This document shows, one piece after another, positions 1 through 51,930 of a stretch of 51,930 nt of DNA. Source of the DNA: Promineifilum sp. (GTDB taxonomy: Bacteria; Chloroflexota; Anaerolineae; Promineifilales; Promineifilaceae); contig JAGOZU010000012.1 in the NCBI GenBank assembly GCA_018058545.1, positions 1 through 51,930 on the forward strand. The letters are read 5' to 3'. The position numbers and the translations under genes are program-made. The first letter of the stretch is position 1; each line of letters opens with the position of its first letter. Under the pieces are notes generated by a model that was given only the letters and a program-made list of their open reading frames with translations, was not told the DNA's origin and ran no database searches.

Positions 1-61
1 AGTGATCGGCGGATTTCAACCCTCGGGCGAGTAGTTTATCATAGCAGGCTCATGCCGATGG

Positions 62-862
62 CTAAGGCGTCGTCTGCGTGTGCCCGGCGCTTTCCATCCT
101 AAGCCGGCGGATGATATATACTACGTAAGCAATGCCCAGGCCGAAGGAAAAGATGAACCATTGAAACGCATAGTCGAGATGCGGGCCTTCCGAAAGGTCC
201 ACCTCCTTGGCTATGGGAATGGGCAAGGTTGGGCTTTCGCCCTCAGGCGGCGTGAGTTTCACGTAGAAGGGAAGTAGCGTGTAGGGCATCCCCTCCTGAA
301 TCGCGGCGATGTCAACCCGGAATAGCTCGATTCCGGTGTCGGCCGGCACAACCGATTCGGCCGTTCGTCGCAGGAGGGTTTCAGTCAGGGCGACGTAGCC
401 GTCGATTGGCTGCGTGCCCGTTTCCTCGGCATATTCATTGCCCGCTGCATGCTCCGCGTCGGGAATCCAGCCCCGGTCAACCAGCACGGCCAAATCCGTG
501 TCATCCAGCACAAACGGTGTGATCAGGTTGACTCCGGCGCGGCCGGACCAGTTCTGCAGTTTCAATATACGCTGGTTGTCGAAATCATAATGACCCGACC
601 CGATGACATCGTAGTTAGCCAAATCGGTCGGCACTTCTCCGGGTGAGAGAGAGGCGTATGTTCCGGCGTCAGCGTTCAAATCGATAGGGGCGGATTCAAT
701 CGCGGCGATAAGCTGGGCATTGGCCGCGCGTCGCTGCGCCAAACGGTCCAGCTGCCAGAAGCCGAGGCGAGCGAACAGGGCCATGAGAGCGATCACAATG
801 AGCGTGACCCACCACCATTTGCGACTAAACAATGTCCGCACCAACTCACCTGCAAAGGCCAT
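62..862 (-). CDS. SURF1-family cytochrome oxidase assembly protein
   Basis: Membrane assembly factor for haem-copper oxidases; the family helps insert haem a into subunit I. The 266-residue protein has the SURF1 layout: an N-terminal membrane helix (about residues 18-34, after SRKWWW), a central periplasmic domain (RGWIP near the middle) and a C-terminal helix ending in YVVYIIRR. It is the last gene of the oxidase operon and overlaps the stop of ctaG. A GTG at 868 overlaps that stop directly. I prefer the ATG at 862 because a GGAAGG sits five bases upstream. Family assignment is firm; the start is less so. Confidence 0.88.
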   Translation of the reverse strand: MAFAGELVRTLFSRKWWWVTLIVIALMALFARLGFWQLDRLAQRRAANAQLIAAIESAPIDLNADAGTYASLSPGEVPTDLANYDVIGSGHYDFDNQRILKLQNWSGRAGVNLITPFVLDDTDLAVLVDRGWIPDAEHAAGNEYAEETGTQPIDGYVALTETLLRRTAESVVPADTGIELFRVDIAAIQEGMPYTLLPFYVKLTPPEGESPTLPIPIAKEVDLSEGPHLDYAFQWFIFSFGLGIAYVVYIIRRLRMESAGHTQTTP

Positions 863-864
863 CG

Positions 865-1797
865 TCACCTTCCCTTGCCCGTCGCCATGCCCGGCGCGGC
901 CAGAGCCTCATCCGAATGCCAGGGTTGGTCCTCCGGCACGGGCTTCCGACCCTCGCCGGACAGGATCATGAAAATAAGCGCCAGGGCGATCATGAAATAC
1001 ATCATGCTGCCCGGTATCCACATGATGACCCCGCTGATACGTTGGTCATCCATCACGGATATTCCCCACAGCCGGGGCATGTCGCTGTAATAGCTGTAGA
1101 GCGGCTGCTGCGCAAAGGAGAGGACGATGCCCAGGGCCATGTTAGGTGGGATGGCGGCCAGGACAAAGGCGATCTTGGCCGGGCGGCTAAGCTCCTTGTG
1201 CAGTCGAGGCCCGGCTCCGGTCACCGTCCACCAGAAAAGCATGCCGGCGACGAACATCGAAATATGCTCGATGTCATGCACCAGCTCGCTGCGCAACGCC
1301 GCGTTGTACAGATTGGGGTCGTGCCAGCCGATGATGAAGACGATCATGATAAACCACACAATCGGCGGGCTGGTGACCTTGCGCAACGCCCGGCCGGTCA
1401 TCGAGCTTTTGTTGAGAACCCGGTTCAGGGCATCCCCCACCGTCAATCGAGCAGAGCCGGGCAAGCCCCACAGCACAAACGGCATGGGGTTGGGCAACAG
1501 CAACAGGAATGGGGCCAGCATAATCAGCAGGATGTGCTGGATCATGTGCACAAAGAAGAGTTGCTGCACCAGCACATCGATTGGCGACATCAGGGCAAAA
1601 CCGATGAGCAGCAAGCCGGATATATAGGAGATCGGCCGCCATATCGCGCCCAGCGAGCGTCGGTTTTTGGGCGGGCCGCTGATGGCGCGCAGCCTTCTCC
1701 AGCCAATGACGAACAGCGTCCCCAGGATGAGCAGGCTAAGGATGACTTCGGGGCGCCAATTCCACGAGGAGAGCGCTGCCCGAGCGACAGGATTCAT
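865..1797 (-). CDS. ctaG: caa3-type cytochrome c oxidase assembly protein CtaG
   Basis: Polytopic membrane protein of the caa3_CtaG family, needed for maturation of caa3 oxidases, probably at the copper centre. The 310-residue sequence has about seven hydrophobic helices. Family-typical stretches are visible, such as HMIQHILLIMLAPFLLL and IVFIIGWHDPNLYNAAL, with histidines near helix ends. The start at 1797 (MNPVARAAL) is chosen over an upstream ATG at 1860. A TACAAT lies only six bases before ATG 1797 on the minus strand, so an internal, nearly leaderless transcript is possible. Otherwise the gene follows subunit III by 91 bp and is translationally coupled to SURF1. Confidence 0.9.
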   Translation of the reverse strand: MNPVARAALSSWNWRPEVILSLLILGTLFVIGWRRLRAISGPPKNRRSLGAIWRPISYISGLLLIGFALMSPIDVLVQQLFFVHMIQHILLIMLAPFLLLLPNPMPFVLWGLPGSARLTVGDALNRVLNKSSMTGRALRKVTSPPIVWFIMIVFIIGWHDPNLYNAALRSELVHDIEHISMFVAGMLFWWTVTGAGPRLHKELSRPAKIAFVLAAIPPNMALGIVLSFAQQPLYSYYSDMPRLWGISVMDDQRISGVIMWIPGSMMYFMIALALIFMILSGEGRKPVPEDQPWHSDEALAAPGMATGKGR

Positions 1798-1888
1798 AAT
1801 TGAATTGTAGCGGGTGTGTGTCGAAAAGGGGATCAATAAGGGCCACGGCTTAATCAACATTCAGCCGTGGCCCCGGACAAGTCAGGTA

Positions 1889-2527
1889 TCAGACCGCGTG
1901 ACCCATCAGGTAGAGCGCGGGGTAGAAGAACACCCAGACAACGTCAACATAGTGCCAGTAGATGGCCGTGGCTTCGACGCCCCAATGTCGCTCGGCCGTG
2001 TAGGCTCCGCGGCGGCCGTTCCACCAGATGATCAGGATCAACACGATGCCGCTCAGGACGTGAAGGGCATGCATGCCGGTCATGGCGAAGAAGATGCCGC
2101 CAAAGACGCCGTCGCCCGGCTTCAGGTGACCGAACAGCTCGATGCCGAACAAGCTGCCGCTTAGATTAAAGATGTTCCACTCCATGACGACGACCATGAC
2201 GAAGAAGATCGCGCCCATCAGAGCCGCCAGCAAGGCGCTGCGCAGGAACCTGGGCTGGTCGCCATAGGCCGCGGCGGTCTCGCTGCGGTACATGAAGAAG
2301 CTGCTGAGTAACAGGATACCTGTCGCCAGCAAGCCGATTTCCTGGCTCAACGCCGGGCGGGTATTGCCCCACAAGACGAATCGGGATGTAAAGAGAGCGC
2401 CGAACAGGAACAGCTCGGAGAACAAAAAGAGCCACAACCCCAACCGGTTGGAGCGGAGCTGGGTCGCGTAGGGAATCTCGTGGGCGTGCGCCTCGTCGTG
2501 GGACGCGGGGCCTGTATAGGTGCTCAT
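1889..2527 (-). CDS. ctaE: cytochrome c oxidase subunit III
   Basis: Subunit III of the haem-copper oxidase, a membrane scaffold beside subunit I. The 212-residue protein is the short bacterial five-helix form, with RSNRLGLWLFLFSELFLFGALF, GMHALHVLSGI and HYVDVVWVFFYPALYL, all typical of the COX3 family (the HxxD/E pattern and the WHYVDVVW box). The start ATG at 2527 directly abuts the stop of the subunit IV gene (stop codon 2528-2530), so the two are translationally coupled. The order I-IV-III is less usual than I-III-IV. Confidence 0.95.
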   Translation of the reverse strand: MSTYTGPASHDEAHAHEIPYATQLRSNRLGLWLFLFSELFLFGALFTSRFVLWGNTRPALSQEIGLLATGILLLSSFFMYRSETAAAYGDQPRFLRSALLAALMGAIFFVMVVVMEWNIFNLSGSLFGIELFGHLKPGDGVFGGIFFAMTGMHALHVLSGIVLILIIWWNGRRGAYTAERHWGVEATAIYWHYVDVVWVFFYPALYLMGHAV

Positions 2528-2728
2528 CTAGTGACTTTCCTCCCGCCATAACCGTGTAATGTGCATGAAGTTCTGAATGATCACCGCCGCCTTCACCAAG
2601 GCAATAATGAAGAGCAGGATCAGCGATCCCATGTAGACTGCCACAATGTATTCAACTGCCGTCAGGACAGCCAGGATGATCAAGGTGACCATGCCCAGGC
2701 GGTAAGCGGCCGCTTTTCTGTCGTTCAT
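2528..2728 (-). CDS. ctaF: cytochrome c oxidase subunit IV (small prokaryotic type)
   Basis: A 66-residue membrane protein with two hydrophobic helices. The segment VKAAVIIQNFMHITRLWREE is the signature of prokaryotic cytochrome c oxidase subunit IV. It lies between subunits I and III in the operon, with a GGAGGAAG ribosome-binding site ahead of the ATG at 2728. It probably packs against subunits I and III in the inner membrane. Identification rests on the C-terminal motif, size and position. Confidence 0.85.
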   Translation of the reverse strand: MNDRKAAAYRLGMVTLIILAVLTAVEYIVAVYMGSLILLFIIALVKAAVIIQNFMHITRLWREESH

Positions 2729-2749
2729 CGTCTTGTCACTTCCTCCTGG

Positions 2750-4621
2750 TTAGTCGCCCGACGGCGCGGGAACGATGGAGCGGGTATAGACCGAATCGGC
2801 CAGACCATAATCATAAGGCTCGCCAACTACCTCGAACGGGACGGCGTAGTTAAACTCCGGCACCGGGTAGGGGATTTGCCACTCCGGCGAGCGCGACCGC
2901 CATGGATTGGGGTCGGCAATCGGCTTCGAACGGGCGCTGGAGATGAAATTATAGACCATGATCAGGACCGACCACCCGATGACCAGCGCGGCCAGGGTGA
3001 TCAGGATATGGGTGGTGGTGATGCCCAACGCCGGGTCATAGTCGGCCACACGGCGACGCATACCCAACAGGCCAACGCTCATCTGGCCGATGCTCATCAC
3101 CCAGAAGGCGGGCAACATGAGCCAGAAGTGCAATTTGCCGAGGGATTCCTTGTACATGCGCCCGGTGACCTTAGGATACCAGTAGTAAAAGGCGGCGAAA
3201 AGCGGGAAGATATAGCCGCCGAACATTGTGGCGTGGAAGTGGCCGACGATCCAGTAGCTATCGTGCAGGTGCAGGTTGGTCGGGACGGTTCCCAGAATCG
3301 GGCCGGTGACGCCGCCGATCAGAAAAATCGAGATGGCCCCAAAGACGAACAGAAGCGGCGTTGGCGGGTTTTTGGGCAGTTTGCCCTCCCACATCGTAGC
3401 CACCCAGCTAAAGAACTTCACGCCCGTGGGAATGGCGACCATCATGGTCGAGAACATGAACGGCACGCGCAACACGTCAGCCATGCCCGAGGTAAACATG
3501 TGGTGGGCCCACACCAGGAAGCCGACGAGGGCGATACCCAGACTCGAAAGCGCCACCCAGCGATAGCCGAACAACGGCTTGCGCGTGAAGACGGGCAGCA
3601 ACTCGCTTATGATGGCCAACCCCGGCAGAACAAATACGTAGACCACCGGGTGTGAGTAGAACCAGAAGAGGTGCTGATAGAGGATGGGATTGCCGCCACC
3701 GGCGGGGTCGAAGAAGTTCAGCCCCAAAACTCGCTCGGCGACAGTCGCCGTGAGGGCCACGCCGACCGTCTGGGTAGCGGTCAGCTGGATGATCGAAGCG
3801 GCAATTGCGCCCCAGACGACGATGGGCATGCGGAAAAGGGTCATCCCCTTGGCGCGCATCGTCGTCACGGTCACCAGCAGGTTGAGCGAACTGGCGATAG
3901 ACGAGAAGCCGTTCATCCAAAAGCCGAGGAGGAAGAGAACCACCCCCAGAGGCGCGCGCAGACTCAGCGTGGCATAACCGACCCAACCGGTGTCCCACCC
4001 CCCGACAGCCATGCCGGACAGGATGATGATCGCCGACGGGATCGTGACCCAATAGCTGAAGGCGTTCAGGCGCGGGAAAGCCATGTCGGGCGCGCCGATC
4101 ATCAGCGGAACCAGATAATTGACGATGGAACCGACGCCCAACAGAATGCTGGCGATCATGATGATGCCGTGGGCGCTGAACAGGGTGTTGAAGTCGTCGT
4201 TGGACAGCCACTGCATGCCCGGCTGCGCCAGTTCGATGCGGAACATGATGGCGAAAAGACCGCCGACCAGCAGAACAAGGACGCTGGTGACGCCGTACTG
4301 GATGCCGATGACCTTGTGGTTGTAATCAACATTGAAGTAGCGCGACCATTCCGGCTTGCCCTCGGGAGCGCCATGCCGCAATTCGGTCTTCTTGCCGACA
4401 ATCCAGCGGAGCCAGTCGCCCAACACGCCGGCGGCCACCAGGAACCCGATGAGGCTGGTGATGGCCCCGAAAGCAACGGCGGGTTCGTAGAGCCACGGCG
4501 TCGGCAGACCCTGCAAGGAGCGCAATAGGGCGATGAAGGAATAGCCCAAAGCCCAGCCAACGGCCTGTCCGACCAGACCTTTGGCCAAAGCCGAGGTCAG
4601 CAGAATTTTCAGTGTTCTCAT
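2750..4621 (-). CDS. ctaD: cytochrome c oxidase subunit I, A2-type
   Basis: Catalytic subunit holding haem a and the haem a3-CuB centre. It reduces oxygen to water and pumps protons across the inner membrane. The 623-residue sequence has WFYSHPVVY in helix VI, WAHHMFTSG (CuB histidine pair) and GHFHAT (haem ligands). The YSHPxV form, with no glutamate in HPEVY, is the mark of A2-family oxidases such as Thermus caa3. The N-terminus carries about 100 extra residues with two hydrophobic segments before the first canonical helix region. The gene follows subunit II by 35 bp and is co-oriented with all oxidase genes. Confidence 0.97.
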   Translation of the reverse strand: MRTLKILLTSALAKGLVGQAVGWALGYSFIALLRSLQGLPTPWLYEPAVAFGAITSLIGFLVAAGVLGDWLRWIVGKKTELRHGAPEGKPEWSRYFNVDYNHKVIGIQYGVTSVLVLLVGGLFAIMFRIELAQPGMQWLSNDDFNTLFSAHGIIMIASILLGVGSIVNYLVPLMIGAPDMAFPRLNAFSYWVTIPSAIIILSGMAVGGWDTGWVGYATLSLRAPLGVVLFLLGFWMNGFSSIASSLNLLVTVTTMRAKGMTLFRMPIVVWGAIAASIIQLTATQTVGVALTATVAERVLGLNFFDPAGGGNPILYQHLFWFYSHPVVYVFVLPGLAIISELLPVFTRKPLFGYRWVALSSLGIALVGFLVWAHHMFTSGMADVLRVPFMFSTMMVAIPTGVKFFSWVATMWEGKLPKNPPTPLLFVFGAISIFLIGGVTGPILGTVPTNLHLHDSYWIVGHFHATMFGGYIFPLFAAFYYWYPKVTGRMYKESLGKLHFWLMLPAFWVMSIGQMSVGLLGMRRRVADYDPALGITTTHILITLAALVIGWSVLIMVYNFISSARSKPIADPNPWRSRSPEWQIPYPVPEFNYAVPFEVVGEPYDYGLADSVYTRSIVPAPSGD

Positions 4622-4656
4622 TTTCTACTACTCCCTAAATTTTCGATCGGCGCTCA

Positions 4657-5727
4657 TTACTGCAATGTCTTGATGTAAGCGATGATGTCGGCGGCGATAT
4701 CGATGTCTATGGCCTCGGCCGCGTTCACCTCTTGCTGGCGAGTCGTGAACTGATCCAGGTAAGTCTGCGGCATGAGGTTGGGATTGAAACCGGAAACGAT
4801 CTGCGAATTCGGGTCCAGGATGGAGTTCCTGATGTAGTCATCGTCGGCCGACACCGTCGAGCCGTCAGCAAGGGCCACATCGTGCATGTAAATCCCCTGC
4901 CAGGTAGGGCCAGCGCCGGGGGTGCCGTCAGAGGAATGGCAAGCGACACAGCCAAACCCTTCCGCGCTGGCCCAGAATGCGCCGCGTTCTTCCGGCGTCA
5001 TATCCGAGAAGGCGGGCGCGGCCGACTTCTCGGCCGTCCAGGCCTGGAAATCATCGGCGCTGAGGACGCGCACATCGGCCTCCATCACGGTGTGATTCAG
5101 GCCGCATATCTCGGCGCAGCGCAGCTTGTAATTACCGATCTCGGTCGGCGTGATGCGAAGCATCGTCTCCCGCCCGGGCACAAGGTCTTGCTTGACGCGA
5201 AACTCCGGAACCCAGAAGGAATGGATGACATCGACAGCGTTCATTTTCAGGGCGATCGTCCGGCCGACGGGCAGCACCAGTTCGCCGGAAGCAAACCCGC
5301 CCTGCTCAGGATAGTCAAAGCTCCAGATCCATTGCTTGCCGGTGACATGGACGGTCATCTCACCTTCCTTGGGCCGGGTGATCTCATTGAGGACGACGGC
5401 GCCCCAGATTCCAAAACCCATCACAACAAAGAAGGGAACAACCGTCCAGGTGATCTCCAGCTTGGTGTGGCCATGAATATGCGGCCCGTCGGTTTCGTCG
5501 CCATCGGCGCGCGTAAAGAAGAATACCGCATAAAGCATCAGCACCATGATGAGCGCAAAGAGGAAGGCGATCAACCAGTAATGAGCGTCAAACAGCTGGT
5601 CGATCGGTATGGCCTCAGCGCTGGCGGCCACCGGTAGCGCCAGAATGATGGTGAACAGCCAACGCAACCCCACCGTCGTCAGCGCCACCAGGATGATGAT
5701 ATTGATGATATTTCTAAATCGTCCCAT
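4657..5727 (-). CDS. ctaC: cytochrome c oxidase subunit II with fused cytochrome c domain
   Basis: Electron-entry subunit. It has two N-terminal membrane helices, a cupredoxin domain with the CuA motif (C204, C208, H212, M215 in CAEICGLNHTVM), and a C-terminal cytochrome c domain with haem-binding C260-x2-C263-H264. This fusion defines a caa3-type oxidase in which cytochrome c is built into the complex. It is the first gene of the operon (II-I-IV-III-ctaG-surf1) and starts at ATG 5727. Some 196 bp separate it from the next upstream gene, leaving room for a promoter; I see no convincing -35/-10 pair there. Confidence 0.97.
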   Translation of the reverse strand: MGRFRNIINIIILVALTTVGLRWLFTIILALPVAASAEAIPIDQLFDAHYWLIAFLFALIMVLMLYAVFFFTRADGDETDGPHIHGHTKLEITWTVVPFFVVMGFGIWGAVVLNEITRPKEGEMTVHVTGKQWIWSFDYPEQGGFASGELVLPVGRTIALKMNAVDVIHSFWVPEFRVKQDLVPGRETMLRITPTEIGNYKLRCAEICGLNHTVMEADVRVLSADDFQAWTAEKSAAPAFSDMTPEERGAFWASAEGFGCVACHSSDGTPGAGPTWQGIYMHDVALADGSTVSADDDYIRNSILDPNSQIVSGFNPNLMPQTYLDQFTTRQQEVNAAEAIDIDIAADIIAYIKTLQ

Positions 5728-5923
5728 TCTTCAAGTCCCTACTAAGATAGATTACAACCCAATCTACCGATTCGTTCCGGCCATTAGCGACCTGCCACAA
5801 TCCCTCACAAACAGGGTCGCTTGCCGGCTTGGGTCAAGCATGGCGCTTTGCATGCCAAGCGCCTGTATTTCTTGCACGCCGGAACACGGCAAGCGCGCTA
5901 CGCCATGCCGTGCGCCGGAAATT

Positions 5924-6730
5924 CTACGATGAGAAATTCAAAATTGCAATGATGGCGATGCCCAGACCCACGACAAGCAGGAACGTCATGACGATGGCGA
6001 TGAAGTCCCAGGGAATCGCCAACGATTCTGTCCGGTTATAGGCCGCGATCCGCTCCGAGCGCAGCCACATCCCGATGGCGGTCAGCGCCACGATCATCAT
6101 GGTCAAGGTGAGAGCCGAGGTGACATTGACGATCATATCGCCCCGGACGATCTGGCCGCTGGGGAAAATCAAATTGGCGAAGAGGAGCGTGATAAAAGCG
6201 ACGAACATCACGATGATGATGCCGGTTGTAATGACGCTCCATCGCCGCCAGGTTGTTTCCGGAGCGACGCTGGTCGGCCGCGTCTGGCGCATGCCCGCCA
6301 CCTGATCGTTATAGCGTTTCTGCAAGGTTGCTGCGCTCTGCTGGTATTCGGTACTGGCCGCGGTTCGGGCCACCATGCGGGAAATGAGAATGTAGATGAG
6401 GGCCAAAGTCAGGCCAGCCCCAATCACCAGCCCGGGGACGATAATGGCTAACCCAAGCATCCATTGCCAACTGGCCAGGGTAATCTCGGAGCGGCCGCCA
6501 ATCGGTATCGGCAAGGGAAACGTGACCGTGGAGGTCTCCGCGGGCAAAGGTATCGTGGAACCGCGTCCACCGAGCATCCCCGGCAACAGGATAGTCAAAA
6601 GGCCGCTTCCAACAAGGATGGCCAAGATTATTCCCCAAGTAATCAAAGTGTTCCTGTTTTTCAAGAGACCATCTCCATCAAGTTTTGGTTTATCTTTCAG
6701 AAGAAGCATCCTCAGATGGCCTGGTTTCAC
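5924..6730 (-). CDS. predicted four-helix membrane protein, function unknown
   Basis: I do not recognise a named family. The protein has about four hydrophobic helices: near residues 29-50 (ITWGIILAILVGSGLLTILL), 90-118, 165-190 and 235-262. A soluble stretch lies between helices 2 and 3 (RMVARTAASTEYQQSA). The start is uncertain: a GTG at 6730 gives 268 residues, an ATG at 6709 gives 261, and neither has a strong ribosome-binding site. It lies between the ECF sigma factor and the oxidase operon on the same strand, so a role near respiration or stress sensing is possible but unsupported. Confidence 0.65.
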   Translation of the reverse strand: MKPGHLRMLLLKDKPKLDGDGLLKNRNTLITWGIILAILVGSGLLTILLPGMLGGRGSTIPLPAETSTVTFPLPIPIGGRSEITLASWQWMLGLAIIVPGLVIGAGLTLALIYILISRMVARTAASTEYQQSAATLQKRYNDQVAGMRQTRPTSVAPETTWRRWSVITTGIIIVMFVAFITLLFANLIFPSGQIVRGDMIVNVTSALTLTMMIVALTAIGMWLRSERIAAYNRTESLAIPWDFIAIVMTFLLVVGLGIAIIAILNFSS

Positions 6731-6879
6731 GGATTACCGATGAGAATATCGATCGGAACTGAATCCATGAAGTTGGCATCATCTTTAAACGGTTCTCCAC
6801 ATCGATCGAGCGGCATCGCTCAAGGCCTGCGTATACTATCACAAAAATATTATCGCAACAGCTATCCGGAATTCAACCG

Positions 6880-7563
6880 TCAATCGGAGTCGCGACCGCC
6901 TCCCCGCTCGCTAAAACGACCCAGCAAGCGCCGGATAGTCGAACTCTTGGGCGCTGCCGGCATCTCCCGCTGTAATTCGTCGCGCAACGCCAGCAATGTT
7001 CGATGATAGAGCGACTTGATCGCCCCCTCGCTGCGTCCCATGACGGCTCCTACTTCGGCATTGGACAGATGCTCCACGAACTTCAGCGTGAGCAACTCTT
7101 GCCGGTCGGCCGGCAACCGCCGAACAACGCGCAACAACACCGCCCGATCCTCGGCCAGCAGCAACGCCGCCTCGGGGCCATCTTCGTTCACCTGCCAGCG
7201 GCTTAGATCGTCAAGGGAGATCACCTGTCGCCGGCTGCGGTCCCGATGCCAGTTGGCGACGAGATTGTGCGCGATGCGGTAGAGCCAGGCCGAAAACGGA
7301 ACGCCGCGATCGTCATAATTGGGCATATGCTGCCAGGCCCGCATGAAGGTTCTGGCCGTCAGGTCTTCCGCATCGGTGTCGCTGCTGGTGCGATAGTATA
7401 TATATTGGTATATACGCTGCGAGTAACGTTCGTAAAGTTGGCCGAAAGCATCCTGATCGATCTTGGCACGCTCGATCAAAGCCGACTCATCCAAATTTGA
7501 ATCGACCGGATTAGATGTCATACCTGCGTCGCTAACCTCTGGGGCCTCAATCAGCAAAGTCAT
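6880..7563 (-). CDS. RNA polymerase sigma-70 factor, ECF subfamily
   Basis: Alternative sigma factor. The 227-residue protein has region 2 (LYERYSQRIYQYIYYRT then DAEDLTARTFMRAWQ) and region 4 (LPADRQELLTLKFVEHL then SEGAIKSLYHRTLLAL), the usual ECF layout. About 38 residues precede region 2, and a basic, serine-rich tail follows region 4. Start ATG is at 7563. No anti-sigma gene with a zinc-binding motif is adjacent; the next gene on the strand is an unrecognised membrane protein that could fill that role. The target regulon cannot be read from the window. Confidence 0.92.
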   Translation of the reverse strand: MTLLIEAPEVSDAGMTSNPVDSNLDESALIERAKIDQDAFGQLYERYSQRIYQYIYYRTSSDTDAEDLTARTFMRAWQHMPNYDDRGVPFSAWLYRIAHNLVANWHRDRSRRQVISLDDLSRWQVNEDGPEAALLLAEDRAVLLRVVRRLPADRQELLTLKFVEHLSNAEVGAVMGRSEGAIKSLYHRTLLALRDELQREMPAAPKSSTIRRLLGRFSERGGGRDSD

Positions 7564-7654
7564 CAGAATAGCGGGCAGTATAGCAAAAGCCGCAGCGGAC
7601 GGCGAACGCGATGCGCCGGACGACAGGCAGGCCGGATCGACCTGATGAAAACCT

Positions 7655-7683
7655 TTGACAAGGGCAGCAATTCATTCTATAAT
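7655..7683 (+). promoter_or_regulatory. consensus sigma70 promoter of the rplU operon
   Basis: TTGACA at 7655-7660 and TATAAT at 7678-7683 are separated by exactly 17 bp, a full match to the housekeeping promoter consensus. Transcription would begin near 7690, giving a leader of roughly 110 nt before rplU. Confidence 0.93.
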
Positions 7684-7753
7684 TCCATTTCGCGTGACGT
7701 GGGTTCACCAACCACGCCTGCGCCACGCACTGTGAACATTAAGTCATATTGAC

Positions 7754-7789
7754 GAACGCCGGCACTGAAACCAGATGCCGGTTCTTTTT
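7754..7789 (+). promoter_or_regulatory. hairpin plus T-run in the rplU leader (possible attenuator)
   Basis: CCGGCA (7759-7764) pairs with TGCCGG (7776-7781), and flanking GAA and TTC can extend the stem. Five T residues follow at 7785-7789, ending just before the GGAGG of rplU. The form is that of an intrinsic terminator inside a ribosomal-protein leader, so attenuation or feedback by a product is plausible. Function is inferred only. Confidence 0.5.
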
Positions 7790-7799
7790 GGAGGTTAAC

Positions 7800-8114
7800 G
7801 TGTACGCTATTGTAGAGAGTGGTGGCCGGCAATACCGCGCCGAAGAGGGTAATACCTTCTCCGTGGAGAAGCTCCCTTATGAAGTCGGTGACCAGGTGGA
7901 ACTGAGCAACGTGCTGCTGATCGCCAACGGGGATTCCGTGCAGGTGGGTCGGCCGACCGTGGACGGGGCTACCGTGAAAGCGACTGTTGTCGAACAGTAT
8001 CGGGGCAAGAAAATTTTCGTCTGGAAATACCGGGCGAAGCTCCGTTATCGCCGGCGTCGTGGTCATCGACAGGATTATACGCGCCTGCGCATTGACGAGA
8101 TCGTCGCCGGGTAA
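7800..8114 (+). CDS. rplU: 50S ribosomal protein L21
   Basis: Large-subunit ribosomal protein bL21, which binds 23S rRNA. The 104-residue product begins YAIVESGGRQYRAEEG after the start, and RRRRGHRQDYTRLRI near the C-terminus is typical of the family. The start is GTG at 7800, chosen because it lies six bases after a GGAGG and gives the canonical M-Y-A-I-V beginning. The longer in-frame reading from 7749 would cross the leader hairpin. It is first in the rplU-rpmA-rpmE operon behind a consensus promoter. Confidence 0.97.
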   Translation: MYAIVESGGRQYRAEEGNTFSVEKLPYEVGDQVELSNVLLIANGDSVQVGRPTVDGATVKATVVEQYRGKKIFVWKYRAKLRYRRRRGHRQDYTRLRIDEIVAG

Positions 8115-8146
8115 TCCGGTTGAGAGTAGCTTAGGAGAGTTGTAAG

Positions 8147-8419
8147 ATGGCACACAAGAAAGGTGGCGGCTCAACCCGTAACGGTCGCGACAGTAACGCC
8201 AAGCGCCTGGGCATCAAGCGCTACGGCGGGGAATACGTCGGCCCCGGCACAATTATCGTCCGCCAAAATGGCACCAAATACCGCCCCGGCAGCAATGTCC
8301 GCCTGGGTCGGGACTACACCATCTACGCCCTGATCGACGGGCAGGTGACTTTTGAAAATCGTTTCGGCCGCAAGGTCGTCAGCGTCTATCCGGCACAAAC
8401 GGCCGCCGCGGGAGATTAA
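8147..8419 (+). CDS. rpmA: 50S ribosomal protein L27
   Basis: Ribosomal protein bL27, whose N-terminus reaches the peptidyl-transferase centre. The 90-residue protein starts [20 protein letters not shown], with no cleavable N-terminal extension of the Firmicutes kind. [11 protein letters not shown]-like and [11 protein letters not shown] segments complete the match. It lies 32 bp after rplU with a TTAGGAGAG ribosome-binding site, and three bases before rpmE. Confidence 0.98.
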
Positions 8420-8422
8420 ATC

Positions 8423-8869
8423 ATGAAGGAATCGATTCATCCCAAGTGGTATCCCAACGCCAAAGTGATCGTTGAGGGCGAGGTCGTCATGACCGTCGGC
8501 TCAACCAAGCCGGAACTATCCATCGAAGTCTGGTCAGGCTCGCATCCCTTCTATACCGGGACGCAGCGCCTGATGGACACCGAAGGCCAGGTTGACCGCT
8601 TCATGCGTCGTTTGCAAAAGCGTGAAGAGATCCAGACCCAAACCGAGACCGTGAAGCAGAGCCGGAACCCGGAGAACTTCAGCGTCGAGGAGATGGAACT
8701 GGGCACGCGTGCCAACAGCGCTCTGGCGCAGGCCGGCCTGACGACCGTGGGCGACGTTCTGGCCCTCTTGAAGAAAGGGGACGACGAAATCCTGGCCCTG
8801 CAGGGTATCGGCCAGACAGCGCTCATCAAGATCAAGCGCTACATGCGCGATGAGGCGTTGATCGACTAA
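8423..8869 (+). CDS. rpmE: ribosomal protein L31 fused to an RNA-polymerase-alpha-CTD-like helix-hairpin-helix domain
   Basis: Residues 1 to about 70 are bL31: MKESIHPKWYPNAKV, then HPFYTGTQRLMDTEGQVDRFMRR. The four zinc-binding cysteines of the zinc form are absent, so this is a cysteine-free L31. Residues about 90-145 (EEMELGTRANSALAQAGL, TTVGDVLALL, ILALQGIGQTALIKIK) closely resemble the alpha-subunit C-terminal domain of RNA polymerase. A charged, glutamine-rich linker joins the halves. The whole is 148 residues against roughly 70-90 for normal L31. The frame is continuous, so this is a fusion rather than two genes. The second domain might bind DNA, RNA or a protein partner. Confidence 0.9.
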   Translation: MKESIHPKWYPNAKVIVEGEVVMTVGSTKPELSIEVWSGSHPFYTGTQRLMDTEGQVDRFMRRLQKREEIQTQTETVKQSRNPENFSVEEMELGTRANSALAQAGLTTVGDVLALLKKGDDEILALQGIGQTALIKIKRYMRDEALID

Positions 8870-8985
8870 TCCCTGGTCGACCACCGAACACAAGGTCGAA
8901 TCTGCCTTCTGTCCGAGACAGCCTTAAAACCTGCCCCGGAATGATCAGAAGCGGTTTTGTAGGATTACCCCATTAAGAGGATAAT

Positions 8986-9023
8986 AGGGCAGGTGCGTAA
9001 CAACGTACCTGCCCTTTTGTTTT
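8986..9023 (+). terminator. strong intrinsic terminator after rpmE
   Basis: AGGGCAGGT (8986-8994) pairs with ACCTGCCCT (9007-9015), and the stem continues inward through CGT/ACG. A TTTTGTTTT run follows. It ends only two bases before the AGGAG of tdk, so it separates the ribosomal genes from tdk or acts as an attenuator for it. Confidence 0.9.
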
Positions 9024-9035
9024 CAGGAGATGCCC

Positions 9036-9650
9036 ATGACCCCACCAACCCACGTCACCCATCCACCCGGCCGGATCGAGCTTATTTGTGGGAGCATGTT
9101 TAGCGGCAAGACGGAGGAGATGATCCGGCGGCTGCGGCGGGCCGTCATCGCCCGACAGCGCGTGCAAGCCTTCAAGCCGGCCCTGGATTCTCGCTACCAC
9201 ATCGAAAAGGTGACCTCCCACGACGGCTTGCATTTTGAGGCTCAGCCTGTGGCCCGCTCGCGGGATATTCTCGACGCGCTGGATCCGGATACCGACGTGG
9301 TTGGAATCGACGAGGTGCAGTTCTTCGATGAGGAAATCGTCGAGGTCTGCGAGAAGCTGGCCGAAGGGGGCAAACGAGTTATCTGTGCCGGGCTGGATAT
9401 GGATTTTCGCGGCCTTCCGTTCGGCTCGATGCCCGCGCTGCTGGCTCGCGCCGAGGACGTCCACAAGTTACACGCCATCTGCGTGGTATGCGGCAAGGAT
9501 GCCAGCCGCACCCAACGGCTGATCGAAGGCAGACCGGCGGCATTCGACGACCCGATCGTACTGGTGGGCGCGGCCGAGGTCTATGAGGCACGCTGCCGTC
9601 AATGCCATCAGGTCTTGCCCGCTTCAGAGCGTGCCAATCTCGTCAACTAA
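9036..9650 (+). CDS. tdk: thymidine kinase (type II)
   Basis: Phosphorylates thymidine with ATP in pyrimidine salvage. The 204-residue protein has the P-loop G19-S-M-F-S-G-K-T26, the [10 protein letters not shown] catalytic/Walker B segment and two cysteine pairs (CVVCG and CRQCH) for structural zinc, all typical of the TK1-like family. ATG 9036 is preferred over the ATG at 9030 because the AGGAGA ribosome-binding site overlaps the latter. The gene starts directly after a strong terminator and is followed 28 bp later by hpt, forming a nucleoside salvage pair. Confidence 0.95.
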
Positions 9651-9678
9651 TCTTGACATAAAGCAGAGGAGTAGAGCC

Positions 9679-10239
9679 ATGCGCGATATTTGGGCCGATA
9701 TTGACAACGTGCTTATCGATGAGACGGCGCTGCAAGCCAGAATCAGGGAGCTGACGGCTCAAATCGAATCTGACTATGCCGATCAGGATGACCTGTTGCT
9801 CATCTGTGTCCTGAAGGGCGCGTTCGTCTTCCTGTCCGATATCACCCGAACCATGAAACGCCCCCACAGCGTGGATTTCATGGGCATCTCCAGCTACGGC
9901 AAGGGCACGACCAGCATGGGCGCGGTGCAGATTATCATGGATCTGAAGGCGCCCATCGAGGATCGCAACGTCCTCATCGTGGAGGACATCATCGACAGCG
10001 GCCGCACCCTCAACTATATGCGTCGCAACCTGCTGGCTCGTTCGCCCGCGTCGTTGCGTATTTGTACCCTGCTGAACAAGCCGGCTCGTCGTGAGGTTGA
10101 CGTCAAGGTAGACTATATCGGCTTCGATATCCCTGATGAGTTCGTCGTCGGTTACGGGCTGGATTTCGATGAACTGTATCGCAACCTGCCGTTCATCGCC
10201 GTCCTGAAGCCGGAAGTGTTCGCCCACCTGTTCGAATAA
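9679..10239 (+). CDS. hpt: hypoxanthine phosphoribosyltransferase
   Basis: Purine salvage enzyme converting hypoxanthine or guanine with PRPP to IMP or GMP. The 186-residue protein contains the PRPP-binding loop VLIVEDIIDSGRTL (residues 98-111), the LKGAFVFLSD loop and FVVGYGLDFDELYRNLP near the end. The ATG at 9679 is chosen because AGAGGAG lies seven bases upstream and it gives the usual length; an upstream in-frame ATG would overlap tdk. The gene sits between tdk and cca, all co-oriented. Confidence 0.97.
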   Translation: MRDIWADIDNVLIDETALQARIRELTAQIESDYADQDDLLLICVLKGAFVFLSDITRTMKRPHSVDFMGISSYGKGTTSMGAVQIIMDLKAPIEDRNVLIVEDIIDSGRTLNYMRRNLLARSPASLRICTLLNKPARREVDVKVDYIGFDIPDEFVVGYGLDFDELYRNLPFIAVLKPEVFAHLFE

Positions 10240-10265
10240 GCCGTGAGCCTCGGGCTCGCCTGATC

Positions 10266-11750
10266 ATGACCGAGAATAAGGAACTGGCCCTCACTCCTCT
10301 GATGGAACAGCTTCGCCCGTTGCTGATGGCCGAAGCCACGCCAGTCTACCTCGTCGGGGGGACGGTGCGTGACGCGATCCTGGGTCGTCCTATCCATGAT
10401 CTCGATCTGATCGTGCCCTCGGGAGCTATCTCCCTGACGTTTCGCCTGGCGGATGCGCGGGGCTACCGTCGCGTCTACGCTCTGGACGCTGAGCGAGACG
10501 TCGGCCGTATCCTGCCGGAGGGAGAAGGGCTGACGCTCGACATCGCCCGCTTTCGTGGCCCAACCCTGGCCGATGATCTAAGGGACCGCGACTTCACGAT
10601 CAACGCCATGGCGCTACCGGTCGGCGAACATACGGCCGCGGATGTCATCGACTATCATAACGGGCTAAACGATCTGGAGGCGAGACGCATCCGGATCATC
10701 CACGATCGGTCGATCGAAAACGATCCGGTTCGGGCGTTGCGCGCGGCCAGGTTCGCCGTCCAGCTGGGATTTGAACTGACCGCTGAGACTCAGGCCGCGG
10801 CCCGGGCGGCCGCCCCGATCTTGCTTCAGCGAACATCGGCCGAACGGATCCGCGATGAACTCTCGCGATTGTTGACTCTCGATGCCCCCCATTGGGGAAT
10901 TGAGCTGTTGGACGAGCTGGGGTTGCTGTCGGTCGTCCTGCCGGAAGTCGCCGCGCTCGATGGCGTCACCCAGTCGCCGCCCCATCATGAAGATGTGCTG
11001 CATCATACGATGACCGTCCTTCGCTATCTGGCCCAGGTTGAGCAGCTGGTCGATGGCCGCCCTCTGGCGACCGAGTGGAGCGAAGACGTGGAGCGCCTCA
11101 TCGCCCCTCACCACGAGAAATTGCGCGGGCATCTGGACACGCCGGTTGACGGCGGCTTCCCGGGGCGCTTGTTGCTGCGATGGGGCGGCCTGTTCCACGA
11201 CACCGGCAAGGCGGCCACCCGAACGGTCGACGTGAACGGCCGCATCCGTTTTTTCGGGCATGACGAAGTCGGGGGGCGGGTCGCCTCGGCCAAGCTGTCC
11301 TCGCTCGGCTTTAGTAACGAGGCCGTCCGCCGGGTGCGCCACATCGTGGATGGGCATATGCGGCCGCTTCATCTGGCCATGGACATACGGCCACCCAGTC
11401 GTCGCACTGCCTATCGCTATTTCAAGGCTTTGCACGAGGCCGGACTGGACGTGGGTTTGTTGACCCTGGCCGATCACCTGGCGACATACGACGGCATCGG
11501 CGATGAGGAGGGCTGGCAGTCGCTGCTGGTCGTCGTGGGGTCGCTATTCGATACGTATTTTGGGGATTACGAGCAAACCGTCGCGCCGCCGCGCCTGCTC
11601 GATGGCCGGTCTTTGATGGATTTGCTGGATATGCCGCCCGGACATGAGATCGGCCGTCTGTTGCGCCTGCTGGAGGAAGCCCAGGCCGCTGGAGAGGTGA
11701 GCACATCCGACGAGGCCATCGCTTTCGTCAGACGGCACGCGGGAATGTAG
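10266..11750 (+). CDS. cca: CCA tRNA nucleotidyltransferase / poly(A) polymerase family protein with HD domain
   Basis: Class II nucleotidyltransferase that adds or repairs the 3' CCA of tRNA. The head domain has LVGGTVRDAILG (G31-G32) and the metal-binding D45-L-D47. It is followed by RDRDFTINAMA and the RNA-binding segment ENDPVRALRAARFA. A C-terminal HD domain (H311-D312 in LFHDTGK, then GHDEVGG) probably adds phosphohydrolase activity. The length of 494 residues fits long family members. It lies 26 bp after hpt without a good ribosome-binding site. Both tRNA genes in this window lack an encoded CCA, which fits a need for CCA addition. Pure poly(A) polymerase activity cannot be excluded. 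Confidence 0.88.
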   Translation: MTENKELALTPLMEQLRPLLMAEATPVYLVGGTVRDAILGRPIHDLDLIVPSGAISLTFRLADARGYRRVYALDAERDVGRILPEGEGLTLDIARFRGPTLADDLRDRDFTINAMALPVGEHTAADVIDYHNGLNDLEARRIRIIHDRSIENDPVRALRAARFAVQLGFELTAETQAAARAAAPILLQRTSAERIRDELSRLLTLDAPHWGIELLDELGLLSVVLPEVAALDGVTQSPPHHEDVLHHTMTVLRYLAQVEQLVDGRPLATEWSEDVERLIAPHHEKLRGHLDTPVDGGFPGRLLLRWGGLFHDTGKAATRTVDVNGRIRFFGHDEVGGRVASAKLSSLGFSNEAVRRVRHIVDGHMRPLHLAMDIRPPSRRTAYRYFKALHEAGLDVGLLTLADHLATYDGIGDEEGWQSLLVVVGSLFDTYFGDYEQTVAPPRLLDGRSLMDLLDMPPGHEIGRLLRLLEEAQAAGEVSTSDEAIAFVRRHAGM

Positions 11751-11753
11751 ATC

Positions 11754-11791
11754 AAAAGATCGGCACCCGATACGGTATCGAGGGCCGATCT
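11754..11791 (-). terminator. probable terminator of the DUF2203 gene
   Basis: AGATCGGC (11757-11764) and GCCGATCT (11784-11791) form an 8-bp stem with an inner CGATAC/GTATCG pairing. On the minus strand a TTTT follows the stem. It lies between the convergent cca and DUF2203 genes. Confidence 0.5.
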
Positions 11792-11800
11792 GATTGCAGC

Positions 11801-12178
11801 CTAAATGGCCTTTCGCCCCTGGAACCCTGTATGGAGTTCGTGATAGTAAAGGATCGAAGGCTCCCCATATCGCCAGCACAAATAGACATAGCGGCCGTCG
11901 CGCTCGCAAAGGAAATCGAGCAGCCCCGACTCCAGATTCTTCAGGATGCAGCCATAGGACTGGATACGCTCGGCCAGTGATTCAATCTCCGCGAACTCGG
12001 CCACCAGTTGGGACGCCTCCGCTCCGCCGACGTCGCTATGCAGGTCGGCCAATATGCCGCTAATCGCGCGGCTCTGCAGGCTGACGCGAGCGCGTAAATC
12101 GAGCAGGCGGCCGACAAGCGGCTCCAGCTCAGGCAGAATTTCGTTTGCCTCTTCGACGGTGAAGTATCGTATCGTCAT
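11801..12178 (-). CDS. DUF2203 family protein
   Basis: A 125-residue soluble protein matching DUF2203. It starts MTIRYFTVEEANEILPELEP, has a long helical middle, and ends with GRYVYLCWRYGEPSILYYHELHTGF. The function of the family is not known to me. It lies downstream of erpA on the same strand, but a clear terminator separates them. Start ATG is at 12178. Confidence 0.85.
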   Translation of the reverse strand: MTIRYFTVEEANEILPELEPLVGRLLDLRARVSLQSRAISGILADLHSDVGGAEASQLVAEFAEIESLAERIQSYGCILKNLESGLLDFLCERDGRYVYLCWRYGEPSILYYHELHTGFQGRKAI

Positions 12179-12200
12179 TCCGGTCTCGCCCTGTCGGTAT

Positions 12201-12232
12201 AAAAAAAGGCGGCGGCCTTCCGACCCCCGCCC
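12201..12232 (-). terminator. intrinsic terminator of erpA
   Basis: On the minus strand GGCGG pairs with CCGCC and an inner GGTC pairs with GGCC around a GGAA loop. Seven T residues follow (A7 at 12201-12207 on the plus strand). It stands about 25 bp after the erpA stop. Confidence 0.85.
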
Positions 12233-12256
12233 TTGATGTCTTTCAACCCGTTGGAA

Positions 12257-12670
12257 TTAGTGGCCGCAACCACAACCGCCGCCGGCTGCCTCGGCATAGC
12301 CACCGCTGTCTTGCGTCTTAAAGGACGTACCACAGCCACAAGAGGTCACGGCATTGGGGTTCTCGATCTTGAAGCCGCCACCCATAATGCTGTCGACGTA
12401 GTCGATCGTCGCCTTGTCGAGATACATCATGCTCGTGGGATCGATGAATATCTTGACGCCGTCATGCTCGATGACGTGGTCATAATTGCGAGGCTCTGCT
12501 TCCAGGGCCATGCCGTACTGCATGCCGGAACAGCCGCCACCGGCCACGAAGACGCGCAGACCGTAGTCGGGCACATTCTTCTGGACCAGCAGATCGCGGA
12601 CGGTCGCCGCGGCCGTGTCCGTTAAATAAACCGTTTCCGTCTGAATCTGCTCCAGTTCCTGAACATCCAT
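12257..12670 (-). CDS. erpA: iron-sulfur cluster insertion protein, HesB/IscA family (ErpA-like)
   Basis: A-type carrier that delivers Fe-S clusters to apoproteins. The 137-residue protein has the three family cysteines (GGGCSGMQYGMAL and SCGCGTSF) and FIDPTSMMYLDKATIDYV. After the usual end it carries a glycine-rich tail finishing CGCGH, adding two cysteines and a histidine that could also bind metal. The start ATG at 12670 (MDVQELEQ) is chosen over an in-frame codon at 12754, which overlaps the promoter. A good promoter lies about 55 bp upstream. Confidence 0.92.
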   Translation of the reverse strand: MDVQELEQIQTETVYLTDTAAATVRDLLVQKNVPDYGLRVFVAGGGCSGMQYGMALEAEPRNYDHVIEHDGVKIFIDPTSMMYLDKATIDYVDSIMGGGFKIENPNAVTSCGCGTSFKTQDSGGYAEAAGGGCGCGH

Positions 12671-12725
12671 GGTGTTTCTATCCTCGTCCCAAAGACAACG
12701 GTCATCTTTGAATGATTTCGTTGGG

Positions 12726-12754
12726 ATTCTAGCAACGCCGCCGGTGGATGTCAA
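12726..12754 (-). promoter_or_regulatory. sigma70 promoter of erpA
   Basis: On the minus strand, TTGACA (12754-12749) and TAGAAT (12731-12726) are separated by 17 bp. The predicted leader is about 50 nt. Confidence 0.85.
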
Positions 12755-12883
12755 TTTTTATCAAGATCTTCAACCTAATTGCCGGCCATCCCCGGTAAAC
12801 CTGCCGGCTTCATGATGTCGTCGTGATAACGGGGCGATATCTCCTTGACGAGGGCAGGTGGCTTGGCTATTCTGGCAGGCGAT

Positions 12884-14029
12884 ATGGATTCAGTCACCCG
12901 ATTCGTCAGAGTAAGAAAGAAGAGGGCCTCCCTTGGTATCGGCATATCATTGGGCATTGTGTTGGCTCTGGGCTTGTTGTCGGCCGCTTGCAGTGGAGGC
13001 GGCACGCCGGAACCGACGGTCGATGTACCAACGGAGGTGACGGAGGTTGAGGCCGTCAAACCGCCGCCGCTCGTCACACCGTCCATCATCCAGACATTAC
13101 CCACACCCGCCGAAACTCCGATGCAGCCATCCTCCCCAACCCCGCCACCCACAGCGAGTACCGACGTCGATGCGACGGGGACGGCGATCGTTCAGGCAAC
13201 CCAAACGGCCGCGCTGTCCCCTCCCACCCCGCCCGTCACCGAGGAAGCCGCCACCCCGGCCCCGACCGAGGCGATTGCCAACGAGCCGCTGCCCACGCCG
13301 ATGGGCATCTATAGCTGGACGCTGAAAGTGCCCATCCTGATGTACCACTACGTCAGCGAGCCGCCGCCCGGTTCCGACATCTACCGGACGGACCTCTCCG
13401 TGAGTCCCAACTCGTTCCGCCAGCAAATGGCCTTTCTGAGCGAAAATGGCTACACCCCCGTGGACCTCTACACACTGTCGCTGGCCATCGTCAACCAGGC
13501 GACGCTGCCCGAAAAGCCAGTCATCCTCACCTTCGATGACGGCTATCTGGATATGTATGACCACGTCTTTCCCGTCCTCCAGGAATACGGCTTCACGGGG
13601 ACATTCTTCATCATCAGCGATTACATCGACCAGGAACGCGAAGGATACATGACCTGGGACATGGTCACGGAGATGGCGCAGGCGGGCCACCGGATCGAGT
13701 CCCATTCCAAGACGCACCCCGACCTGAGTCAGAAGAGCCGCGACGTGCTGATTTATGAAATACTCGGCGCCCAGGAAACCATCGCCGCCCACACCGGCAC
13801 GCGACCGCGCTATTTCTGCTATCCGGGCGGCACCTATAACGGCGAGACGATCGCGGTTTTGAAAGAGCTGGATTACTGGGGCGCGGTGACCACCCAGAAC
13901 GGTACCTGGCACGGCTTCGACGACCGGTTCGAGTGGCGCCGCGTGCGCATTCGCAACACGACCACCATCGAAGAATACGGTTATTTACTGGATCTGGAAG
14001 GCACTTTGCACGGGAAGCCGCCGGGTTGA
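12884..14029 (+). CDS. polysaccharide deacetylase (NodB-type) lipoprotein
   Basis: Secreted carbohydrate esterase family 4 enzyme that would remove acetyl groups from a surface polysaccharide or peptidoglycan. A basic N-terminus and hydrophobic stretch end in the lipobox LLSAAC with C36, so it is probably lipid-anchored. A long proline/threonine-rich spacer (about residues 40-135) follows. The catalytic domain has PILMYHYVSE, the metal/base pair D218-D219 in TFDDGY, the ESHSKTHPDL histidines and RYFCYPGGTYN. Start ATG 12884 is preferred over a TTG at 12845 because it gives a normal signal peptide. folB follows on the same strand. Confidence 0.92.
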   Translation: MDSVTRFVRVRKKRASLGIGISLGIVLALGLLSAACSGGGTPEPTVDVPTEVTEVEAVKPPPLVTPSIIQTLPTPAETPMQPSSPTPPPTASTDVDATGTAIVQATQTAALSPPTPPVTEEAATPAPTEAIANEPLPTPMGIYSWTLKVPILMYHYVSEPPPGSDIYRTDLSVSPNSFRQQMAFLSENGYTPVDLYTLSLAIVNQATLPEKPVILTFDDGYLDMYDHVFPVLQEYGFTGTFFIISDYIDQEREGYMTWDMVTEMAQAGHRIESHSKTHPDLSQKSRDVLIYEILGAQETIAAHTGTRPRYFCYPGGTYNGETIAVLKELDYWGAVTTQNGTWHGFDDRFEWRRVRIRNTTTIEEYGYLLDLEGTLHGKPPG

Positions 14030-14096
14030 TGCGGCCAATTGCCGGCGTGCCGGGGATGAGTTACAGTTCCTCATACCTTATTTGGACAAGCCCTCT

Positions 14097-14462
14097 ATGG
14101 ACAAAATCATCATCAAAGATTTGTTGCTTCGCGGAATCATCGGCATCAATCCGGACGAGCGAGTGAAAAAACAGGATATTCTGTTGAATATCACCATGTA
14201 TCATGACATTCGGCCCGCGGCCGAAAGCGATGACATCGAGCAAGCCGCCAACTACAAGAAAATCAGCAAGCGCGTCATTGAATTCGTCGAGAGTTCGTCC
14301 TTCTTGCTGGTCGAGAGGCTGGTGACAGAGATCGCCAGACTCATCATGACCGAATTTCCCATCAGCCGCGTGCAGGTGCGAGTGGAAAAGCCTGGCGCAT
14401 TGCGTTTCGCCACGTCGGTCGGCATTGAGATCGACCGGCAACGCGAGGACTTCGGATTATAG
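14097..14462 (+). CDS. folB: dihydroneopterin aldolase family protein
   Basis: Folate pathway enzyme converting 7,8-dihydroneopterin to the hydroxymethylpterin that FolK uses. The 121-residue protein has DLLLRGIIGINPDERVKKQ, the ANYKKISKRVIEFVE motif and VERLVTEIARLI, as in FolB/FolX. ATG 14097 (MDKIIIKDL) is preferred to a TTG at 14082. folK starts 38 bp later, supporting the folate assignment over the FolX epimerase alternative. Confidence 0.92.
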   Translation: MDKIIIKDLLLRGIIGINPDERVKKQDILLNITMYHDIRPAAESDDIEQAANYKKISKRVIEFVESSSFLLVERLVTEIARLIMTEFPISRVQVRVEKPGALRFATSVGIEIDRQREDFGL

Positions 14463-14500
14463 AGCGACTGCCCCCCACGACGGAAGTTCTCACGCGCGGT

Positions 14501-15061
14501 ATGCATCTGGTCGTTCTGCTGCTCGGTTCCAATATCGACAAGGAGAGGATGTTGCCCGAGGCCGTCCGCCTCCTGGGAGAGAAAGAGAAACTACTGGCGG
14601 TCTCGCCCGTCTACGAGACCATGGCGGTGGAAGGGCGTGAACACCCCAACTTCTTCAATGCCGCCCTGTTGCTCCAGACCGACAGGTCGGCCGCGGCCCT
14701 GAAAGATGGCCCGCTGGCGAGCGTCGAACAAAAGCTCGGCCGCCGGCGCACGACGGACAAGAACGCGCCGCGCACCATCGATCTCGACATCATCCTCTAC
14801 GACGATCTGATCTTCGATTACACCCCGGCCGACGACCAGCCCCGCCACATCCCCGAGCCCGATCTGCTGCTGCGCGCCCATTGCGCCTTCCCCGTAGCCG
14901 ACCTGCTGCCGGAGATGGTCCACCCCGAGACGGGTGAGACGATGCGCTCGATAGCCGGCCGTATCGCCCGGGAATTGGCGGCCGAGACTGATCCGACCAT
15001 CTGGAAGCGGGAAGATGTCGATCTGCGGCCGTTAATCGACGCGCCGAAGTCTAATCGCTGA
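14501..15061 (+). CDS. folK: 2-amino-4-hydroxy-6-hydroxymethyldihydropteridine diphosphokinase
   Basis: HPPK transfers pyrophosphate from ATP to the pterin before DHPS. The 186-residue protein has LLLGSNIDKERML at the start, PVYETMAVEG, then EQKLGRRRTTDKNAPRTID followed by LDIILYDD (the HPPK signature), and HPETGETM. It is co-oriented with folB. No dihydropteroate synthase gene follows; the 3' end overlaps the convergent glycosyltransferase gene by 11 bp. Confidence 0.95.
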   Translation: MHLVVLLLGSNIDKERMLPEAVRLLGEKEKLLAVSPVYETMAVEGREHPNFFNAALLLQTDRSAAALKDGPLASVEQKLGRRRTTDKNAPRTIDLDIILYDDLIFDYTPADDQPRHIPEPDLLLRAHCAFPVADLLPEMVHPETGETMRSIAGRIARELAAETDPTIWKREDVDLRPLIDAPKSNR

Positions 15062-17012
15062 GCTTTATCTCCAGCGCGTCCGCGGCGGGGTTGGCGGCCT
15101 CGTCCAACAGGGGGACGTTCTCCATCGAAGGATACCGGTACATGCCGACGCGCATGGTCAACGGCGGTTGCGGCTCGGACGAGAGCGGCAGCCAGAACCG
15201 GCTGATGACCACATCCCCCGACCGCCACTGCGTCCCCGCGAAGGCCGATCCATCGACCTGGGCGATCCTCGCGCCGCTCCCGTCCAGCAGATGATTGAAG
15301 AAGTGGTAGTCGGCCGAATCGGGGTTGTCGGCCGTTCGCCAGCGGACATCCCAGAGCGCGCCGCCGGATTGAGACCGAAGGCCCTCATAGCCGATCAGGT
15401 GAACGAAATTGGCAAGCAGCGCCGGTTGGGGCAAGGGTACGCCGGTGTCGGGCGCGGCCGCCGGCGGCAGAGCGTAAAGGGTGTAGGCGGCCGTCTCATT
15501 GATATCGATTATGGACGATCCGGCCGCGGCGGCGGCGAACAGGTCCCGGGTCGACGTGCGGCCGTCGGCCGAGACGGGTTCCAGCAGCGCGACCGACGCG
15601 GACGCCGGAAACAGTGCTTCGGCGTTAAGGTCGACATAACGTAACGGCACGTCATGGAGCAGCGCGCGGAACTCGGCCGGGAAATCCTCGCGTTCCGGGT
15701 CGGAGCCGTCGCCCACAACCAGCACCTCGGCCGCACCTGTCTCGGCCAGCATGGAGCGCGCGCGGTCGGCCGCGTCAACTTTCAGGCTCAGGGGGATGCC
15801 GAACCCGCCCGCGCCCGGCTCTCGGCCGATAGCCGCCATGAGATGGATCCACATGGCCAATTGCAGGACAGCGAGAAGGCCGATAGCCGGCCAGACGAAC
15901 CGGCGCGCCCGCCTCCTGCCGACCAGATCACCAACCAGTCCCCCGGCTATCAGATAGAGCGCGGGCAGCGAGACGATGAAATAGTGGATATAGACCGGCG
16001 TGCGGTGCCACAGGAAAAACAGGATCGGGCCGAGGAACCACGCCAGACAGACAAAGATCGCTTGCGAGGCCGGATCATTCCACCGGCGGGCAATCCGGTA
16101 GACGCCCCACCCCACCGCCACAAGCAGGACGACGAGCCACACGAACCGGATGACCGCCGCGCCGGGCAACCCGGCATAACCGGGGGCGGCGATAGCCTCG
16201 ATGCCCTGGCCCGTGGCGATCTCCAGAGAGAGCCACAAGGAGTCGAGCGAGACTTTGGCCGTCGCCTGGCCGGTTGAGAACGGCAACCCGCCCTCGGCCC
16301 GCATTCGCCCCCCTAAATACCAGAGGAAGGGCGCGGCCGTCAGCCCGGCTAACACTCCGCCCATCACAAATAGTCGCCAATCGACCCGACGGCGAAAGAC
16401 GACAAGGAACAGCAAGGTGGCGGGAACGAGGCCGAGCGCCGACGGATGAATCTGCACGGCGACGGCCAGAAAGATTAGGTGAGGGATGATGGCGCGGGGA
16501 CGCCCTTCAACAAAGGCCAGCGCGGCGGCAATGGCCCAGCCGACGGCGAAAACCGGCAGCAAGTTCTGCGCCCAGATTTTGCGCGAGAAGATGATGGCCC
16601 ACGGGCTGACGGCCAGCATCAGGGCGGCGACGGTCGCAGCCTGAACGCCCCAATAGCGACGGCCGAGCCAGTAGACCCCGGCGACGGCGGCCACGCTGAG
16701 CAGGCCTGTGAAGAGCGTCGCCGCGTAGGGATGCCGCCAAACGAACAGCGGCAGCGAATAGAGCCACACGCTCATCGGCGCGTTGGGGAAGCCGACCGAA
16801 CTGCTGATGCCGCGCAGGGCAAACTCACCCTTGCTCATCTCCAGCGCCGCCGTCAACAGGCGGCCTTCGTCAGCCTTGAACTCCGTCAGGCCGGGCAAGG
16901 CCAGGCGCACGACGGCGGCCAGGAGCAAGATGCCCAGCAACACGGCCGCCTCGGTCCGTGACACGTTATCACGCTTGCCTGCGGGCACGCCCGGAAACGA
17001 TTCAGTCATCAT
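15051..17012 (-). CDS. GT39/ArnT-like membrane glycosyltransferase
   Basis: Large polytopic protein of the dolichyl-phosphate-mannose / lipid-linked sugar transferase type. The first extracytoplasmic loop carries LPGLTEFKADEGRLLTAALEM, whose acidic residues occupy the usual catalytic place. About ten to twelve hydrophobic helices follow to residue 390, then a soluble C-terminal domain of about 250 residues with no recognised motif. Donor and acceptor are unknown. The start is set at the ATG 17012, which overlaps the xth stop; the longer reading from 17021 begins with TTG. It is translationally linked to xth, an unusual functional pairing. Confidence 0.8.
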   Translation of the reverse strand: MMTESFPGVPAGKRDNVSRTEAAVLLGILLLAAVVRLALPGLTEFKADEGRLLTAALEMSKGEFALRGISSSVGFPNAPMSVWLYSLPLFVWRHPYAATLFTGLLSVAAVAGVYWLGRRYWGVQAATVAALMLAVSPWAIIFSRKIWAQNLLPVFAVGWAIAAALAFVEGRPRAIIPHLIFLAVAVQIHPSALGLVPATLLFLVVFRRRVDWRLFVMGGVLAGLTAAPFLWYLGGRMRAEGGLPFSTGQATAKVSLDSLWLSLEIATGQGIEAIAAPGYAGLPGAAVIRFVWLVVLLVAVGWGVYRIARRWNDPASQAIFVCLAWFLGPILFFLWHRTPVYIHYFIVSLPALYLIAGGLVGDLVGRRRARRFVWPAIGLLAVLQLAMWIHLMAAIGREPGAGGFGIPLSLKVDAADRARSMLAETGAAEVLVVGDGSDPEREDFPAEFRALLHDVPLRYVDLNAEALFPASASVALLEPVSADGRTSTRDLFAAAAAGSSIIDINETAAYTLYALPPAAAPDTGVPLPQPALLANFVHLIGYEGLRSQSGGALWDVRWRTADNPDSADYHFFNHLLDGSGARIAQVDGSAFAGTQWRSGDVVISRFWLPLSSEPQPPLTMRVGMYRYPSMENVPLLDEAANPAADALEIKLSD

Positions 17013-17790
17013 GCCGGTCAAAATCGAGGGTCAGGCTGACGGGACAATGGTCGGAACCCGTCACATCGGGATGAATGGCCGCGCCGGCCACGCGCGGCCC
17101 CAGGTCGGGCGAGACGAAGAAATAGTCCAGCCGCCAGCCGATATTCTTCTCGCGCGAGGCCGACACCTGCGACCACCAAGTGTAGGCTCCAGCCTGGTCG
17201 GGGTGGCGCGTCCGGTAGGTATCAAGATAGCCGCGGCCGACGACCTGATCCAGCCACGCCCGCTCGATGGGCATGAAGCCGGTCGTGTTCTGGTTTTGCC
17301 GCGGCCGCGCCAGGTCGATCTCCTGGTGGGACGTATTCACATCGCCGCAAAAGATCACCGCCCGGCCTCGCGATCGCCAATCCTCGATATAGTCCAGAAA
17401 GTCAGCCTTGTACTGCATCTTAAAGGGCACGCGGCTGTGGTCGCGGCTGCCGTTGGGGAAGTAGGCGGTGATGAACACAAAATCGCCATAGTCGGCCACG
17501 ATGGTGCGGCCCTCGCGGTCGTAGGCCTCAATGCCGAGACCGATCTGAACCGACAGCGGCTCGAGCCGGCTGTAGAGGGCGACGCCGCTGTAGCCCGCGC
17601 GCTCGGCCGACGCCCACCAGGTATGGTAACCGGGCGGGTTACGAAGCTCATCGGGCAGCTGCTCGGGGCGGCATTTGGTCTCCTGGATGCCGAGGATATC
17701 GGGTCGGGCGCTCTCCAGCAACGCCGCAAATGCTCCCTTGCGATGAACGGCGCGCAGCCCGTTGACGTTCCAACTGGTGAGGTTGAGCAT
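17002..17790 (-). CDS. xth: exodeoxyribonuclease III
   Basis: Mg-dependent AP endonuclease / 3'-5' exonuclease in base excision repair. The 262-residue protein has MLNLTSWNVNGLRA, GIQETKCRP (catalytic Glu), FCGDVNTSHQEIDLA (Asp and Asn), IGWRLDYFFVS and GSDHCPV (Asp-His). ATG 17790 gives the canonical start. On the minus strand TACAAT, preceded by TG one base away, ends nine bases before the ATG, so the leader is very short or absent. The gene is divergent from rlmN. Confidence 0.97.
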   Translation of the reverse strand: MLNLTSWNVNGLRAVHRKGAFAALLESARPDILGIQETKCRPEQLPDELRNPPGYHTWWASAERAGYSGVALYSRLEPLSVQIGLGIEAYDREGRTIVADYGDFVFITAYFPNGSRDHSRVPFKMQYKADFLDYIEDWRSRGRAVIFCGDVNTSHQEIDLARPRQNQNTTGFMPIERAWLDQVVGRGYLDTYRTRHPDQAGAYTWWSQVSASREKNIGWRLDYFFVSPDLGPRVAGAAIHPDVTGSDHCPVSLTLDFDRHDD

Positions 17791-17839
17791 GGGGAGTGTA
17801 TTGTAGCATGTTTGTGAAGGTCTCGTTCCATTCAGATAA

Positions 17840-17868
17840 TTGAACCGGCATCGCCCACGAGCTACAAT
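17840..17868 (+). promoter_or_regulatory. promoter of rlmN, predicted leaderless
   Basis: TTGAAC (17840-17845) and TACAAT (17863-17868) are 17 bp apart. Only seven bases separate the -10 box from the rlmN ATG at 17876, so transcription should start at or next to the start codon. No ribosome-binding site fits. Confidence 0.75.
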
Positions 17869-17875
17869 CCATTCG

Positions 17876-18925
<1,050 letters not shown>

Positions 18926-18990
18926 GTTAGACAACTCCCGCAGTTTCATCAGACCGCCACACCGAACAGCCGCGATCAAATACAGGCAGT

Positions 18991-19695
18991 TTATCGGTCA
19001 GATTCCTCTCGCTGACTCCAGTCGGGGTCGCGCGTGGTGTAGATCAGCGGCAAGCTGACCACGGTCACGGCGTACTTCACCGCCAGATTGAACAGGAAGA
19101 TCTGCCAGACCACCGGCCAGGGCAGGCTGAGCGAGCTGTTCTCCAGACCCGGCAAGGGACCAAAGGCGACGACGGCGAAGATGAAGGTATCGATGGGGAC
19201 GCTGATGCTGTTGCTGGCGAGGACTCTGGCCCATTGGTAGCGAGTGGTCACCTTGGTCACAAACCAGTGGTAGATCTCGGTATCGACCAGTTCGCTGACG
19301 ATCTCGGCCAGGATCGAGGCGATGACAATACGCCAGACGGGGCCGAGGATCGCCGTGAACGAGTCGCCCAGTCCCCAGGCGGGATCGCTCGGCACGCGCG
19401 CCGTCCAGGCCAGATAGACGGCCATCACCAGGTTGATGCCCGCGGCCGAGATGATGAGCGTCTGGGCGTTGCGTTTGCCCAACATCTTGTGGACGACGTC
19501 GCGCAGGGTGAAGGTGACGGGATAGATAAACGTGCCCATGTCCACCGCCAGACCGGCCACGATGCCGATCTTCAGACTGGCGATGTCGGACAACATTTGC
19601 GCGCCGGCATAGGCGGCGACGACCACGATCGCCATCCGGCTAAACGTGACGGCCGCTGCCCGAGGGGCAACGGCCGGAGATTGAAGCTGAGCCAT
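18991..19695 (-). CDS. yhhQ: queuosine precursor transporter, YhhQ/VUT family
   Basis: Inner-membrane importer of preQ0/preQ1-type precursors for tRNA queuosine. The 234-residue protein has six or so helices and family-typical segments IVAGLAVDMGTFIYPVTFTLRDVVHKMLG, ILAEIVSELVDTEIY and NSISVPIDTFIFAVVAF. The identification is supported strongly by the leader, which holds two preQ1-I-like aptamers ending in the gene's own AAGGAG. Start ATG is at 19695. It is transcribed alone, as the -10 box TATACT at 19784-19779 lies between it and the thiN stop. Confidence 0.95.
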   Translation of the reverse strand: MAQLQSPAVAPRAAAVTFSRMAIVVVAAYAGAQMLSDIASLKIGIVAGLAVDMGTFIYPVTFTLRDVVHKMLGKRNAQTLIISAAGINLVMAVYLAWTARVPSDPAWGLGDSFTAILGPVWRIVIASILAEIVSELVDTEIYHWFVTKVTTRYQWARVLASNSISVPIDTFIFAVVAFGPLPGLENSSLSLPWPVVWQIFLFNLAVKYAVTVVSLPLIYTTRDPDWSQREESDR

Positions 19696-19702
19696 TTCGA
19701 TT

Positions 19703-19737
19703 CTCCTTGTTTTGTTCAGGCGGGTGCATCGACCGCC
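19703..19737 (-). ncRNA. preQ1-I riboswitch aptamer next to the yhhQ start
   Basis: Minus strand: P1 arms GGCGG (19737-19733) and CCGCC (19723-19719) enclose a UCGAUGCAC loop. The A-rich tail UGAACAAAACAAGGAG follows. The tail is nearly identical to that of the Thermoanaerobacter preQ1-I riboswitch as I remember it. The AAGGAG at 19708-19703 is both tail and ribosome-binding site, so ligand binding should block translation of the transporter. Confidence 0.85.
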
Positions 19738-19771
19738 GCAGTTTTTTCAGGCCGGGTAGTCTGCCACCGGC
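19737..19771 (-). ncRNA. second, upstream preQ1-I-like aptamer
   Basis: Minus strand: P1 arms GCCGG (19771-19767) and CCGGC (19755-19751), loop with GCAG (19764-19761) and CUAC, then a tail CUGAAAAAA whose following CUGC (19741-19738) pairs with the loop GCAG. This is the H-type pseudoknot plan of preQ1-I with its hallmark AAAAAACU tail. It begins a few bases after the predicted transcription start and abuts the downstream aptamer with no linker. Confidence 0.7.
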
Positions 19772-19798
19772 GGGAGGGAGTATAGCAGGAAAAGCGGT

Positions 19799-20458
19799 TC
19801 AGGGTCGAGTGAACGAGTGGATGCAAAGCAGCATGCCGTCGACCAGCCGGACCGTGGCGCGGTTGGCGGTCATTTCATTACTGATCCCCCGGGCGGGACC
19901 AAAGGCCAGGGTCTCATCGTGCAGGGGCCAGCGCAAACCGGTCGTGTCCCGCACCCTGGCCGGGCCGCCAAGCGGGATGAGCGACAGGGTATCTCCGGCG
20001 CGGCCGTTAATCACGGCCTCGGCGATGATGAGACGCGCCGTCTCTTGTTCGTCGACAAAAGTCACCGGCCGGGCGATCAATTCCGGGTGGGCCAGCAGGG
20101 TGATATTGGCGAGCGTCTGGTCAAGACGGCCGCCGAAGCCACCCAAAACCAGCAGCTCGGCCTCGGGAAATCGACGCCCGGCAAACAACAGGGCCAACTC
20201 CAGATCGGTCTCATCCTTGGCCGAGGGGTAGCGGATCACCTCGATGTCCCAGCCGGGGATCCGCTCCTCAACGCCTTCCGGCAGCGAGTCGAGATCGCCG
20301 ATGAGCACGTCGGGGACGCGACCCAGCGCGAGAGGAAAGCGAATCCCGCCGTCGGCGGCGATGACCGCGCGGGCGCGGCCGAGGTAGGGTTCAATCCAGG
20401 TGGTGTCTTCGATGACGCCATTGGCGAAGATGAGAACGTAATTCGTGGGGATTTCCAT
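19799..20458 (-). CDS. thiN: thiamine diphosphokinase
   Basis: Converts thiamine to thiamine diphosphate with ATP. The 219-residue protein has IFANGVIED, ARAVIAADGGIRF, LIGDLDSLPEGVEE, YPSAKDETDLELAL and GGFGGRLDQTLANI, all marks of the TPK catalytic domain, then a shorter binding domain (DTLSLIPLGGPARV). ATG 20458 is chosen over the in-frame codon at 20545, because it places the conserved beta strand directly at the N-terminus. No other thiamine gene is nearby. It is followed by the separately controlled yhhQ gene. Confidence 0.93.
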   Translation of the reverse strand: MEIPTNYVLIFANGVIEDTTWIEPYLGRARAVIAADGGIRFPLALGRVPDVLIGDLDSLPEGVEERIPGWDIEVIRYPSAKDETDLELALLFAGRRFPEAELLVLGGFGGRLDQTLANITLLAHPELIARPVTFVDEQETARLIIAEAVINGRAGDTLSLIPLGGPARVRDTTGLRWPLHDETLAFGPARGISNEMTANRATVRLVDGMLLCIHSFTRP

Positions 20459-20634
20459 GACAACCAAGCAGACCTCAATCGGGGTATCGTATCGCCACGG
20501 GCCAAGCCGCGCCACCGTTATCCCGTCACAATCAGGGTCTTTCAATCATCGGTGACAACATCAACCTTGTCGCGTGGCCGCGAAGCGCCAAAACGATTAC
20601 ACTCGATACATCTAACAGTTGCGGTCAATTTCTT

Positions 20635-22491
20635 ATGAGCAATCAAAACAACGATCGGGAAGACGGCTGGCGTGTCAAGTTACTCACGGAGGTGGGCGAA
20701 CTGCGAACTTCGGTGGTGGACGGCTGGCGGGCCATCGGGATCGATATACGCAACGGAATACGGCGGATGCGCAAGGAGCGCCTCGATTACCTGGTGCTGC
20801 CTGTGGGCGGATCCATGCCGGAACTGGACGCCCCGCCCCGGAGGTTTCCGATGAGCTGGCTGCCTTTCCCCGGCCGGCCGTTGAGCATGGCCTGGCTGCA
20901 TGACCGGCTGCGTGCGGTCACCGACGCCGATAACGTGCGCGGCGTCATCTTTGTTTTCACCGGCTTTAGCGCCGGACTGGCGACCCTGCAAAATTTCCGA
21001 ACGGCCGTCGCGCGGTTGCGGGCAGCGGGCAAGGAGGCCATCGTCTACACACCCTATCTCGACCTGGCCCATTACTATGCCGCCACTGCCGCCGATCGCA
21101 TCATCGCTCCACCCGGCGCCCGGTTCGATGTGCTGGGTCTCTATACCGAGATCACCTTTTTGAAGGACGCGCTGGCTCGCGCCGGCCTGGAGGTGGACGT
21201 CGTCCAAATCTCGCCCTACAAGACCGCTTTCGACCGCTTCAGCCAATCGGATATCACCCCCAAGCATCGCGAGCAACTGGATCGGTTGCTGGATGACCAA
21301 TACGACATGCTGACGGCCGACATGGCCGCCGGCCGCGGGCTATCCCAAGATGAAATCAAATCGCTGATCGACCGCGCTCCTTTCTCCGTCGAGGAGGCCC
21401 ACCGGTTGGGGCTGATCGACCACGTCGCCTACGAGGACGAATTGCGCACCTTGTTGGGCCGACAAATGAGACCCGCCCCGGCGAACGACCCGGCTGCGTC
21501 ATCCGGCAAGGGGGATGAGACCGGGGCAAGCCGGGGAACGCGGCCGCCCGAAGCCAGGCTGATGACCTGGAAAGGGGCGCGCCGGGTACTCATCCAGCGG
21601 ACACGTCGCCAGGAACGCCGATTCATCGGAGTTGTATCTCTCGAGGGCATGATCACGACGGGAACCAGCAACAAGCCACCCATCAAACTGCCCCTCCCTC
21701 TCATCGGCAGCGAATCCGCGGGCGATCAGACCGTCGTGGGGCAGCTGCGACGAGCGGAGAAGATGCCCAATATGGCGGCGCTGATCTTCCACGTCGATTC
21801 CGGCGGCGGCTCGGCGTTGGCCTCCGACCTGATCGCCCGGCAGATCGAGCTGTTGGCGGCCAAAATGCCGGTCGTCATCTACATGGGCAACATGGCGGCC
21901 TCGGGCGGCTACTACGTGGCCGCGCCGGCCAGCCATATCATGAGCCAGGAGGCTACCCTCACCGGCTCCATCGGGGTCATCACCGCCCGATTCAGCTCGG
22001 CGGGACTCTACGAGCGGCTATCCGCCAATCGGGTCACTCTGGAACGCGGCGAACACGCCGGTCTTTATCGAGACACCAGCCCCTGGACCGAGGCCGAGCG
22101 CGCCATCTTTCAGCAGACAATCGTCGAGATCTACGATCAATTCAGGGGAATTGTGAGCAAGAATCGGGGGATGACATCTGACGAAGTGGATGAGATCGGC
22201 CTGGGCCGGGTGTGGACCGGGCGCCAGGCGTTGTCGCGCCGGTTGGTGGACAGCCACGGCGACTTCCTGGACGCGGTCAAAAAGGCGGCCGAACTGGCCG
22301 CCTTACCTACCGATGATCTCTATGCTATTCCGGTGCTGGTCCTGTCTTCACGCGATCCCGGCTACACCTTGCCGGCCGCGGGCCACTCGCAGGTTATCGA
22401 GGAATTGACCCGGTTGCTCTCGGGCGAGCAGCTGAGATCGCTGAACGGTCGGCCACTGCTTCTCCTACCATACGATTTGCGGCTCCGGTGA
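20635..22491 (+). CDS. sppA: signal peptide peptidase SppA, long two-domain type
   Basis: S49-family serine protease degrading cleaved signal peptides or membrane fragments. The 618-residue protein has two S49 domains like the 67-kDa E. coli enzyme. The likely general base is K196 (ISPYKTAFDRF, N-domain) and the nucleophile S423 (NMAASGGYY, C-domain), followed by TLTGSIGVITARF. Unlike E. coli SppA I see no N-terminal membrane helix, so it may be soluble or peripheral. A linker rich in charged and small residues joins the domains. Its 3' end overlaps the convergent acetyltransferase gene by 27 bp. Confidence 0.9.
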   Translation: MSNQNNDREDGWRVKLLTEVGELRTSVVDGWRAIGIDIRNGIRRMRKERLDYLVLPVGGSMPELDAPPRRFPMSWLPFPGRPLSMAWLHDRLRAVTDADNVRGVIFVFTGFSAGLATLQNFRTAVARLRAAGKEAIVYTPYLDLAHYYAATAADRIIAPPGARFDVLGLYTEITFLKDALARAGLEVDVVQISPYKTAFDRFSQSDITPKHREQLDRLLDDQYDMLTADMAAGRGLSQDEIKSLIDRAPFSVEEAHRLGLIDHVAYEDELRTLLGRQMRPAPANDPAASSGKGDETGASRGTRPPEARLMTWKGARRVLIQRTRRQERRFIGVVSLEGMITTGTSNKPPIKLPLPLIGSESAGDQTVVGQLRRAEKMPNMAALIFHVDSGGGSALASDLIARQIELLAAKMPVVIYMGNMAASGGYYVAAPASHIMSQEATLTGSIGVITARFSSAGLYERLSANRVTLERGEHAGLYRDTSPWTEAERAIFQQTIVEIYDQFRGIVSKNRGMTSDEVDEIGLGRVWTGRQALSRRLVDSHGDFLDAVKKAAELAALPTDDLYAIPVLVLSSRDPGYTLPAAGHSQVIEELTRLLSGEQLRSLNGRPLLLLPYDLRLR

Positions 22492-23070
22492 ATAGTCCGC
22501 GGCCGTATCCAGCCAATCCTTGACCCGGCTTTTCGGTTCGCGAAGATGAATGGTCACCATGGAATAGGCGCCTTCCGACAGCCGTTCCAGCCGGTAATTT
22601 AGTTTCAGCAGCATGGCCCAGGTGGCCTCGTTACTGTTCTGCACGGTCCCGAGAAGCTGTTCGTAGCCATCGTCCTCAGCATATCGAATGAGCAGACGCA
22701 GCAGGGCAGTTCCAATACCCTGCCGATGGAGATCATCGCGGACCGAGACGGCGATTTCGGCCTGCAAGGGATTTAACTCAACATAACGAGCCGCGCCAAC
22801 CAGCGCGCCTTCATGACCGGGCAGATCGGCAAAGGCCGCCAACCCGTAGCTGGTCGTTTCCACCAGGTGGGCGATTAGTTCGGCCTCCGACCAGATTCGG
22901 TCCATGGGCACATTATCGGCCGACTGCATGAACCGGCTATAGCGACTGCCCGAACTCATGTGTTCAAACAGGTCAACCAGGTATGGAGCATCATCAGGCC
23001 CCAGGGGACGAACGCGCACCGTCAGGCCCGATTTGGTCTGAAATGTATCGATCGTACTTGTGGTTCTCAT
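22465..23070 (-). CDS. GNAT-family N-acetyltransferase
   Basis: A 201-residue protein with one GNAT fold. It has TVRVRPLGPDDAPYLVDLF, the acetyl-CoA motif VRDDLHRQGIGTALLRLLI and QNSNEATWAMLLKLNYRLE. N-terminal SRYSRFMQ resembles acetyltransferases found in protein-acetylation loci, but the substrate is unknown. ATG 23070 is preferred to a start at 23151, since a 19-bp palindrome lies just upstream (23082-23100) and would otherwise be coding. The palindrome suggests repressor control. Confidence 0.85.
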   Translation of the reverse strand: MRTTSTIDTFQTKSGLTVRVRPLGPDDAPYLVDLFEHMSSGSRYSRFMQSADNVPMDRIWSEAELIAHLVETTSYGLAAFADLPGHEGALVGAARYVELNPLQAEIAVSVRDDLHRQGIGTALLRLLIRYAEDDGYEQLLGTVQNSNEATWAMLLKLNYRLERLSEGAYSMVTIHLREPKSRVKDWLDTAADYSPEPQIVW

Positions 23071-23394
23071 ATTTATCCTATTATGACGCATTGCGTCATA
23101 CAAAGAATACCATGACACAAAATAAAAATCAATACCCCGGCCGCTTTCCAACGCGATGTTAACGGAGGCAAGGTATACAGGCTATTAAGGTGAAGCCTTA
23201 ATCAGGCATGGAGGATCCCACTGTGCTCCTCGGACAGTCGTCCATAACCCAGGTGGGGATCATCCATCCGATATGCAACCTTTACCGGCCTGAAGCGTAA
23301 TGTACGGTAGCGAGACAAGCTGATATTATTACGTGTCGGAAGCGTCGTATTTCCCCGGCATCGACACAGTTTTTGGCGAGACAAGGAACAGAAC
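23071..23394 (+). other. 324-bp divergent intergenic region
   Basis: No gene is visible between the acetyltransferase and the dynamin-like gene. It holds the palindrome at 23082-23100, a 7-bp inverted repeat ATTAAGG/CCTTAAT (23184-23190, 23196-23202) and the ribosome-binding site AAGGA before 23395. The promoter of the long plus-strand operon should lie here, but I see no convincing -35/-10 pair. Confidence 0.6.
23082..23100. promoter_or_regulatory. 19-bp perfect palindrome, likely operator
   Basis: Arms TATGACGCA and TGCGTCATA surround one central T. It lies 12 bp upstream of the acetyltransferase ATG and overlaps a possible minus-strand -10 CATAAT. The symmetry suits a dimeric repressor; no regulator gene is adjacent. 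Confidence 0.6.
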
Positions 23395-26040
23395 ATGAGT
23401 AAAAACGACAACGATTCCCTGCGAGCATCACTGGCAGAGCTACCCTTCATCAGTCCGGCTCAGGTAGAGCAGTGGGTCGATCTGCAACAGACGATCGATC
23501 GCACGCGAGATTATCTCATCCGGGCCGTTCCCCAGGCACAGCACAGCATTGACGAAGCCCAGAAAATCCTGGCCCAGCGTACCTACACCCTCGTCTTCTT
23601 CGGCGGCACGGGCGTGGGCAAGAGCACCCTGATCAACGCGCTGCTCGGTCGCAACCTTTTGCCGACCGGCGCGGTGACGGCCGTCACCGGCACCATCGTC
23701 TATATCGAGCAAGCCGATGAGAACGAGGCCGAGTCGCTCGTCCTGAACTACTGGAACAAGGATGAATTCGCCGACCGCGTCCGTCGCCTGTGCCAGTTGG
23801 CCGAAATCGACAGCTTCGACATCTCCAATTCCGGGGAGCGCGAGCAAGCCAAAAAGGATATCGAGGCGCTGGAAGAGTCCCGCAAGGACGAGGCCAAGAC
23901 CGAGCGCGACGAATTTCTGGATATCATCCTCGACTGCATCGAATCCTACGAGAACAACAAGGCTCTCTACAAGGAGGGCGCTCCGGCTCCGGTCAACCTG
24001 TCCCTCGATAACCCGGATTCGCTCAAGCACTTGCGCGAGGACAGTTTCAAGGGCAGCAATCAGCGTCAAATTCGCCTGATTCGGTCGGCCACCTTCCGCA
24101 TTCACCCCAAGGCGGGCGTCCCGAACCTGCTGATGAACGGTTATTTGCGCATCGTCGACGTGCCCGGCCTGGGCGCGGGCATGCGCCTGCACGAAGCCAT
24201 CACGCTGGAAGAGATGAAGCGCGAGGACGCGATGGTCGTTCTGGTGACCGATGCCGGTCGCCAGAGAGTTGACGAGATGAAATCGCTTTCGGCCGTCAAC
24301 TGGATCAAGGAAAATCGGTTGTTCGGGCTTAGCGGCGGCGATCTGGACGAGGCGGCCTCGAAGATCTTCCTGGCCGTCAACGGCGCCAATGTCCGCCAGG
24401 CGTTCGACCGGCTCAACTCCGGCTTGCCCGAGGCTGAACTGGAAGTCAAGGACGTGACCCGCTATATCGCCCCCAACTATTGGGAGCGCTACAGCAACCG
24501 CGGGCACAATCGACCCTATTTCCTGGTGATGGCTCCTCCGGCGCTCTATGTGCAAGACCCCGAACACGCCCCTGAGGAATTTGCCAGCGAGACCGAGCGC
24601 ATCCTGAAAGTTTTCAAGGACCAACTCGGCACGGTGGCCACCAAGGACCCGCTGGAGCCGGAGACGAAAGAGGCGCTGCTGAAGCTGAGCGAAGTGCCGC
24701 TGTTGCGCGAGAGCCTGATTCATTTCATCCAGCATGAGCGCGTCCGCAGCCAGTTGCGCGAGGCGGCCACCCGCACCCGCAACTCCCTGCAGGCGCTACG
24801 ATTCTATTATGAGAAACAACTGGCCGCCCGCGGCGTCCAGCCCCCCTTCTCCACCAGTTGGGAGCAACTGCAGGAGCGACGCTACGAGAATGTCCTCAAC
24901 CGGCAGCAGAAGGAATTGCCACGGGCGTTCCACAATGCCCTGTTGGAACTGAGCAGCCGCACCAACAACGACGAGCGTTTCCGCCAGATGCTGCGGCCGA
25001 CGCTGAACGGCATCAAGGGCATGGTCCAGGATTCCGTCCAGCGCGAGGTCGAGATGCTGCTGGAGAACTACGGCACCGAGTTCTGGGACGGCCGCGACGT
25101 CACCTACGACAACCTGATCTGGGGCACGAGCGGCATCGAGGTGCCGATCAAGCGCATCCTCTTCCAGGTCGAACTGGTGATGCAGGATGCCGTCTCGAAG
25201 TTCATGCCCGAGGCGGGCGACATCATGGCCGCCGAACTGGAGCGGACACTGGAGGCGCACGAGATTCTCTCCCGCCTGGACCGTTCGGCCTACGGGCAAG
25301 AATATACCTATATCGTTCCCGGTGAAGCCGAGAATGCCATATCGCTCAATGATGCCTATCGGACGATCATCAGCCGTATCGGCCGCAACTTCCGCTACAT
25401 CTGCCAACAGGCGACGATGTACGAACTGATGAGGAACGACCGCTCGGTTCATTCGCGACTCTATGCCGGAGAGCAGGAACTGGCCCTCCCGACCAACGAG
25501 CGCTTGCTCGACGTAGCCCTCTATGGGCCGGAGCGAGTCGCGCGCGAGATCGCCGCGTCGATGCCGCAACTCAGCGCCGCGACGGGCAATGAAGCGACCC
25601 CGCAACCGGTCGAGGAGCCGATCGAGATCAACATCCTGGACACGCCCATCGGCGGAACAACCCCCGACTTCGACATCAGTTTCCTGGGCGAGGGTCAGAC
25701 AGCCCCGGTCGCGGCCGATCTGGAGGCCAGCTACGCCGACCTGCTGGACAACGTAGCCGTCAAGGTGAACCGCATCTTCGCCGCCATCATCGACGATCTG
25801 TTCAGTGACGACGATTTGCTGCCGCGCTTGCGCCGCCTGTTCTGGCTGGAGGCCACCAAGGCCGAGCGAGACTTCAACAATCTGCTGGTCAAGCCCATGC
25901 TGCGCCAGCACGACCGCAATCTCCACAAGCCCGAGCTGCGCAAGGCGCTGGAGGTCGATCTGGAATCCGTCTCCGATATGGAAGAGTTGATGCGCGTCTG
26001 GGACGGTCTGCATCAGTTGGAATCCGGGATGACGATCTGA
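23395..26040 (+). CDS. dynamin-like large GTPase
   Basis: An 881-residue GTPase of the bacterial dynamin-like type, likely membrane-acting. The P-loop is G70-GTGVGKST-78, and the switch II motif is D255-VPGLG. It has the long insertion between G1 and G3 seen in dynamin-like proteins and a mostly helical, stalk-like region from residue 440 on. A low-complexity linker (about 720-780) precedes a final helical segment. I see no clear transmembrane paddle, so membrane contact is not proven. It is the first gene of the co-directional run leading into the ubiquitin-type genes; the next gene is 88 bp away. A different large regulatory GTPase role is possible. Confidence 0.82.
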   Translation: MSKNDNDSLRASLAELPFISPAQVEQWVDLQQTIDRTRDYLIRAVPQAQHSIDEAQKILAQRTYTLVFFGGTGVGKSTLINALLGRNLLPTGAVTAVTGTIVYIEQADENEAESLVLNYWNKDEFADRVRRLCQLAEIDSFDISNSGEREQAKKDIEALEESRKDEAKTERDEFLDIILDCIESYENNKALYKEGAPAPVNLSLDNPDSLKHLREDSFKGSNQRQIRLIRSATFRIHPKAGVPNLLMNGYLRIVDVPGLGAGMRLHEAITLEEMKREDAMVVLVTDAGRQRVDEMKSLSAVNWIKENRLFGLSGGDLDEAASKIFLAVNGANVRQAFDRLNSGLPEAELEVKDVTRYIAPNYWERYSNRGHNRPYFLVMAPPALYVQDPEHAPEEFASETERILKVFKDQLGTVATKDPLEPETKEALLKLSEVPLLRESLIHFIQHERVRSQLREAATRTRNSLQALRFYYEKQLAARGVQPPFSTSWEQLQERRYENVLNRQQKELPRAFHNALLELSSRTNNDERFRQMLRPTLNGIKGMVQDSVQREVEMLLENYGTEFWDGRDVTYDNLIWGTSGIEVPIKRILFQVELVMQDAVSKFMPEAGDIMAAELERTLEAHEILSRLDRSAYGQEYTYIVPGEAENAISLNDAYRTIISRIGRNFRYICQQATMYELMRNDRSVHSRLYAGEQELALPTNERLLDVALYGPERVAREIAASMPQLSAATGNEATPQPVEEPIEINILDTPIGGTTPDFDISFLGEGQTAPVAADLEASYADLLDNVAVKVNRIFAAIIDDLFSDDDLLPRLRRLFWLEATKAERDFNNLLVKPMLRQHDRNLHKPELRKALEVDLESVSDMEELMRVWDGLHQLESGMTI

Positions 26041-26128
26041 CGAGGACGAGAGCTATCGGCCGCCGAACGGCGTGATTCGAGGCAACTCGATCGACCACCG
26101 GCGGCCGTCCTCCAATTGGGAGTAAGCG

Positions 26129-27331
26129 ATGCAAGAATCCGCCCAAAAGCAAATACAGGCCTTCCCGGGCAAGGCCCAGCAGGTCGCGTTTGCCGGTCGC
26201 CTGCTCGAATGGCTGAATCATGACCTCAATCCCCACGGCGAGCCGCTGGCCGAATCGCGGGCCAGGGCGCTCTTGCTGGCGGCTAATGTGCTGGATGAGC
26301 CGACGCGCCACAGCTTCGCCCAGGCGGTCGATTCCGAGCAGGGGATGCGGCTGGCGCTGTATGGCCTGCTGAGCGAAAGCGGCCTGTCCGAAAACGAAGA
26401 AGTCGCCGCCCTGGCAACCGCCGCCGCGGGCCTGTCCGGCACGGCCGACAAGGCCCCTGCCCCGTCGTGGCTGGCGCTGGCCGTGGCCGCGTTCGCCTGG
26501 CGCAGCGATTTTCTCCTCGACAGTTTCGATCCCGCCTCGCCGCCCAATCCCTACAGTCCGGCGGGACAGGTGTTGAAGCGCGCGGCCTACTTCATGCGAC
26601 AGGAAGTTCAACGGAGCGCCACCGAACGCGACAAGCTGAGCCGCAAACTGGCCCATGTCACGGGCGGTGCGCCGTCGCTCGACACCCTGAATCCGGCAGG
26701 GCCGATTCCGCCGTTGCCGCCCTTCTATCGGCCGCCCATCCCCGAGAACTACCCCGAATATAACCCCGGCATCGAGGTGTCGCCGGATGAACTAAGCCAT
26801 CCCGCAATGCCGTCGCGCCAGGGATCGATCAGCATCACCGATGATGACCTGGCCGGAACGGGGACCGGCGCGCCGATCATCCAGCCGCCGTTGCACATCG
26901 ATCTGTCATCGGCCGAGCCACCGGCACGGCCGACAACGCTGCCGCCGGCGCCGCCACGCCCCCATGTGGTGATGCCCAACGCGGCCGTGGCGGCACATTC
27001 CGGGGGCGCTCGGCCCAAAAAGCGCGGCCGCAACGAGATGAAGGCGACCAAACTCCAGATCGTCGTGCAGGAGCGGCCGGACGGGCCGGGGCTGTACGGC
27101 TTGCAGGTGCGCGTCAGTTCGCGCGGCATCCGGCGCTATGTGGCCGGCACCACCAACAAGGACGGCGAGTTTGTTTGCGAGCTGCCGGTGCGAACGGACA
27201 CGGGCCTGACCTATGACGTCGACGTGACCTGGCCGCGGGAATACGGCAATGAAGTCGAGCGCAAGTCGATCACGCTGAACGCCGACCGGACCCACTTCAC
27301 GCTGCCATTCTATCGCGCCCTGAAAGGTTAA
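26129..27331 (+). CDS. uncharacterised protein with helical N-terminus and C-terminal beta-sandwich domain
   Basis: I do not recognise a family for the whole protein. Residues 1-190 are helical and alanine-rich with no signal peptide. Residues 190-305 are a proline-rich linker (PPLPPFYRPPIPENY and later PPARPTTLPPAPPRP). Residues 308-400 look like a transthyretin/carboxypeptidase-regulatory-like beta-sandwich: KLQIVVQERPDG, GTTNKDGEFVCELPV, ITLNADRTHFTLPFY. It lies between the dynamin-like and CAP genes, 13 bp before the latter, which implies co-translation. A scaffold or adaptor role is only a guess. Confidence 0.75.
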   Translation: MQESAQKQIQAFPGKAQQVAFAGRLLEWLNHDLNPHGEPLAESRARALLLAANVLDEPTRHSFAQAVDSEQGMRLALYGLLSESGLSENEEVAALATAAAGLSGTADKAPAPSWLALAVAAFAWRSDFLLDSFDPASPPNPYSPAGQVLKRAAYFMRQEVQRSATERDKLSRKLAHVTGGAPSLDTLNPAGPIPPLPPFYRPPIPENYPEYNPGIEVSPDELSHPAMPSRQGSISITDDDLAGTGTGAPIIQPPLHIDLSSAEPPARPTTLPPAPPRPHVVMPNAAVAAHSGGARPKKRGRNEMKATKLQIVVQERPDGPGLYGLQVRVSSRGIRRYVAGTTNKDGEFVCELPVRTDTGLTYDVDVTWPREYGNEVERKSITLNADRTHFTLPFYRALKG

Positions 27332-27343
27332 GCCTGGAACGAT

Positions 27344-27991
27344 ATGGCCGAGGGCGACCGCTTGCAGATTACCGCGGAGGATATCGAATCGCAGGGTCAT
27401 CGCGTCACTACCCCTCCGGTTCTGACCATCCGGCCGGAGGATGTGCCGGCGGCCGCGCTGCTTCCCGTGTCCCGGTCGGGCCACACCCTGCTGATCACGT
27501 CGGAGGACGTCGCCGCCTTTGAACCGGCCGGCGAGGAAGTCGTGGCCGTGCTCGAACAAAAGGCTTTTGCGTTGGTCAACGAAGCGCGCTCTGAACACCT
27601 CCCGAAATGGATGAGGCGCGGGCCGTTGCAGTGGCACCCGGCGCTGGCTCTGGCCGCCCGCCGTCATTCGGCCGACATGCTCGAACGACGCTATGTCGCC
27701 CACACGACGCCGGAAGGGATCACCGTCGGCAAACGGCTGGATCGCGACCATATCAGCTATCTGGCCTGTGGCGAGAACATCGGCGTTGTCTACGGCCCGG
27801 CCAGCCACGGCGAGCGTGGCGTGCTGGAGATCCACGCGGCTTTCATGAACCAGCCGCGCCGATTGACGAACCATCGCGCCAACATCCTTAATCCGGTATG
27901 GACCCACGTGGGCATCGGCGTCGCCTATGCGCCCGAGGGGCAGATCATCGTGACCCAGAACTTCGTGGCCACGCTGACTCGGCCGGCATAG
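27344..27991 (+). CDS. CAP/SCP-domain protein without signal peptide
   Basis: Residues about 70-215 are a CAP domain: LVNEARSEH, ALALAARRHSADMLER, YVAHTTPEG, ACGENIGVVYG, NHRANILNPVWTHVGIGV. The putative site residues His (RRHSADM), Glu (GENI) and His (NHRANI) are present. Most bacterial CAP proteins are exported, but I see no signal peptide or membrane helix here, so this one appears cytoplasmic. The N-terminus has three copies of a short motif (LQITAEDIES, LTIRPEDVPA, LLITSEDVAA). It lies between the beta-sandwich protein and the E1-like gene. Activity is unknown. Confidence 0.85.
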   Translation: MAEGDRLQITAEDIESQGHRVTTPPVLTIRPEDVPAAALLPVSRSGHTLLITSEDVAAFEPAGEEVVAVLEQKAFALVNEARSEHLPKWMRRGPLQWHPALALAARRHSADMLERRYVAHTTPEGITVGKRLDRDHISYLACGENIGVVYGPASHGERGVLEIHAAFMNQPRRLTNHRANILNPVWTHVGIGVAYAPEGQIIVTQNFVATLTRPA

Positions 27992-28046
27992 AACCCGGGT
28001 TGTTCAGAAAAACCCGGTTACGAGGAAAATCAGACAGAGGAATTTC

Positions 28047-29228
28047 ATGACGGATTCGGAATTAATCGTTATCACCGACCCCGACAGCGACCGGTACCAT
28101 ACCTTCGGCTACATCAGCTGGTGGCAGCAGGAAGTCGTGCGCAACGCCACGGTGCTGGTGATCGGGGCGGGCGCGTTAGGCAACGAAGTGCTCAAGAATT
28201 TGGCCCTGATGGGCATCGGCAACATCCTGATCGCCGATTTTGACACCATCGAGGACAGCAATCTCAGCCGTTCGGTGCTGTTCCGGACAAGCGACCGCGG
28301 CCGCCGCAAGGTCGACGCCGCCGCCGACTCCGTCAAGGAGATCAACCCGGACGTGAAGGTCAAGGCCTGGCACGGCGATATCAACTTCGAGATGGGGTTG
28401 GGCGTGTTCCGCCACGTCGACGCCATCGTCGGCTGCCTGGACAATCGCGAGGCGCGCCTGTCGATCAATCGCTTCAGTTGGGCGGTCAATCGGCCGTGGG
28501 TCGATGGGGCCATCCAGGAGTTGATGGGCATCGTCCGCGTCTTCCGGCCGGGTGAGGGGGCCTGCTACGAGTGCACCCTGACGGATATGGACTATCAGAT
28601 CATCAACCTGCGCTACTCCTGCCCGCTGCTGGCGCGACAAAACATCCTGCAAGGCAAGGTGCCGACGACGCCGACCAGCGCGTCCATCGTCGCCGCCTTC
28701 GAGACCCAGGAAGCGCTCAAGCTCATCCACGGCATGGAAGTGCAGCCCGGCAAGGCGCTGATGATCAACGGGCTGACCAACGACATCTACACGACGGAAT
28801 ATCCGGTGAAAGAGTTTTGCATGAGCCATTCGACGCTCGACCCGATCGTGGAGTTGCCGGAGGCGACGGCCGTGGGGACGACCCTGGCCGGCCTGCTGGC
28901 GCTGGCCCGCGAGCGGCTCGGCCCGGAGGCCGTGCTGGAGTTCGACAGCGAGCTTGTGGTCTCGATGGTCTGCGGCGCTTGCGGCAACGAGGAGCCGATC
29001 TTCCAGCGGATGGCGCGGCTGTATGAAGAAGCGGCCGCCTGCCCCAATTGCGGGGCCAAGCGCGAGATGCATCTGACCCACCGCATCGACGGGTCGGAGG
29101 ATTTCCTCGGCCGCACGTTGGCCGAGGTCGATGTGCCGCCGCTCGGTATTATCCGGGCGCGAAACGGCAGTGAACGTTTATACCTGGAGTTGACGGGAGA
29201 CAAGGCGACGTTTTTGCAGTTCGCCTGA
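28047..29228 (+). CDS. E1-like ubiquitin-activating enzyme (ThiF/UBA fold)
   Basis: Would adenylate the C-terminus of the neighbouring ubiquitin-fold protein and pass it to E2. The nucleotide site is G40-AGALG-45, with DFDTIEDSNLSRS and GRRKVDAA. ACYECTL (C173, C176) matches the ACxECTL zinc region of eukaryotic UBA3, and C192 (RYSCPLL) lies where UBA-type E1s have the catalytic cysteine. A second cysteine set (C309, C312, C332, C335) forms a zinc ribbon. The final 50 residues (LGRTLAEVDVPPLGIIRAR onward) resemble a ubiquitin-fold domain that recruits E2. These features are closer to eukaryotic E1 than to MoeB/ThiF. RBS AGAGGA fits the ATG at 28047. Confidence 0.92.
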   Translation: MTDSELIVITDPDSDRYHTFGYISWWQQEVVRNATVLVIGAGALGNEVLKNLALMGIGNILIADFDTIEDSNLSRSVLFRTSDRGRRKVDAAADSVKEINPDVKVKAWHGDINFEMGLGVFRHVDAIVGCLDNREARLSINRFSWAVNRPWVDGAIQELMGIVRVFRPGEGACYECTLTDMDYQIINLRYSCPLLARQNILQGKVPTTPTSASIVAAFETQEALKLIHGMEVQPGKALMINGLTNDIYTTEYPVKEFCMSHSTLDPIVELPEATAVGTTLAGLLALARERLGPEAVLEFDSELVVSMVCGACGNEEPIFQRMARLYEEAAACPNCGAKREMHLTHRIDGSEDFLGRTLAEVDVPPLGIIRARNGSERLYLELTGDKATFLQFA

Positions 29229-29322
29229 CCCGATGAAAAAAGGCCGGGGCTTCCGGCTGCAACCGCAACCCCCATAATGCGTATTGTGTTATGAATCAAA
29301 ACGATGGAGGCTTTTGAATAAA

Positions 29323-29589
29323 ATGGCGAGTACAAAGGTAATCATTTACGATCCGACCGGTTCCAAGAAGACCCCGGTTGAACTGCCCGACGACGTGCCG
29401 ATGCGCCGGCTGATCCCCGCTCTGGTGAGCAAGATGGGACTGCCGACAACGCAGGGCGCCAATCCGATCACCTATCGGTTGGACCACCGCTCCTCCGGCA
29501 AGCGACTCGGCGATGAGGAATCATTGCGGGACGCGGGCGTGAAGGAAGATGACATCCTCAGCCTGTTCCCCGAAGTTACGGCCGGCTAA
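29323..29589 (+). CDS. YukD-like ubiquitin-fold protein
   Basis: An 88-residue beta-grasp protein: STKVIIYDPTGSKKTPVELP, MRRLIPALVSKMGLP, ITYRLDHRSSGKRLGDEESL and DAGVKEDDILSLFPEV follow the ubiquitin strand-helix-strand order. It ends T-A-G, so the last two residues are Ala-Gly rather than the Gly-Gly of classic modifiers. Its position between E1 and E2 makes it the presumed modifier. The YukD family is otherwise best known from type VII secretion loci, of which there is no sign here. ATG 29323 is chosen; GGAGG at 29306-29310 is 12 bases away, and a TTG at 29314 is too close to it. Confidence 0.88.
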   Translation: MASTKVIIYDPTGSKKTPVELPDDVPMRRLIPALVSKMGLPTTQGANPITYRLDHRSSGKRLGDEESLRDAGVKEDDILSLFPEVTAG

Positions 29590-29693
29590 GGTCCGGGATG
29601 GCCATTCGGGTTTGCGAACGATTATCGGCCGCAACGCTCGGCGCCTTCATCCGACCCATCCGGGTGCGAACGCATCCGTCCACGGTACCGAAC

Positions 29694-29754
29694 ATGCCCT
29701 TCCGAAGACACGCCCGACGCCGGTAAGCGTAGGGGGCGGTCGCCGGAAGGGCAT
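29694..29754. repeat. 11-bp inverted repeat between the ubiquitin-like and E2 genes
   Basis: ATGCCCTTCCG (29694-29704) and CGGAAGGGCAT (29744-29754) are perfect complements around a 39-base GC-rich loop. No T-run follows, so it is not a standard terminator. It stands in the only sizeable gap (197 bp) inside the E1-to-JAMM block and could set different mRNA levels for the modifier and the E2. Confidence 0.65.
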
Positions 29755-29786
29755 CTGATTCAGGCTATTACAGGTAGGAGTGTCCC

Positions 29787-30320
29787 ATGCCCTTTGACAT
29801 TCGTGAAACCCGATTGCGCAACGACTACCAGCGTGTGCGCGATCTGGCGAATCGGAGTGAACTGATCCATGTCGTCAGAACTGAAGGCGATCCGCCGGAG
29901 AAGTATCTGATCCGTTACACCTGCCGCGGCGTGGAAGGCCTCTCCGGTTCAAACCAGCCCGTCTACCGCGAGCAGCATGATGTGACCATCTATCTGCACG
30001 CGGAATACCCGCTGAAACAACCGCAACTCAAGTGGGTGACGCCCATCTTCCACCCCAACATCCACGTCACCGGCGCGGTTTGCATCGGCGCGTGGTGGCC
30101 GGCCAAGACGCTGGACGAGCTTCTCCTGACGCTGGGCGAGATGATCCAGTACAAGAATTACGAGCCGCGAGACCCGATGAATTCCAAGGCGGCCGCCTGG
30201 GCCATCCAGCGCAAATCGCTGTTTCCCGTCGACCGCCGGGAGCTGAAGGGGCAATCCGTGGCCGACCTGATCGTCATTCGCGACGAGGAGTCCAATGACC
30301 TCGGTATCAAAATCGGCTGA
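29787..30320 (+). CDS. E2-like ubiquitin-conjugating (UBC-fold) protein
   Basis: A 177-residue E2. YPLKQPQLKWVTPIFHPNIH contains the HPN motif (residues 89-91), and the active-site cysteine C99 follows in GAVCIG eight residues after the Asn. WWPAKTLDELLLTLGEMI matches the E2 segment after the cysteine, and NYEPRDPMNSKAA continues as in eukaryotic enzymes (DPLN/DPMN). It should accept the modifier from E1 and transfer it with a RING protein. GGAG precedes ATG 29787. Its 3' end overlaps the first JAMM gene by 26 bp, so the two are translationally coupled. Confidence 0.94.
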   Translation: MPFDIRETRLRNDYQRVRDLANRSELIHVVRTEGDPPEKYLIRYTCRGVEGLSGSNQPVYREQHDVTIYLHAEYPLKQPQLKWVTPIFHPNIHVTGAVCIGAWWPAKTLDELLLTLGEMIQYKNYEPRDPMNSKAAAWAIQRKSLFPVDRRELKGQSVADLIVIRDEESNDLGIKIG

Positions 30321-31560
30321 TCCGGCCGGCGACTTGCCGCCTCAACCGGAGCCTACGGCGGCCGAAGCGACACAATACGACACGGTGGCCTCCCATCGCC
30401 AGGCGCTGACGGGGCTGCCTTTCCGCCAGCCGCCCGCCCCGCTGTCCAATTGGCTGAATCACGGCGAAACCCCCGGCGAGGGGCAACCGGTCGTGCTGAT
30501 TCACCAGACGGCCGTTCTTCAGGTGATCGCCCATAGCCGCAGCAACATGGATTGCGAACTGGGCGGCGCGCTGCTGGGCCATGCCTATCGCTACCGGAAC
30601 GGCACCATTGTCGAGGTGAAGGCTGCGCTGCCGGCCACAAGCGCCGACCACGGCCCGGTCCATTTCACCTTCTCGGCCGATTCCTGGTCGAAGCTCCACC
30701 GCGACCGCGCGGCTCATTACCCGAATCTGGACATCATCGGCTGGTTCCACACGCACCCCGACCTGGGTGTTTTTTACTCCAGCGACGACGTGGTGGTCCA
30801 TTCGGCCGCTTTCACATTGCCCTGGCACATCGGCCTGGTCGTCGACCCCGTGCGCGACGAGGCCGCCTTCTTTGGCTGGGTCAATGGCAAACTGGCGCCG
30901 CTGAACGGCTTCCACGAGCTGCCCGAGCGACAGCCTGAGAGCCAGGTTCCGTGGCGAGCCGTGCGAACGACGGTGTGGGATCATCCCTATGAGACGGACT
31001 CCCGCACGCAGGCCGGGGACGACAGTCATGTCGTGCTGGCTCGCAGCGGACGGCCGTTATTTTCCGGTCGCGAGTTGGGCCTGATCGCCTCGGCCGCAGC
31101 CTTATTACTGTCTTTTTTTTTAATCTTCGGCGCCGTTCTACCCCTAATGAACCGGGTCAACCTCCTGGAGACGACGGTTCTTAATTTGGCCCAGGCGTCA
31201 CTGACCGACAGCAACAGCCTGACCTGCCCCGACCCGCGACTGCGCATCCTCTCCCCGCTCAGCGGGCAGGGGTATCCCGTCGGATCGGCCATCCAGATCG
31301 TCGGCACGGCCGAATATCCCGGCGCGCGGCGCTACCAGGTCGATGCCCGGGCCGCCGGGGCCGGGCAATGGGGGATGATCGGCCGCTCGAACCGGGACAC
31401 CCGCCTTGGCGAACTGACCCAATGGGACACAGCCGGACTGCCGGCGGGCAGCTATGAATTACGCCTGTCGCCGGTCGACGCCAACAATATTCGCCTGGCG
31501 GACAGCAGCCCGTGCGTTATCTCGCTCAGCCTGATGGCCACAAGCGCCGGCCAACCATAA
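30295..31560 (+). CDS. membrane-anchored JAMM/JAB metalloprotease
   Basis: Predicted deconjugase. The N-terminal MPN domain has the upstream Glu (CELGGALLG) and the zinc motif H152-T-H154-P-x6-S162-x2-D165 (FHTHPDLGVFYSSDD). A strong membrane helix lies near residues 262-286 (LGLIASAAALLLSFFLIFG). The remaining 135 residues form a beta-rich, Ig-like domain (RILSPLSGQGYPVGSAIQIVG) likely outside the cytoplasm. Catalysis would occur on the cytoplasmic face. It overlaps the E2 gene and is followed four bases later by a second JAMM gene. Cleavage of isopeptide bonds is inferred from the family. Confidence 0.92.
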   Translation: MTSVSKSADPAGDLPPQPEPTAAEATQYDTVASHRQALTGLPFRQPPAPLSNWLNHGETPGEGQPVVLIHQTAVLQVIAHSRSNMDCELGGALLGHAYRYRNGTIVEVKAALPATSADHGPVHFTFSADSWSKLHRDRAAHYPNLDIIGWFHTHPDLGVFYSSDDVVVHSAAFTLPWHIGLVVDPVRDEAAFFGWVNGKLAPLNGFHELPERQPESQVPWRAVRTTVWDHPYETDSRTQAGDDSHVVLARSGRPLFSGRELGLIASAAALLLSFFLIFGAVLPLMNRVNLLETTVLNLAQASLTDSNSLTCPDPRLRILSPLSGQGYPVGSAIQIVGTAEYPGARRYQVDARAAGAGQWGMIGRSNRDTRLGELTQWDTAGLPAGSYELRLSPVDANNIRLADSSPCVISLSLMATSAGQP

Positions 31561-31564
31561 CGAT

Positions 31565-32638
31565 ATGACCGACAAGACCGATTACACTTACGCAGCACAG
31601 ATCACGCTCCATCTGCCGGGCAAGGGCAACGCCGCATCGGTCGTCGTCACCCTGATCCCGACCGACCGGGTGCCGCTGAACGGCCAGGCCAAGCCGCTCT
31701 CGGAGTGCACCCCGGCCGAATTGAGCGCCTATGGCGAAGCCCTGGAAGCCGAAGTCTGGGACGCCTATGAGGCGATCTCTTTGCTCGACTTGCGCGAGCG
31801 GTCGGCCGTCGATATTCGTGTCACGGCCCTCGACGACGGCGGGCAAGCCGTCGATGAGGTAACGGATTGGCTCGATCAGGCAATCGTTTTGCCGATAGCG
31901 GCGGAGGCCGAACCCGCCATCACCAGCGAAGACCAACCCGCGACAAACGAGGGCGAAGAAGCCGGGGAGGCGCCCCCGTCCCCGGCCGAGCCGGCGATAA
32001 CGATCATTCCGACAACGACCGAGGCGGCCAAGAAGGCCAAACCCGCCCCACAAGAGGAACCGCCCCCCCAAGCCAAACTCGAGCCGACGACGATCATCCC
32101 CAGCCAGGCCCGTGTGCGCGTGGCCGGCGGGCGATTGCCTCTGGCGGAGGCGGGCGGCGCGGCGGCCGACATTTTGCTCGACGAAGCCCCGTTGCGAGCC
32201 ATGCAAGCCCACGCGCTGAGCAGCCTCGATCGCGAGGTGGCCGGGGTCATGGTCGGCCGCCAGCCGGAGAAGCAGCCGGACGGCCGCTATCTGGTCCACA
32301 TCATCGACAGCATCGTGGCAAAACACACCGTCATGCAGGGCGCGAGCGTCACCTATACCCCCGAAAGCTGGCGCTACATGACCGACACACTGTGGGAGCG
32401 CTACCCCGACGAATCCGCGGTGATCGTCGGCTGGTACCACACTCATCCGGGGTTTGGCATCTTTCTGTCGGGCATGGATCTGTTCATCCACCAGAACTTT
32501 TTCACGCAAGTCTGGCACGTCGCCTATGTGCTGGACCCGCGAGCGCGCACCAGCGGCTTTTTCTGCTGGAATCGGCCGAAGACGAAGGTTAATCGTTATG
32601 ATTTCATGTGGCCGGAATGGTCGGCCGGTTCGTGGTAG
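31565..32638 (+). CDS. JAMM/JAB metalloprotease, CSN5/Rpn11-like
   Basis: The C-terminal MPN domain has REVAGVMVG (Glu) and the complete motif H292-T-H294-PGFGIFL-S302-GM-D305. GWYHTHPGFGIFLSGMD is strikingly like eukaryotic CSN5 and Rpn11 (GWYHSHPGFG-type). Residues 1-100 are a small alpha/beta domain with strands like ITLHLPGKG, followed by an acidic, proline-rich linker to about residue 190. No membrane helix is present, so it is probably the soluble partner of the membrane-anchored JAMM protein just upstream. Both JAMM centres look intact, so neither is an obvious pseudoenzyme. Confidence 0.92.
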   Translation: MTDKTDYTYAAQITLHLPGKGNAASVVVTLIPTDRVPLNGQAKPLSECTPAELSAYGEALEAEVWDAYEAISLLDLRERSAVDIRVTALDDGGQAVDEVTDWLDQAIVLPIAAEAEPAITSEDQPATNEGEEAGEAPPSPAEPAITIIPTTTEAAKKAKPAPQEEPPPQAKLEPTTIIPSQARVRVAGGRLPLAEAGGAAADILLDEAPLRAMQAHALSSLDREVAGVMVGRQPEKQPDGRYLVHIIDSIVAKHTVMQGASVTYTPESWRYMTDTLWERYPDESAVIVGWYHTHPGFGIFLSGMDLFIHQNFFTQVWHVAYVLDPRARTSGFFCWNRPKTKVNRYDFMWPEWSAGSW

Positions 32639-32678
32639 CCGTCCGAGAGATTAAGCGGCATGGAAACAGAGGATGGAT

Positions 32679-33206
32679 ATGATGTATAATCAAAATCCGG
32701 AAGCGCTGCACGGCGGCATGGCGACGACGGCCAACCCGCCTCATCATAACGGCCGGGTTCCCGCTTCCGGGTTTCGAGTCATGGACGAACAAGAGTACCC
32801 TCTGATTCATATCACGGACAACGACATCGCCGAGGCCAATCGGCTCAGTCTGTCGTGTCCCATTTGCGGCAGCGCGGTTGAGGACCACACGGACGGCGCG
32901 GCCCTGGTGCCGGTCGTTTGCGATTCTTGCGGCACGCTCTATCATCGCGCCTGCTGGGAGCAGAGCGGCGGCAAGTGCGCCGTGCTGGGCTGCGGCAGTA
33001 CCAAATTCCACGTCCACGGCATGGACATGGGCCCGGTGCTCAAGGTCAAATACACCGATCTCGGCCCCCACTCGGCCAACGGCCAATCCTCCACCAGCGC
33101 CCGGAATCGCAAGCTGAAAGATGAGCAGCGGCGACAGGTGCGCAACATGACCCTGTTCCAGCGTTTCTGGCGCTGGCTGTTCGACCAGATCAAGATCAAT
33201 CAATAA
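32679..33206 (+). CDS. prokaryotic RING/treble-clef finger protein, candidate E3
   Basis: A 175-residue protein with one zinc finger module: CPICGSAVED, then VVCDSCGTLYHRACWEQ and GGKCAVLGC. The CxxC, CxxC-xxxx-H-xxx-C and C-x4-C spacing is that of bacterial RING-type fingers linked to ubiquitin-like operons. A disordered N-terminus and a basic C-terminal helix with aromatic residues (LFQRFWRWLFDQIK) flank it; the helix could bind membrane or a partner. The start at ATG 32679 is chosen from three nearby ATGs because GAGG lies six bases upstream. E3 activity is inferred from context. Confidence 0.85.
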   Translation: MMYNQNPEALHGGMATTANPPHHNGRVPASGFRVMDEQEYPLIHITDNDIAEANRLSLSCPICGSAVEDHTDGAALVPVVCDSCGTLYHRACWEQSGGKCAVLGCGSTKFHVHGMDMGPVLKVKYTDLGPHSANGQSSTSARNRKLKDEQRRQVRNMTLFQRFWRWLFDQIKINQ

Positions 33207-33211
33207 CAGTG

Positions 33212-33233
33212 AGGCCGCTCATTCAAGCGGCCT
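33212..33233 (+). terminator. hairpin between the two RING genes
   Basis: AGGCCGCT (33212-33219) pairs with AGCGGCCT (33226-33233) around CATTCA, followed by only three T residues and an A. It may be a weak terminator or a processing site that lowers expression of the following gene. Confidence 0.5.
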
Positions 33234-33245
33234 TTATCCTCATCC

Positions 33246-33776
33246 ATGATTCGCGCCCACCACATCGCCGAAACGTCAGCTTTTCTGGGGCAGACGTGCG
33301 CCTTGTGCAAGCAGGAATTCGTCCTCGGCGATGAGATCGTCATCTGTCCGGAGGACGGCAGCCGCCACCACGCCGGCTGCTGGCAGGCCAATGGCAACAA
33401 GTGCACGGCTTATGGCTGCACCGGAGCGGGAGCGATCGGCGTGCCGGAGCAACCGCAAGGGCGTCCGGTTCGGGAGCGCCCCGGCAGGCGGCCGCGCGTC
33501 ATCACCCAGAGGCCGGAGCAACCCCATGCCCGCCCGACCGCGGCCCGCCCCATCCCCAACGCGACTGGCTCCAAGGTGCGCACGCTGCCGGCCGGCAGTG
33601 TCGGCTGCGCCCGTGCCTGCCTTATCATCGCCATCGCCCTCGCCATCGTGCTGTTTGCCGTGGGCTGCTTTGGGCTGTGGGCCATCGCCGACTATCTGAT
33701 GCTGAATTTGTTCCATTTGCCGTATCGTCCGCCCCTGGACACGGGAGTAGTGATTATGTCGCTGCTGGCTGTGTAG
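33246..33776 (+). CDS. membrane-anchored RING/treble-clef finger protein
   Basis: The N-terminal finger reads TCALCKQEF, IVICPEDGSRHHAGCW and GNKCTAYGC, giving a CxxC ... C ... HHxxC ... C-x4-C set parallel to the preceding gene. A proline- and arginine-rich linker (residues 65-115) leads to a hydrophobic helix at about 120-145 (CLIIAIALAIVLFAVGCFG). It would place a candidate E3 at the membrane, matching the anchored JAMM protein. No ribosome-binding site is evident before ATG 33246, and the hairpin at 33212-33233 precedes it. It is the last gene of the run. Confidence 0.8.
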   Translation: MIRAHHIAETSAFLGQTCALCKQEFVLGDEIVICPEDGSRHHAGCWQANGNKCTAYGCTGAGAIGVPEQPQGRPVRERPGRRPRVITQRPEQPHARPTAARPIPNATGSKVRTLPAGSVGCARACLIIAIALAIVLFAVGCFGLWAIADYLMLNLFHLPYRPPLDTGVVIMSLLAV

Positions 33777-33916
33777 CGACTCACAGTACCGCGCGCTTGC
33801 GCTCAATCGAACAATAACAGCCCGACCTGCCCATCCGCCGTCGTTCCACAAGCAATGATTGCCGGCGAGATGAATAATAAAGGACGGATACCCCCACCCT
33901 GTTATTAACTTTAATT

Positions 33917-33981
33917 ACTTTATTTACTTGTTTAATGTCCTTGGGCCGAGGACTTATGAAAGTTAATCAAGTAAATAAAGT
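33917..33981. repeat. AT-rich inverted repeat
   Basis: ACTTTATTTACTTG (33917-33930) and CAAGTAAATAAAGT (33968-33981) are perfect 14-bp complements, with further imperfect pairing outside. The loop contains GTCCT/AGGAC. The element is far richer in A and T than its surroundings. It lies at the border between the ubiquitin-type operon and a DnaJ-like gene fragment. It may be a terminator or an insertion/excision scar. Confidence 0.7.
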
Positions 33982-33986
33982 TATTA

Positions 33987-35015
33987 TTATGGAGACGAGC
34001 GCGGCGATCTGTATGTGACGGCGGCCGTCGAGTTGCCGGCGAAGCTGAGCGAGGACGAGAAGCGGATCGTGAAAGAGTGGCAGCAGATTAGGAGCGGCAA
34101 GTAGATTCGCCCCAGCGGGACGCACTCAACTCCACTGCTAAACAGGTATGGAATGGTTCCTAACCACACCTGGAATTCGCTGTCGGTCGGCTCACAGAGG
34201 TTGGTGGCGCGAAAGTCGAAGATATTCAGATTCAGTTGCGTTAGTTCGTGAGGCAGACGGCCGGACAGGGGATTATCTCTCACGATGAGCCAATTCAGAT
34301 TGTGAAGGTTGCCCCACGCAGCCGGTAAAGACCCGCTCAAGTCATTGCCTGACAGATAAAGTGATTCAAGATATTCGAGGTTCCCTAGCTCAGCAGGCAG
34401 TGGGCCGCTGAATTGATTGTCGCTTAATTCCAATATTGCCAGGTTTTCAAGGCCGCCCAACTCGGCCGGCAAGGGGCCGCTGAATTGATTGTTGTTAAGG
34501 TGTAATTCGAGCATAGCATCAAGATTGCCCAATTCGGGCGGCAGGGGGCCGCTGAATTGATTGCCGTTGAGGTATAGAAACAGGAGGTTTTCCAGGTTAC
34601 CCAACTCGGCCGGCAGAGGCCCACTGAGGTTGTTCCAGTTTAAATTGAGCCTGGTCACATTGTAACGGGGCGCGGCTACACTCCCCGGGTTGTAGGTGCA
34701 AACGACAAAGGCCCAATGACAGGGATTTATGTCTTTCAGCCAACCCGCGGATTCGCTCCATCCTTCTCCGCCAGTGGATTCATACAGGGCGACCAAAGCC
34801 TGACATTCGGGGACGGGGATAGAGTCTTGATCGGAGCAGTTGGTGAAGGCTGGTGGAAGAGCCGGATCGACATCGATTGGAAAACCTGCAGCGTTGGAGA
34901 ACCTCTCATCCCCCGCAGGCGCGGATGCCCCAACCCGCGGATGAAGCGCGATGACCCAAGAGAAGAATAATGCAGCGAGGAACGAATAGCGGGCAACCCT
35001 GGAATACCGGTTCAT
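33987..35015 (-). CDS. secreted leucine-rich-repeat protein
   Basis: The N-terminal hydrophobic signal segment (YSFLAALFFSWVIALHPRVGASA) indicates export. It is followed by a capping region with paired cysteines (CQALVALYESTGG, INPCHWAFVVC) as in plant-type LRR proteins. Six 24-residue repeats of the form F/LSGPLPAELGNLxxLxxLxLxxNQ follow, giving a binding surface for an unknown ligand. The last 39 or so codons (from about GRIYLPLL) are antisense to a DnaJ-like gene fragment, so the natural C-terminus may have been lost or replaced. ATG 35015 is chosen, with another ATG at 35039. Confidence 0.85.
   Translation of the reverse strand: MNRYSRVARYSFLAALFFSWVIALHPRVGASAPAGDERFSNAAGFPIDVDPALPPAFTNCSDQDSIPVPECQALVALYESTGGEGWSESAGWLKDINPCHWAFVVCTYNPGSVAAPRYNVTRLNLNWNNLSGPLPAELGNLENLLFLYLNGNQFSGPLPPELGNLDAMLELHLNNNQFSGPLPAELGGLENLAILELSDNQFSGPLPAELGNLEYLESLYLSGNDLSGSLPAAWGNLHNLNWLIVRDNPLSGRLPHELTQLNLNIFDFRATNLCEPTDSEFQVWLGTIPYLFSSGVECVPLGRIYLPLLICCHSFTIRFSSSLSFAGNSTAAVTYRSPRSSP
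33991..34104 (+). pseudogene. C-terminal fragment of a DnaJ-like chaperone gene
   Basis: In this frame the sequence reads GDERGDLYVTAAVELPAKL then SEDEKRIVKEWQQIRSGK and a stop. The GDLYVTxxVxLPxxL...E pattern is the end of the DnaJ/CbpA substrate-binding domain. Only about 37 codons remain; no J-domain or upstream coding sequence is present, and an in-frame stop lies just upstream beside the AT-rich inverted repeat. It is read antisense to the LRR gene end. The match is short, so chance similarity is possible. Confidence 0.6.
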
Positions 35016-35128
35016 TCTCCCTATTCTCCTGTAGAGCATACTCGACTGAGGCCGCTAAAGGGCGCCATGAAGTGCCTATGACACTTGCCAATCCGCTCCG
35101 GCCAGGAGGCCAACAACCTGGCAACCCC

Positions 35129-35158
35129 ACTATAATATATTATTCATGTAAAAATCAA
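35129..35158 (-). promoter_or_regulatory. putative promoter of the LRR gene
   Basis: On the minus strand, TTGATT (35158-35153) and TATAGT (35134-35129) are 18 bp apart in an AT-rich stretch. The predicted leader is about 105 nt. Confidence 0.55.
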
Positions 35159-35241
35159 GACAGGCTTCGTTGATTGATTGTGGAGGGGCCAGGCAACCGA
35201 TTGTAGCGCAGTAGCTCGCCGGTTGTCTCGCCCCCTTCCGA

Positions 35242-36399
35242 TTACCCTTTCCGTCCACTCAACGCGCGGCCGAGCAACTCCGGGAACTGCTCCGGCGTGC
35301 AGGCGAACGCCGGCGTGCCCAGATCGGCCAGTTCCTGGGCGACGGCCGCGTTGTAGCGGGCCGCCCCCTGGTCATTGAGCGCCAGCAGGGTGATGAACTG
35401 CACCCCGTCGGCCAGCATCTGCCCCACCTGGCGCACCATCCGCTCCTTGTTGCCCCCCTCGAACAGGTCGGAGATGAGCACCACGATGGTGTCGCGCGGC
35501 CGGGTGATGGCCCCGCGGGCATAGGTCAGCGCCTGATCGATATTCGTCCCCCCGCCCAGCCGCAAGCCGAAGAGCATCCCCACCGGGTCGTCCAGCCGGT
35601 CGGTCAAGTCGACGACGGCCGTGTCGAACATGATCAGCCGCGTGTTGAGCGACGGCAACGAAGCCAGCACGGCGGCGATGATGCCCGAATAGACCACCGA
35701 GGTTGACATCGAGCCGCTCGTATCCACCAGCAGGATGACATCCTTCAGCGTGGCCCGCCGGCGGCCGAAACCGACCAGCTTCTCGGGAATGATCGTGCCC
35801 AACTCCGGCCGGTAATGCTTCAGATTGGCGCGGATGGCCCGGTTCCAGTCGATCTCCTGCGCCTTGCGGGGGCGATGGGTGTGGGTGGCGCGGTCGAGGC
35901 GGCCACTGATGGCCTGTTGCAACGGGTATTCGATGCGCCGCACCAGGTCGTCCACCACCCGCGCCACCACCTGGCGCGCCGTCTCCAGCGTCCGGGGCGG
36001 CATGACCTTGCGCAGCGACAGGAGCTTGGCCGCCAGCACGGCATCCGGCTCGATCCCGGCCATCAACTCCGGCTCCTCGACCAGGCGGCGCGGATCCATC
36101 CGTTTCAGCGCGTCGCGTTGCATCACATCGACGACATCCCGGGGGAAATAGGTGCGGATATCGCCCAGCCAGCGGGACACATCGGGCATCGACTGGCTGA
36201 GGTCGCCGCCGCGGCTGTCGCCATAGAGCGCGCTCAGCGCTTCCTCCATCCCCTTGTCCACCGGCGACATCTGTTGCTCCCGGTCGCGGCCGCCGTCACC
36301 CTCGGCCGTATCTTCGCCGCCGCTTTCGTTTTCGGGTGGCGGCTCCGCGCTGCCCAGCACCAGCTGCCAGCGACGTCCGCGCTCGGCCGACAGGCTCAT
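35242..36399 (-). CDS. VWA-domain protein (CoxE/YehP-like)
   Basis: The C-terminal von Willebrand A domain has a complete MIDAS: DTSGSMS, a later threonine (GGGTNIDQAL) and an aspartate (LISDLFEGG). About 170 N-terminal residues are charged and helical. It is the last gene of the minus-strand operon SWIM-DUF5691-AAA-DUF5682-VWA and overlaps the DUF5682 stop by four bases. A MoxR-type ATPase with a VWA partner usually acts as a chaperone-like pair that matures or remodels targets. The arrangement recalls E. coli yehL/M/P/Q. No signal peptide is present, so it should be cytoplasmic. Confidence 0.9.
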   Translation of the reverse strand: MSLSAERGRRWQLVLGSAEPPPENESGGEDTAEGDGGRDREQQMSPVDKGMEEALSALYGDSRGGDLSQSMPDVSRWLGDIRTYFPRDVVDVMQRDALKRMDPRRLVEEPELMAGIEPDAVLAAKLLSLRKVMPPRTLETARQVVARVVDDLVRRIEYPLQQAISGRLDRATHTHRPRKAQEIDWNRAIRANLKHYRPELGTIIPEKLVGFGRRRATLKDVILLVDTSGSMSTSVVYSGIIAAVLASLPSLNTRLIMFDTAVVDLTDRLDDPVGMLFGLRLGGGTNIDQALTYARGAITRPRDTIVVLISDLFEGGNKERMVRQVGQMLADGVQFITLLALNDQGAARYNAAVAQELADLGTPAFACTPEQFPELLGRALSGRKG

Positions 36400-38681
36400 A
36401 GCGACGCCTCCTGTGGCGGCTCGGCCAGCCCCAGCAGCCGCCGCAAGACCGGCACGACGGCCGCCGCCCGTTCGGGGTCGAAGCGGGTCTGCGGGGCGGC
36501 GACGCCGGTCGGCCGCGGCCGGACCTCGCTCACCCGGGACTGCAACTGCTCGCGAATAGCTTCGGGATAGTACGAGAACGTGCGTCGCAGCAGCGGCAAA
36601 ATGTCGATGAATTGCCCGTCATCCATGCCGGTCAGCCAGCGGTCGATGGCCCCCCACAGCGTCCGGTCGTGGACGAGCAGCAGGCCGCTGTCGCGCAGGA
36701 AGCCGTCGAGCCAATCGGCGGCGAAACGGGTCACGCCAACCGAGCCGCGCGGCGTCAGCGCTCGCTCCAGCCGGGCCATCATGAATTCCGCGCCGCGCGG
36801 CCGAATCGCCGCGTCATCGAACAGCAGCCGGGTGGCCCTCCCGGCGACGGTGGGATTGATGTCGGGCAGGTCGGCCAGCCGGGTCAGCGCCGTCTGCCAG
36901 CGCTCCAGCGCCTGCTCGTTGCCCACCAGCCGGACCGCCACGGCCGCCGCCGACAGCCGCTCGATCATGGCCCCGGCGGCAGCCTCATCCAGCGAGCGAC
37001 ACGCCCCGGGCAAGCCGAGACAGGCCCGCGTTAGCAATCGGTCGAACACATGGCGCAGGATGGGCTGGTGTTCGGCCGTCTGGCGCAGCCCGCCATAGCG
37101 CAAGGTATCGGCCAGAGGCGGCAGCGCGGCCAGCAGTCCGGGCACGTCCCGGCTGAGGGCGGCCAGCTCCTCGACGCGGGTCAGAATCGCCGGCATCACC
37201 TCCGGCAAGTCGGCCGAGATGATCCGGTCGATCAGATTGACCAGCTTCGACAGATCGTCGTGGCTCGCGACGGTATCGCCCACCCGGGCGGCGGCCGCGT
37301 CGCGAACGGTGTTGCCCCACATGGCCGCGGCGATGACCTTGGCCGACAGATCCGGCAACCATTGCAACTGCCATACCTCGGCGTAGGTCCCGGCCTGCGA
37401 CCCGCGAGCCTTGACCGGCACGCCCCAGGGTATCTCCAGCAGCCACAGGCGATGCAGCAGGCGGCTGCGCTCCATGTCATTCGACTGGCGCAGGTCGAGC
37501 GTCAGGGCGATCTTTTCCGGCTCGGGCCACAGCTGGAGCCGCGTCTGCTGTGCGTTGAGGTCGCGCTGCAGCGGGACGGTGGGCGCGTCGGGCGGGATGA
37601 TGCCCATGCGCTCGCCAACGATGAGCCGGCGGCGAATCAATTCCAGCGGCTCGTGGTCGCCGTCGCACATGACGCTGAGCGTCGCCTCCTCGAGTTCGGG
37701 CAGGGTCGGGAACGGCCGTCCGCGCAAGGCGGCCAGCGCCTCGGCCAGGCGAACGGCCTCGATGACGTGGCCGGGCGAGGTGTCCATCCCCTCGCCACGC
37801 AACAGCTCGGCCACGCGCGTCAGCCACATCGCGCTCATCGCCGAGGGCGACAGCCCGGCCTCGCCGGTCGTCCACAGATGGTCGTACCAGCCGGGCGAGG
37901 CAAGCCCCGCGCCGTAGCCGCTCGATTGCGTCAGGCGGCCGTACGTCCACGGCACCCACGTCGCCTCCACCTCGACCGCGGGCAAATCGGCCAGCAACGC
38001 CACGTCGGCCGCGCCGTCGGTTGCCGGCGCGTCCGTCAGCGCCGGGCCATGCCACGCCCCGCACACCGCGGCGATGCGACGACAGCCGCCCGCGGCCGCC
38101 TCGCGGATGCGCCGCCGCATGGCCGCCTCTCGCTGCCGGGCCAGCCGGTCCTCGGGCGACTCGTCCGCCGGTGGTGCGGGCGGTTCGACGGCCAGCCTCA
38201 TCTCCTCCGCCAGCTGCAAGATCGCCGGAAACAGCTCGGGTCCGCCGCCGGTCTGCTCGATGGCCGCGTTCCACCACGCCTCGTAACTGTCATAGCCGGT
38301 GCGGGCCGCCAACGCCTGAAACGGAGCCATGGGCGGCATCGTCGGCCCATAGGCCAGCGCCAGCGTGTGGCGGCGCGGCAAATCCATGAAGCCGACGACC
38401 AGACCGCGCTCCAGCCCGTACCGCAAGGCGCGATATTCGGGCGAAAACGCGGCGAACGGGTAGAAATTGGCCCGCCGCGGCTCGTCGGGCCGGTAGACCA
38501 GCAAGGCCGCGGGCATGACCAGCGACGGATGGGCCAGCCAGTGGATGACGCCGTCGGCGTCGGGCGGCCCTTCGACGAGGACGCAATCCGGCGCGAACTC
38601 GTCCAGCCCGGCCAGCAACGCCCGCGCCGTGCCCGGCCCGTGGTGACGCACGCCGAAAACGCGCAGCTCGGCGTCGCTCAC
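36396..38681 (-). CDS. DUF5682 family protein
   Basis: A 761-residue protein starting with SDAELRVFGVRHHGPGTARALLAGL and later FAPDCVLVEGPPDADGV, typical of DUF5682. RRIAAVCGAWHGPAL near residue 200 is another conserved-looking block, giving a TraB/ChaN-like pattern of histidines and acidic residues. That similarity is my impression only. The start is GTG at 38681, overlapping the AAA gene's stop by four bases; the 3' end overlaps the VWA gene. The function is unknown; family members occur with MoxR ATPase and VWA genes. Confidence 0.85.
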   Translation of the reverse strand: MSDAELRVFGVRHHGPGTARALLAGLDEFAPDCVLVEGPPDADGVIHWLAHPSLVMPAALLVYRPDEPRRANFYPFAAFSPEYRALRYGLERGLVVGFMDLPRRHTLALAYGPTMPPMAPFQALAARTGYDSYEAWWNAAIEQTGGGPELFPAILQLAEEMRLAVEPPAPPADESPEDRLARQREAAMRRRIREAAAGGCRRIAAVCGAWHGPALTDAPATDGAADVALLADLPAVEVEATWVPWTYGRLTQSSGYGAGLASPGWYDHLWTTGEAGLSPSAMSAMWLTRVAELLRGEGMDTSPGHVIEAVRLAEALAALRGRPFPTLPELEEATLSVMCDGDHEPLELIRRRLIVGERMGIIPPDAPTVPLQRDLNAQQTRLQLWPEPEKIALTLDLRQSNDMERSRLLHRLWLLEIPWGVPVKARGSQAGTYAEVWQLQWLPDLSAKVIAAAMWGNTVRDAAAARVGDTVASHDDLSKLVNLIDRIISADLPEVMPAILTRVEELAALSRDVPGLLAALPPLADTLRYGGLRQTAEHQPILRHVFDRLLTRACLGLPGACRSLDEAAAGAMIERLSAAAVAVRLVGNEQALERWQTALTRLADLPDINPTVAGRATRLLFDDAAIRPRGAEFMMARLERALTPRGSVGVTRFAADWLDGFLRDSGLLLVHDRTLWGAIDRWLTGMDDGQFIDILPLLRRTFSYYPEAIREQLQSRVSEVRPRPTGVAAPQTRFDPERAAAVVPVLRRLLGLAEPPQEASL

Positions 38682-39766
38682 TGCGCCAGTTCCCGGCAGG
38701 CGCTGTACAGGTCGCCCCAGCCCTCGCGTTCGCGCATGACCGTCTCCAGATACTCCTGCCAGACGAGGGCGTCCTGCACCGGGTCTTTCACTACCGCCCC
38801 GGTCAGCCCGGCGGCCAAGTCATCGGCGGCCAGCGTGCCGTCGCCGAAATGGGCGGCCAGCGCCAGCCCGCTGTTGACCACGGAGATCGCCTCGCCCGCG
38901 CTCAGCGTGCCGCTGGGGGACTTGACCTTGGCCCGGCCGTCCTCGGTTAGCCCGCTGCGCAACTCGCGGAAGATGGTGACGACGCGGCGAATCTGCTCGA
39001 CCGCGGGCGCCTCGGCCGGCAGCTCCAGCGCGCGGCTCAGCTCGGCCACGCGGCTGGTGACGATGGTCACTTCCTCGTCGGCCGTGGCCGGCAGCGGCAG
39101 GACGACGGTGTTGAAGCGTCGTTTCAGCGCGCTCGACAGCTCGTTGATGCCCCGGTCGCGGTCGTTGGCCGTGGCGATGACGTTGAACCCCTTGACCGCC
39201 TGCACCGCCTCGCCCAGTTCGGGCACGGGCAGCAGCTTCTCGGACAGGATGGTGAGCAGCGCGTCCTGCACGTCGGACGGGATGCGGGTCAGTTCCTCCA
39301 CGCGAGCCACTCGCCCGTCGCGCATGGCGTTCATGATCGGGCCGGGCACCAGCGCCTCGGCCGACGGCCCGCGGGCGATCAGGTCGGCGTAGTTCCAGCC
39401 GTAGCGGATGACCTCCTCGCTCGTCCCGGCCGTGCCCTGCACCAGCAAGGTCGAGTCGCCGGAGATGGCCGCCGCCAGATGCTCCGACAGCCAGGTCTTG
39501 CCCGTGCCCGGCACGCCGATGAGCAGCAAGGCCCGGTCGGTGGTCAGCGTGGCGATGGCGATCTCCACCAGCCGCGAGCTGCCGATGTACTTGGGGGTGA
39601 TGACGGTGCCGTCGTCGAGCGTGCCGCCCAGTATATAGAAGGCCACAGCCCAGGGGGACATGCGCCAGTTGGGCGGTTTCGGCCGCCGGTCGGCCTGCGT
39701 CAGGGCGGTCAACTCGTGGCCATAGGCCTGCTCAGCCAGCTCGCGCTGGATAGTCGATACGGTCAT
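38678..39766 (-). CDS. MoxR-type AAA+ ATPase
   Basis: A 362-residue ATPase with Walker A LLIGVPGTGKTWLSEHL, a Walker B-like VARVEELTRIPSDVQDALL and sensor region NVIATANDRDRGINELSSALKRRF. It is the motor of the five-gene cluster, likely working with the VWA protein as MoxR/VWA pairs do. RYGWNYADLIARGPSAEALV is a pre-sensor segment typical of the group. It lies 35 bp after the DUF5691 gene and is coupled to DUF5682. Confidence 0.93.
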   Translation of the reverse strand: MTVSTIQRELAEQAYGHELTALTQADRRPKPPNWRMSPWAVAFYILGGTLDDGTVITPKYIGSSRLVEIAIATLTTDRALLLIGVPGTGKTWLSEHLAAAISGDSTLLVQGTAGTSEEVIRYGWNYADLIARGPSAEALVPGPIMNAMRDGRVARVEELTRIPSDVQDALLTILSEKLLPVPELGEAVQAVKGFNVIATANDRDRGINELSSALKRRFNTVVLPLPATADEEVTIVTSRVAELSRALELPAEAPAVEQIRRVVTIFRELRSGLTEDGRAKVKSPSGTLSAGEAISVVNSGLALAAHFGDGTLAADDLAAGLTGAVVKDPVQDALVWQEYLETVMREREGWGDLYSACRELAQ

Positions 39767-39801
39767 GCAATCCTTCTCCTCCCTTCGTTAATCGCCCTTG
39801 C

Positions 39802-41367
39802 TCAGGCCTCGGCCGGCGGAGAACCGGCGCCAACCGTCGCCTCCCGCAGCTCGTGGCGCAGCCTCAGGGTGCGCAGCAGATAGCCCACACTCACTTCCCA
39901 GGCCTTGTTGGCCGCGCGGCCGTGCAGCAGGCCGGCCGCCTCCCCCGCCAGCGACGGCGGGCAGCGCAGGGCAAACTGGCGCATCAGGAAGCGCAAGGTC
40001 AGATGGAGCCGCCCCTCGACGGGATCGGCGCAATAGCGGCCGAAAAATTCCAGCAACAGGCGGCCGCTCGCCTCATCCCAGGGGCTGGTCCAGCGCCGCA
40101 GGAACACCGACACCGATTCGTCCCGCCCCGCCTCGATGTGGGCCGCCAGCCGGGCATGGCAATCTTCGGCCGTCAGCGACGCCAGCAGCATGCCGGTGCG
40201 TTCCGTGTAACCGTCCTGCTCCAGCAGCGGGTCGATCCAGCGCCTGTCGCCCTGTCGCTGGGCGGCGGTGGCGAACGCGGCCAGCAGCGCCCGCGGCCAC
40301 TTCCCGGCCAGTGTCGCGGTGACAATGGCCTCCGGCTCAAGGTCAAATCGCGCCTCCCAATGGCTGAGGGGGATCGCCCCGACGGTGCGGAGGATCAGCT
40401 GCGACCACTCGTGGGCCGTGCGCATCCCGTCGGCTTGCTTGTCGCGGGCCACGCGGTCGCGTGCCACGCCATCGCGTGCCACGCCATCGCGCACCATCGC
40501 ATCGTTGACCGGCCCCCGGGCGGCAGGCGCCGGATGGCCCTCGCGCAAGGTCAGGACGTCCCCGGCGGCGGCCGTCATGCGGGCCACGAGGCGCGACTGG
40601 GGCAGATGGGCCAACAGATCGGCCGCCTTGCGCCGCACCTGCGCGTCGCGATCGTCGAGCGCCCGCTCCAGGAACGGCTCGTCCCCCATCGACAGACCGG
40701 TCTCCAGCGCGGCCAGCAGGTCGCGGCGGATGAGTTCCGATTCAGCCCGCCAGGTGGACTCGATCAGCCGCCGGGCGAGCGCGGGATCGCGGCGGCGCAT
40801 CGTCGTGGCCAGAAACGGCCGTCCGGCCGGATCGTCCCGCCAGGTGGCCCGCAGCTGCTCAAAATCGGCCGGGTCGACGGCGGCATAGCGCCAGGCGGGA
40901 TTCAACGAGGCCAGCCAGCGGCCGCGCTCGCCGATGACCGGCAACAGCAACGGCCGCAAGCGCGGAATCTTCACCCCGCGGGCCAGCACCCCCGGCAACA
41001 ACCTGTCGGGCGCGCGCATCCCGGCCTCGTCCAGCAAGGTCAGCAGTTCGGGCAGGTACTCCGGGTCCCGGTCGGCGAGCATGCGCTCCAGCAAGCGCTC
41101 CGCGGCGGGCGAGCACGGCGGCAACTCCCCCTCCTCGCGGTAGGCGGGCAGCCGCCACTCGACGGCCGAAACACGCTCCGGCAGCCGCCCGGCGACCTCC
41201 TGGAACGCCCCCGCGCCAACCAGCAGCAGCAGGGTCTCCTCCGGCGGGCGAGCGGCCAACTCGGCGCGCAACCCGGCGACCGACGGCGACAGGTCGGCCG
41301 CGGCGGGCAAGCCCGAGCGACCCATGCCGACCAGCGCGGCGGTGACGAGAGCGGGCGACAGGCTCAT
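39802..41367 (-). CDS. DUF5691 family, HEAT-repeat-like protein
   Basis: A 521-residue helical protein matching DUF5691: MSLSPALVTAALVGMGRSGLP at the start, repeated helical pairs with RRRDPALARRLIE, DDRDAQVRRKAADLLAHLP, and an end with LLRTLRLRHELREA. The ATG at 41367 overlaps the SWIM gene's stop by four bases, so the long in-frame extension upstream to 42246 is antisense-like noise and is not used. An internal VARDG-type repeat (about residues 289-308) comes from a 15-bp DNA repeat. A scaffold for the AAA/VWA machine is plausible. Confidence 0.82.
   Translation of the reverse strand: MSLSPALVTAALVGMGRSGLPAAADLSPSVAGLRAELAARPPEETLLLLVGAGAFQEVAGRLPERVSAVEWRLPAYREEGELPPCSPAAERLLERMLADRDPEYLPELLTLLDEAGMRAPDRLLPGVLARGVKIPRLRPLLLPVIGERGRWLASLNPAWRYAAVDPADFEQLRATWRDDPAGRPFLATTMRRRDPALARRLIESTWRAESELIRRDLLAALETGLSMGDEPFLERALDDRDAQVRRKAADLLAHLPQSRLVARMTAAAGDVLTLREGHPAPAARGPVNDAMVRDGVARDGVARDRVARDKQADGMRTAHEWSQLILRTVGAIPLSHWEARFDLEPEAIVTATLAGKWPRALLAAFATAAQRQGDRRWIDPLLEQDGYTERTGMLLASLTAEDCHARLAAHIEAGRDESVSVFLRRWTSPWDEASGRLLLEFFGRYCADPVEGRLHLTLRFLMRQFALRCPPSLAGEAAGLLHGRAANKAWEVSVGYLLRTLRLRHELREATVGAGSPPAEA
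40444..40503. repeat. 15-bp tandem repeat inside the DUF5691 gene
   Basis: Two exact copies of GCGTGCCACGCCATC (40459-40473, 40474-40488) are flanked by degenerate copies (40444-40458, 40489-40503). The unit is in frame and codes for a five-residue VARDG/VARDR repeat in a linker, so copy number could vary without a frameshift. Confidence 0.85.
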
Positions 41368-42695
41368 ACGACCGCCTTCCAGCCGCTCAACGGCCGCCAG
41401 CCGCCGGCGAAAATGCTCACCGGGGTGAACAGCGACCCGTCCCACTCGCCAAAGAGGGTCATCGGCCGCCCGGCCGACAGCGCCAGCAGGCTCCAGCCCT
41501 GGCCGAATTGGGGCGGCAGGGGCAACACGCGCCCCGACCGGTCGCGCAGCCGCCACGGGCTGCCGGTCAGTGAGGGCGGCTCCGCCCACACGTCGTGGAG
41601 GATCGTCGGGAAGCGGCGCAGCCAGGGGTTCAGCGCCAGCGCCGCCGACCAGCCGCGCATGGCGGCGTCGATGTCGGTGTGGACGGCGGGAGCGTCGCCC
41701 TCGGCACTCACCGGTTCCAGCGGGCCGACCGGCTGGGCCATCAGCGGGTAGGCGCTGGGCGTGAAAGCCAACTCGCCCCGGAGGTCCGCGCCCGCGGGCA
41801 GGCAGGTGCCGCGCAACTGCCCGGCGGGAATGGCCTGCTCCAGCCCGGCCCAGCGGCCTGTGGCCCGGCCGCGCAGCCATGTCCGCGAGCGGCCGACGCG
41901 GTTCTCCACCTCGACGACCTGCCCCATAACATGCCACACATCGCTGACGCGCTCTCCGGTAGCCGGCGAAAAGAAACCGGCCGCGGCCAATATGTCGCCC
42001 CGCTCTCCGGGGGACAGCCCGTCCAAATGCCGGAAGGCTTCGCACAGGAGGGCCAGCCGCCCCAGGCCGGGCAGCAGCCGCTCCGGCCAGTCCGTCCCGC
42101 TGCCGGGGATGACGGCCAGCTCCCGCAGGGCGCGGGCGGCCTCGAGAGCGTAGGCGTCCTCCAGTCGGTTGGCCGCCCCGGCCAACGCGGCGCGGCCGCG
42201 TCGAGACAGGTCGGCCAGCCCCTCGCGCGCCAGGTCGCTCAGCCACAGGCGCAAATCGGCCATCCCGGCGATGACGGCCGCCTCGCGCTCCGGCGATGGG
42301 GCTATCTCAGACCCGACAGGTTTCGAGCGGACTTCTGTCCGCCAACCTGTCAGGTCCGGCCAGTCGGGGGCATCAACGGCGGGCAGGGGTTCATTCAGGT
42401 CGCTCAGCAAAAGGGCGATGATGTGGCGGCAAGGGAAGCGGATGGCCATGCAGGAGCAGGTGGCCCACAGGCCGGGCAGGCTGACGGTGGTGAGGATGGG
42501 CGTGCGGCGCGACACCGGATATTCGGCCCACAGCAGCTCGTCGCCGGAGGCATCCGCCGCGACCCGCCCGGCTCGCAGCCAGCCCTCGCCGCGCAGCAGG
42601 TCGTCGGCGCCCTGGGCCGTGGCGTGGTCGGTGGCCAACCCCTCGATTTGTTCGCGTTCAAACAAGGCGCGAATACGCGCTGCACCCGGCATCAT
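41364..42695 (-). CDS. SWIM zinc-finger protein
   Basis: A 443-residue protein with a SWIM finger near residue 80: CSCMAIRFPCRHIIALLL (CxC-x7-CxH). The rest is a large alpha/beta region without known catalytic motif. It opens the operon and resembles E. coli YehQ in context and domain. SWIM fingers bind DNA or proteins. The ATG at 42695 is followed by a second in-frame ATG. Residues near 120-130 show a small in-frame stretch (TEVRSKPVGSEIAPSPE) that looks like a linker. An AT-rich TAATAAT lies just upstream and may be its promoter element. Confidence 0.87.
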   Translation of the reverse strand: MMPGAARIRALFEREQIEGLATDHATAQGADDLLRGEGWLRAGRVAADASGDELLWAEYPVSRRTPILTTVSLPGLWATCSCMAIRFPCRHIIALLLSDLNEPLPAVDAPDWPDLTGWRTEVRSKPVGSEIAPSPEREAAVIAGMADLRLWLSDLAREGLADLSRRGRAALAGAANRLEDAYALEAARALRELAVIPGSGTDWPERLLPGLGRLALLCEAFRHLDGLSPGERGDILAAAGFFSPATGERVSDVWHVMGQVVEVENRVGRSRTWLRGRATGRWAGLEQAIPAGQLRGTCLPAGADLRGELAFTPSAYPLMAQPVGPLEPVSAEGDAPAVHTDIDAAMRGWSAALALNPWLRRFPTILHDVWAEPPSLTGSPWRLRDRSGRVLPLPPQFGQGWSLLALSAGRPMTLFGEWDGSLFTPVSIFAGGWRPLSGWKAVV

Positions 42696-42743
42696 ACTGG
42701 TAATTATTACGCAGATGGGCCGGTTGGGGTTGCATTGAATTCC

Positions 42744-42759
42744 GGGGCCTGACGGCCCC
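42744..42759. terminator. short GC hairpin after the WD40 gene
   Basis: GGGGCC and GGCCCC pair around TGAC. There is no T-run on either side, so it is a weak terminator at best, placed between the WD40 and SWIM genes. Confidence 0.35.
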
Positions 42760-42766
42760 TTGCTCT

Positions 42767-43804
42767 CTACTCCGTGGCGATGTCCCAGACGAGAGCGGCG
42801 CCGTTGTCACCGGCGGTGACGATCTGTTGGTCATCGGGGCTGAAGGCGGCCGAAAAAACCCAATCGCCCTGTCCCTGTAACTGCCCTGCTTCCCGTCCGG
42901 TAGCGGCGTCCCAAATCTGCACGAGCGGTTCGTTGCCGGCGGTGACAAGCCACCGACCATCGGCGCTGAAGACCGCCGAACGCACCCAGTTGGTGCGTTC
43001 AAAGGTGTGCAGCTCCCGTCCCGAAGCGGCGTCCCAGATGCGCGCCGTGTTGTCGCCGCCCGCGGTGGCGATCCGCTTGCCATCGGGGCTAAAGGCGGCC
43101 GAATAAGTCCAGCTCGGGTAATCGAGGGCGCGCAATTCCCGACCGGTGGCGGCGTCCCAGATACGGGTCGAGTTGTCGTCACCGGCGGTGATGACCTGCT
43201 TGCCGTCGGGGCTGAAGGCGGCCGAGTTGACCAGAGCGGCATGCCCCTCAAGCGTGTGCAACTCCCGGACGGCGACAGCATCCCAGATATGAGCGATGGT
43301 GTCGCTCGTAGTGACGATCTGTGTGCCGTCGGGGCTGAAGGCGGCCGAGTTGACCGGGCCGGCATGCCCTTCGAGCGCGCGCAGCTCCCGCCCGGCGGCC
43401 GCGTCCCAGATACGGGCGACGCCGTCGTTGCCGGCGGTGACGATCTGCCGGCCGTCGGGACTAAAGGCGGCCGAGAAAACCATGTCGGGATGTTCGAGCG
43501 TATGTATCTTCTGCCCGTCATCGGCATTCCAGACATGGGCGACGTTGTCCTCGCCGGCGGTGACGATCTGTTTGCCGTCGGGGCTAAAGGCGGCCGAGCG
43601 AACAATCACGCCGGGATGCTCAAGCGTGTGGATTATCCGCCCGATAATCGGGCGGGCTTCGGTTTCGGCTTGTCCGCCGTTCGGGTCAACCGCCGGCTCG
43701 ACCGCTCCGCCGCTGTCCTGGTTCGTCTTCGGCGAAGAGTTACAGCCGATGAGTGTCGCCATGATAACCATCAGCCACGTCAACCGGCGCATCGTATAAA
43801 CCAT
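42767..43804 (-). CDS. WD40-repeat lipoprotein
   Basis: The signal peptide ends in the lipobox TLIGC (C21), so the protein is exported and lipid-anchored. It has seven WD-type blades, each with a core like VxSAAFSPDGKQIVTAGxDxxARIWDAATGRELRxLEGH, filling residues 57-345 and closing one propeller. There is no other domain, so it is likely a binding scaffold at the cell surface. GGAGA nine bases ahead of the ATG at 43804 supports that start. It precedes the SWIM operon on the same strand but has its own promoter. Confidence 0.9.
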   Translation of the reverse strand: MVYTMRRLTWLMVIMATLIGCNSSPKTNQDSGGAVEPAVDPNGGQAETEARPIIGRIIHTLEHPGVIVRSAAFSPDGKQIVTAGEDNVAHVWNADDGQKIHTLEHPDMVFSAAFSPDGRQIVTAGNDGVARIWDAAAGRELRALEGHAGPVNSAAFSPDGTQIVTTSDTIAHIWDAVAVRELHTLEGHAALVNSAAFSPDGKQVITAGDDNSTRIWDAATGRELRALDYPSWTYSAAFSPDGKRIATAGGDNTARIWDAASGRELHTFERTNWVRSAVFSADGRWLVTAGNEPLVQIWDAATGREAGQLQGQGDWVFSAAFSPDDQQIVTAGDNGAALVWDIATE

Positions 43805-43864
43805 GTCATCTTTCTCCTTCCATATAGTTCCTGTTTTGTGGCGCTCGCCATACGTGAGCGGGCG

Positions 43865-43892
43865 ATTCTAAAGAATTATCAAGATTTATCAA
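43865..43892 (-). promoter_or_regulatory. putative promoter of the WD40 gene
   Basis: On the minus strand, TTGATA (43892-43887) and TAGAAT (43870-43865) are 16 bp apart. The predicted leader is about 55-60 nt. Confidence 0.6.
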
Positions 43893-44039
43893 GGCAGTTA
43901 ACGTAATACTGACCCGTATATGGAATACTCATACATATTACACAGCCATATCACGCAGGCGGTCCATGCAAACGTGTGACCCCCACGCGACGAAAACGCC
44001 ATACCACATACCAAATTATCGAATTAAGGGAGACAACCC

Positions 44040-44672
44040 ATGCGTCTGGATAAACTGACTGAAAAATCCCGCGAGGCGCTGCTGGAAGCGCAGCACCTCG
44101 CCGAAGAATATAACTACCCGGCCGTGGAGCCGGAGCACCTGCTGGCTGCGCTGCTGCAACAGGAAAACGGCGTCGTGCCGTCGGTCATCAGCAAGATCGG
44201 CGGCGACCCGCAGATGCTGCTGCAAAGCGTCGAGGCGGCGCTGAGCGACGCGGTGTATCAGACCGATATTGAGGACATGCGCCTCTTTCCGCCCGGGGTC
44301 GTCATTCGGCCCTACGGGACGCTGGTGGTGACCATCTCGGCCGCGGCCTTTCACGCGGAGTTCGGCGCGTCGCCCGACCTGGAGATCGTCATCAGCGACC
44401 CGGCCGTGCCGGACATGATCGACGATCCGGCCTGGGGCGACCCGGAGGCGCTGTTCCGCTTGGCCAACAGCGGCGACGAGGTTCTGCTGTGGCGGATCGG
44501 GTTGCTGGATGTGGTCACCTACGGCGACGGCTATCATTCGGCCGTGGTTGGCTGCCCGCTGCTCGCTCCCCCGGCCCGCAGCCTGCAGCGCGACCCGTAT
44601 TGGGACGACACCGACAACTGCCCCAGGGACTTTCGCGGGTGGCCGTTTCCGAGTCCGGGGCGGGTGCCTTAA
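44040..44672 (+). CDS. ClpB-type N-terminal (Clp-R) domain joined to an unrecognised domain
   Basis: Residues 1-72 are the start of a ClpB disaggregase: MRLDKLTEKSREALLEAQHL, VEPEHLLAALLQQENGVVPSVI. Neither AAA+ module follows. Instead residues 73-210 are an acidic, aromatic-rich region (VVIRPYGTLVVTISAAAFHAEF, LLWRIGLLDVVTYGDGYHSAVVG) that I do not recognise. It may be a broken clpB joined to another frame or a genuine small chimera. GGGAGA precedes ATG 44040. The codon usage looks normal throughout. A DnaJ-like fragment in the same orientation lies 9.9 kb upstream. Confidence 0.75.
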   Translation: MRLDKLTEKSREALLEAQHLAEEYNYPAVEPEHLLAALLQQENGVVPSVISKIGGDPQMLLQSVEAALSDAVYQTDIEDMRLFPPGVVIRPYGTLVVTISAAAFHAEFGASPDLEIVISDPAVPDMIDDPAWGDPEALFRLANSGDEVLLWRIGLLDVVTYGDGYHSAVVGCPLLAPPARSLQRDPYWDDTDNCPRDFRGWPFPSPGRVP

Positions 44673-44818
44673 CGATTTCACGTCCTCGTGGGTCGTCTTT
44701 GCATATCTTCTGTCAGCGTGAGCAGTCAGGCTCAATGACAAACGCTGATAACTTGGCCCTGTCTGCTCCTCAAAAATATATCAGGATACTTTTTTTAGGG
44801 ATCCGACCTTCGCTCAAC

Positions 44819-44847
44819 TTGACAATCACCCCCACCTGGGCTAAAAT
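44819..44847 (+). promoter_or_regulatory. sigma70 promoter of the tRNA-Ala(CGC) gene
   Basis: TTGACA (44819-44824) and TAAAAT (44842-44847) are 17 bp apart, and the tRNA begins 14 bp after the -10 box. Unless transcription stops in between, the same transcript would run through the T-box region into leuS. Confidence 0.88.
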
Positions 44848-44861
44848 CCACCCTTGCTGTT

Positions 44862-44934
44862 GGGCCTGTAGCTCAGCTGGGAGAGCGCTACAATCGCACT
44901 GTAGAGGCCAAGGGTTCGAATCCCTTCAGGTCCA
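44862..44934 (+). tRNA. tRNA-Ala (anticodon CGC)
   Basis: A 73-base cloverleaf: acceptor GGGCCTG/CAGGTCC with the G3-U70 wobble pair that identifies tRNA-Ala, D-arm GCTC/GAGC, anticodon stem CTACA/TGTAG with loop ATCGCAC (anticodon CGC), and T-arm AAGGG/CCCTT with TTCGAAT. The discriminator base is A. CCA is not encoded. Confidence 0.95.
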
Positions 44935-44997
44935 CTGGCTGGTCGTGGCGGCTCGGAACGCTAATGCCCGACCTGTAGCTTACAATTGAAGATATAA

Positions 44998-45115
44998 AGG
45001 CTGTGAGCAGGAGTAGTAAGCTCGCCGAATTTCAGAGAGTCGCCCCCCGGCTGCAAGGGTGACACAGGATGCTGAACTCGCCTGGGAGCCGCGACGGTGA
45101 TATAATAGCCGTCGT
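44998..45115 (+). promoter_or_regulatory. T-box riboswitch stem I region, Leu specifier CTC
   Basis: Landmarks of T-box stem I appear in order: GGAGTAGTA (45010-45018), CAGAGAGT (45033-45040), GGCTGCAAGGGTGACACAGG, then TGAACTCGCCTGGGAGC, in which CTC (45077-45079) occupies the specifier position. CTC is a leucine codon and leuS lies downstream. A CGACGG/CCGTCG hairpin (45092-45114) follows. A possible -10 TACAAT at 44981-44986 has no good -35. Confidence 0.88.
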
Positions 45116-45151
45116 CGAGTCACACTCGTTACGTGTTTAAGTGGATGGTCT

Positions 45152-45224
45152 GGGCCTGTAGCTCAATTGGGAGAGCGCCACAATGGCATTGTGGAGGTCA
45201 AGGGTTCGAACCCCTTCAGGTCCA
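45152..45224 (+). tRNA. tRNA-Ala (anticodon GGC), inside the leuS T-box leader
   Basis: A complete 73-base cloverleaf with acceptor GGGCCTG/CAGGTCC (G3-U70), anticodon stem CCACA/TGTGG, loop ATGGCAT (anticodon GGC) and T-arm AAGGG/CCCTT. It differs from the upstream tRNA-Ala at eight positions. It lies between T-box stem I and the antiterminator, where stem III is normally found. CCA is not encoded. Confidence 0.95.
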
Positions 45225-45239
45225 CTTTTGTACCGTCAA

Positions 45240-45290
45240 TCAGAGTGGTACCACGGAACCCCTTTCGTCTCTGAACGAAAGGGGTTTTTT
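45240..45290 (+). terminator. T-box antiterminator / intrinsic terminator of leuS
   Basis: Antiterminator: TCAGAG (45240-45245) pairs with CTCTGA (45269-45274), the bulge TGGTACC (45246-45252) offers UGGU to the ACCA end of a tRNA, and ACG/CGT closes the upper helix. Competing terminator: AACCCCTTTCGT (45257-45268) with ACGAAAGGGGTT (45275-45286), then a T-run to 45290. The two folds are mutually exclusive, as in known T-boxes. Confidence 0.93.
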
Positions 45291-45356
45291 GTTTGCTAGA
45301 AGCGATAGATATCGCAGGTAATTATTGTTTTTATCCGATCGATTGGAGACATCAGC

Positions 45357-48131
45357 ATGAGCGACACCTACAACCCGGCGAACATCGAAACAAAATGGCA
45401 GGAGCGATGGGCGGCCGACGGCCTGTACCGGTCCCGCGTGGACTGGAGCAAACCCAAGCATTACGCCCTGACCATGCTGCCCTATCCCAGCGGCGACCTG
45501 CACATCGGTCACTGGTTCGCCATGACTCCATCGGACGCCCGCGCCCGCTTCATGCGCATGCGCGGCTATAACGTCCTGTTCCCGATGGGCTTCGACGCCT
45601 TCGGTCTCCCGGCCGAGAACGCCGCCATCCAGCGCAACATCCACCCCAAGGTCTGGACCTATGCCAATATCGAGCGCATGCGCCGGCAGCTGCGCAGCAT
45701 GGGGGCCATGTTCGATTGGGAGCGCGAGGCGGTCAGTTGCGACCCGGCCTACTACCACTGGACGGAATGGTTCTTCAAGCGGTTCCTGGCCGGCGACCTG
45801 GCCTATCGTGGCGAGGGCATGGTCAACTGGTCCGAAACCTTGCAGACCGTGCTGGCCAACGAGCAGGTCATCGACGGCAAGGACGAGCGCACCGGCCAGC
45901 CGGTCATCCAGAAGATGATGGAGCAGTGGTTCTTCGCCATCACCGAGTATTGCGAGCAGCTGCTGGACTTCGAGGGCATCGACTGGCCCGATCGGATCAG
46001 ACTGATGCAGACCAACTGGATCGGCCGCTCCGAGGGCGCGCGCGTCCTGTTCACCAGCGAGCACGGCGACCCGATCGAGGTATACACCACGCGCCCCGAC
46101 ACCCTGTGGGGGGCGACGTTCATGGTGCTGGCTCCGGAGCATGAGCTGGTCGAGAAGCTGACCCACGAGTCGCAGCGCGCTGTCGTGGATGCCTATCGGA
46201 CCCAAGCCGCGCGAGCCACGGAGATCGAGCGCCTGTCGGACACGCGCGAGAAGACCGGCGTCTTCACCGGCGGCTATGCCGTCAATCCCGTCAACGGCGC
46301 ACACATCCCCGTCTGGATCGCCGATTACGTGCTCGGCTCCTACGGCACGGGGGCGATCATGGCCGTTCCCGCCCACGACCAACGCGACTTTGAATTCGCC
46401 CGCAAGTACGACTTGCCGGTCGTGCCCGTCATCCAGCCGGAGGAGTCTCCCCGGTTGGACGGGGCGACGATGGAAGCCGCCTATGTCGGCCCCGGCGTCA
46501 TGATCAACAGCGGCCGATTCGACGGCACGCCGGTGACGGCCGACAAGGGCTGGGCCAACACTTCGGTCAATGCCGTGGGCGAGTGGCTGCAAGAGCGGGG
46601 CATTGGCGGCAAGTCCGTCAACTACCGCCTGCGCGATTGGCTCGTCAGCCGTCAGCGCTATTGGGGCTCGCCATTCCCGGTCGTCTATTGCGTCGACGGG
46701 ACGATCGAGATGACGCCCGACGACCGGCTGCCCGTGCTGCTGCCGGACGACGTCGAGTTCATGCCCACCGGCCAAAGCCCCCTGCGCTATCACGAAGAAT
46801 TCCTGCATACCACGGATTCGCACGGCCGACCCGCGCGGCGCGAGACCGACACCATGGATACCTTCATGTGCTCGTCGTGGTATCAGTATCGCTACCTGAG
46901 TCCGGGCTACGACAAGGCCCCGTTCGACCCGGCCGAGGCCGCCTACTGGCTGCCGGTCGACGTCTACACCGGCGGGGCGGAGCATGCCACCATGCACCTG
47001 CTCTACACCCGCTTCTTCACCAAGGCCATGCGCGACCTGGGGCTGTTCACCGATACCGAGGCGGCGATGCGGGCCAACGACCGCGATCCCGACGGCCTGT
47101 TCGACGAACCGATGCTCATGCTGCGCAATCAGGGCCAGATCCTGGGCGCGGAACGCCGGGGCGATACCATCGTCGCCCGTGGCCGGATGCAGGGTCGTGT
47201 GTTCGTGGCCGATCGTGTCGAAGTGATCGACCCCGCCGCGGCCGATGCCGGCATGAGCGACGGTTCGATCATCGGCGAGATCATGAAGCGCACCGAGTAC
47301 GTCCTGCAGGTGGACGCCGGCGGCGACGAGCCGATCACCGTTGAGGTGGCCACCGACGCGCCAATCGACATCCCCGCCATCGAGGGCGTGAACACGGTCA
47401 ACCAGTTGCGCCACCACCTGGAGATCCAGCGCATGTCCAAGAGCAAGGGCAACGTCGTGAACCCCGACGAGCTGGTGGACCAGTTCGGGGCCGACACCGT
47501 CCGCGCCTACCTGATGTTCTTCGCCAAGTGGGACCAGGGCGGACCGTGGAACTATGGCGGCATCAAGGGGCCGCAACGCCTGTTGCAGGATGTGTGGGAG
47601 ATCGGTCAGGCTGATTATCAACCTCAATCGGTTGATGATTCCGCCACGCGCGCCCTGCGTCGCAAGACCCATCAGACCATCCAAAGAGTGACACAGGACC
47701 TGGACGAGTTCTCGTTCAACACGGCTGTGGCCGCCATCATGGAGCTGCGCAACGCGATCCTGGCCGCCCAAAAGGAAGCGGCCGCCTCTCGCGACGCCTG
47801 GGACGAGGCCGTGGATACGATGCTGCTGCTGCTGGCCCCTATCACACCCCACATCACCGAGGAGCTGTGGGCGCGACGCGGCCGGGGCTACAGCATCCAC
47901 CAGCAGGATTGGCCGAGTTGGGATGAGGAAGTCGCCCGCGACGAGACGATCAGCCTGATCATCCAGATCAACGGCAAGACGCGCGACAAGATTGACGTGC
48001 CCGCCGGTCTGGATGACGATGCGCTGGGCCGGATTGCCCTGGAGTCGGAGAAGATTCAGCGGGCGCTGGACGGCAAGGCGCCGCGCAAGGTCATTGTCGC
48101 TCGCGGCACGCTGGTCAATATCGTCGCCTGA
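45357..48131 (+). CDS. leuS: leucyl-tRNA synthetase
   Basis: Class I synthetase charging tRNA-Leu. The 924-residue protein has the HIGH motif H49-I-G-H52 in PYPSGDLHIGHW, the CP1 editing domain (TTRPDTLWGATFMVLAPEHEL, then YGTGAIMAVPAHDQRDFEFA), and the KMSKS-type M693-SKSKGN. It also has the anticodon-binding helices and a C-terminal IIQINGKTRDKIDVP. An extended leucine-specific insertion before the KMSKS loop makes it longer than the 860-residue E. coli enzyme. TTGGAGAC precedes ATG 45357. Expression should depend on uncharged tRNA-Leu through the T-box upstream. Confidence 0.98.
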   Translation: MSDTYNPANIETKWQERWAADGLYRSRVDWSKPKHYALTMLPYPSGDLHIGHWFAMTPSDARARFMRMRGYNVLFPMGFDAFGLPAENAAIQRNIHPKVWTYANIERMRRQLRSMGAMFDWEREAVSCDPAYYHWTEWFFKRFLAGDLAYRGEGMVNWSETLQTVLANEQVIDGKDERTGQPVIQKMMEQWFFAITEYCEQLLDFEGIDWPDRIRLMQTNWIGRSEGARVLFTSEHGDPIEVYTTRPDTLWGATFMVLAPEHELVEKLTHESQRAVVDAYRTQAARATEIERLSDTREKTGVFTGGYAVNPVNGAHIPVWIADYVLGSYGTGAIMAVPAHDQRDFEFARKYDLPVVPVIQPEESPRLDGATMEAAYVGPGVMINSGRFDGTPVTADKGWANTSVNAVGEWLQERGIGGKSVNYRLRDWLVSRQRYWGSPFPVVYCVDGTIEMTPDDRLPVLLPDDVEFMPTGQSPLRYHEEFLHTTDSHGRPARRETDTMDTFMCSSWYQYRYLSPGYDKAPFDPAEAAYWLPVDVYTGGAEHATMHLLYTRFFTKAMRDLGLFTDTEAAMRANDRDPDGLFDEPMLMLRNQGQILGAERRGDTIVARGRMQGRVFVADRVEVIDPAAADAGMSDGSIIGEIMKRTEYVLQVDAGGDEPITVEVATDAPIDIPAIEGVNTVNQLRHHLEIQRMSKSKGNVVNPDELVDQFGADTVRAYLMFFAKWDQGGPWNYGGIKGPQRLLQDVWEIGQADYQPQSVDDSATRALRRKTHQTIQRVTQDLDEFSFNTAVAAIMELRNAILAAQKEAAASRDAWDEAVDTMLLLLAPITPHITEELWARRGRGYSIHQQDWPSWDEEVARDETISLIIQINGKTRDKIDVPAGLDDDALGRIALESEKIQRALDGKAPRKVIVARGTLVNIVA

Positions 48132-48151
48132 TCGTTAGTAGAGGAAGAGAT

Positions 48152-48230
48152 CGTCCGCGGATTGGGTGGATCGAGCAGGTCGAAGGGGTAGTCTCCGAAA
48201 TACCTGCCCGCTTCAGCTAATCCGCGGACG
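48152..48230. repeat. long inverted repeat between convergent leuS and lysE-type genes
   Basis: CGTCCGCGGATT (48152-48163) and AATCCGCGGACG (48219-48230) are perfect 12-bp complements, and GCAGGT/ACCTGC (48175-48180, 48202-48207) nests inside. There is no T-run, so it may be a mRNA-stabilising or bidirectional stop structure, or a small dispersed element. Confidence 0.7.
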
Positions 48231-48233
48231 CCA

Positions 48234-48863
48234 TCAGCCGAAGGCCGCCCCGACGCCGCTGACGATTTGATAGACGCCGAAGGCAAACAGCGCCACGGCC
48301 GACAGCCCGCCCAACGCGCGATTGAAGCGAGGTTCCACCTTGCCCATCCCGGCGAAGAGAAGGACGAAGAGGACGCCACCGCCCACGACCGCCCCGTAGA
48401 AGCTCAGCAGGAAGGCCGCGCCAAATGCAGGATTCATCCGCCAGGCGGTGATGAGGATCGGTCCGGCGACGGTGGCCCAGAAGATATAGGGCGCCGGGTT
48501 GAGCAGGTTCATCAGCGCGGCCTTGAAGATGTTGCTGATTACGCTGCCTTCCATCGCCCCCACCTGCCGGTCATCGGCGGCCGCATCTCGCCGGAACACC
48601 CGCCATGCTCCCCCGGCCAGGTAGATCAGGAACAGGCCCCCGACCACCTGCAAAAGGGGCAATAACCACCCCGGCAATTGGGTCAGCACCACCAGCACGA
48701 GAGCCAGGATCGGCCCGTCGCTGATGAGAGGAGCCAGCGTGGCCGGCAATGTGCGTCGCCACCCCTCGCGCGCCAGCAGAGACAGGAGAAACGCCTGGAA
48801 CGCGCCGGGCTGGACGGCGGCTGTTGTGCCCAGAAGCAAGCCTTGCAGCAGATAAGTCGCCAC
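48234..48863 (-). CDS. LysE/RhtB-family translocator
   Basis: A 209-residue membrane protein with six hydrophobic helices. The N-terminal LLLGTTAAVQPGAFQAFLLSL and the middle LMNLLNPAPYIFWATVAGPIL (the LNPxPxxFW pattern) mark the LysE amino-acid exporter family. The substrate cannot be told. The start is GTG at 48863. It lies 78 bp after map on the same strand. Confidence 0.85.
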   Translation of the reverse strand: MATYLLQGLLLGTTAAVQPGAFQAFLLSLLAREGWRRTLPATLAPLISDGPILALVLVVLTQLPGWLLPLLQVVGGLFLIYLAGGAWRVFRRDAAADDRQVGAMEGSVISNIFKAALMNLLNPAPYIFWATVAGPILITAWRMNPAFGAAFLLSFYGAVVGGGVLFVLLFAGMGKVEPRFNRALGGLSAVALFAFGVYQIVSGVGAAFG

Positions 48864-48941
48864 GTTACATCGTATCGCAAACGTCCACAGCCATCCGGAT
48901 CGCCGCCTGTGGCGGAGATGGATTGGGACGTGGTTTTGTTG

Positions 48942-49706
48942 TTACAGTAGGGTGAGGATGTCGGGGCCGTTGTGGGTGATGGCCAGGGTATGCTCGAACT
49001 GCACCGAGAGGCGGCCGTCGGCGGTAATGACCGTCCAGCCGTCGGGCATCAGGATCCACTCGTGGGTTCCCTCGTTGATCATCGGCTCGATGGTGAACGT
49101 CATGCCCGGAACGAGGCGCGGCCCTGGCGATGCCTGGCGGATATGGGAGACGGACAGATTTTCATGCAGGATGCGGCCGATGCCGTGCCCGCCCCATTCG
49201 TGGATCACGGTGACCCCCTGCGTGTCGGCGTAGTTCTGGATGGCGCGGCCGATGTCGTTCAGGTGGTTATCGTATTGCGCGGCCTCGATGCCCCGGCGCA
49301 ACGCTTCGCGGCCGATGGCCAGCAGGCGATCGACGTGGGGCGCGACCCGGCCGACGGGGTAGGTGACGCAGGCGTCGCCGCAAAAGCCCTTCAGCCGCAG
49401 CCCGATGTCGATGCCCACGACGTCGCCCTCTTCCAGCACGCGGCCGTCGGGCAGGCCGTGGCACACCTCGTGATTGACCGAGGCGCAAATCGTCCCGGGG
49501 AAGGGTGGGTGTTCGTGGCTGCTGCCGCGATAGTTCTTGTAAAGCGTCTCCGCGCCGTTCTTGTGGATGTAGTCCTCGACCAACGTATCCAGAGCTTTCA
49601 GCGTGACGCCGGGTTTGATGTTCTCTTCCAGAATGGCGAAGCATTCGGCCGTAAGCCGGCCGGCGGCGCGCATTCGGGCAATTTCCTTGTTGTTTTTCAA
49701 CTTCAT
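48942..49706 (-). CDS. map: type I methionine aminopeptidase
   Basis: Removes N-terminal methionine from new proteins. The 254-residue enzyme has the metal ligands in GIDIGL (Asp), GDACVTY (Asp), GGHGIGR (His), FTIEPMI (Glu) and QFEHT (Glu). There is no N-terminal SH3-binding or zinc extension, so it is the short bacterial form. TATAAT with a TGC extension lies 11 bases before ATG 49706, so the leader is very short. Confidence 0.97.
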   Translation of the reverse strand: MKLKNNKEIARMRAAGRLTAECFAILEENIKPGVTLKALDTLVEDYIHKNGAETLYKNYRGSSHEHPPFPGTICASVNHEVCHGLPDGRVLEEGDVVGIDIGLRLKGFCGDACVTYPVGRVAPHVDRLLAIGREALRRGIEAAQYDNHLNDIGRAIQNYADTQGVTVIHEWGGHGIGRILHENLSVSHIRQASPGPRLVPGMTFTIEPMINEGTHEWILMPDGWTVITADGRLSVQFEHTLAITHNGPDILTLL

Positions 49707-49717
49707 ATTGGGATGAG

Positions 49718-49723
49718 ATTATA
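49718..49723 (-). promoter_or_regulatory. extended -10 element of map
   Basis: TGCTATAAT on the minus strand (-10 box at 49723-49718) has no recognisable -35 and ends 11 bases before the map ATG. Confidence 0.6.
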
Positions 49724-49896
49724 GCACAAAAAGAAACCCGCCTTCCGGTGTAATATCATGCCGGCCAGGATCGGCCAGGGCAATCGCCTACAAGCCAATA
49801 AATGTTCGTCCACCGGCATTACGACATGATTCAGTACCTTTGGATTCGAATAATATTCAAGAATTATCAATAATATCAATATCAATATTGAATATA

Positions 49897-49925
49897 TTGA
49901 CATATTAGAAAAATTGTTATATCTT
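49897..49925 (+). promoter_or_regulatory. promoter of the MFS transporter gene
   Basis: TTGACA (49897-49902) and TATCTT (49920-49925) are 17 bp apart in a very AT-rich stretch (about 49840-49940) that also holds the palindrome TCAATATTGA. The leader would be about 50 nt. Confidence 0.65.
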
Positions 49926-49984
49926 ATTTAAAAATTTTCCTAAAGAGGATCGGACCCGTACTCCATCCGACTCTCGGAGACACG

Positions 49985-51313
49985 ATGAAAGACGACAGTG
50001 ACGACCGGCGTTCCATGCGCCCCTTTTTCACCCTGTGGATAGGGCAGGCGATCTCGTTGATCGGCAGCCAGCTGGTGCAATTTGCCCTGATCTGGTGGAT
50101 GACGCAGCAGACCGGCTCGGCCACTGTGCTGGCCACGGCGTCGATCGCCGGTATCCTGCCCCAGGTATTTCTCGGTCCCTTCGTCGGCGTCATGGTCGAC
50201 CGGTGGAATCGCCGCTGGACAATGTTGGGGGCGGACTTCGTCGTAGCTCTGGCCACGCTCGTGCTGGCCCTGTTGTTCTGGTCCGGTTCGGTCGAACTCT
50301 GGCACATCTATGTGGTCTTGTTCATCCGCTCGCTGGGCGGAGCCTTCCATTGGCCGGCCATGACGGCGTCGACCTCGCTGATGGTTCCGGCGGACCAGCT
50401 CACCCGCATCCAGGGCCTCAACCAGATCCTCAATGGCGGTCTCAATATCGCCTCGGCCCCTCTGGGCGCGTTGCTGGTCTCCTTGCTGCCGGTCGAGGGG
50501 GTCATGATGATCGATCTGGCCACCGCGGCCGTCGCCATGCTGGCCGTACTGCTGACTCAAATTCCCCAACCGGCGCCTCGGGTCGCGGCCGATCCGGGCC
50601 AATCAACCCTGGCCGCTTTTACATCCGACCTGCGCGCCGGTCTGCGCTACCTGCTGGATTGGCGCGGGCTGCTCCTGCTCTCGATCGTGGCCATGCTGCT
50701 CAACCTGGTGCTGGCCCCCACGACAAGCTTCATGCCCCTGCTGGTGACGGAGATATTCAAGGGGACGGCCTGGCATCTGGGTGCGCTGGAGGCCGGTTTT
50801 GCAATCGGTATCCTGGTGGGCGGGTTGCTGCTCAGCGTGTGGGGCGGCTTCAGGCGGCGAATTTATACCTCTGTGTTGGGCGTCGCCGGCATTGGTTTGG
50901 GCATTCTGTTGGTGGGCGTGGCGCCCGTGTCCGCCTTTTCGCTCGTTGTCGTGGGGATGCTTTTGAGCGGGGTTATGTCATCGCTGGCCAATGGCCCCAT
51001 CATGGCCATCTTTCAGGCCCATATCGAGCCGGGCATGCAAGGGCGCGTCCTGACCCTGCTTAACAGCATGTCGATGGGGATGATGCCGATTGGGCTGGCG
51101 CTGGCGGGGCCTCTGGCCGATGTCGTTGGCGTCCGGGCCTGGTTTGTCGTCGGCGGTCTGTTTACCCTCTTGTTAGCCGTCGCGTGCCTGTTCATTCCTT
51201 CGGTGATGAATATTGAAGAGCATGGCGCGCGCGTCAGTGAGGAGCCTGTTGCGGTACCGGCTGCCGGGACTCCGGCGGCCGCGGCCACGGATTCGTATCC
51301 GGCCCAACTTTAG
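49985..51313 (+). CDS. MFS transporter, macrolide-efflux-like group
   Basis: A 442-residue major facilitator with about twelve helices. The N-terminal PFFTLWIGQAISLIGSQLVQFALIWW, the loop GVMVDRWNRRWTMLGADF and LVPADQLTRIQGLNQILN are typical of the MefA/MFS_3-like drug exporter group. The substrate is unknown. GGAGA stands four bases before ATG 49985. The gene sits downstream of an AT-rich promoter region and is divergent from map. Confidence 0.9.
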   Translation: MKDDSDDRRSMRPFFTLWIGQAISLIGSQLVQFALIWWMTQQTGSATVLATASIAGILPQVFLGPFVGVMVDRWNRRWTMLGADFVVALATLVLALLFWSGSVELWHIYVVLFIRSLGGAFHWPAMTASTSLMVPADQLTRIQGLNQILNGGLNIASAPLGALLVSLLPVEGVMMIDLATAAVAMLAVLLTQIPQPAPRVAADPGQSTLAAFTSDLRAGLRYLLDWRGLLLLSIVAMLLNLVLAPTTSFMPLLVTEIFKGTAWHLGALEAGFAIGILVGGLLLSVWGGFRRRIYTSVLGVAGIGLGILLVGVAPVSAFSLVVVGMLLSGVMSSLANGPIMAIFQAHIEPGMQGRVLTLLNSMSMGMMPIGLALAGPLADVVGVRAWFVVGGLFTLLLAVACLFIPSVMNIEEHGARVSEEPVAVPAAGTPAAAATDSYPAQL

Positions 51314-51357
51314 TGACTGCCGGCCGGCGAGGGGGCGACGAATGGGCCAACGCCGTC

Positions 51358-51738
51358 TCAGGCGGCCGTCGAGACGGCTCGCAGCGCGATGCCGAACAGG
51401 AACAGCGTCGTGAAAGCCAGCACCCATTGGGCGCGATTAGTGTCGTCTCCGCGCAGGACCGACAGGTAGATGAACGGCAGAAAGACCAGCGCGAACACGC
51501 CGTAGAGCAGATGGATGCCCGGCCGCTGGATGCCCGCGCTCATGCCGCCTACCCATAATAAAGTGCCCAGGATCGCCTGCACGACGAAAATCATCTGCCC
51601 GATGAATGCCGCCCCCAGGTAGCTGCCGTTTACCGCTTGCCCGCGCGCGCCTCGAACCAACCCCCACAGGCCGATGATGAGAAAAAAGAGCCAGGCGGTG
51701 TTGGATAATGCCCCGTGAACCGTTTGAACTGTCGTCAT
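51358..51738 (-). CDS. small four-helix membrane protein
   Basis: A 126-residue protein with four hydrophobic helices (WLFFLIIGLWGLVRG, LGAAFIGQMIFVVQAILGTLLWVGG, IHLLYGVFALVFLPFIYLSVL, WVLAFTTLFLFGIALRAV). I do not recognise the family with certainty; the pattern recalls small respiratory or haem-linked membrane proteins. ATG 51738 is chosen because a strong GGAGGAG lies six bases upstream. That site is in the 3' arm of a perfect hairpin. Confidence 0.75.
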   Translation of the reverse strand: MTTVQTVHGALSNTAWLFFLIIGLWGLVRGARGQAVNGSYLGAAFIGQMIFVVQAILGTLLWVGGMSAGIQRPGIHLLYGVFALVFLPFIYLSVLRGDDTNRAQWVLAFTTLFLFGIALRAVSTAA

Positions 51739-51744
51739 AAGTTG

Positions 51745-51762
51745 CTCCTCCAAACGGAGGAG
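51745..51762 (-). promoter_or_regulatory. hairpin sequestering a ribosome-binding site
   Basis: On the minus strand CTCCTCC pairs perfectly with GGAGGAG across a GTTT loop, and GGAGGAG is the ribosome-binding site of the 126-residue membrane protein. Translation may need the stem to open. Confidence 0.6.
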
Positions 51763-51832
51763 TTTAGCCCCGCGCCCAACCCTTGTCAAAAGTGGTTCGC
51801 TGCGTAACTGTTCACGTTAACAGAAAAGAATC

Positions 51833-51930
51833 TCATGGAGAGGCAGCCATAGGTTGAACGAGCAGCGCCAGGAATTCATAAAAGGGATTCAGGTTCCGCG
51901 CTTGCCAGGTACCGAACAGGCTGGCCAGAC
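51833..51930 (-). CDS. C-terminal end of an unidentified reading frame (partial)
   Basis: An open frame enters from the window edge and ends at a TGA at 51835-51833. The 31 visible codons include LASLFGTWQARNLNPFYEF. The TWxxxNLNPFYEF wording resembles the end of some transposases, but the piece is too short for a firm call. Confidence 0.35.
   Translation of the reverse strand, partial: LASLFGTWQARNLNPFYEFLALLVQPMAASP

What the first reader, a model, noticed from the sequence alone, without database searches (positions are those of the whole stretch)
23395..33776. Complete bacterial ubiquitin-like pathway linked to a dynamin-like GTPase and a cytoplasmic CAP protein
Ten plus-strand genes encode a dynamin-like GTPase, a beta-sandwich protein, a CAP-domain protein, an E1 with UBA-type features, a YukD-like modifier, an HPN-motif E2, two JAMM proteases and two RING-type fingers. 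Seen: all catalytic motifs are intact. Known: Burroughs, Iyer and Aravind predicted from comparative genomics that some bacteria pair YukD-like Ubls with E1, E2, JAB and RING proteins. Inference: the GTPase, one JAMM and one RING protein place this pathway at a membrane, possibly for envelope remodelling or defence.
Basis: partly seen in the sequence, partly recalled or inferred. Interest (0 to 1): 0.87.

Follow-up and report, generated by a model that had tools for sequence, protein, structure and literature searches.

The report
Bacterial ubiquitin-like pathway with dynamin
These bacteria, a family of Chloroflexota, carry a complete ubiquitin-style protein-tagging pathway built into one conserved gene block with a membrane-shaping dynamin-like protein, and a short shared sequence signal ties the two halves together, so it looks like everyday cell machinery rather than a phage defence.

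Summary
In detail: ten plus-strand genes encode a dynamin-like GTPase, a helical/beta-sandwich protein, a CAP protein, E1, YukD-like Ubl, UBC-type E2, two JAMM peptidases and two Prok-RING fingers, with near-invariant active-site residues (RING2 has Asp for one zinc Cys). A Ubl-E1-E2-JAB-RING core of this kind was predicted by Burroughs et al. 2011 (recalled; paper not held), so the core is not new. New here: (1) in this Promineifilum-like family it is as widespread as rpoB (Ubl 49/52 genomes, dynamin 48/52, rpoB 49/51) and mainly vertical; (2) the Ubl evolves more slowly than RpoB (median identity 91% v 81%); (3) the dynamin occurs in 17/17 sampled family genomes and 0/281 others of the class; (4) a short motif, [IL]x[IV]T-x-x-D[IL], lies in disordered regions of RING1 (34/34), the beta-sandwich protein (24/28) and CAP (16/17), is almost absent from the other operon proteins, and had no other conserved carrier in a scan of this genome. 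It links the upstream block to the conjugation core, probably as a SIM-like docking site. I favour a housekeeping Ubl pathway acting at the membrane with the dynamin; defence is not supported. CAP is not universal. Substrates and the motif's partner are unproven.

The parts
22465..23151 (-). GNAT-family acetyltransferase, divergently transcribed; conserved neighbour of the dynamin gene
   Evidence: Pfam Acetyltransf_1 1.4e-10; relatives beside dyn in 11 loci and, including where dyn has moved away from E1, in 7 of the 15 dyn regions
23395..26040 (+). dynamin-like GTPase (881 aa)
   Evidence: Dynamin_N 3.2e-13; Foldseek best solved matches SynDLP 1.1e-9 and BDLP on a low-confidence model; 48/52 family genomes, 0/281 outside
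26129..27331 (+). helical domain (1-174), disordered linker (175-302), C-terminal transthyretin/CnaB-like beta-sandwich (303-395); no Pfam family
   Evidence: AlphaFold model, Foldseek; 46/52 family genomes
26828..26851 (+). docking motif ISITDDDL in the disordered linker
   Evidence: motif in 24/28 orthologues; linker shuffles expect 0.28 of 27
27344..27991 (+). CAP-domain protein without signal peptide or TM helix, probably cytoplasmic
   Evidence: PF00188 1.4e-11; no TM helix in 17/17; adjacent in 17 of 37 readable copies
27362..27385 (+). docking motif copy 1 (LQITAEDI) in CAP N-terminus
27422..27445 (+). docking motif copy 2, degenerate (LTIRPEDV)
27488..27511 (+). docking motif copy 3 (LLITSEDV)
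28047..29228 (+). E1-like activating enzyme: adenylation domain, catalytic Cys192, C-terminal zinc-ribbon Cys pairs
   Evidence: ThiF 4.8e-52; best PDB relatives UBA7/UBA1/UBA2/UBA3; residue counts
29323..29589 (+). YukD-like ubiquitin-like modifier, 88 aa, ending ...FPEVTAG
   Evidence: YukD 1.9e-10; 62 of 88 positions at 97% or more identity; 43 of 47 complete copies end exactly at AG, 4 carry tails of 1-5 aa
29694..29754 (+). RNA hairpin in the ubl-E2 gap (GCCCTTCC...GGAAGGGC), seen in the genus; possible attenuator or processing site
   Evidence: z -2.44; 3 compensatory pairs among 6 genus sequences
29787..30320 (+). UBC-type E2, HPN motif and catalytic Cys99
   Evidence: UQ_con 1.8e-14; yeast Ubc1 best PDB relative with Cys aligned; 47/47
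30295..31560 (+). JAMM peptidase 1: cytoplasmic JAMM domain, one TM helix (about 264-282), extracytoplasmic C-terminal domain
   Evidence: Prok-JAB/JAB about 1e-8; TM in 38/38; catalytic set 46/46
31565..32638 (+). JAMM peptidase 2 (soluble), Rpn11-like
   Evidence: JAB 2.9e-9; best solved relative Rpn11/PSMD14 3.3e-10
32673..33206 (+). RING finger protein 1 (putative E3), C4HC3, soluble
   Evidence: Prok-RING_1 2.2e-10; eight zinc ligands 34/34
32805..32828 (+). docking motif IHITDNDI before the RING finger
   Evidence: 34/34 orthologues
33039..33062 (+). second, relaxed motif LKVKYTDL after the RING finger
   Evidence: 25/34 orthologues match the relaxed pattern
33246..33776 (+). RING finger protein 2 with one TM helix; one zinc Cys replaced by Asp
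   Evidence: Prok-RING_1 1.7e-10; TM 24/24; Asp37 in 24/25

Best explanation
A housekeeping ubiquitin-like conjugation pathway that works at the cytoplasmic membrane with a family-specific bacterial dynamin. E1 activates the exposed C-terminal glycine of the YukD-like Ubl, passes it to the UBC-type E2, and RING1 (with membrane-anchored RING2) directs it to substrates; the soluble JAMM2 and the membrane-anchored JAMM1 trim the few Ubl precursors that carry tails and reverse the modification. RING1, the beta-sandwich protein and CAP carry a shared linear motif ([IL]-x-[IV]-T-x-x-D-[IL], acidic in the middle) in disordered segments, so they dock on one common partner encoded in the operon, most likely the Ubl itself in a SIM-like way. 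This brings the ligase, the dynamin-associated beta-sandwich protein and CAP to Ubl-modified complexes at the membrane, where the dynamin remodels it. SHOWN by computation: the gene set, intact active sites, near-universal and mainly vertical distribution, extreme Ubl conservation, the motif and its restriction to three proteins, TM helices, absence of a recognisable proteasome and of WXG100. INFERRED: actual conjugation, the Ubl as the motif's partner, the dynamin as effector or target.
For: Intact catalytic residues. E1 and E2 nearest in PDB to eukaryotic UBA1/2/3/7 and UBC enzymes, JAMM2 nearest Rpn11. Ubl, dynamin and rpoB equally widespread in the family. Identity correlates with RpoB identity 0.84 for E2 and 0.89 for dyn; gene trees share 10 of 24 (E2) and 6 of 11 (dyn) splits with rpoB against about 0.3 by chance. 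Ubl median identity 90.9% against RpoB 80.5%. Dynamin 17/17 in the family, 0/281 elsewhere in the class. Conserved gene order and block movement. Motif: RING1 34/34, beta-sandwich 24/28, CAP 16/17; 0-1 in each other operon protein; background 0.10 per 1000 aa. Of 51 pattern hits in the own genome, the other in-frame ones lie within unrelated proteins, and the one acidic-context candidate is not conserved in the genus. No proteasome/HslV and no WXG100 hit. Ubl tails after invariant AG in 4 of 47. Three genomes with no detected dynamin or beta-sandwich gene keep the RING1 motif, which points to a partner in the E1/Ubl/E2/JAMM core.
Against: No biochemistry. YukD of B. subtilis is reported not to be conjugated (cited in PMC1779556). 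The Ubl ends in AG, not GG. RING1 could act without E3 activity. The three genomes without dynamin/beta-sandwich are only 77-82% complete, so losing both may be an assembly effect. The dynamin could be a neighbour that never meets the Ubl. The dynamin model is of low confidence (mean pLDDT 63.6). Part of the motif resembles a helix N-cap (T-x-x-D), so it might be a structural rather than a docking element. E1 and Ubl identities correlate less well with RpoB (0.60 and 0.44).
Confidence: 0.55

Rival explanations
1. An anti-phage or stress defence island of the Bil/Bub kind, with the dynamin as a membrane effector (like LeoA-type defence GTPases).
For: Bil and Bub operons combine Ubl, E1, E2 and a peptidase and are linked to immunity. 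PADLOC E1-E2, JAB and LeoBC/LeoA models match parts of the proteins.
Against: Present in essentially every family genome, as often as rpoB, mainly vertical, one copy, conserved order; Ubl evolves more slowly than RpoB, unlike arms-race genes; no relative in viral contigs for the Ubl and only one distant 45% match over part of E1; flanks are ordinary genes: S49 and M32 peptidases, CorC-like transporters.
Confidence: 0.12
2. The pathway is a conjugation system as described, but the upstream dynamin/beta-sandwich/CAP genes are a separate membrane function that only shares the region; the shared motif binds a partner unrelated to the Ubl, for example the dynamin or a phosphothreonine reader.
For: In about 8 of 36 readable genomes the block lies apart from the E1 core. 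The motif contains T-x-x-D, which fits FHA ligands, and sister systems carry FHA proteins.
Against: The same motif occurs in RING1 of the core and in the block, and no other conserved carrier was found. Ser replaces Thr in several RING1 copies, which FHA domains tolerate poorly (established knowledge). No FHA gene lies in this operon.
Confidence: 0.25
3. The YukD-like protein acts non-covalently or as a sulfur carrier, with E1 as a ThiF/MoeB-type adenylating enzyme, not as a protein modifier.
For: B. subtilis YukD is not conjugated; ThiF/MoeB models match the E1.
Against: A canonical UBC E2 with HPN...Cys in 47/47, two JAMMs and RINGs in the same operon, a catalytic Cys in E1, no WXG100 in the genome, and tailed precursors needing trimming at AG.
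Confidence: 0.06

Closest known systems
Prokaryotic E1-E2-JAB-RING systems with YukD-like Ubls (Burroughs, Iyer and Aravind 2011, Mol BioSyst 7:2261; not held, from own knowledge; citation seen)
   Same: Same core parts: YukD-like Ubl, E1, UBC-type E2, JAB peptidases, Prok-RING_1 fingers, some with TM helices
   Different: Dynamin, beta-sandwich and CAP proteins, the shared docking motif, family-wide near-universality and a Ubl slower than RpoB are, as far as I can tell, not described there (paper could not be read)
Caldiarchaeum subterraneum ubiquitylation operon (PMC5654768, PMC6043591)
   Same: Single operon with Ub, E1, E2, small RING E3 and an adjacent Rpn11-like JAMM; C-terminal tail of Ub trimmed by JAMM
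   Different: Archaeal, Ub with GG and pro-peptide, no dynamin and no shared docking motif reported in the text read; here the Ubl is YukD-like and ends in AG
Bil and Bub operons
   Same: Bacterial Ubl + E1 + E2 + peptidase operons
   Different: Sporadic and associated with immune regulators; BilB has a CEHH-type E2 motif and BilD a two-domain E1; no RING reported in the texts read
Sister systems in other Anaerolineae families (L119-L129)
   Same: E1, Prok-RING, YukD-like Ubl, E2, JAMM in one cluster
   Different: Mostly Ubl-E2 fusion plus free Ubl, E1 with a GntR winged-helix domain in the two examined, FHA and VWA proteins; no dynamin hit and no motif in the RINGs
SynDLP and other bacterial dynamins (PMC10104851)
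   Same: GTPase plus long helical region; best Foldseek matches
   Different: 13% identity over a poor global superposition; different gene context
SUMO-interacting motifs / STUbL ligases such as RNF4
   Same: Short hydrophobic plus acidic motif outside the RING of a ligase, repeated in some partners
   Different: No sequence homology; partner unproven; invariant T-x-x-D is not part of the SIM consensus

Membership tests
Prokaryotic E1-E2-JAB-RING-YukD conjugation systems | Co-encoded E1 with catalytic Cys, E2 with HPN and Cys, JAB with E/HxH/S/D, Prok-RING_1, Ubl with terminal Gly | tested here: met
Prokaryotic E1-E2-JAB-RING-YukD conjugation systems | Covalent transfer of the Ubl to protein | not testable with these tools
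   Needs biochemistry
Bil (bacterial ISG15-like) / Bub defence operons | E2 of CEHH type (Bil) and sporadic presence linked to immune regulators | tested here: not met
   E2 is HPN...C UBC type; distribution near-universal in one family. The Bub Ubl and E2 sequences themselves were not compared
YukD / T7SS (Wss) component | YukD fold by profile | tested here: met
   PF08817 1.9e-10
YukD / T7SS (Wss) component | WXG100 partner in the genome | tested here: not met
   No PF06013 hit; control rings in B. subtilis
Dynamin superfamily | Dynamin GTPase domain with intact P-loop (GGTGVGKST) and VDVPGLG switch | tested here: met
   Dynamin_N 3.2e-13; residues invariant or nearly so
Dynamin superfamily | Helical stalk, oligomerisation, membrane remodelling | tested here: inconclusive
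   Helix-rich model of low confidence; SynDLP/BDLP best; activity not testable
SUMO-interacting-motif-like docking | Hydrophobic plus acidic linear motif in disordered regions of several partners | tested here: met
SUMO-interacting-motif-like docking | Binding to the beta2-alpha1 groove of the Ubl | not testable with these tools
   Complex prediction not available
Ubiquitin-proteasome degradation | 20S proteasome or HslV in the genome | tested here: not met
   No PF00227 hit in a 98% complete genome; 10 of 14 controls ring

The most novel reading that the evidence does not exclude
A bacterial housekeeping Ubl pathway with its own SIM-like code: a linear motif shared by the RING ligase, a dynamin-linked scaffold and a CAP protein reads the Ubl, and conjugation controls a bacterial dynamin at the membrane without a proteasome. 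It would parallel eukaryotic STUbL/SUMO logic and ubiquitin control of dynamin-family GTPases.
Probability: 0.3. Interest if true: 0.92.

Novelty: new variant of a known kind. Interest (0 to 1): 0.74.

Why it matters
The bacterial Ubl systems with tested function that I could read about are linked to immunity and patchily distributed. This one is as universal in its family as rpoB, has a modifier that changes more slowly than RNA polymerase, and has a family-specific dynamin and a shared docking motif. That makes it a strong candidate for a bacterial ubiquitin system in core cell biology, outside defence and without a proteasome, and it gives concrete residues to mutate.

Tried and rejected
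Defence island: rejected as the main reading on distribution and conservation. T7SS YukD: rejected, no WXG100. Proteasomal tagging: no proteasome/HslV hit. FHA ligand reading of the motif: kept as a rival, weakened by Ser variants. Search for other motif carriers in the own genome: 51 DNA hits; in-frame ones lie within unrelated proteins and the one acidic-context candidate (L088, VVITEADV) is not conserved in the genus; several of the 51 hits give no in-frame motif in an ORF of 60 aa or more. Burroughs 2011 and the 2024 Nature paper on bacterial ubiquitination could not be read. phmmer of RING1 against the PDB found nothing. The dynamin fold model is too poor for stalk comparison.
Full report
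WHAT IS THERE. The ten genes are real and lie as stated on the plus strand, mostly with small gaps; the largest, 197 bp, lies between ubl and E2, and E2 and jamm1 overlap. Pfam identifies Dynamin_N, CAP, ThiF, YukD, UQ_con, JAB twice and Prok-RING_1 twice. The second protein has no Pfam family; an AlphaFold model from 23 orthologues shows a confident helical domain (1-174), a disordered linker (175-302) and a confident C-terminal beta-sandwich whose solved look-alikes are transthyretin- and CnaB-type folds. The Ubl starts at 29323 and is 88 aa long. A GNAT acetyltransferase on the opposite strand (22465-23151) belongs to the conserved neighbourhood.

ACTIVE SITES. Counted over family orthologues: E1 nucleotide loop and catalytic Cys192 invariant where readable; E2 HPN and Cys99 47/47; JAMM1 full catalytic set 46/46; JAMM2 35-36 of 36-37; RING1 eight zinc ligands 34/34. 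RING2 carries Asp at one ligand in 24/25. The E1 zinc-ribbon Cys pairs are kept in 33/43 and lost together in most others. The profile of E1 finds eukaryotic UBA7, UBA1, UBA2 and UBA3 before MoeB and ThiF; E2 finds yeast Ubc1 first with the catalytic Cys aligned; JAMM2 finds Rpn11 and CSN5. Of 47 Ubl copies with a readable end, 43 stop exactly at ...TAG and four have tails of 1-5 residues after AG, the pattern expected for a modifier whose glycine must be exposed, with a peptidase to trim the rare precursors (compare the Caldiarchaeum system).

DISTRIBUTION. A scan of 84,980 species genomes with E1 gave 39 loci, all Chloroflexota (that scan reaches close relatives only). In the window's own family the Ubl is found in 49/52 genomes, the dynamin in 48/52 and the beta-sandwich protein in 46/52, with 17/17, 17/17 and 16/17 among good-quality genomes; rpoB itself is found in 49/51. 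In 298 genomes of the class the dynamin profile hits 17/17 family members and 0/281 others. CAP is optional: 17 of 37 readable copies have it next to E1. Because Ubl and dynamin are both near-universal in one family, their co-occurrence alone counts as one evolutionary event; order, block movement and the shared motif are the stronger evidence of a link.

ORDER AND INHERITANCE. Gene order dyn - beta-sandwich - (CAP) - E1 - Ubl - E2 - JAMM1 - JAMM2 - RING1 - (RING2) is the same in every family copy as far as contigs allow. The beta-sandwich gene lies directly upstream in 28 of 36 readable E1 copies; elsewhere dyn and beta-sandwich (with CAP in some) stay together as a block. Median pairwise identities are Ubl 90.9, E1 77.5, dyn 76.5, E2 75.1, RING1 60.6, CAP 53.3, JAMM2 52.6, beta-sandwich 50.6, JAMM1 47.0%, against about 80.5% for RpoB in the same genome pairs. 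So the modifier changes more slowly than RNA polymerase. Correlation with RpoB identity is 0.84 for E2 and 0.89 for dyn, and FastTree trees share 10 of 24 (E2) and 6 of 11 (dyn) splits with rpoB against 0.2-0.3 by shuffling: mainly vertical. No relative of the Ubl and only one distant partial E1 match were found in viral contigs.

THE SHARED MOTIF. While reading the translations I saw the same short string in three unrelated proteins. A regular expression, [ILVMFY].[IV][TS]..[DN][ILVM], matches RING1 34/34, beta-sandwich 24/28 and CAP 16/17 orthologues, and 0/23 dyn, 0/43 E1, 0/49 Ubl, 1/47 E2, 0/46 JAMM1, 1/40 JAMM2, 0/25 RING2. Within-segment shuffles expect 0.28 of 27 linkers, 0.08 of 17 CAP N-termini and 0.16 of 32 RING1 N-termini; observed are 24, 12 and 32. 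The consensus is E/R-x-P-P-[IL]-x-I-T-[DE]-[DEN]-D-[IL]. CAP carries up to three copies before its domain; RING1 has one before the finger and, in 25/34, a relaxed second copy after it. In the beta-sandwich protein the motif sits where model confidence is below 50 and most other positions vary. A pattern scan of the own genome gave 51 DNA hits; the in-frame hits outside this operon lie within unrelated proteins, and the only one in a similar acidic context is not conserved in the genus. The regular expression was chosen after seeing the window's five copies, so the window itself is not a test; the orthologue counts are.

MECHANISM. Three proteins that share an operon-restricted linear motif most likely dock on one product of the same operon. 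The hydrophobic-plus-acidic character, its position outside a RING finger, and tandem copies in CAP resemble SUMO-interacting motifs (for SUMO groove features), and the Ubl is the most constrained protein of the set, so the Ubl is my first candidate. Three genomes with no detected dynamin or beta-sandwich gene keep the RING1 motif, which argues that the partner is in the core, although these genomes are only 77-82% complete. JAMM1 and RING2 are membrane-anchored in every orthologue, CAP and the others are not. There is no recognisable proteasome or HslV and no WXG100. I therefore propose reversible, non-proteasomal Ubl modification at the membrane that organises the beta-sandwich protein, CAP and the dynamin. 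Conjugation, the motif's partner and the dynamin's role are inferred.

KNOWN CONTEXT. The core (YukD-like Ubl, E1, E2, JAB, RING) matches what Burroughs, Iyer and Aravind predicted in 2011; I could not read that paper and take it from my own knowledge, from the Pfam family Prok-RING_1, and from its citation in PMC11354881. Iyer et al. 2006 discuss YukD only in the ESAT-6 export setting and report that B. subtilis YukD is not conjugated. Bil and Bub are different, patchy and immunity-linked. Sister systems in other Anaerolineae families carry Ubl-E2 fusions, FHA and VWA proteins and, in the two examined, a GntR-type domain on E1, and lack the motif and the dynamin. I file the finding as a new variant of a known kind.

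LIMITS. Nearly all genomes are metagenome-assembled and many contigs are short. The dynamin model is poor. No interaction could be modelled. E1 and Ubl correlate less well with RpoB than the other proteins do.

Noticed in passing
L119-L129 (e.g. L129:4523-11201, L120:444-9089): Sister Ubl systems in other Anaerolineae families: a GntR winged-helix domain N-terminal to E1 in both examined, Prok-RING, a YukD-Ubl fused to E2 plus a free Ubl, JAMM, an FHA protein and a VWA protein. A transcription-factor/E1 fusion is unusual.
   Followed up: partly
L124:3812-15164: An intermediate system (G315) with separate Ubl and E2, E1 with zinc ribbon, three RING-like proteins and two large JAMM proteins.
   Followed up: no
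window 29694-29754: RNA hairpin between ubl and E2, seen in the genus with three compensatory base pairs among six sequences; could set Ubl:E2 stoichiometry.
   Followed up: partly
window 33987-35039 (-): Leucine-rich-repeat protein (LRR_1, LRR_8) downstream of the operon, not seen as a recurring neighbour in relatives.
   Followed up: no
window 35242-38681 (-): VWA_CoxE and DUF5682 gene pair; VWA proteins also sit in the sister Ubl systems, but this pair is not conserved next to the operon in relatives.
   Followed up: no
L037:9947-11140: An E1 orthologue (71%) that has lost the zinc-ribbon cysteines and is not next to the Ubl core on its contig; the same Cys pairs are lost together in about 10 of 43 family copies.
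   Followed up: partly
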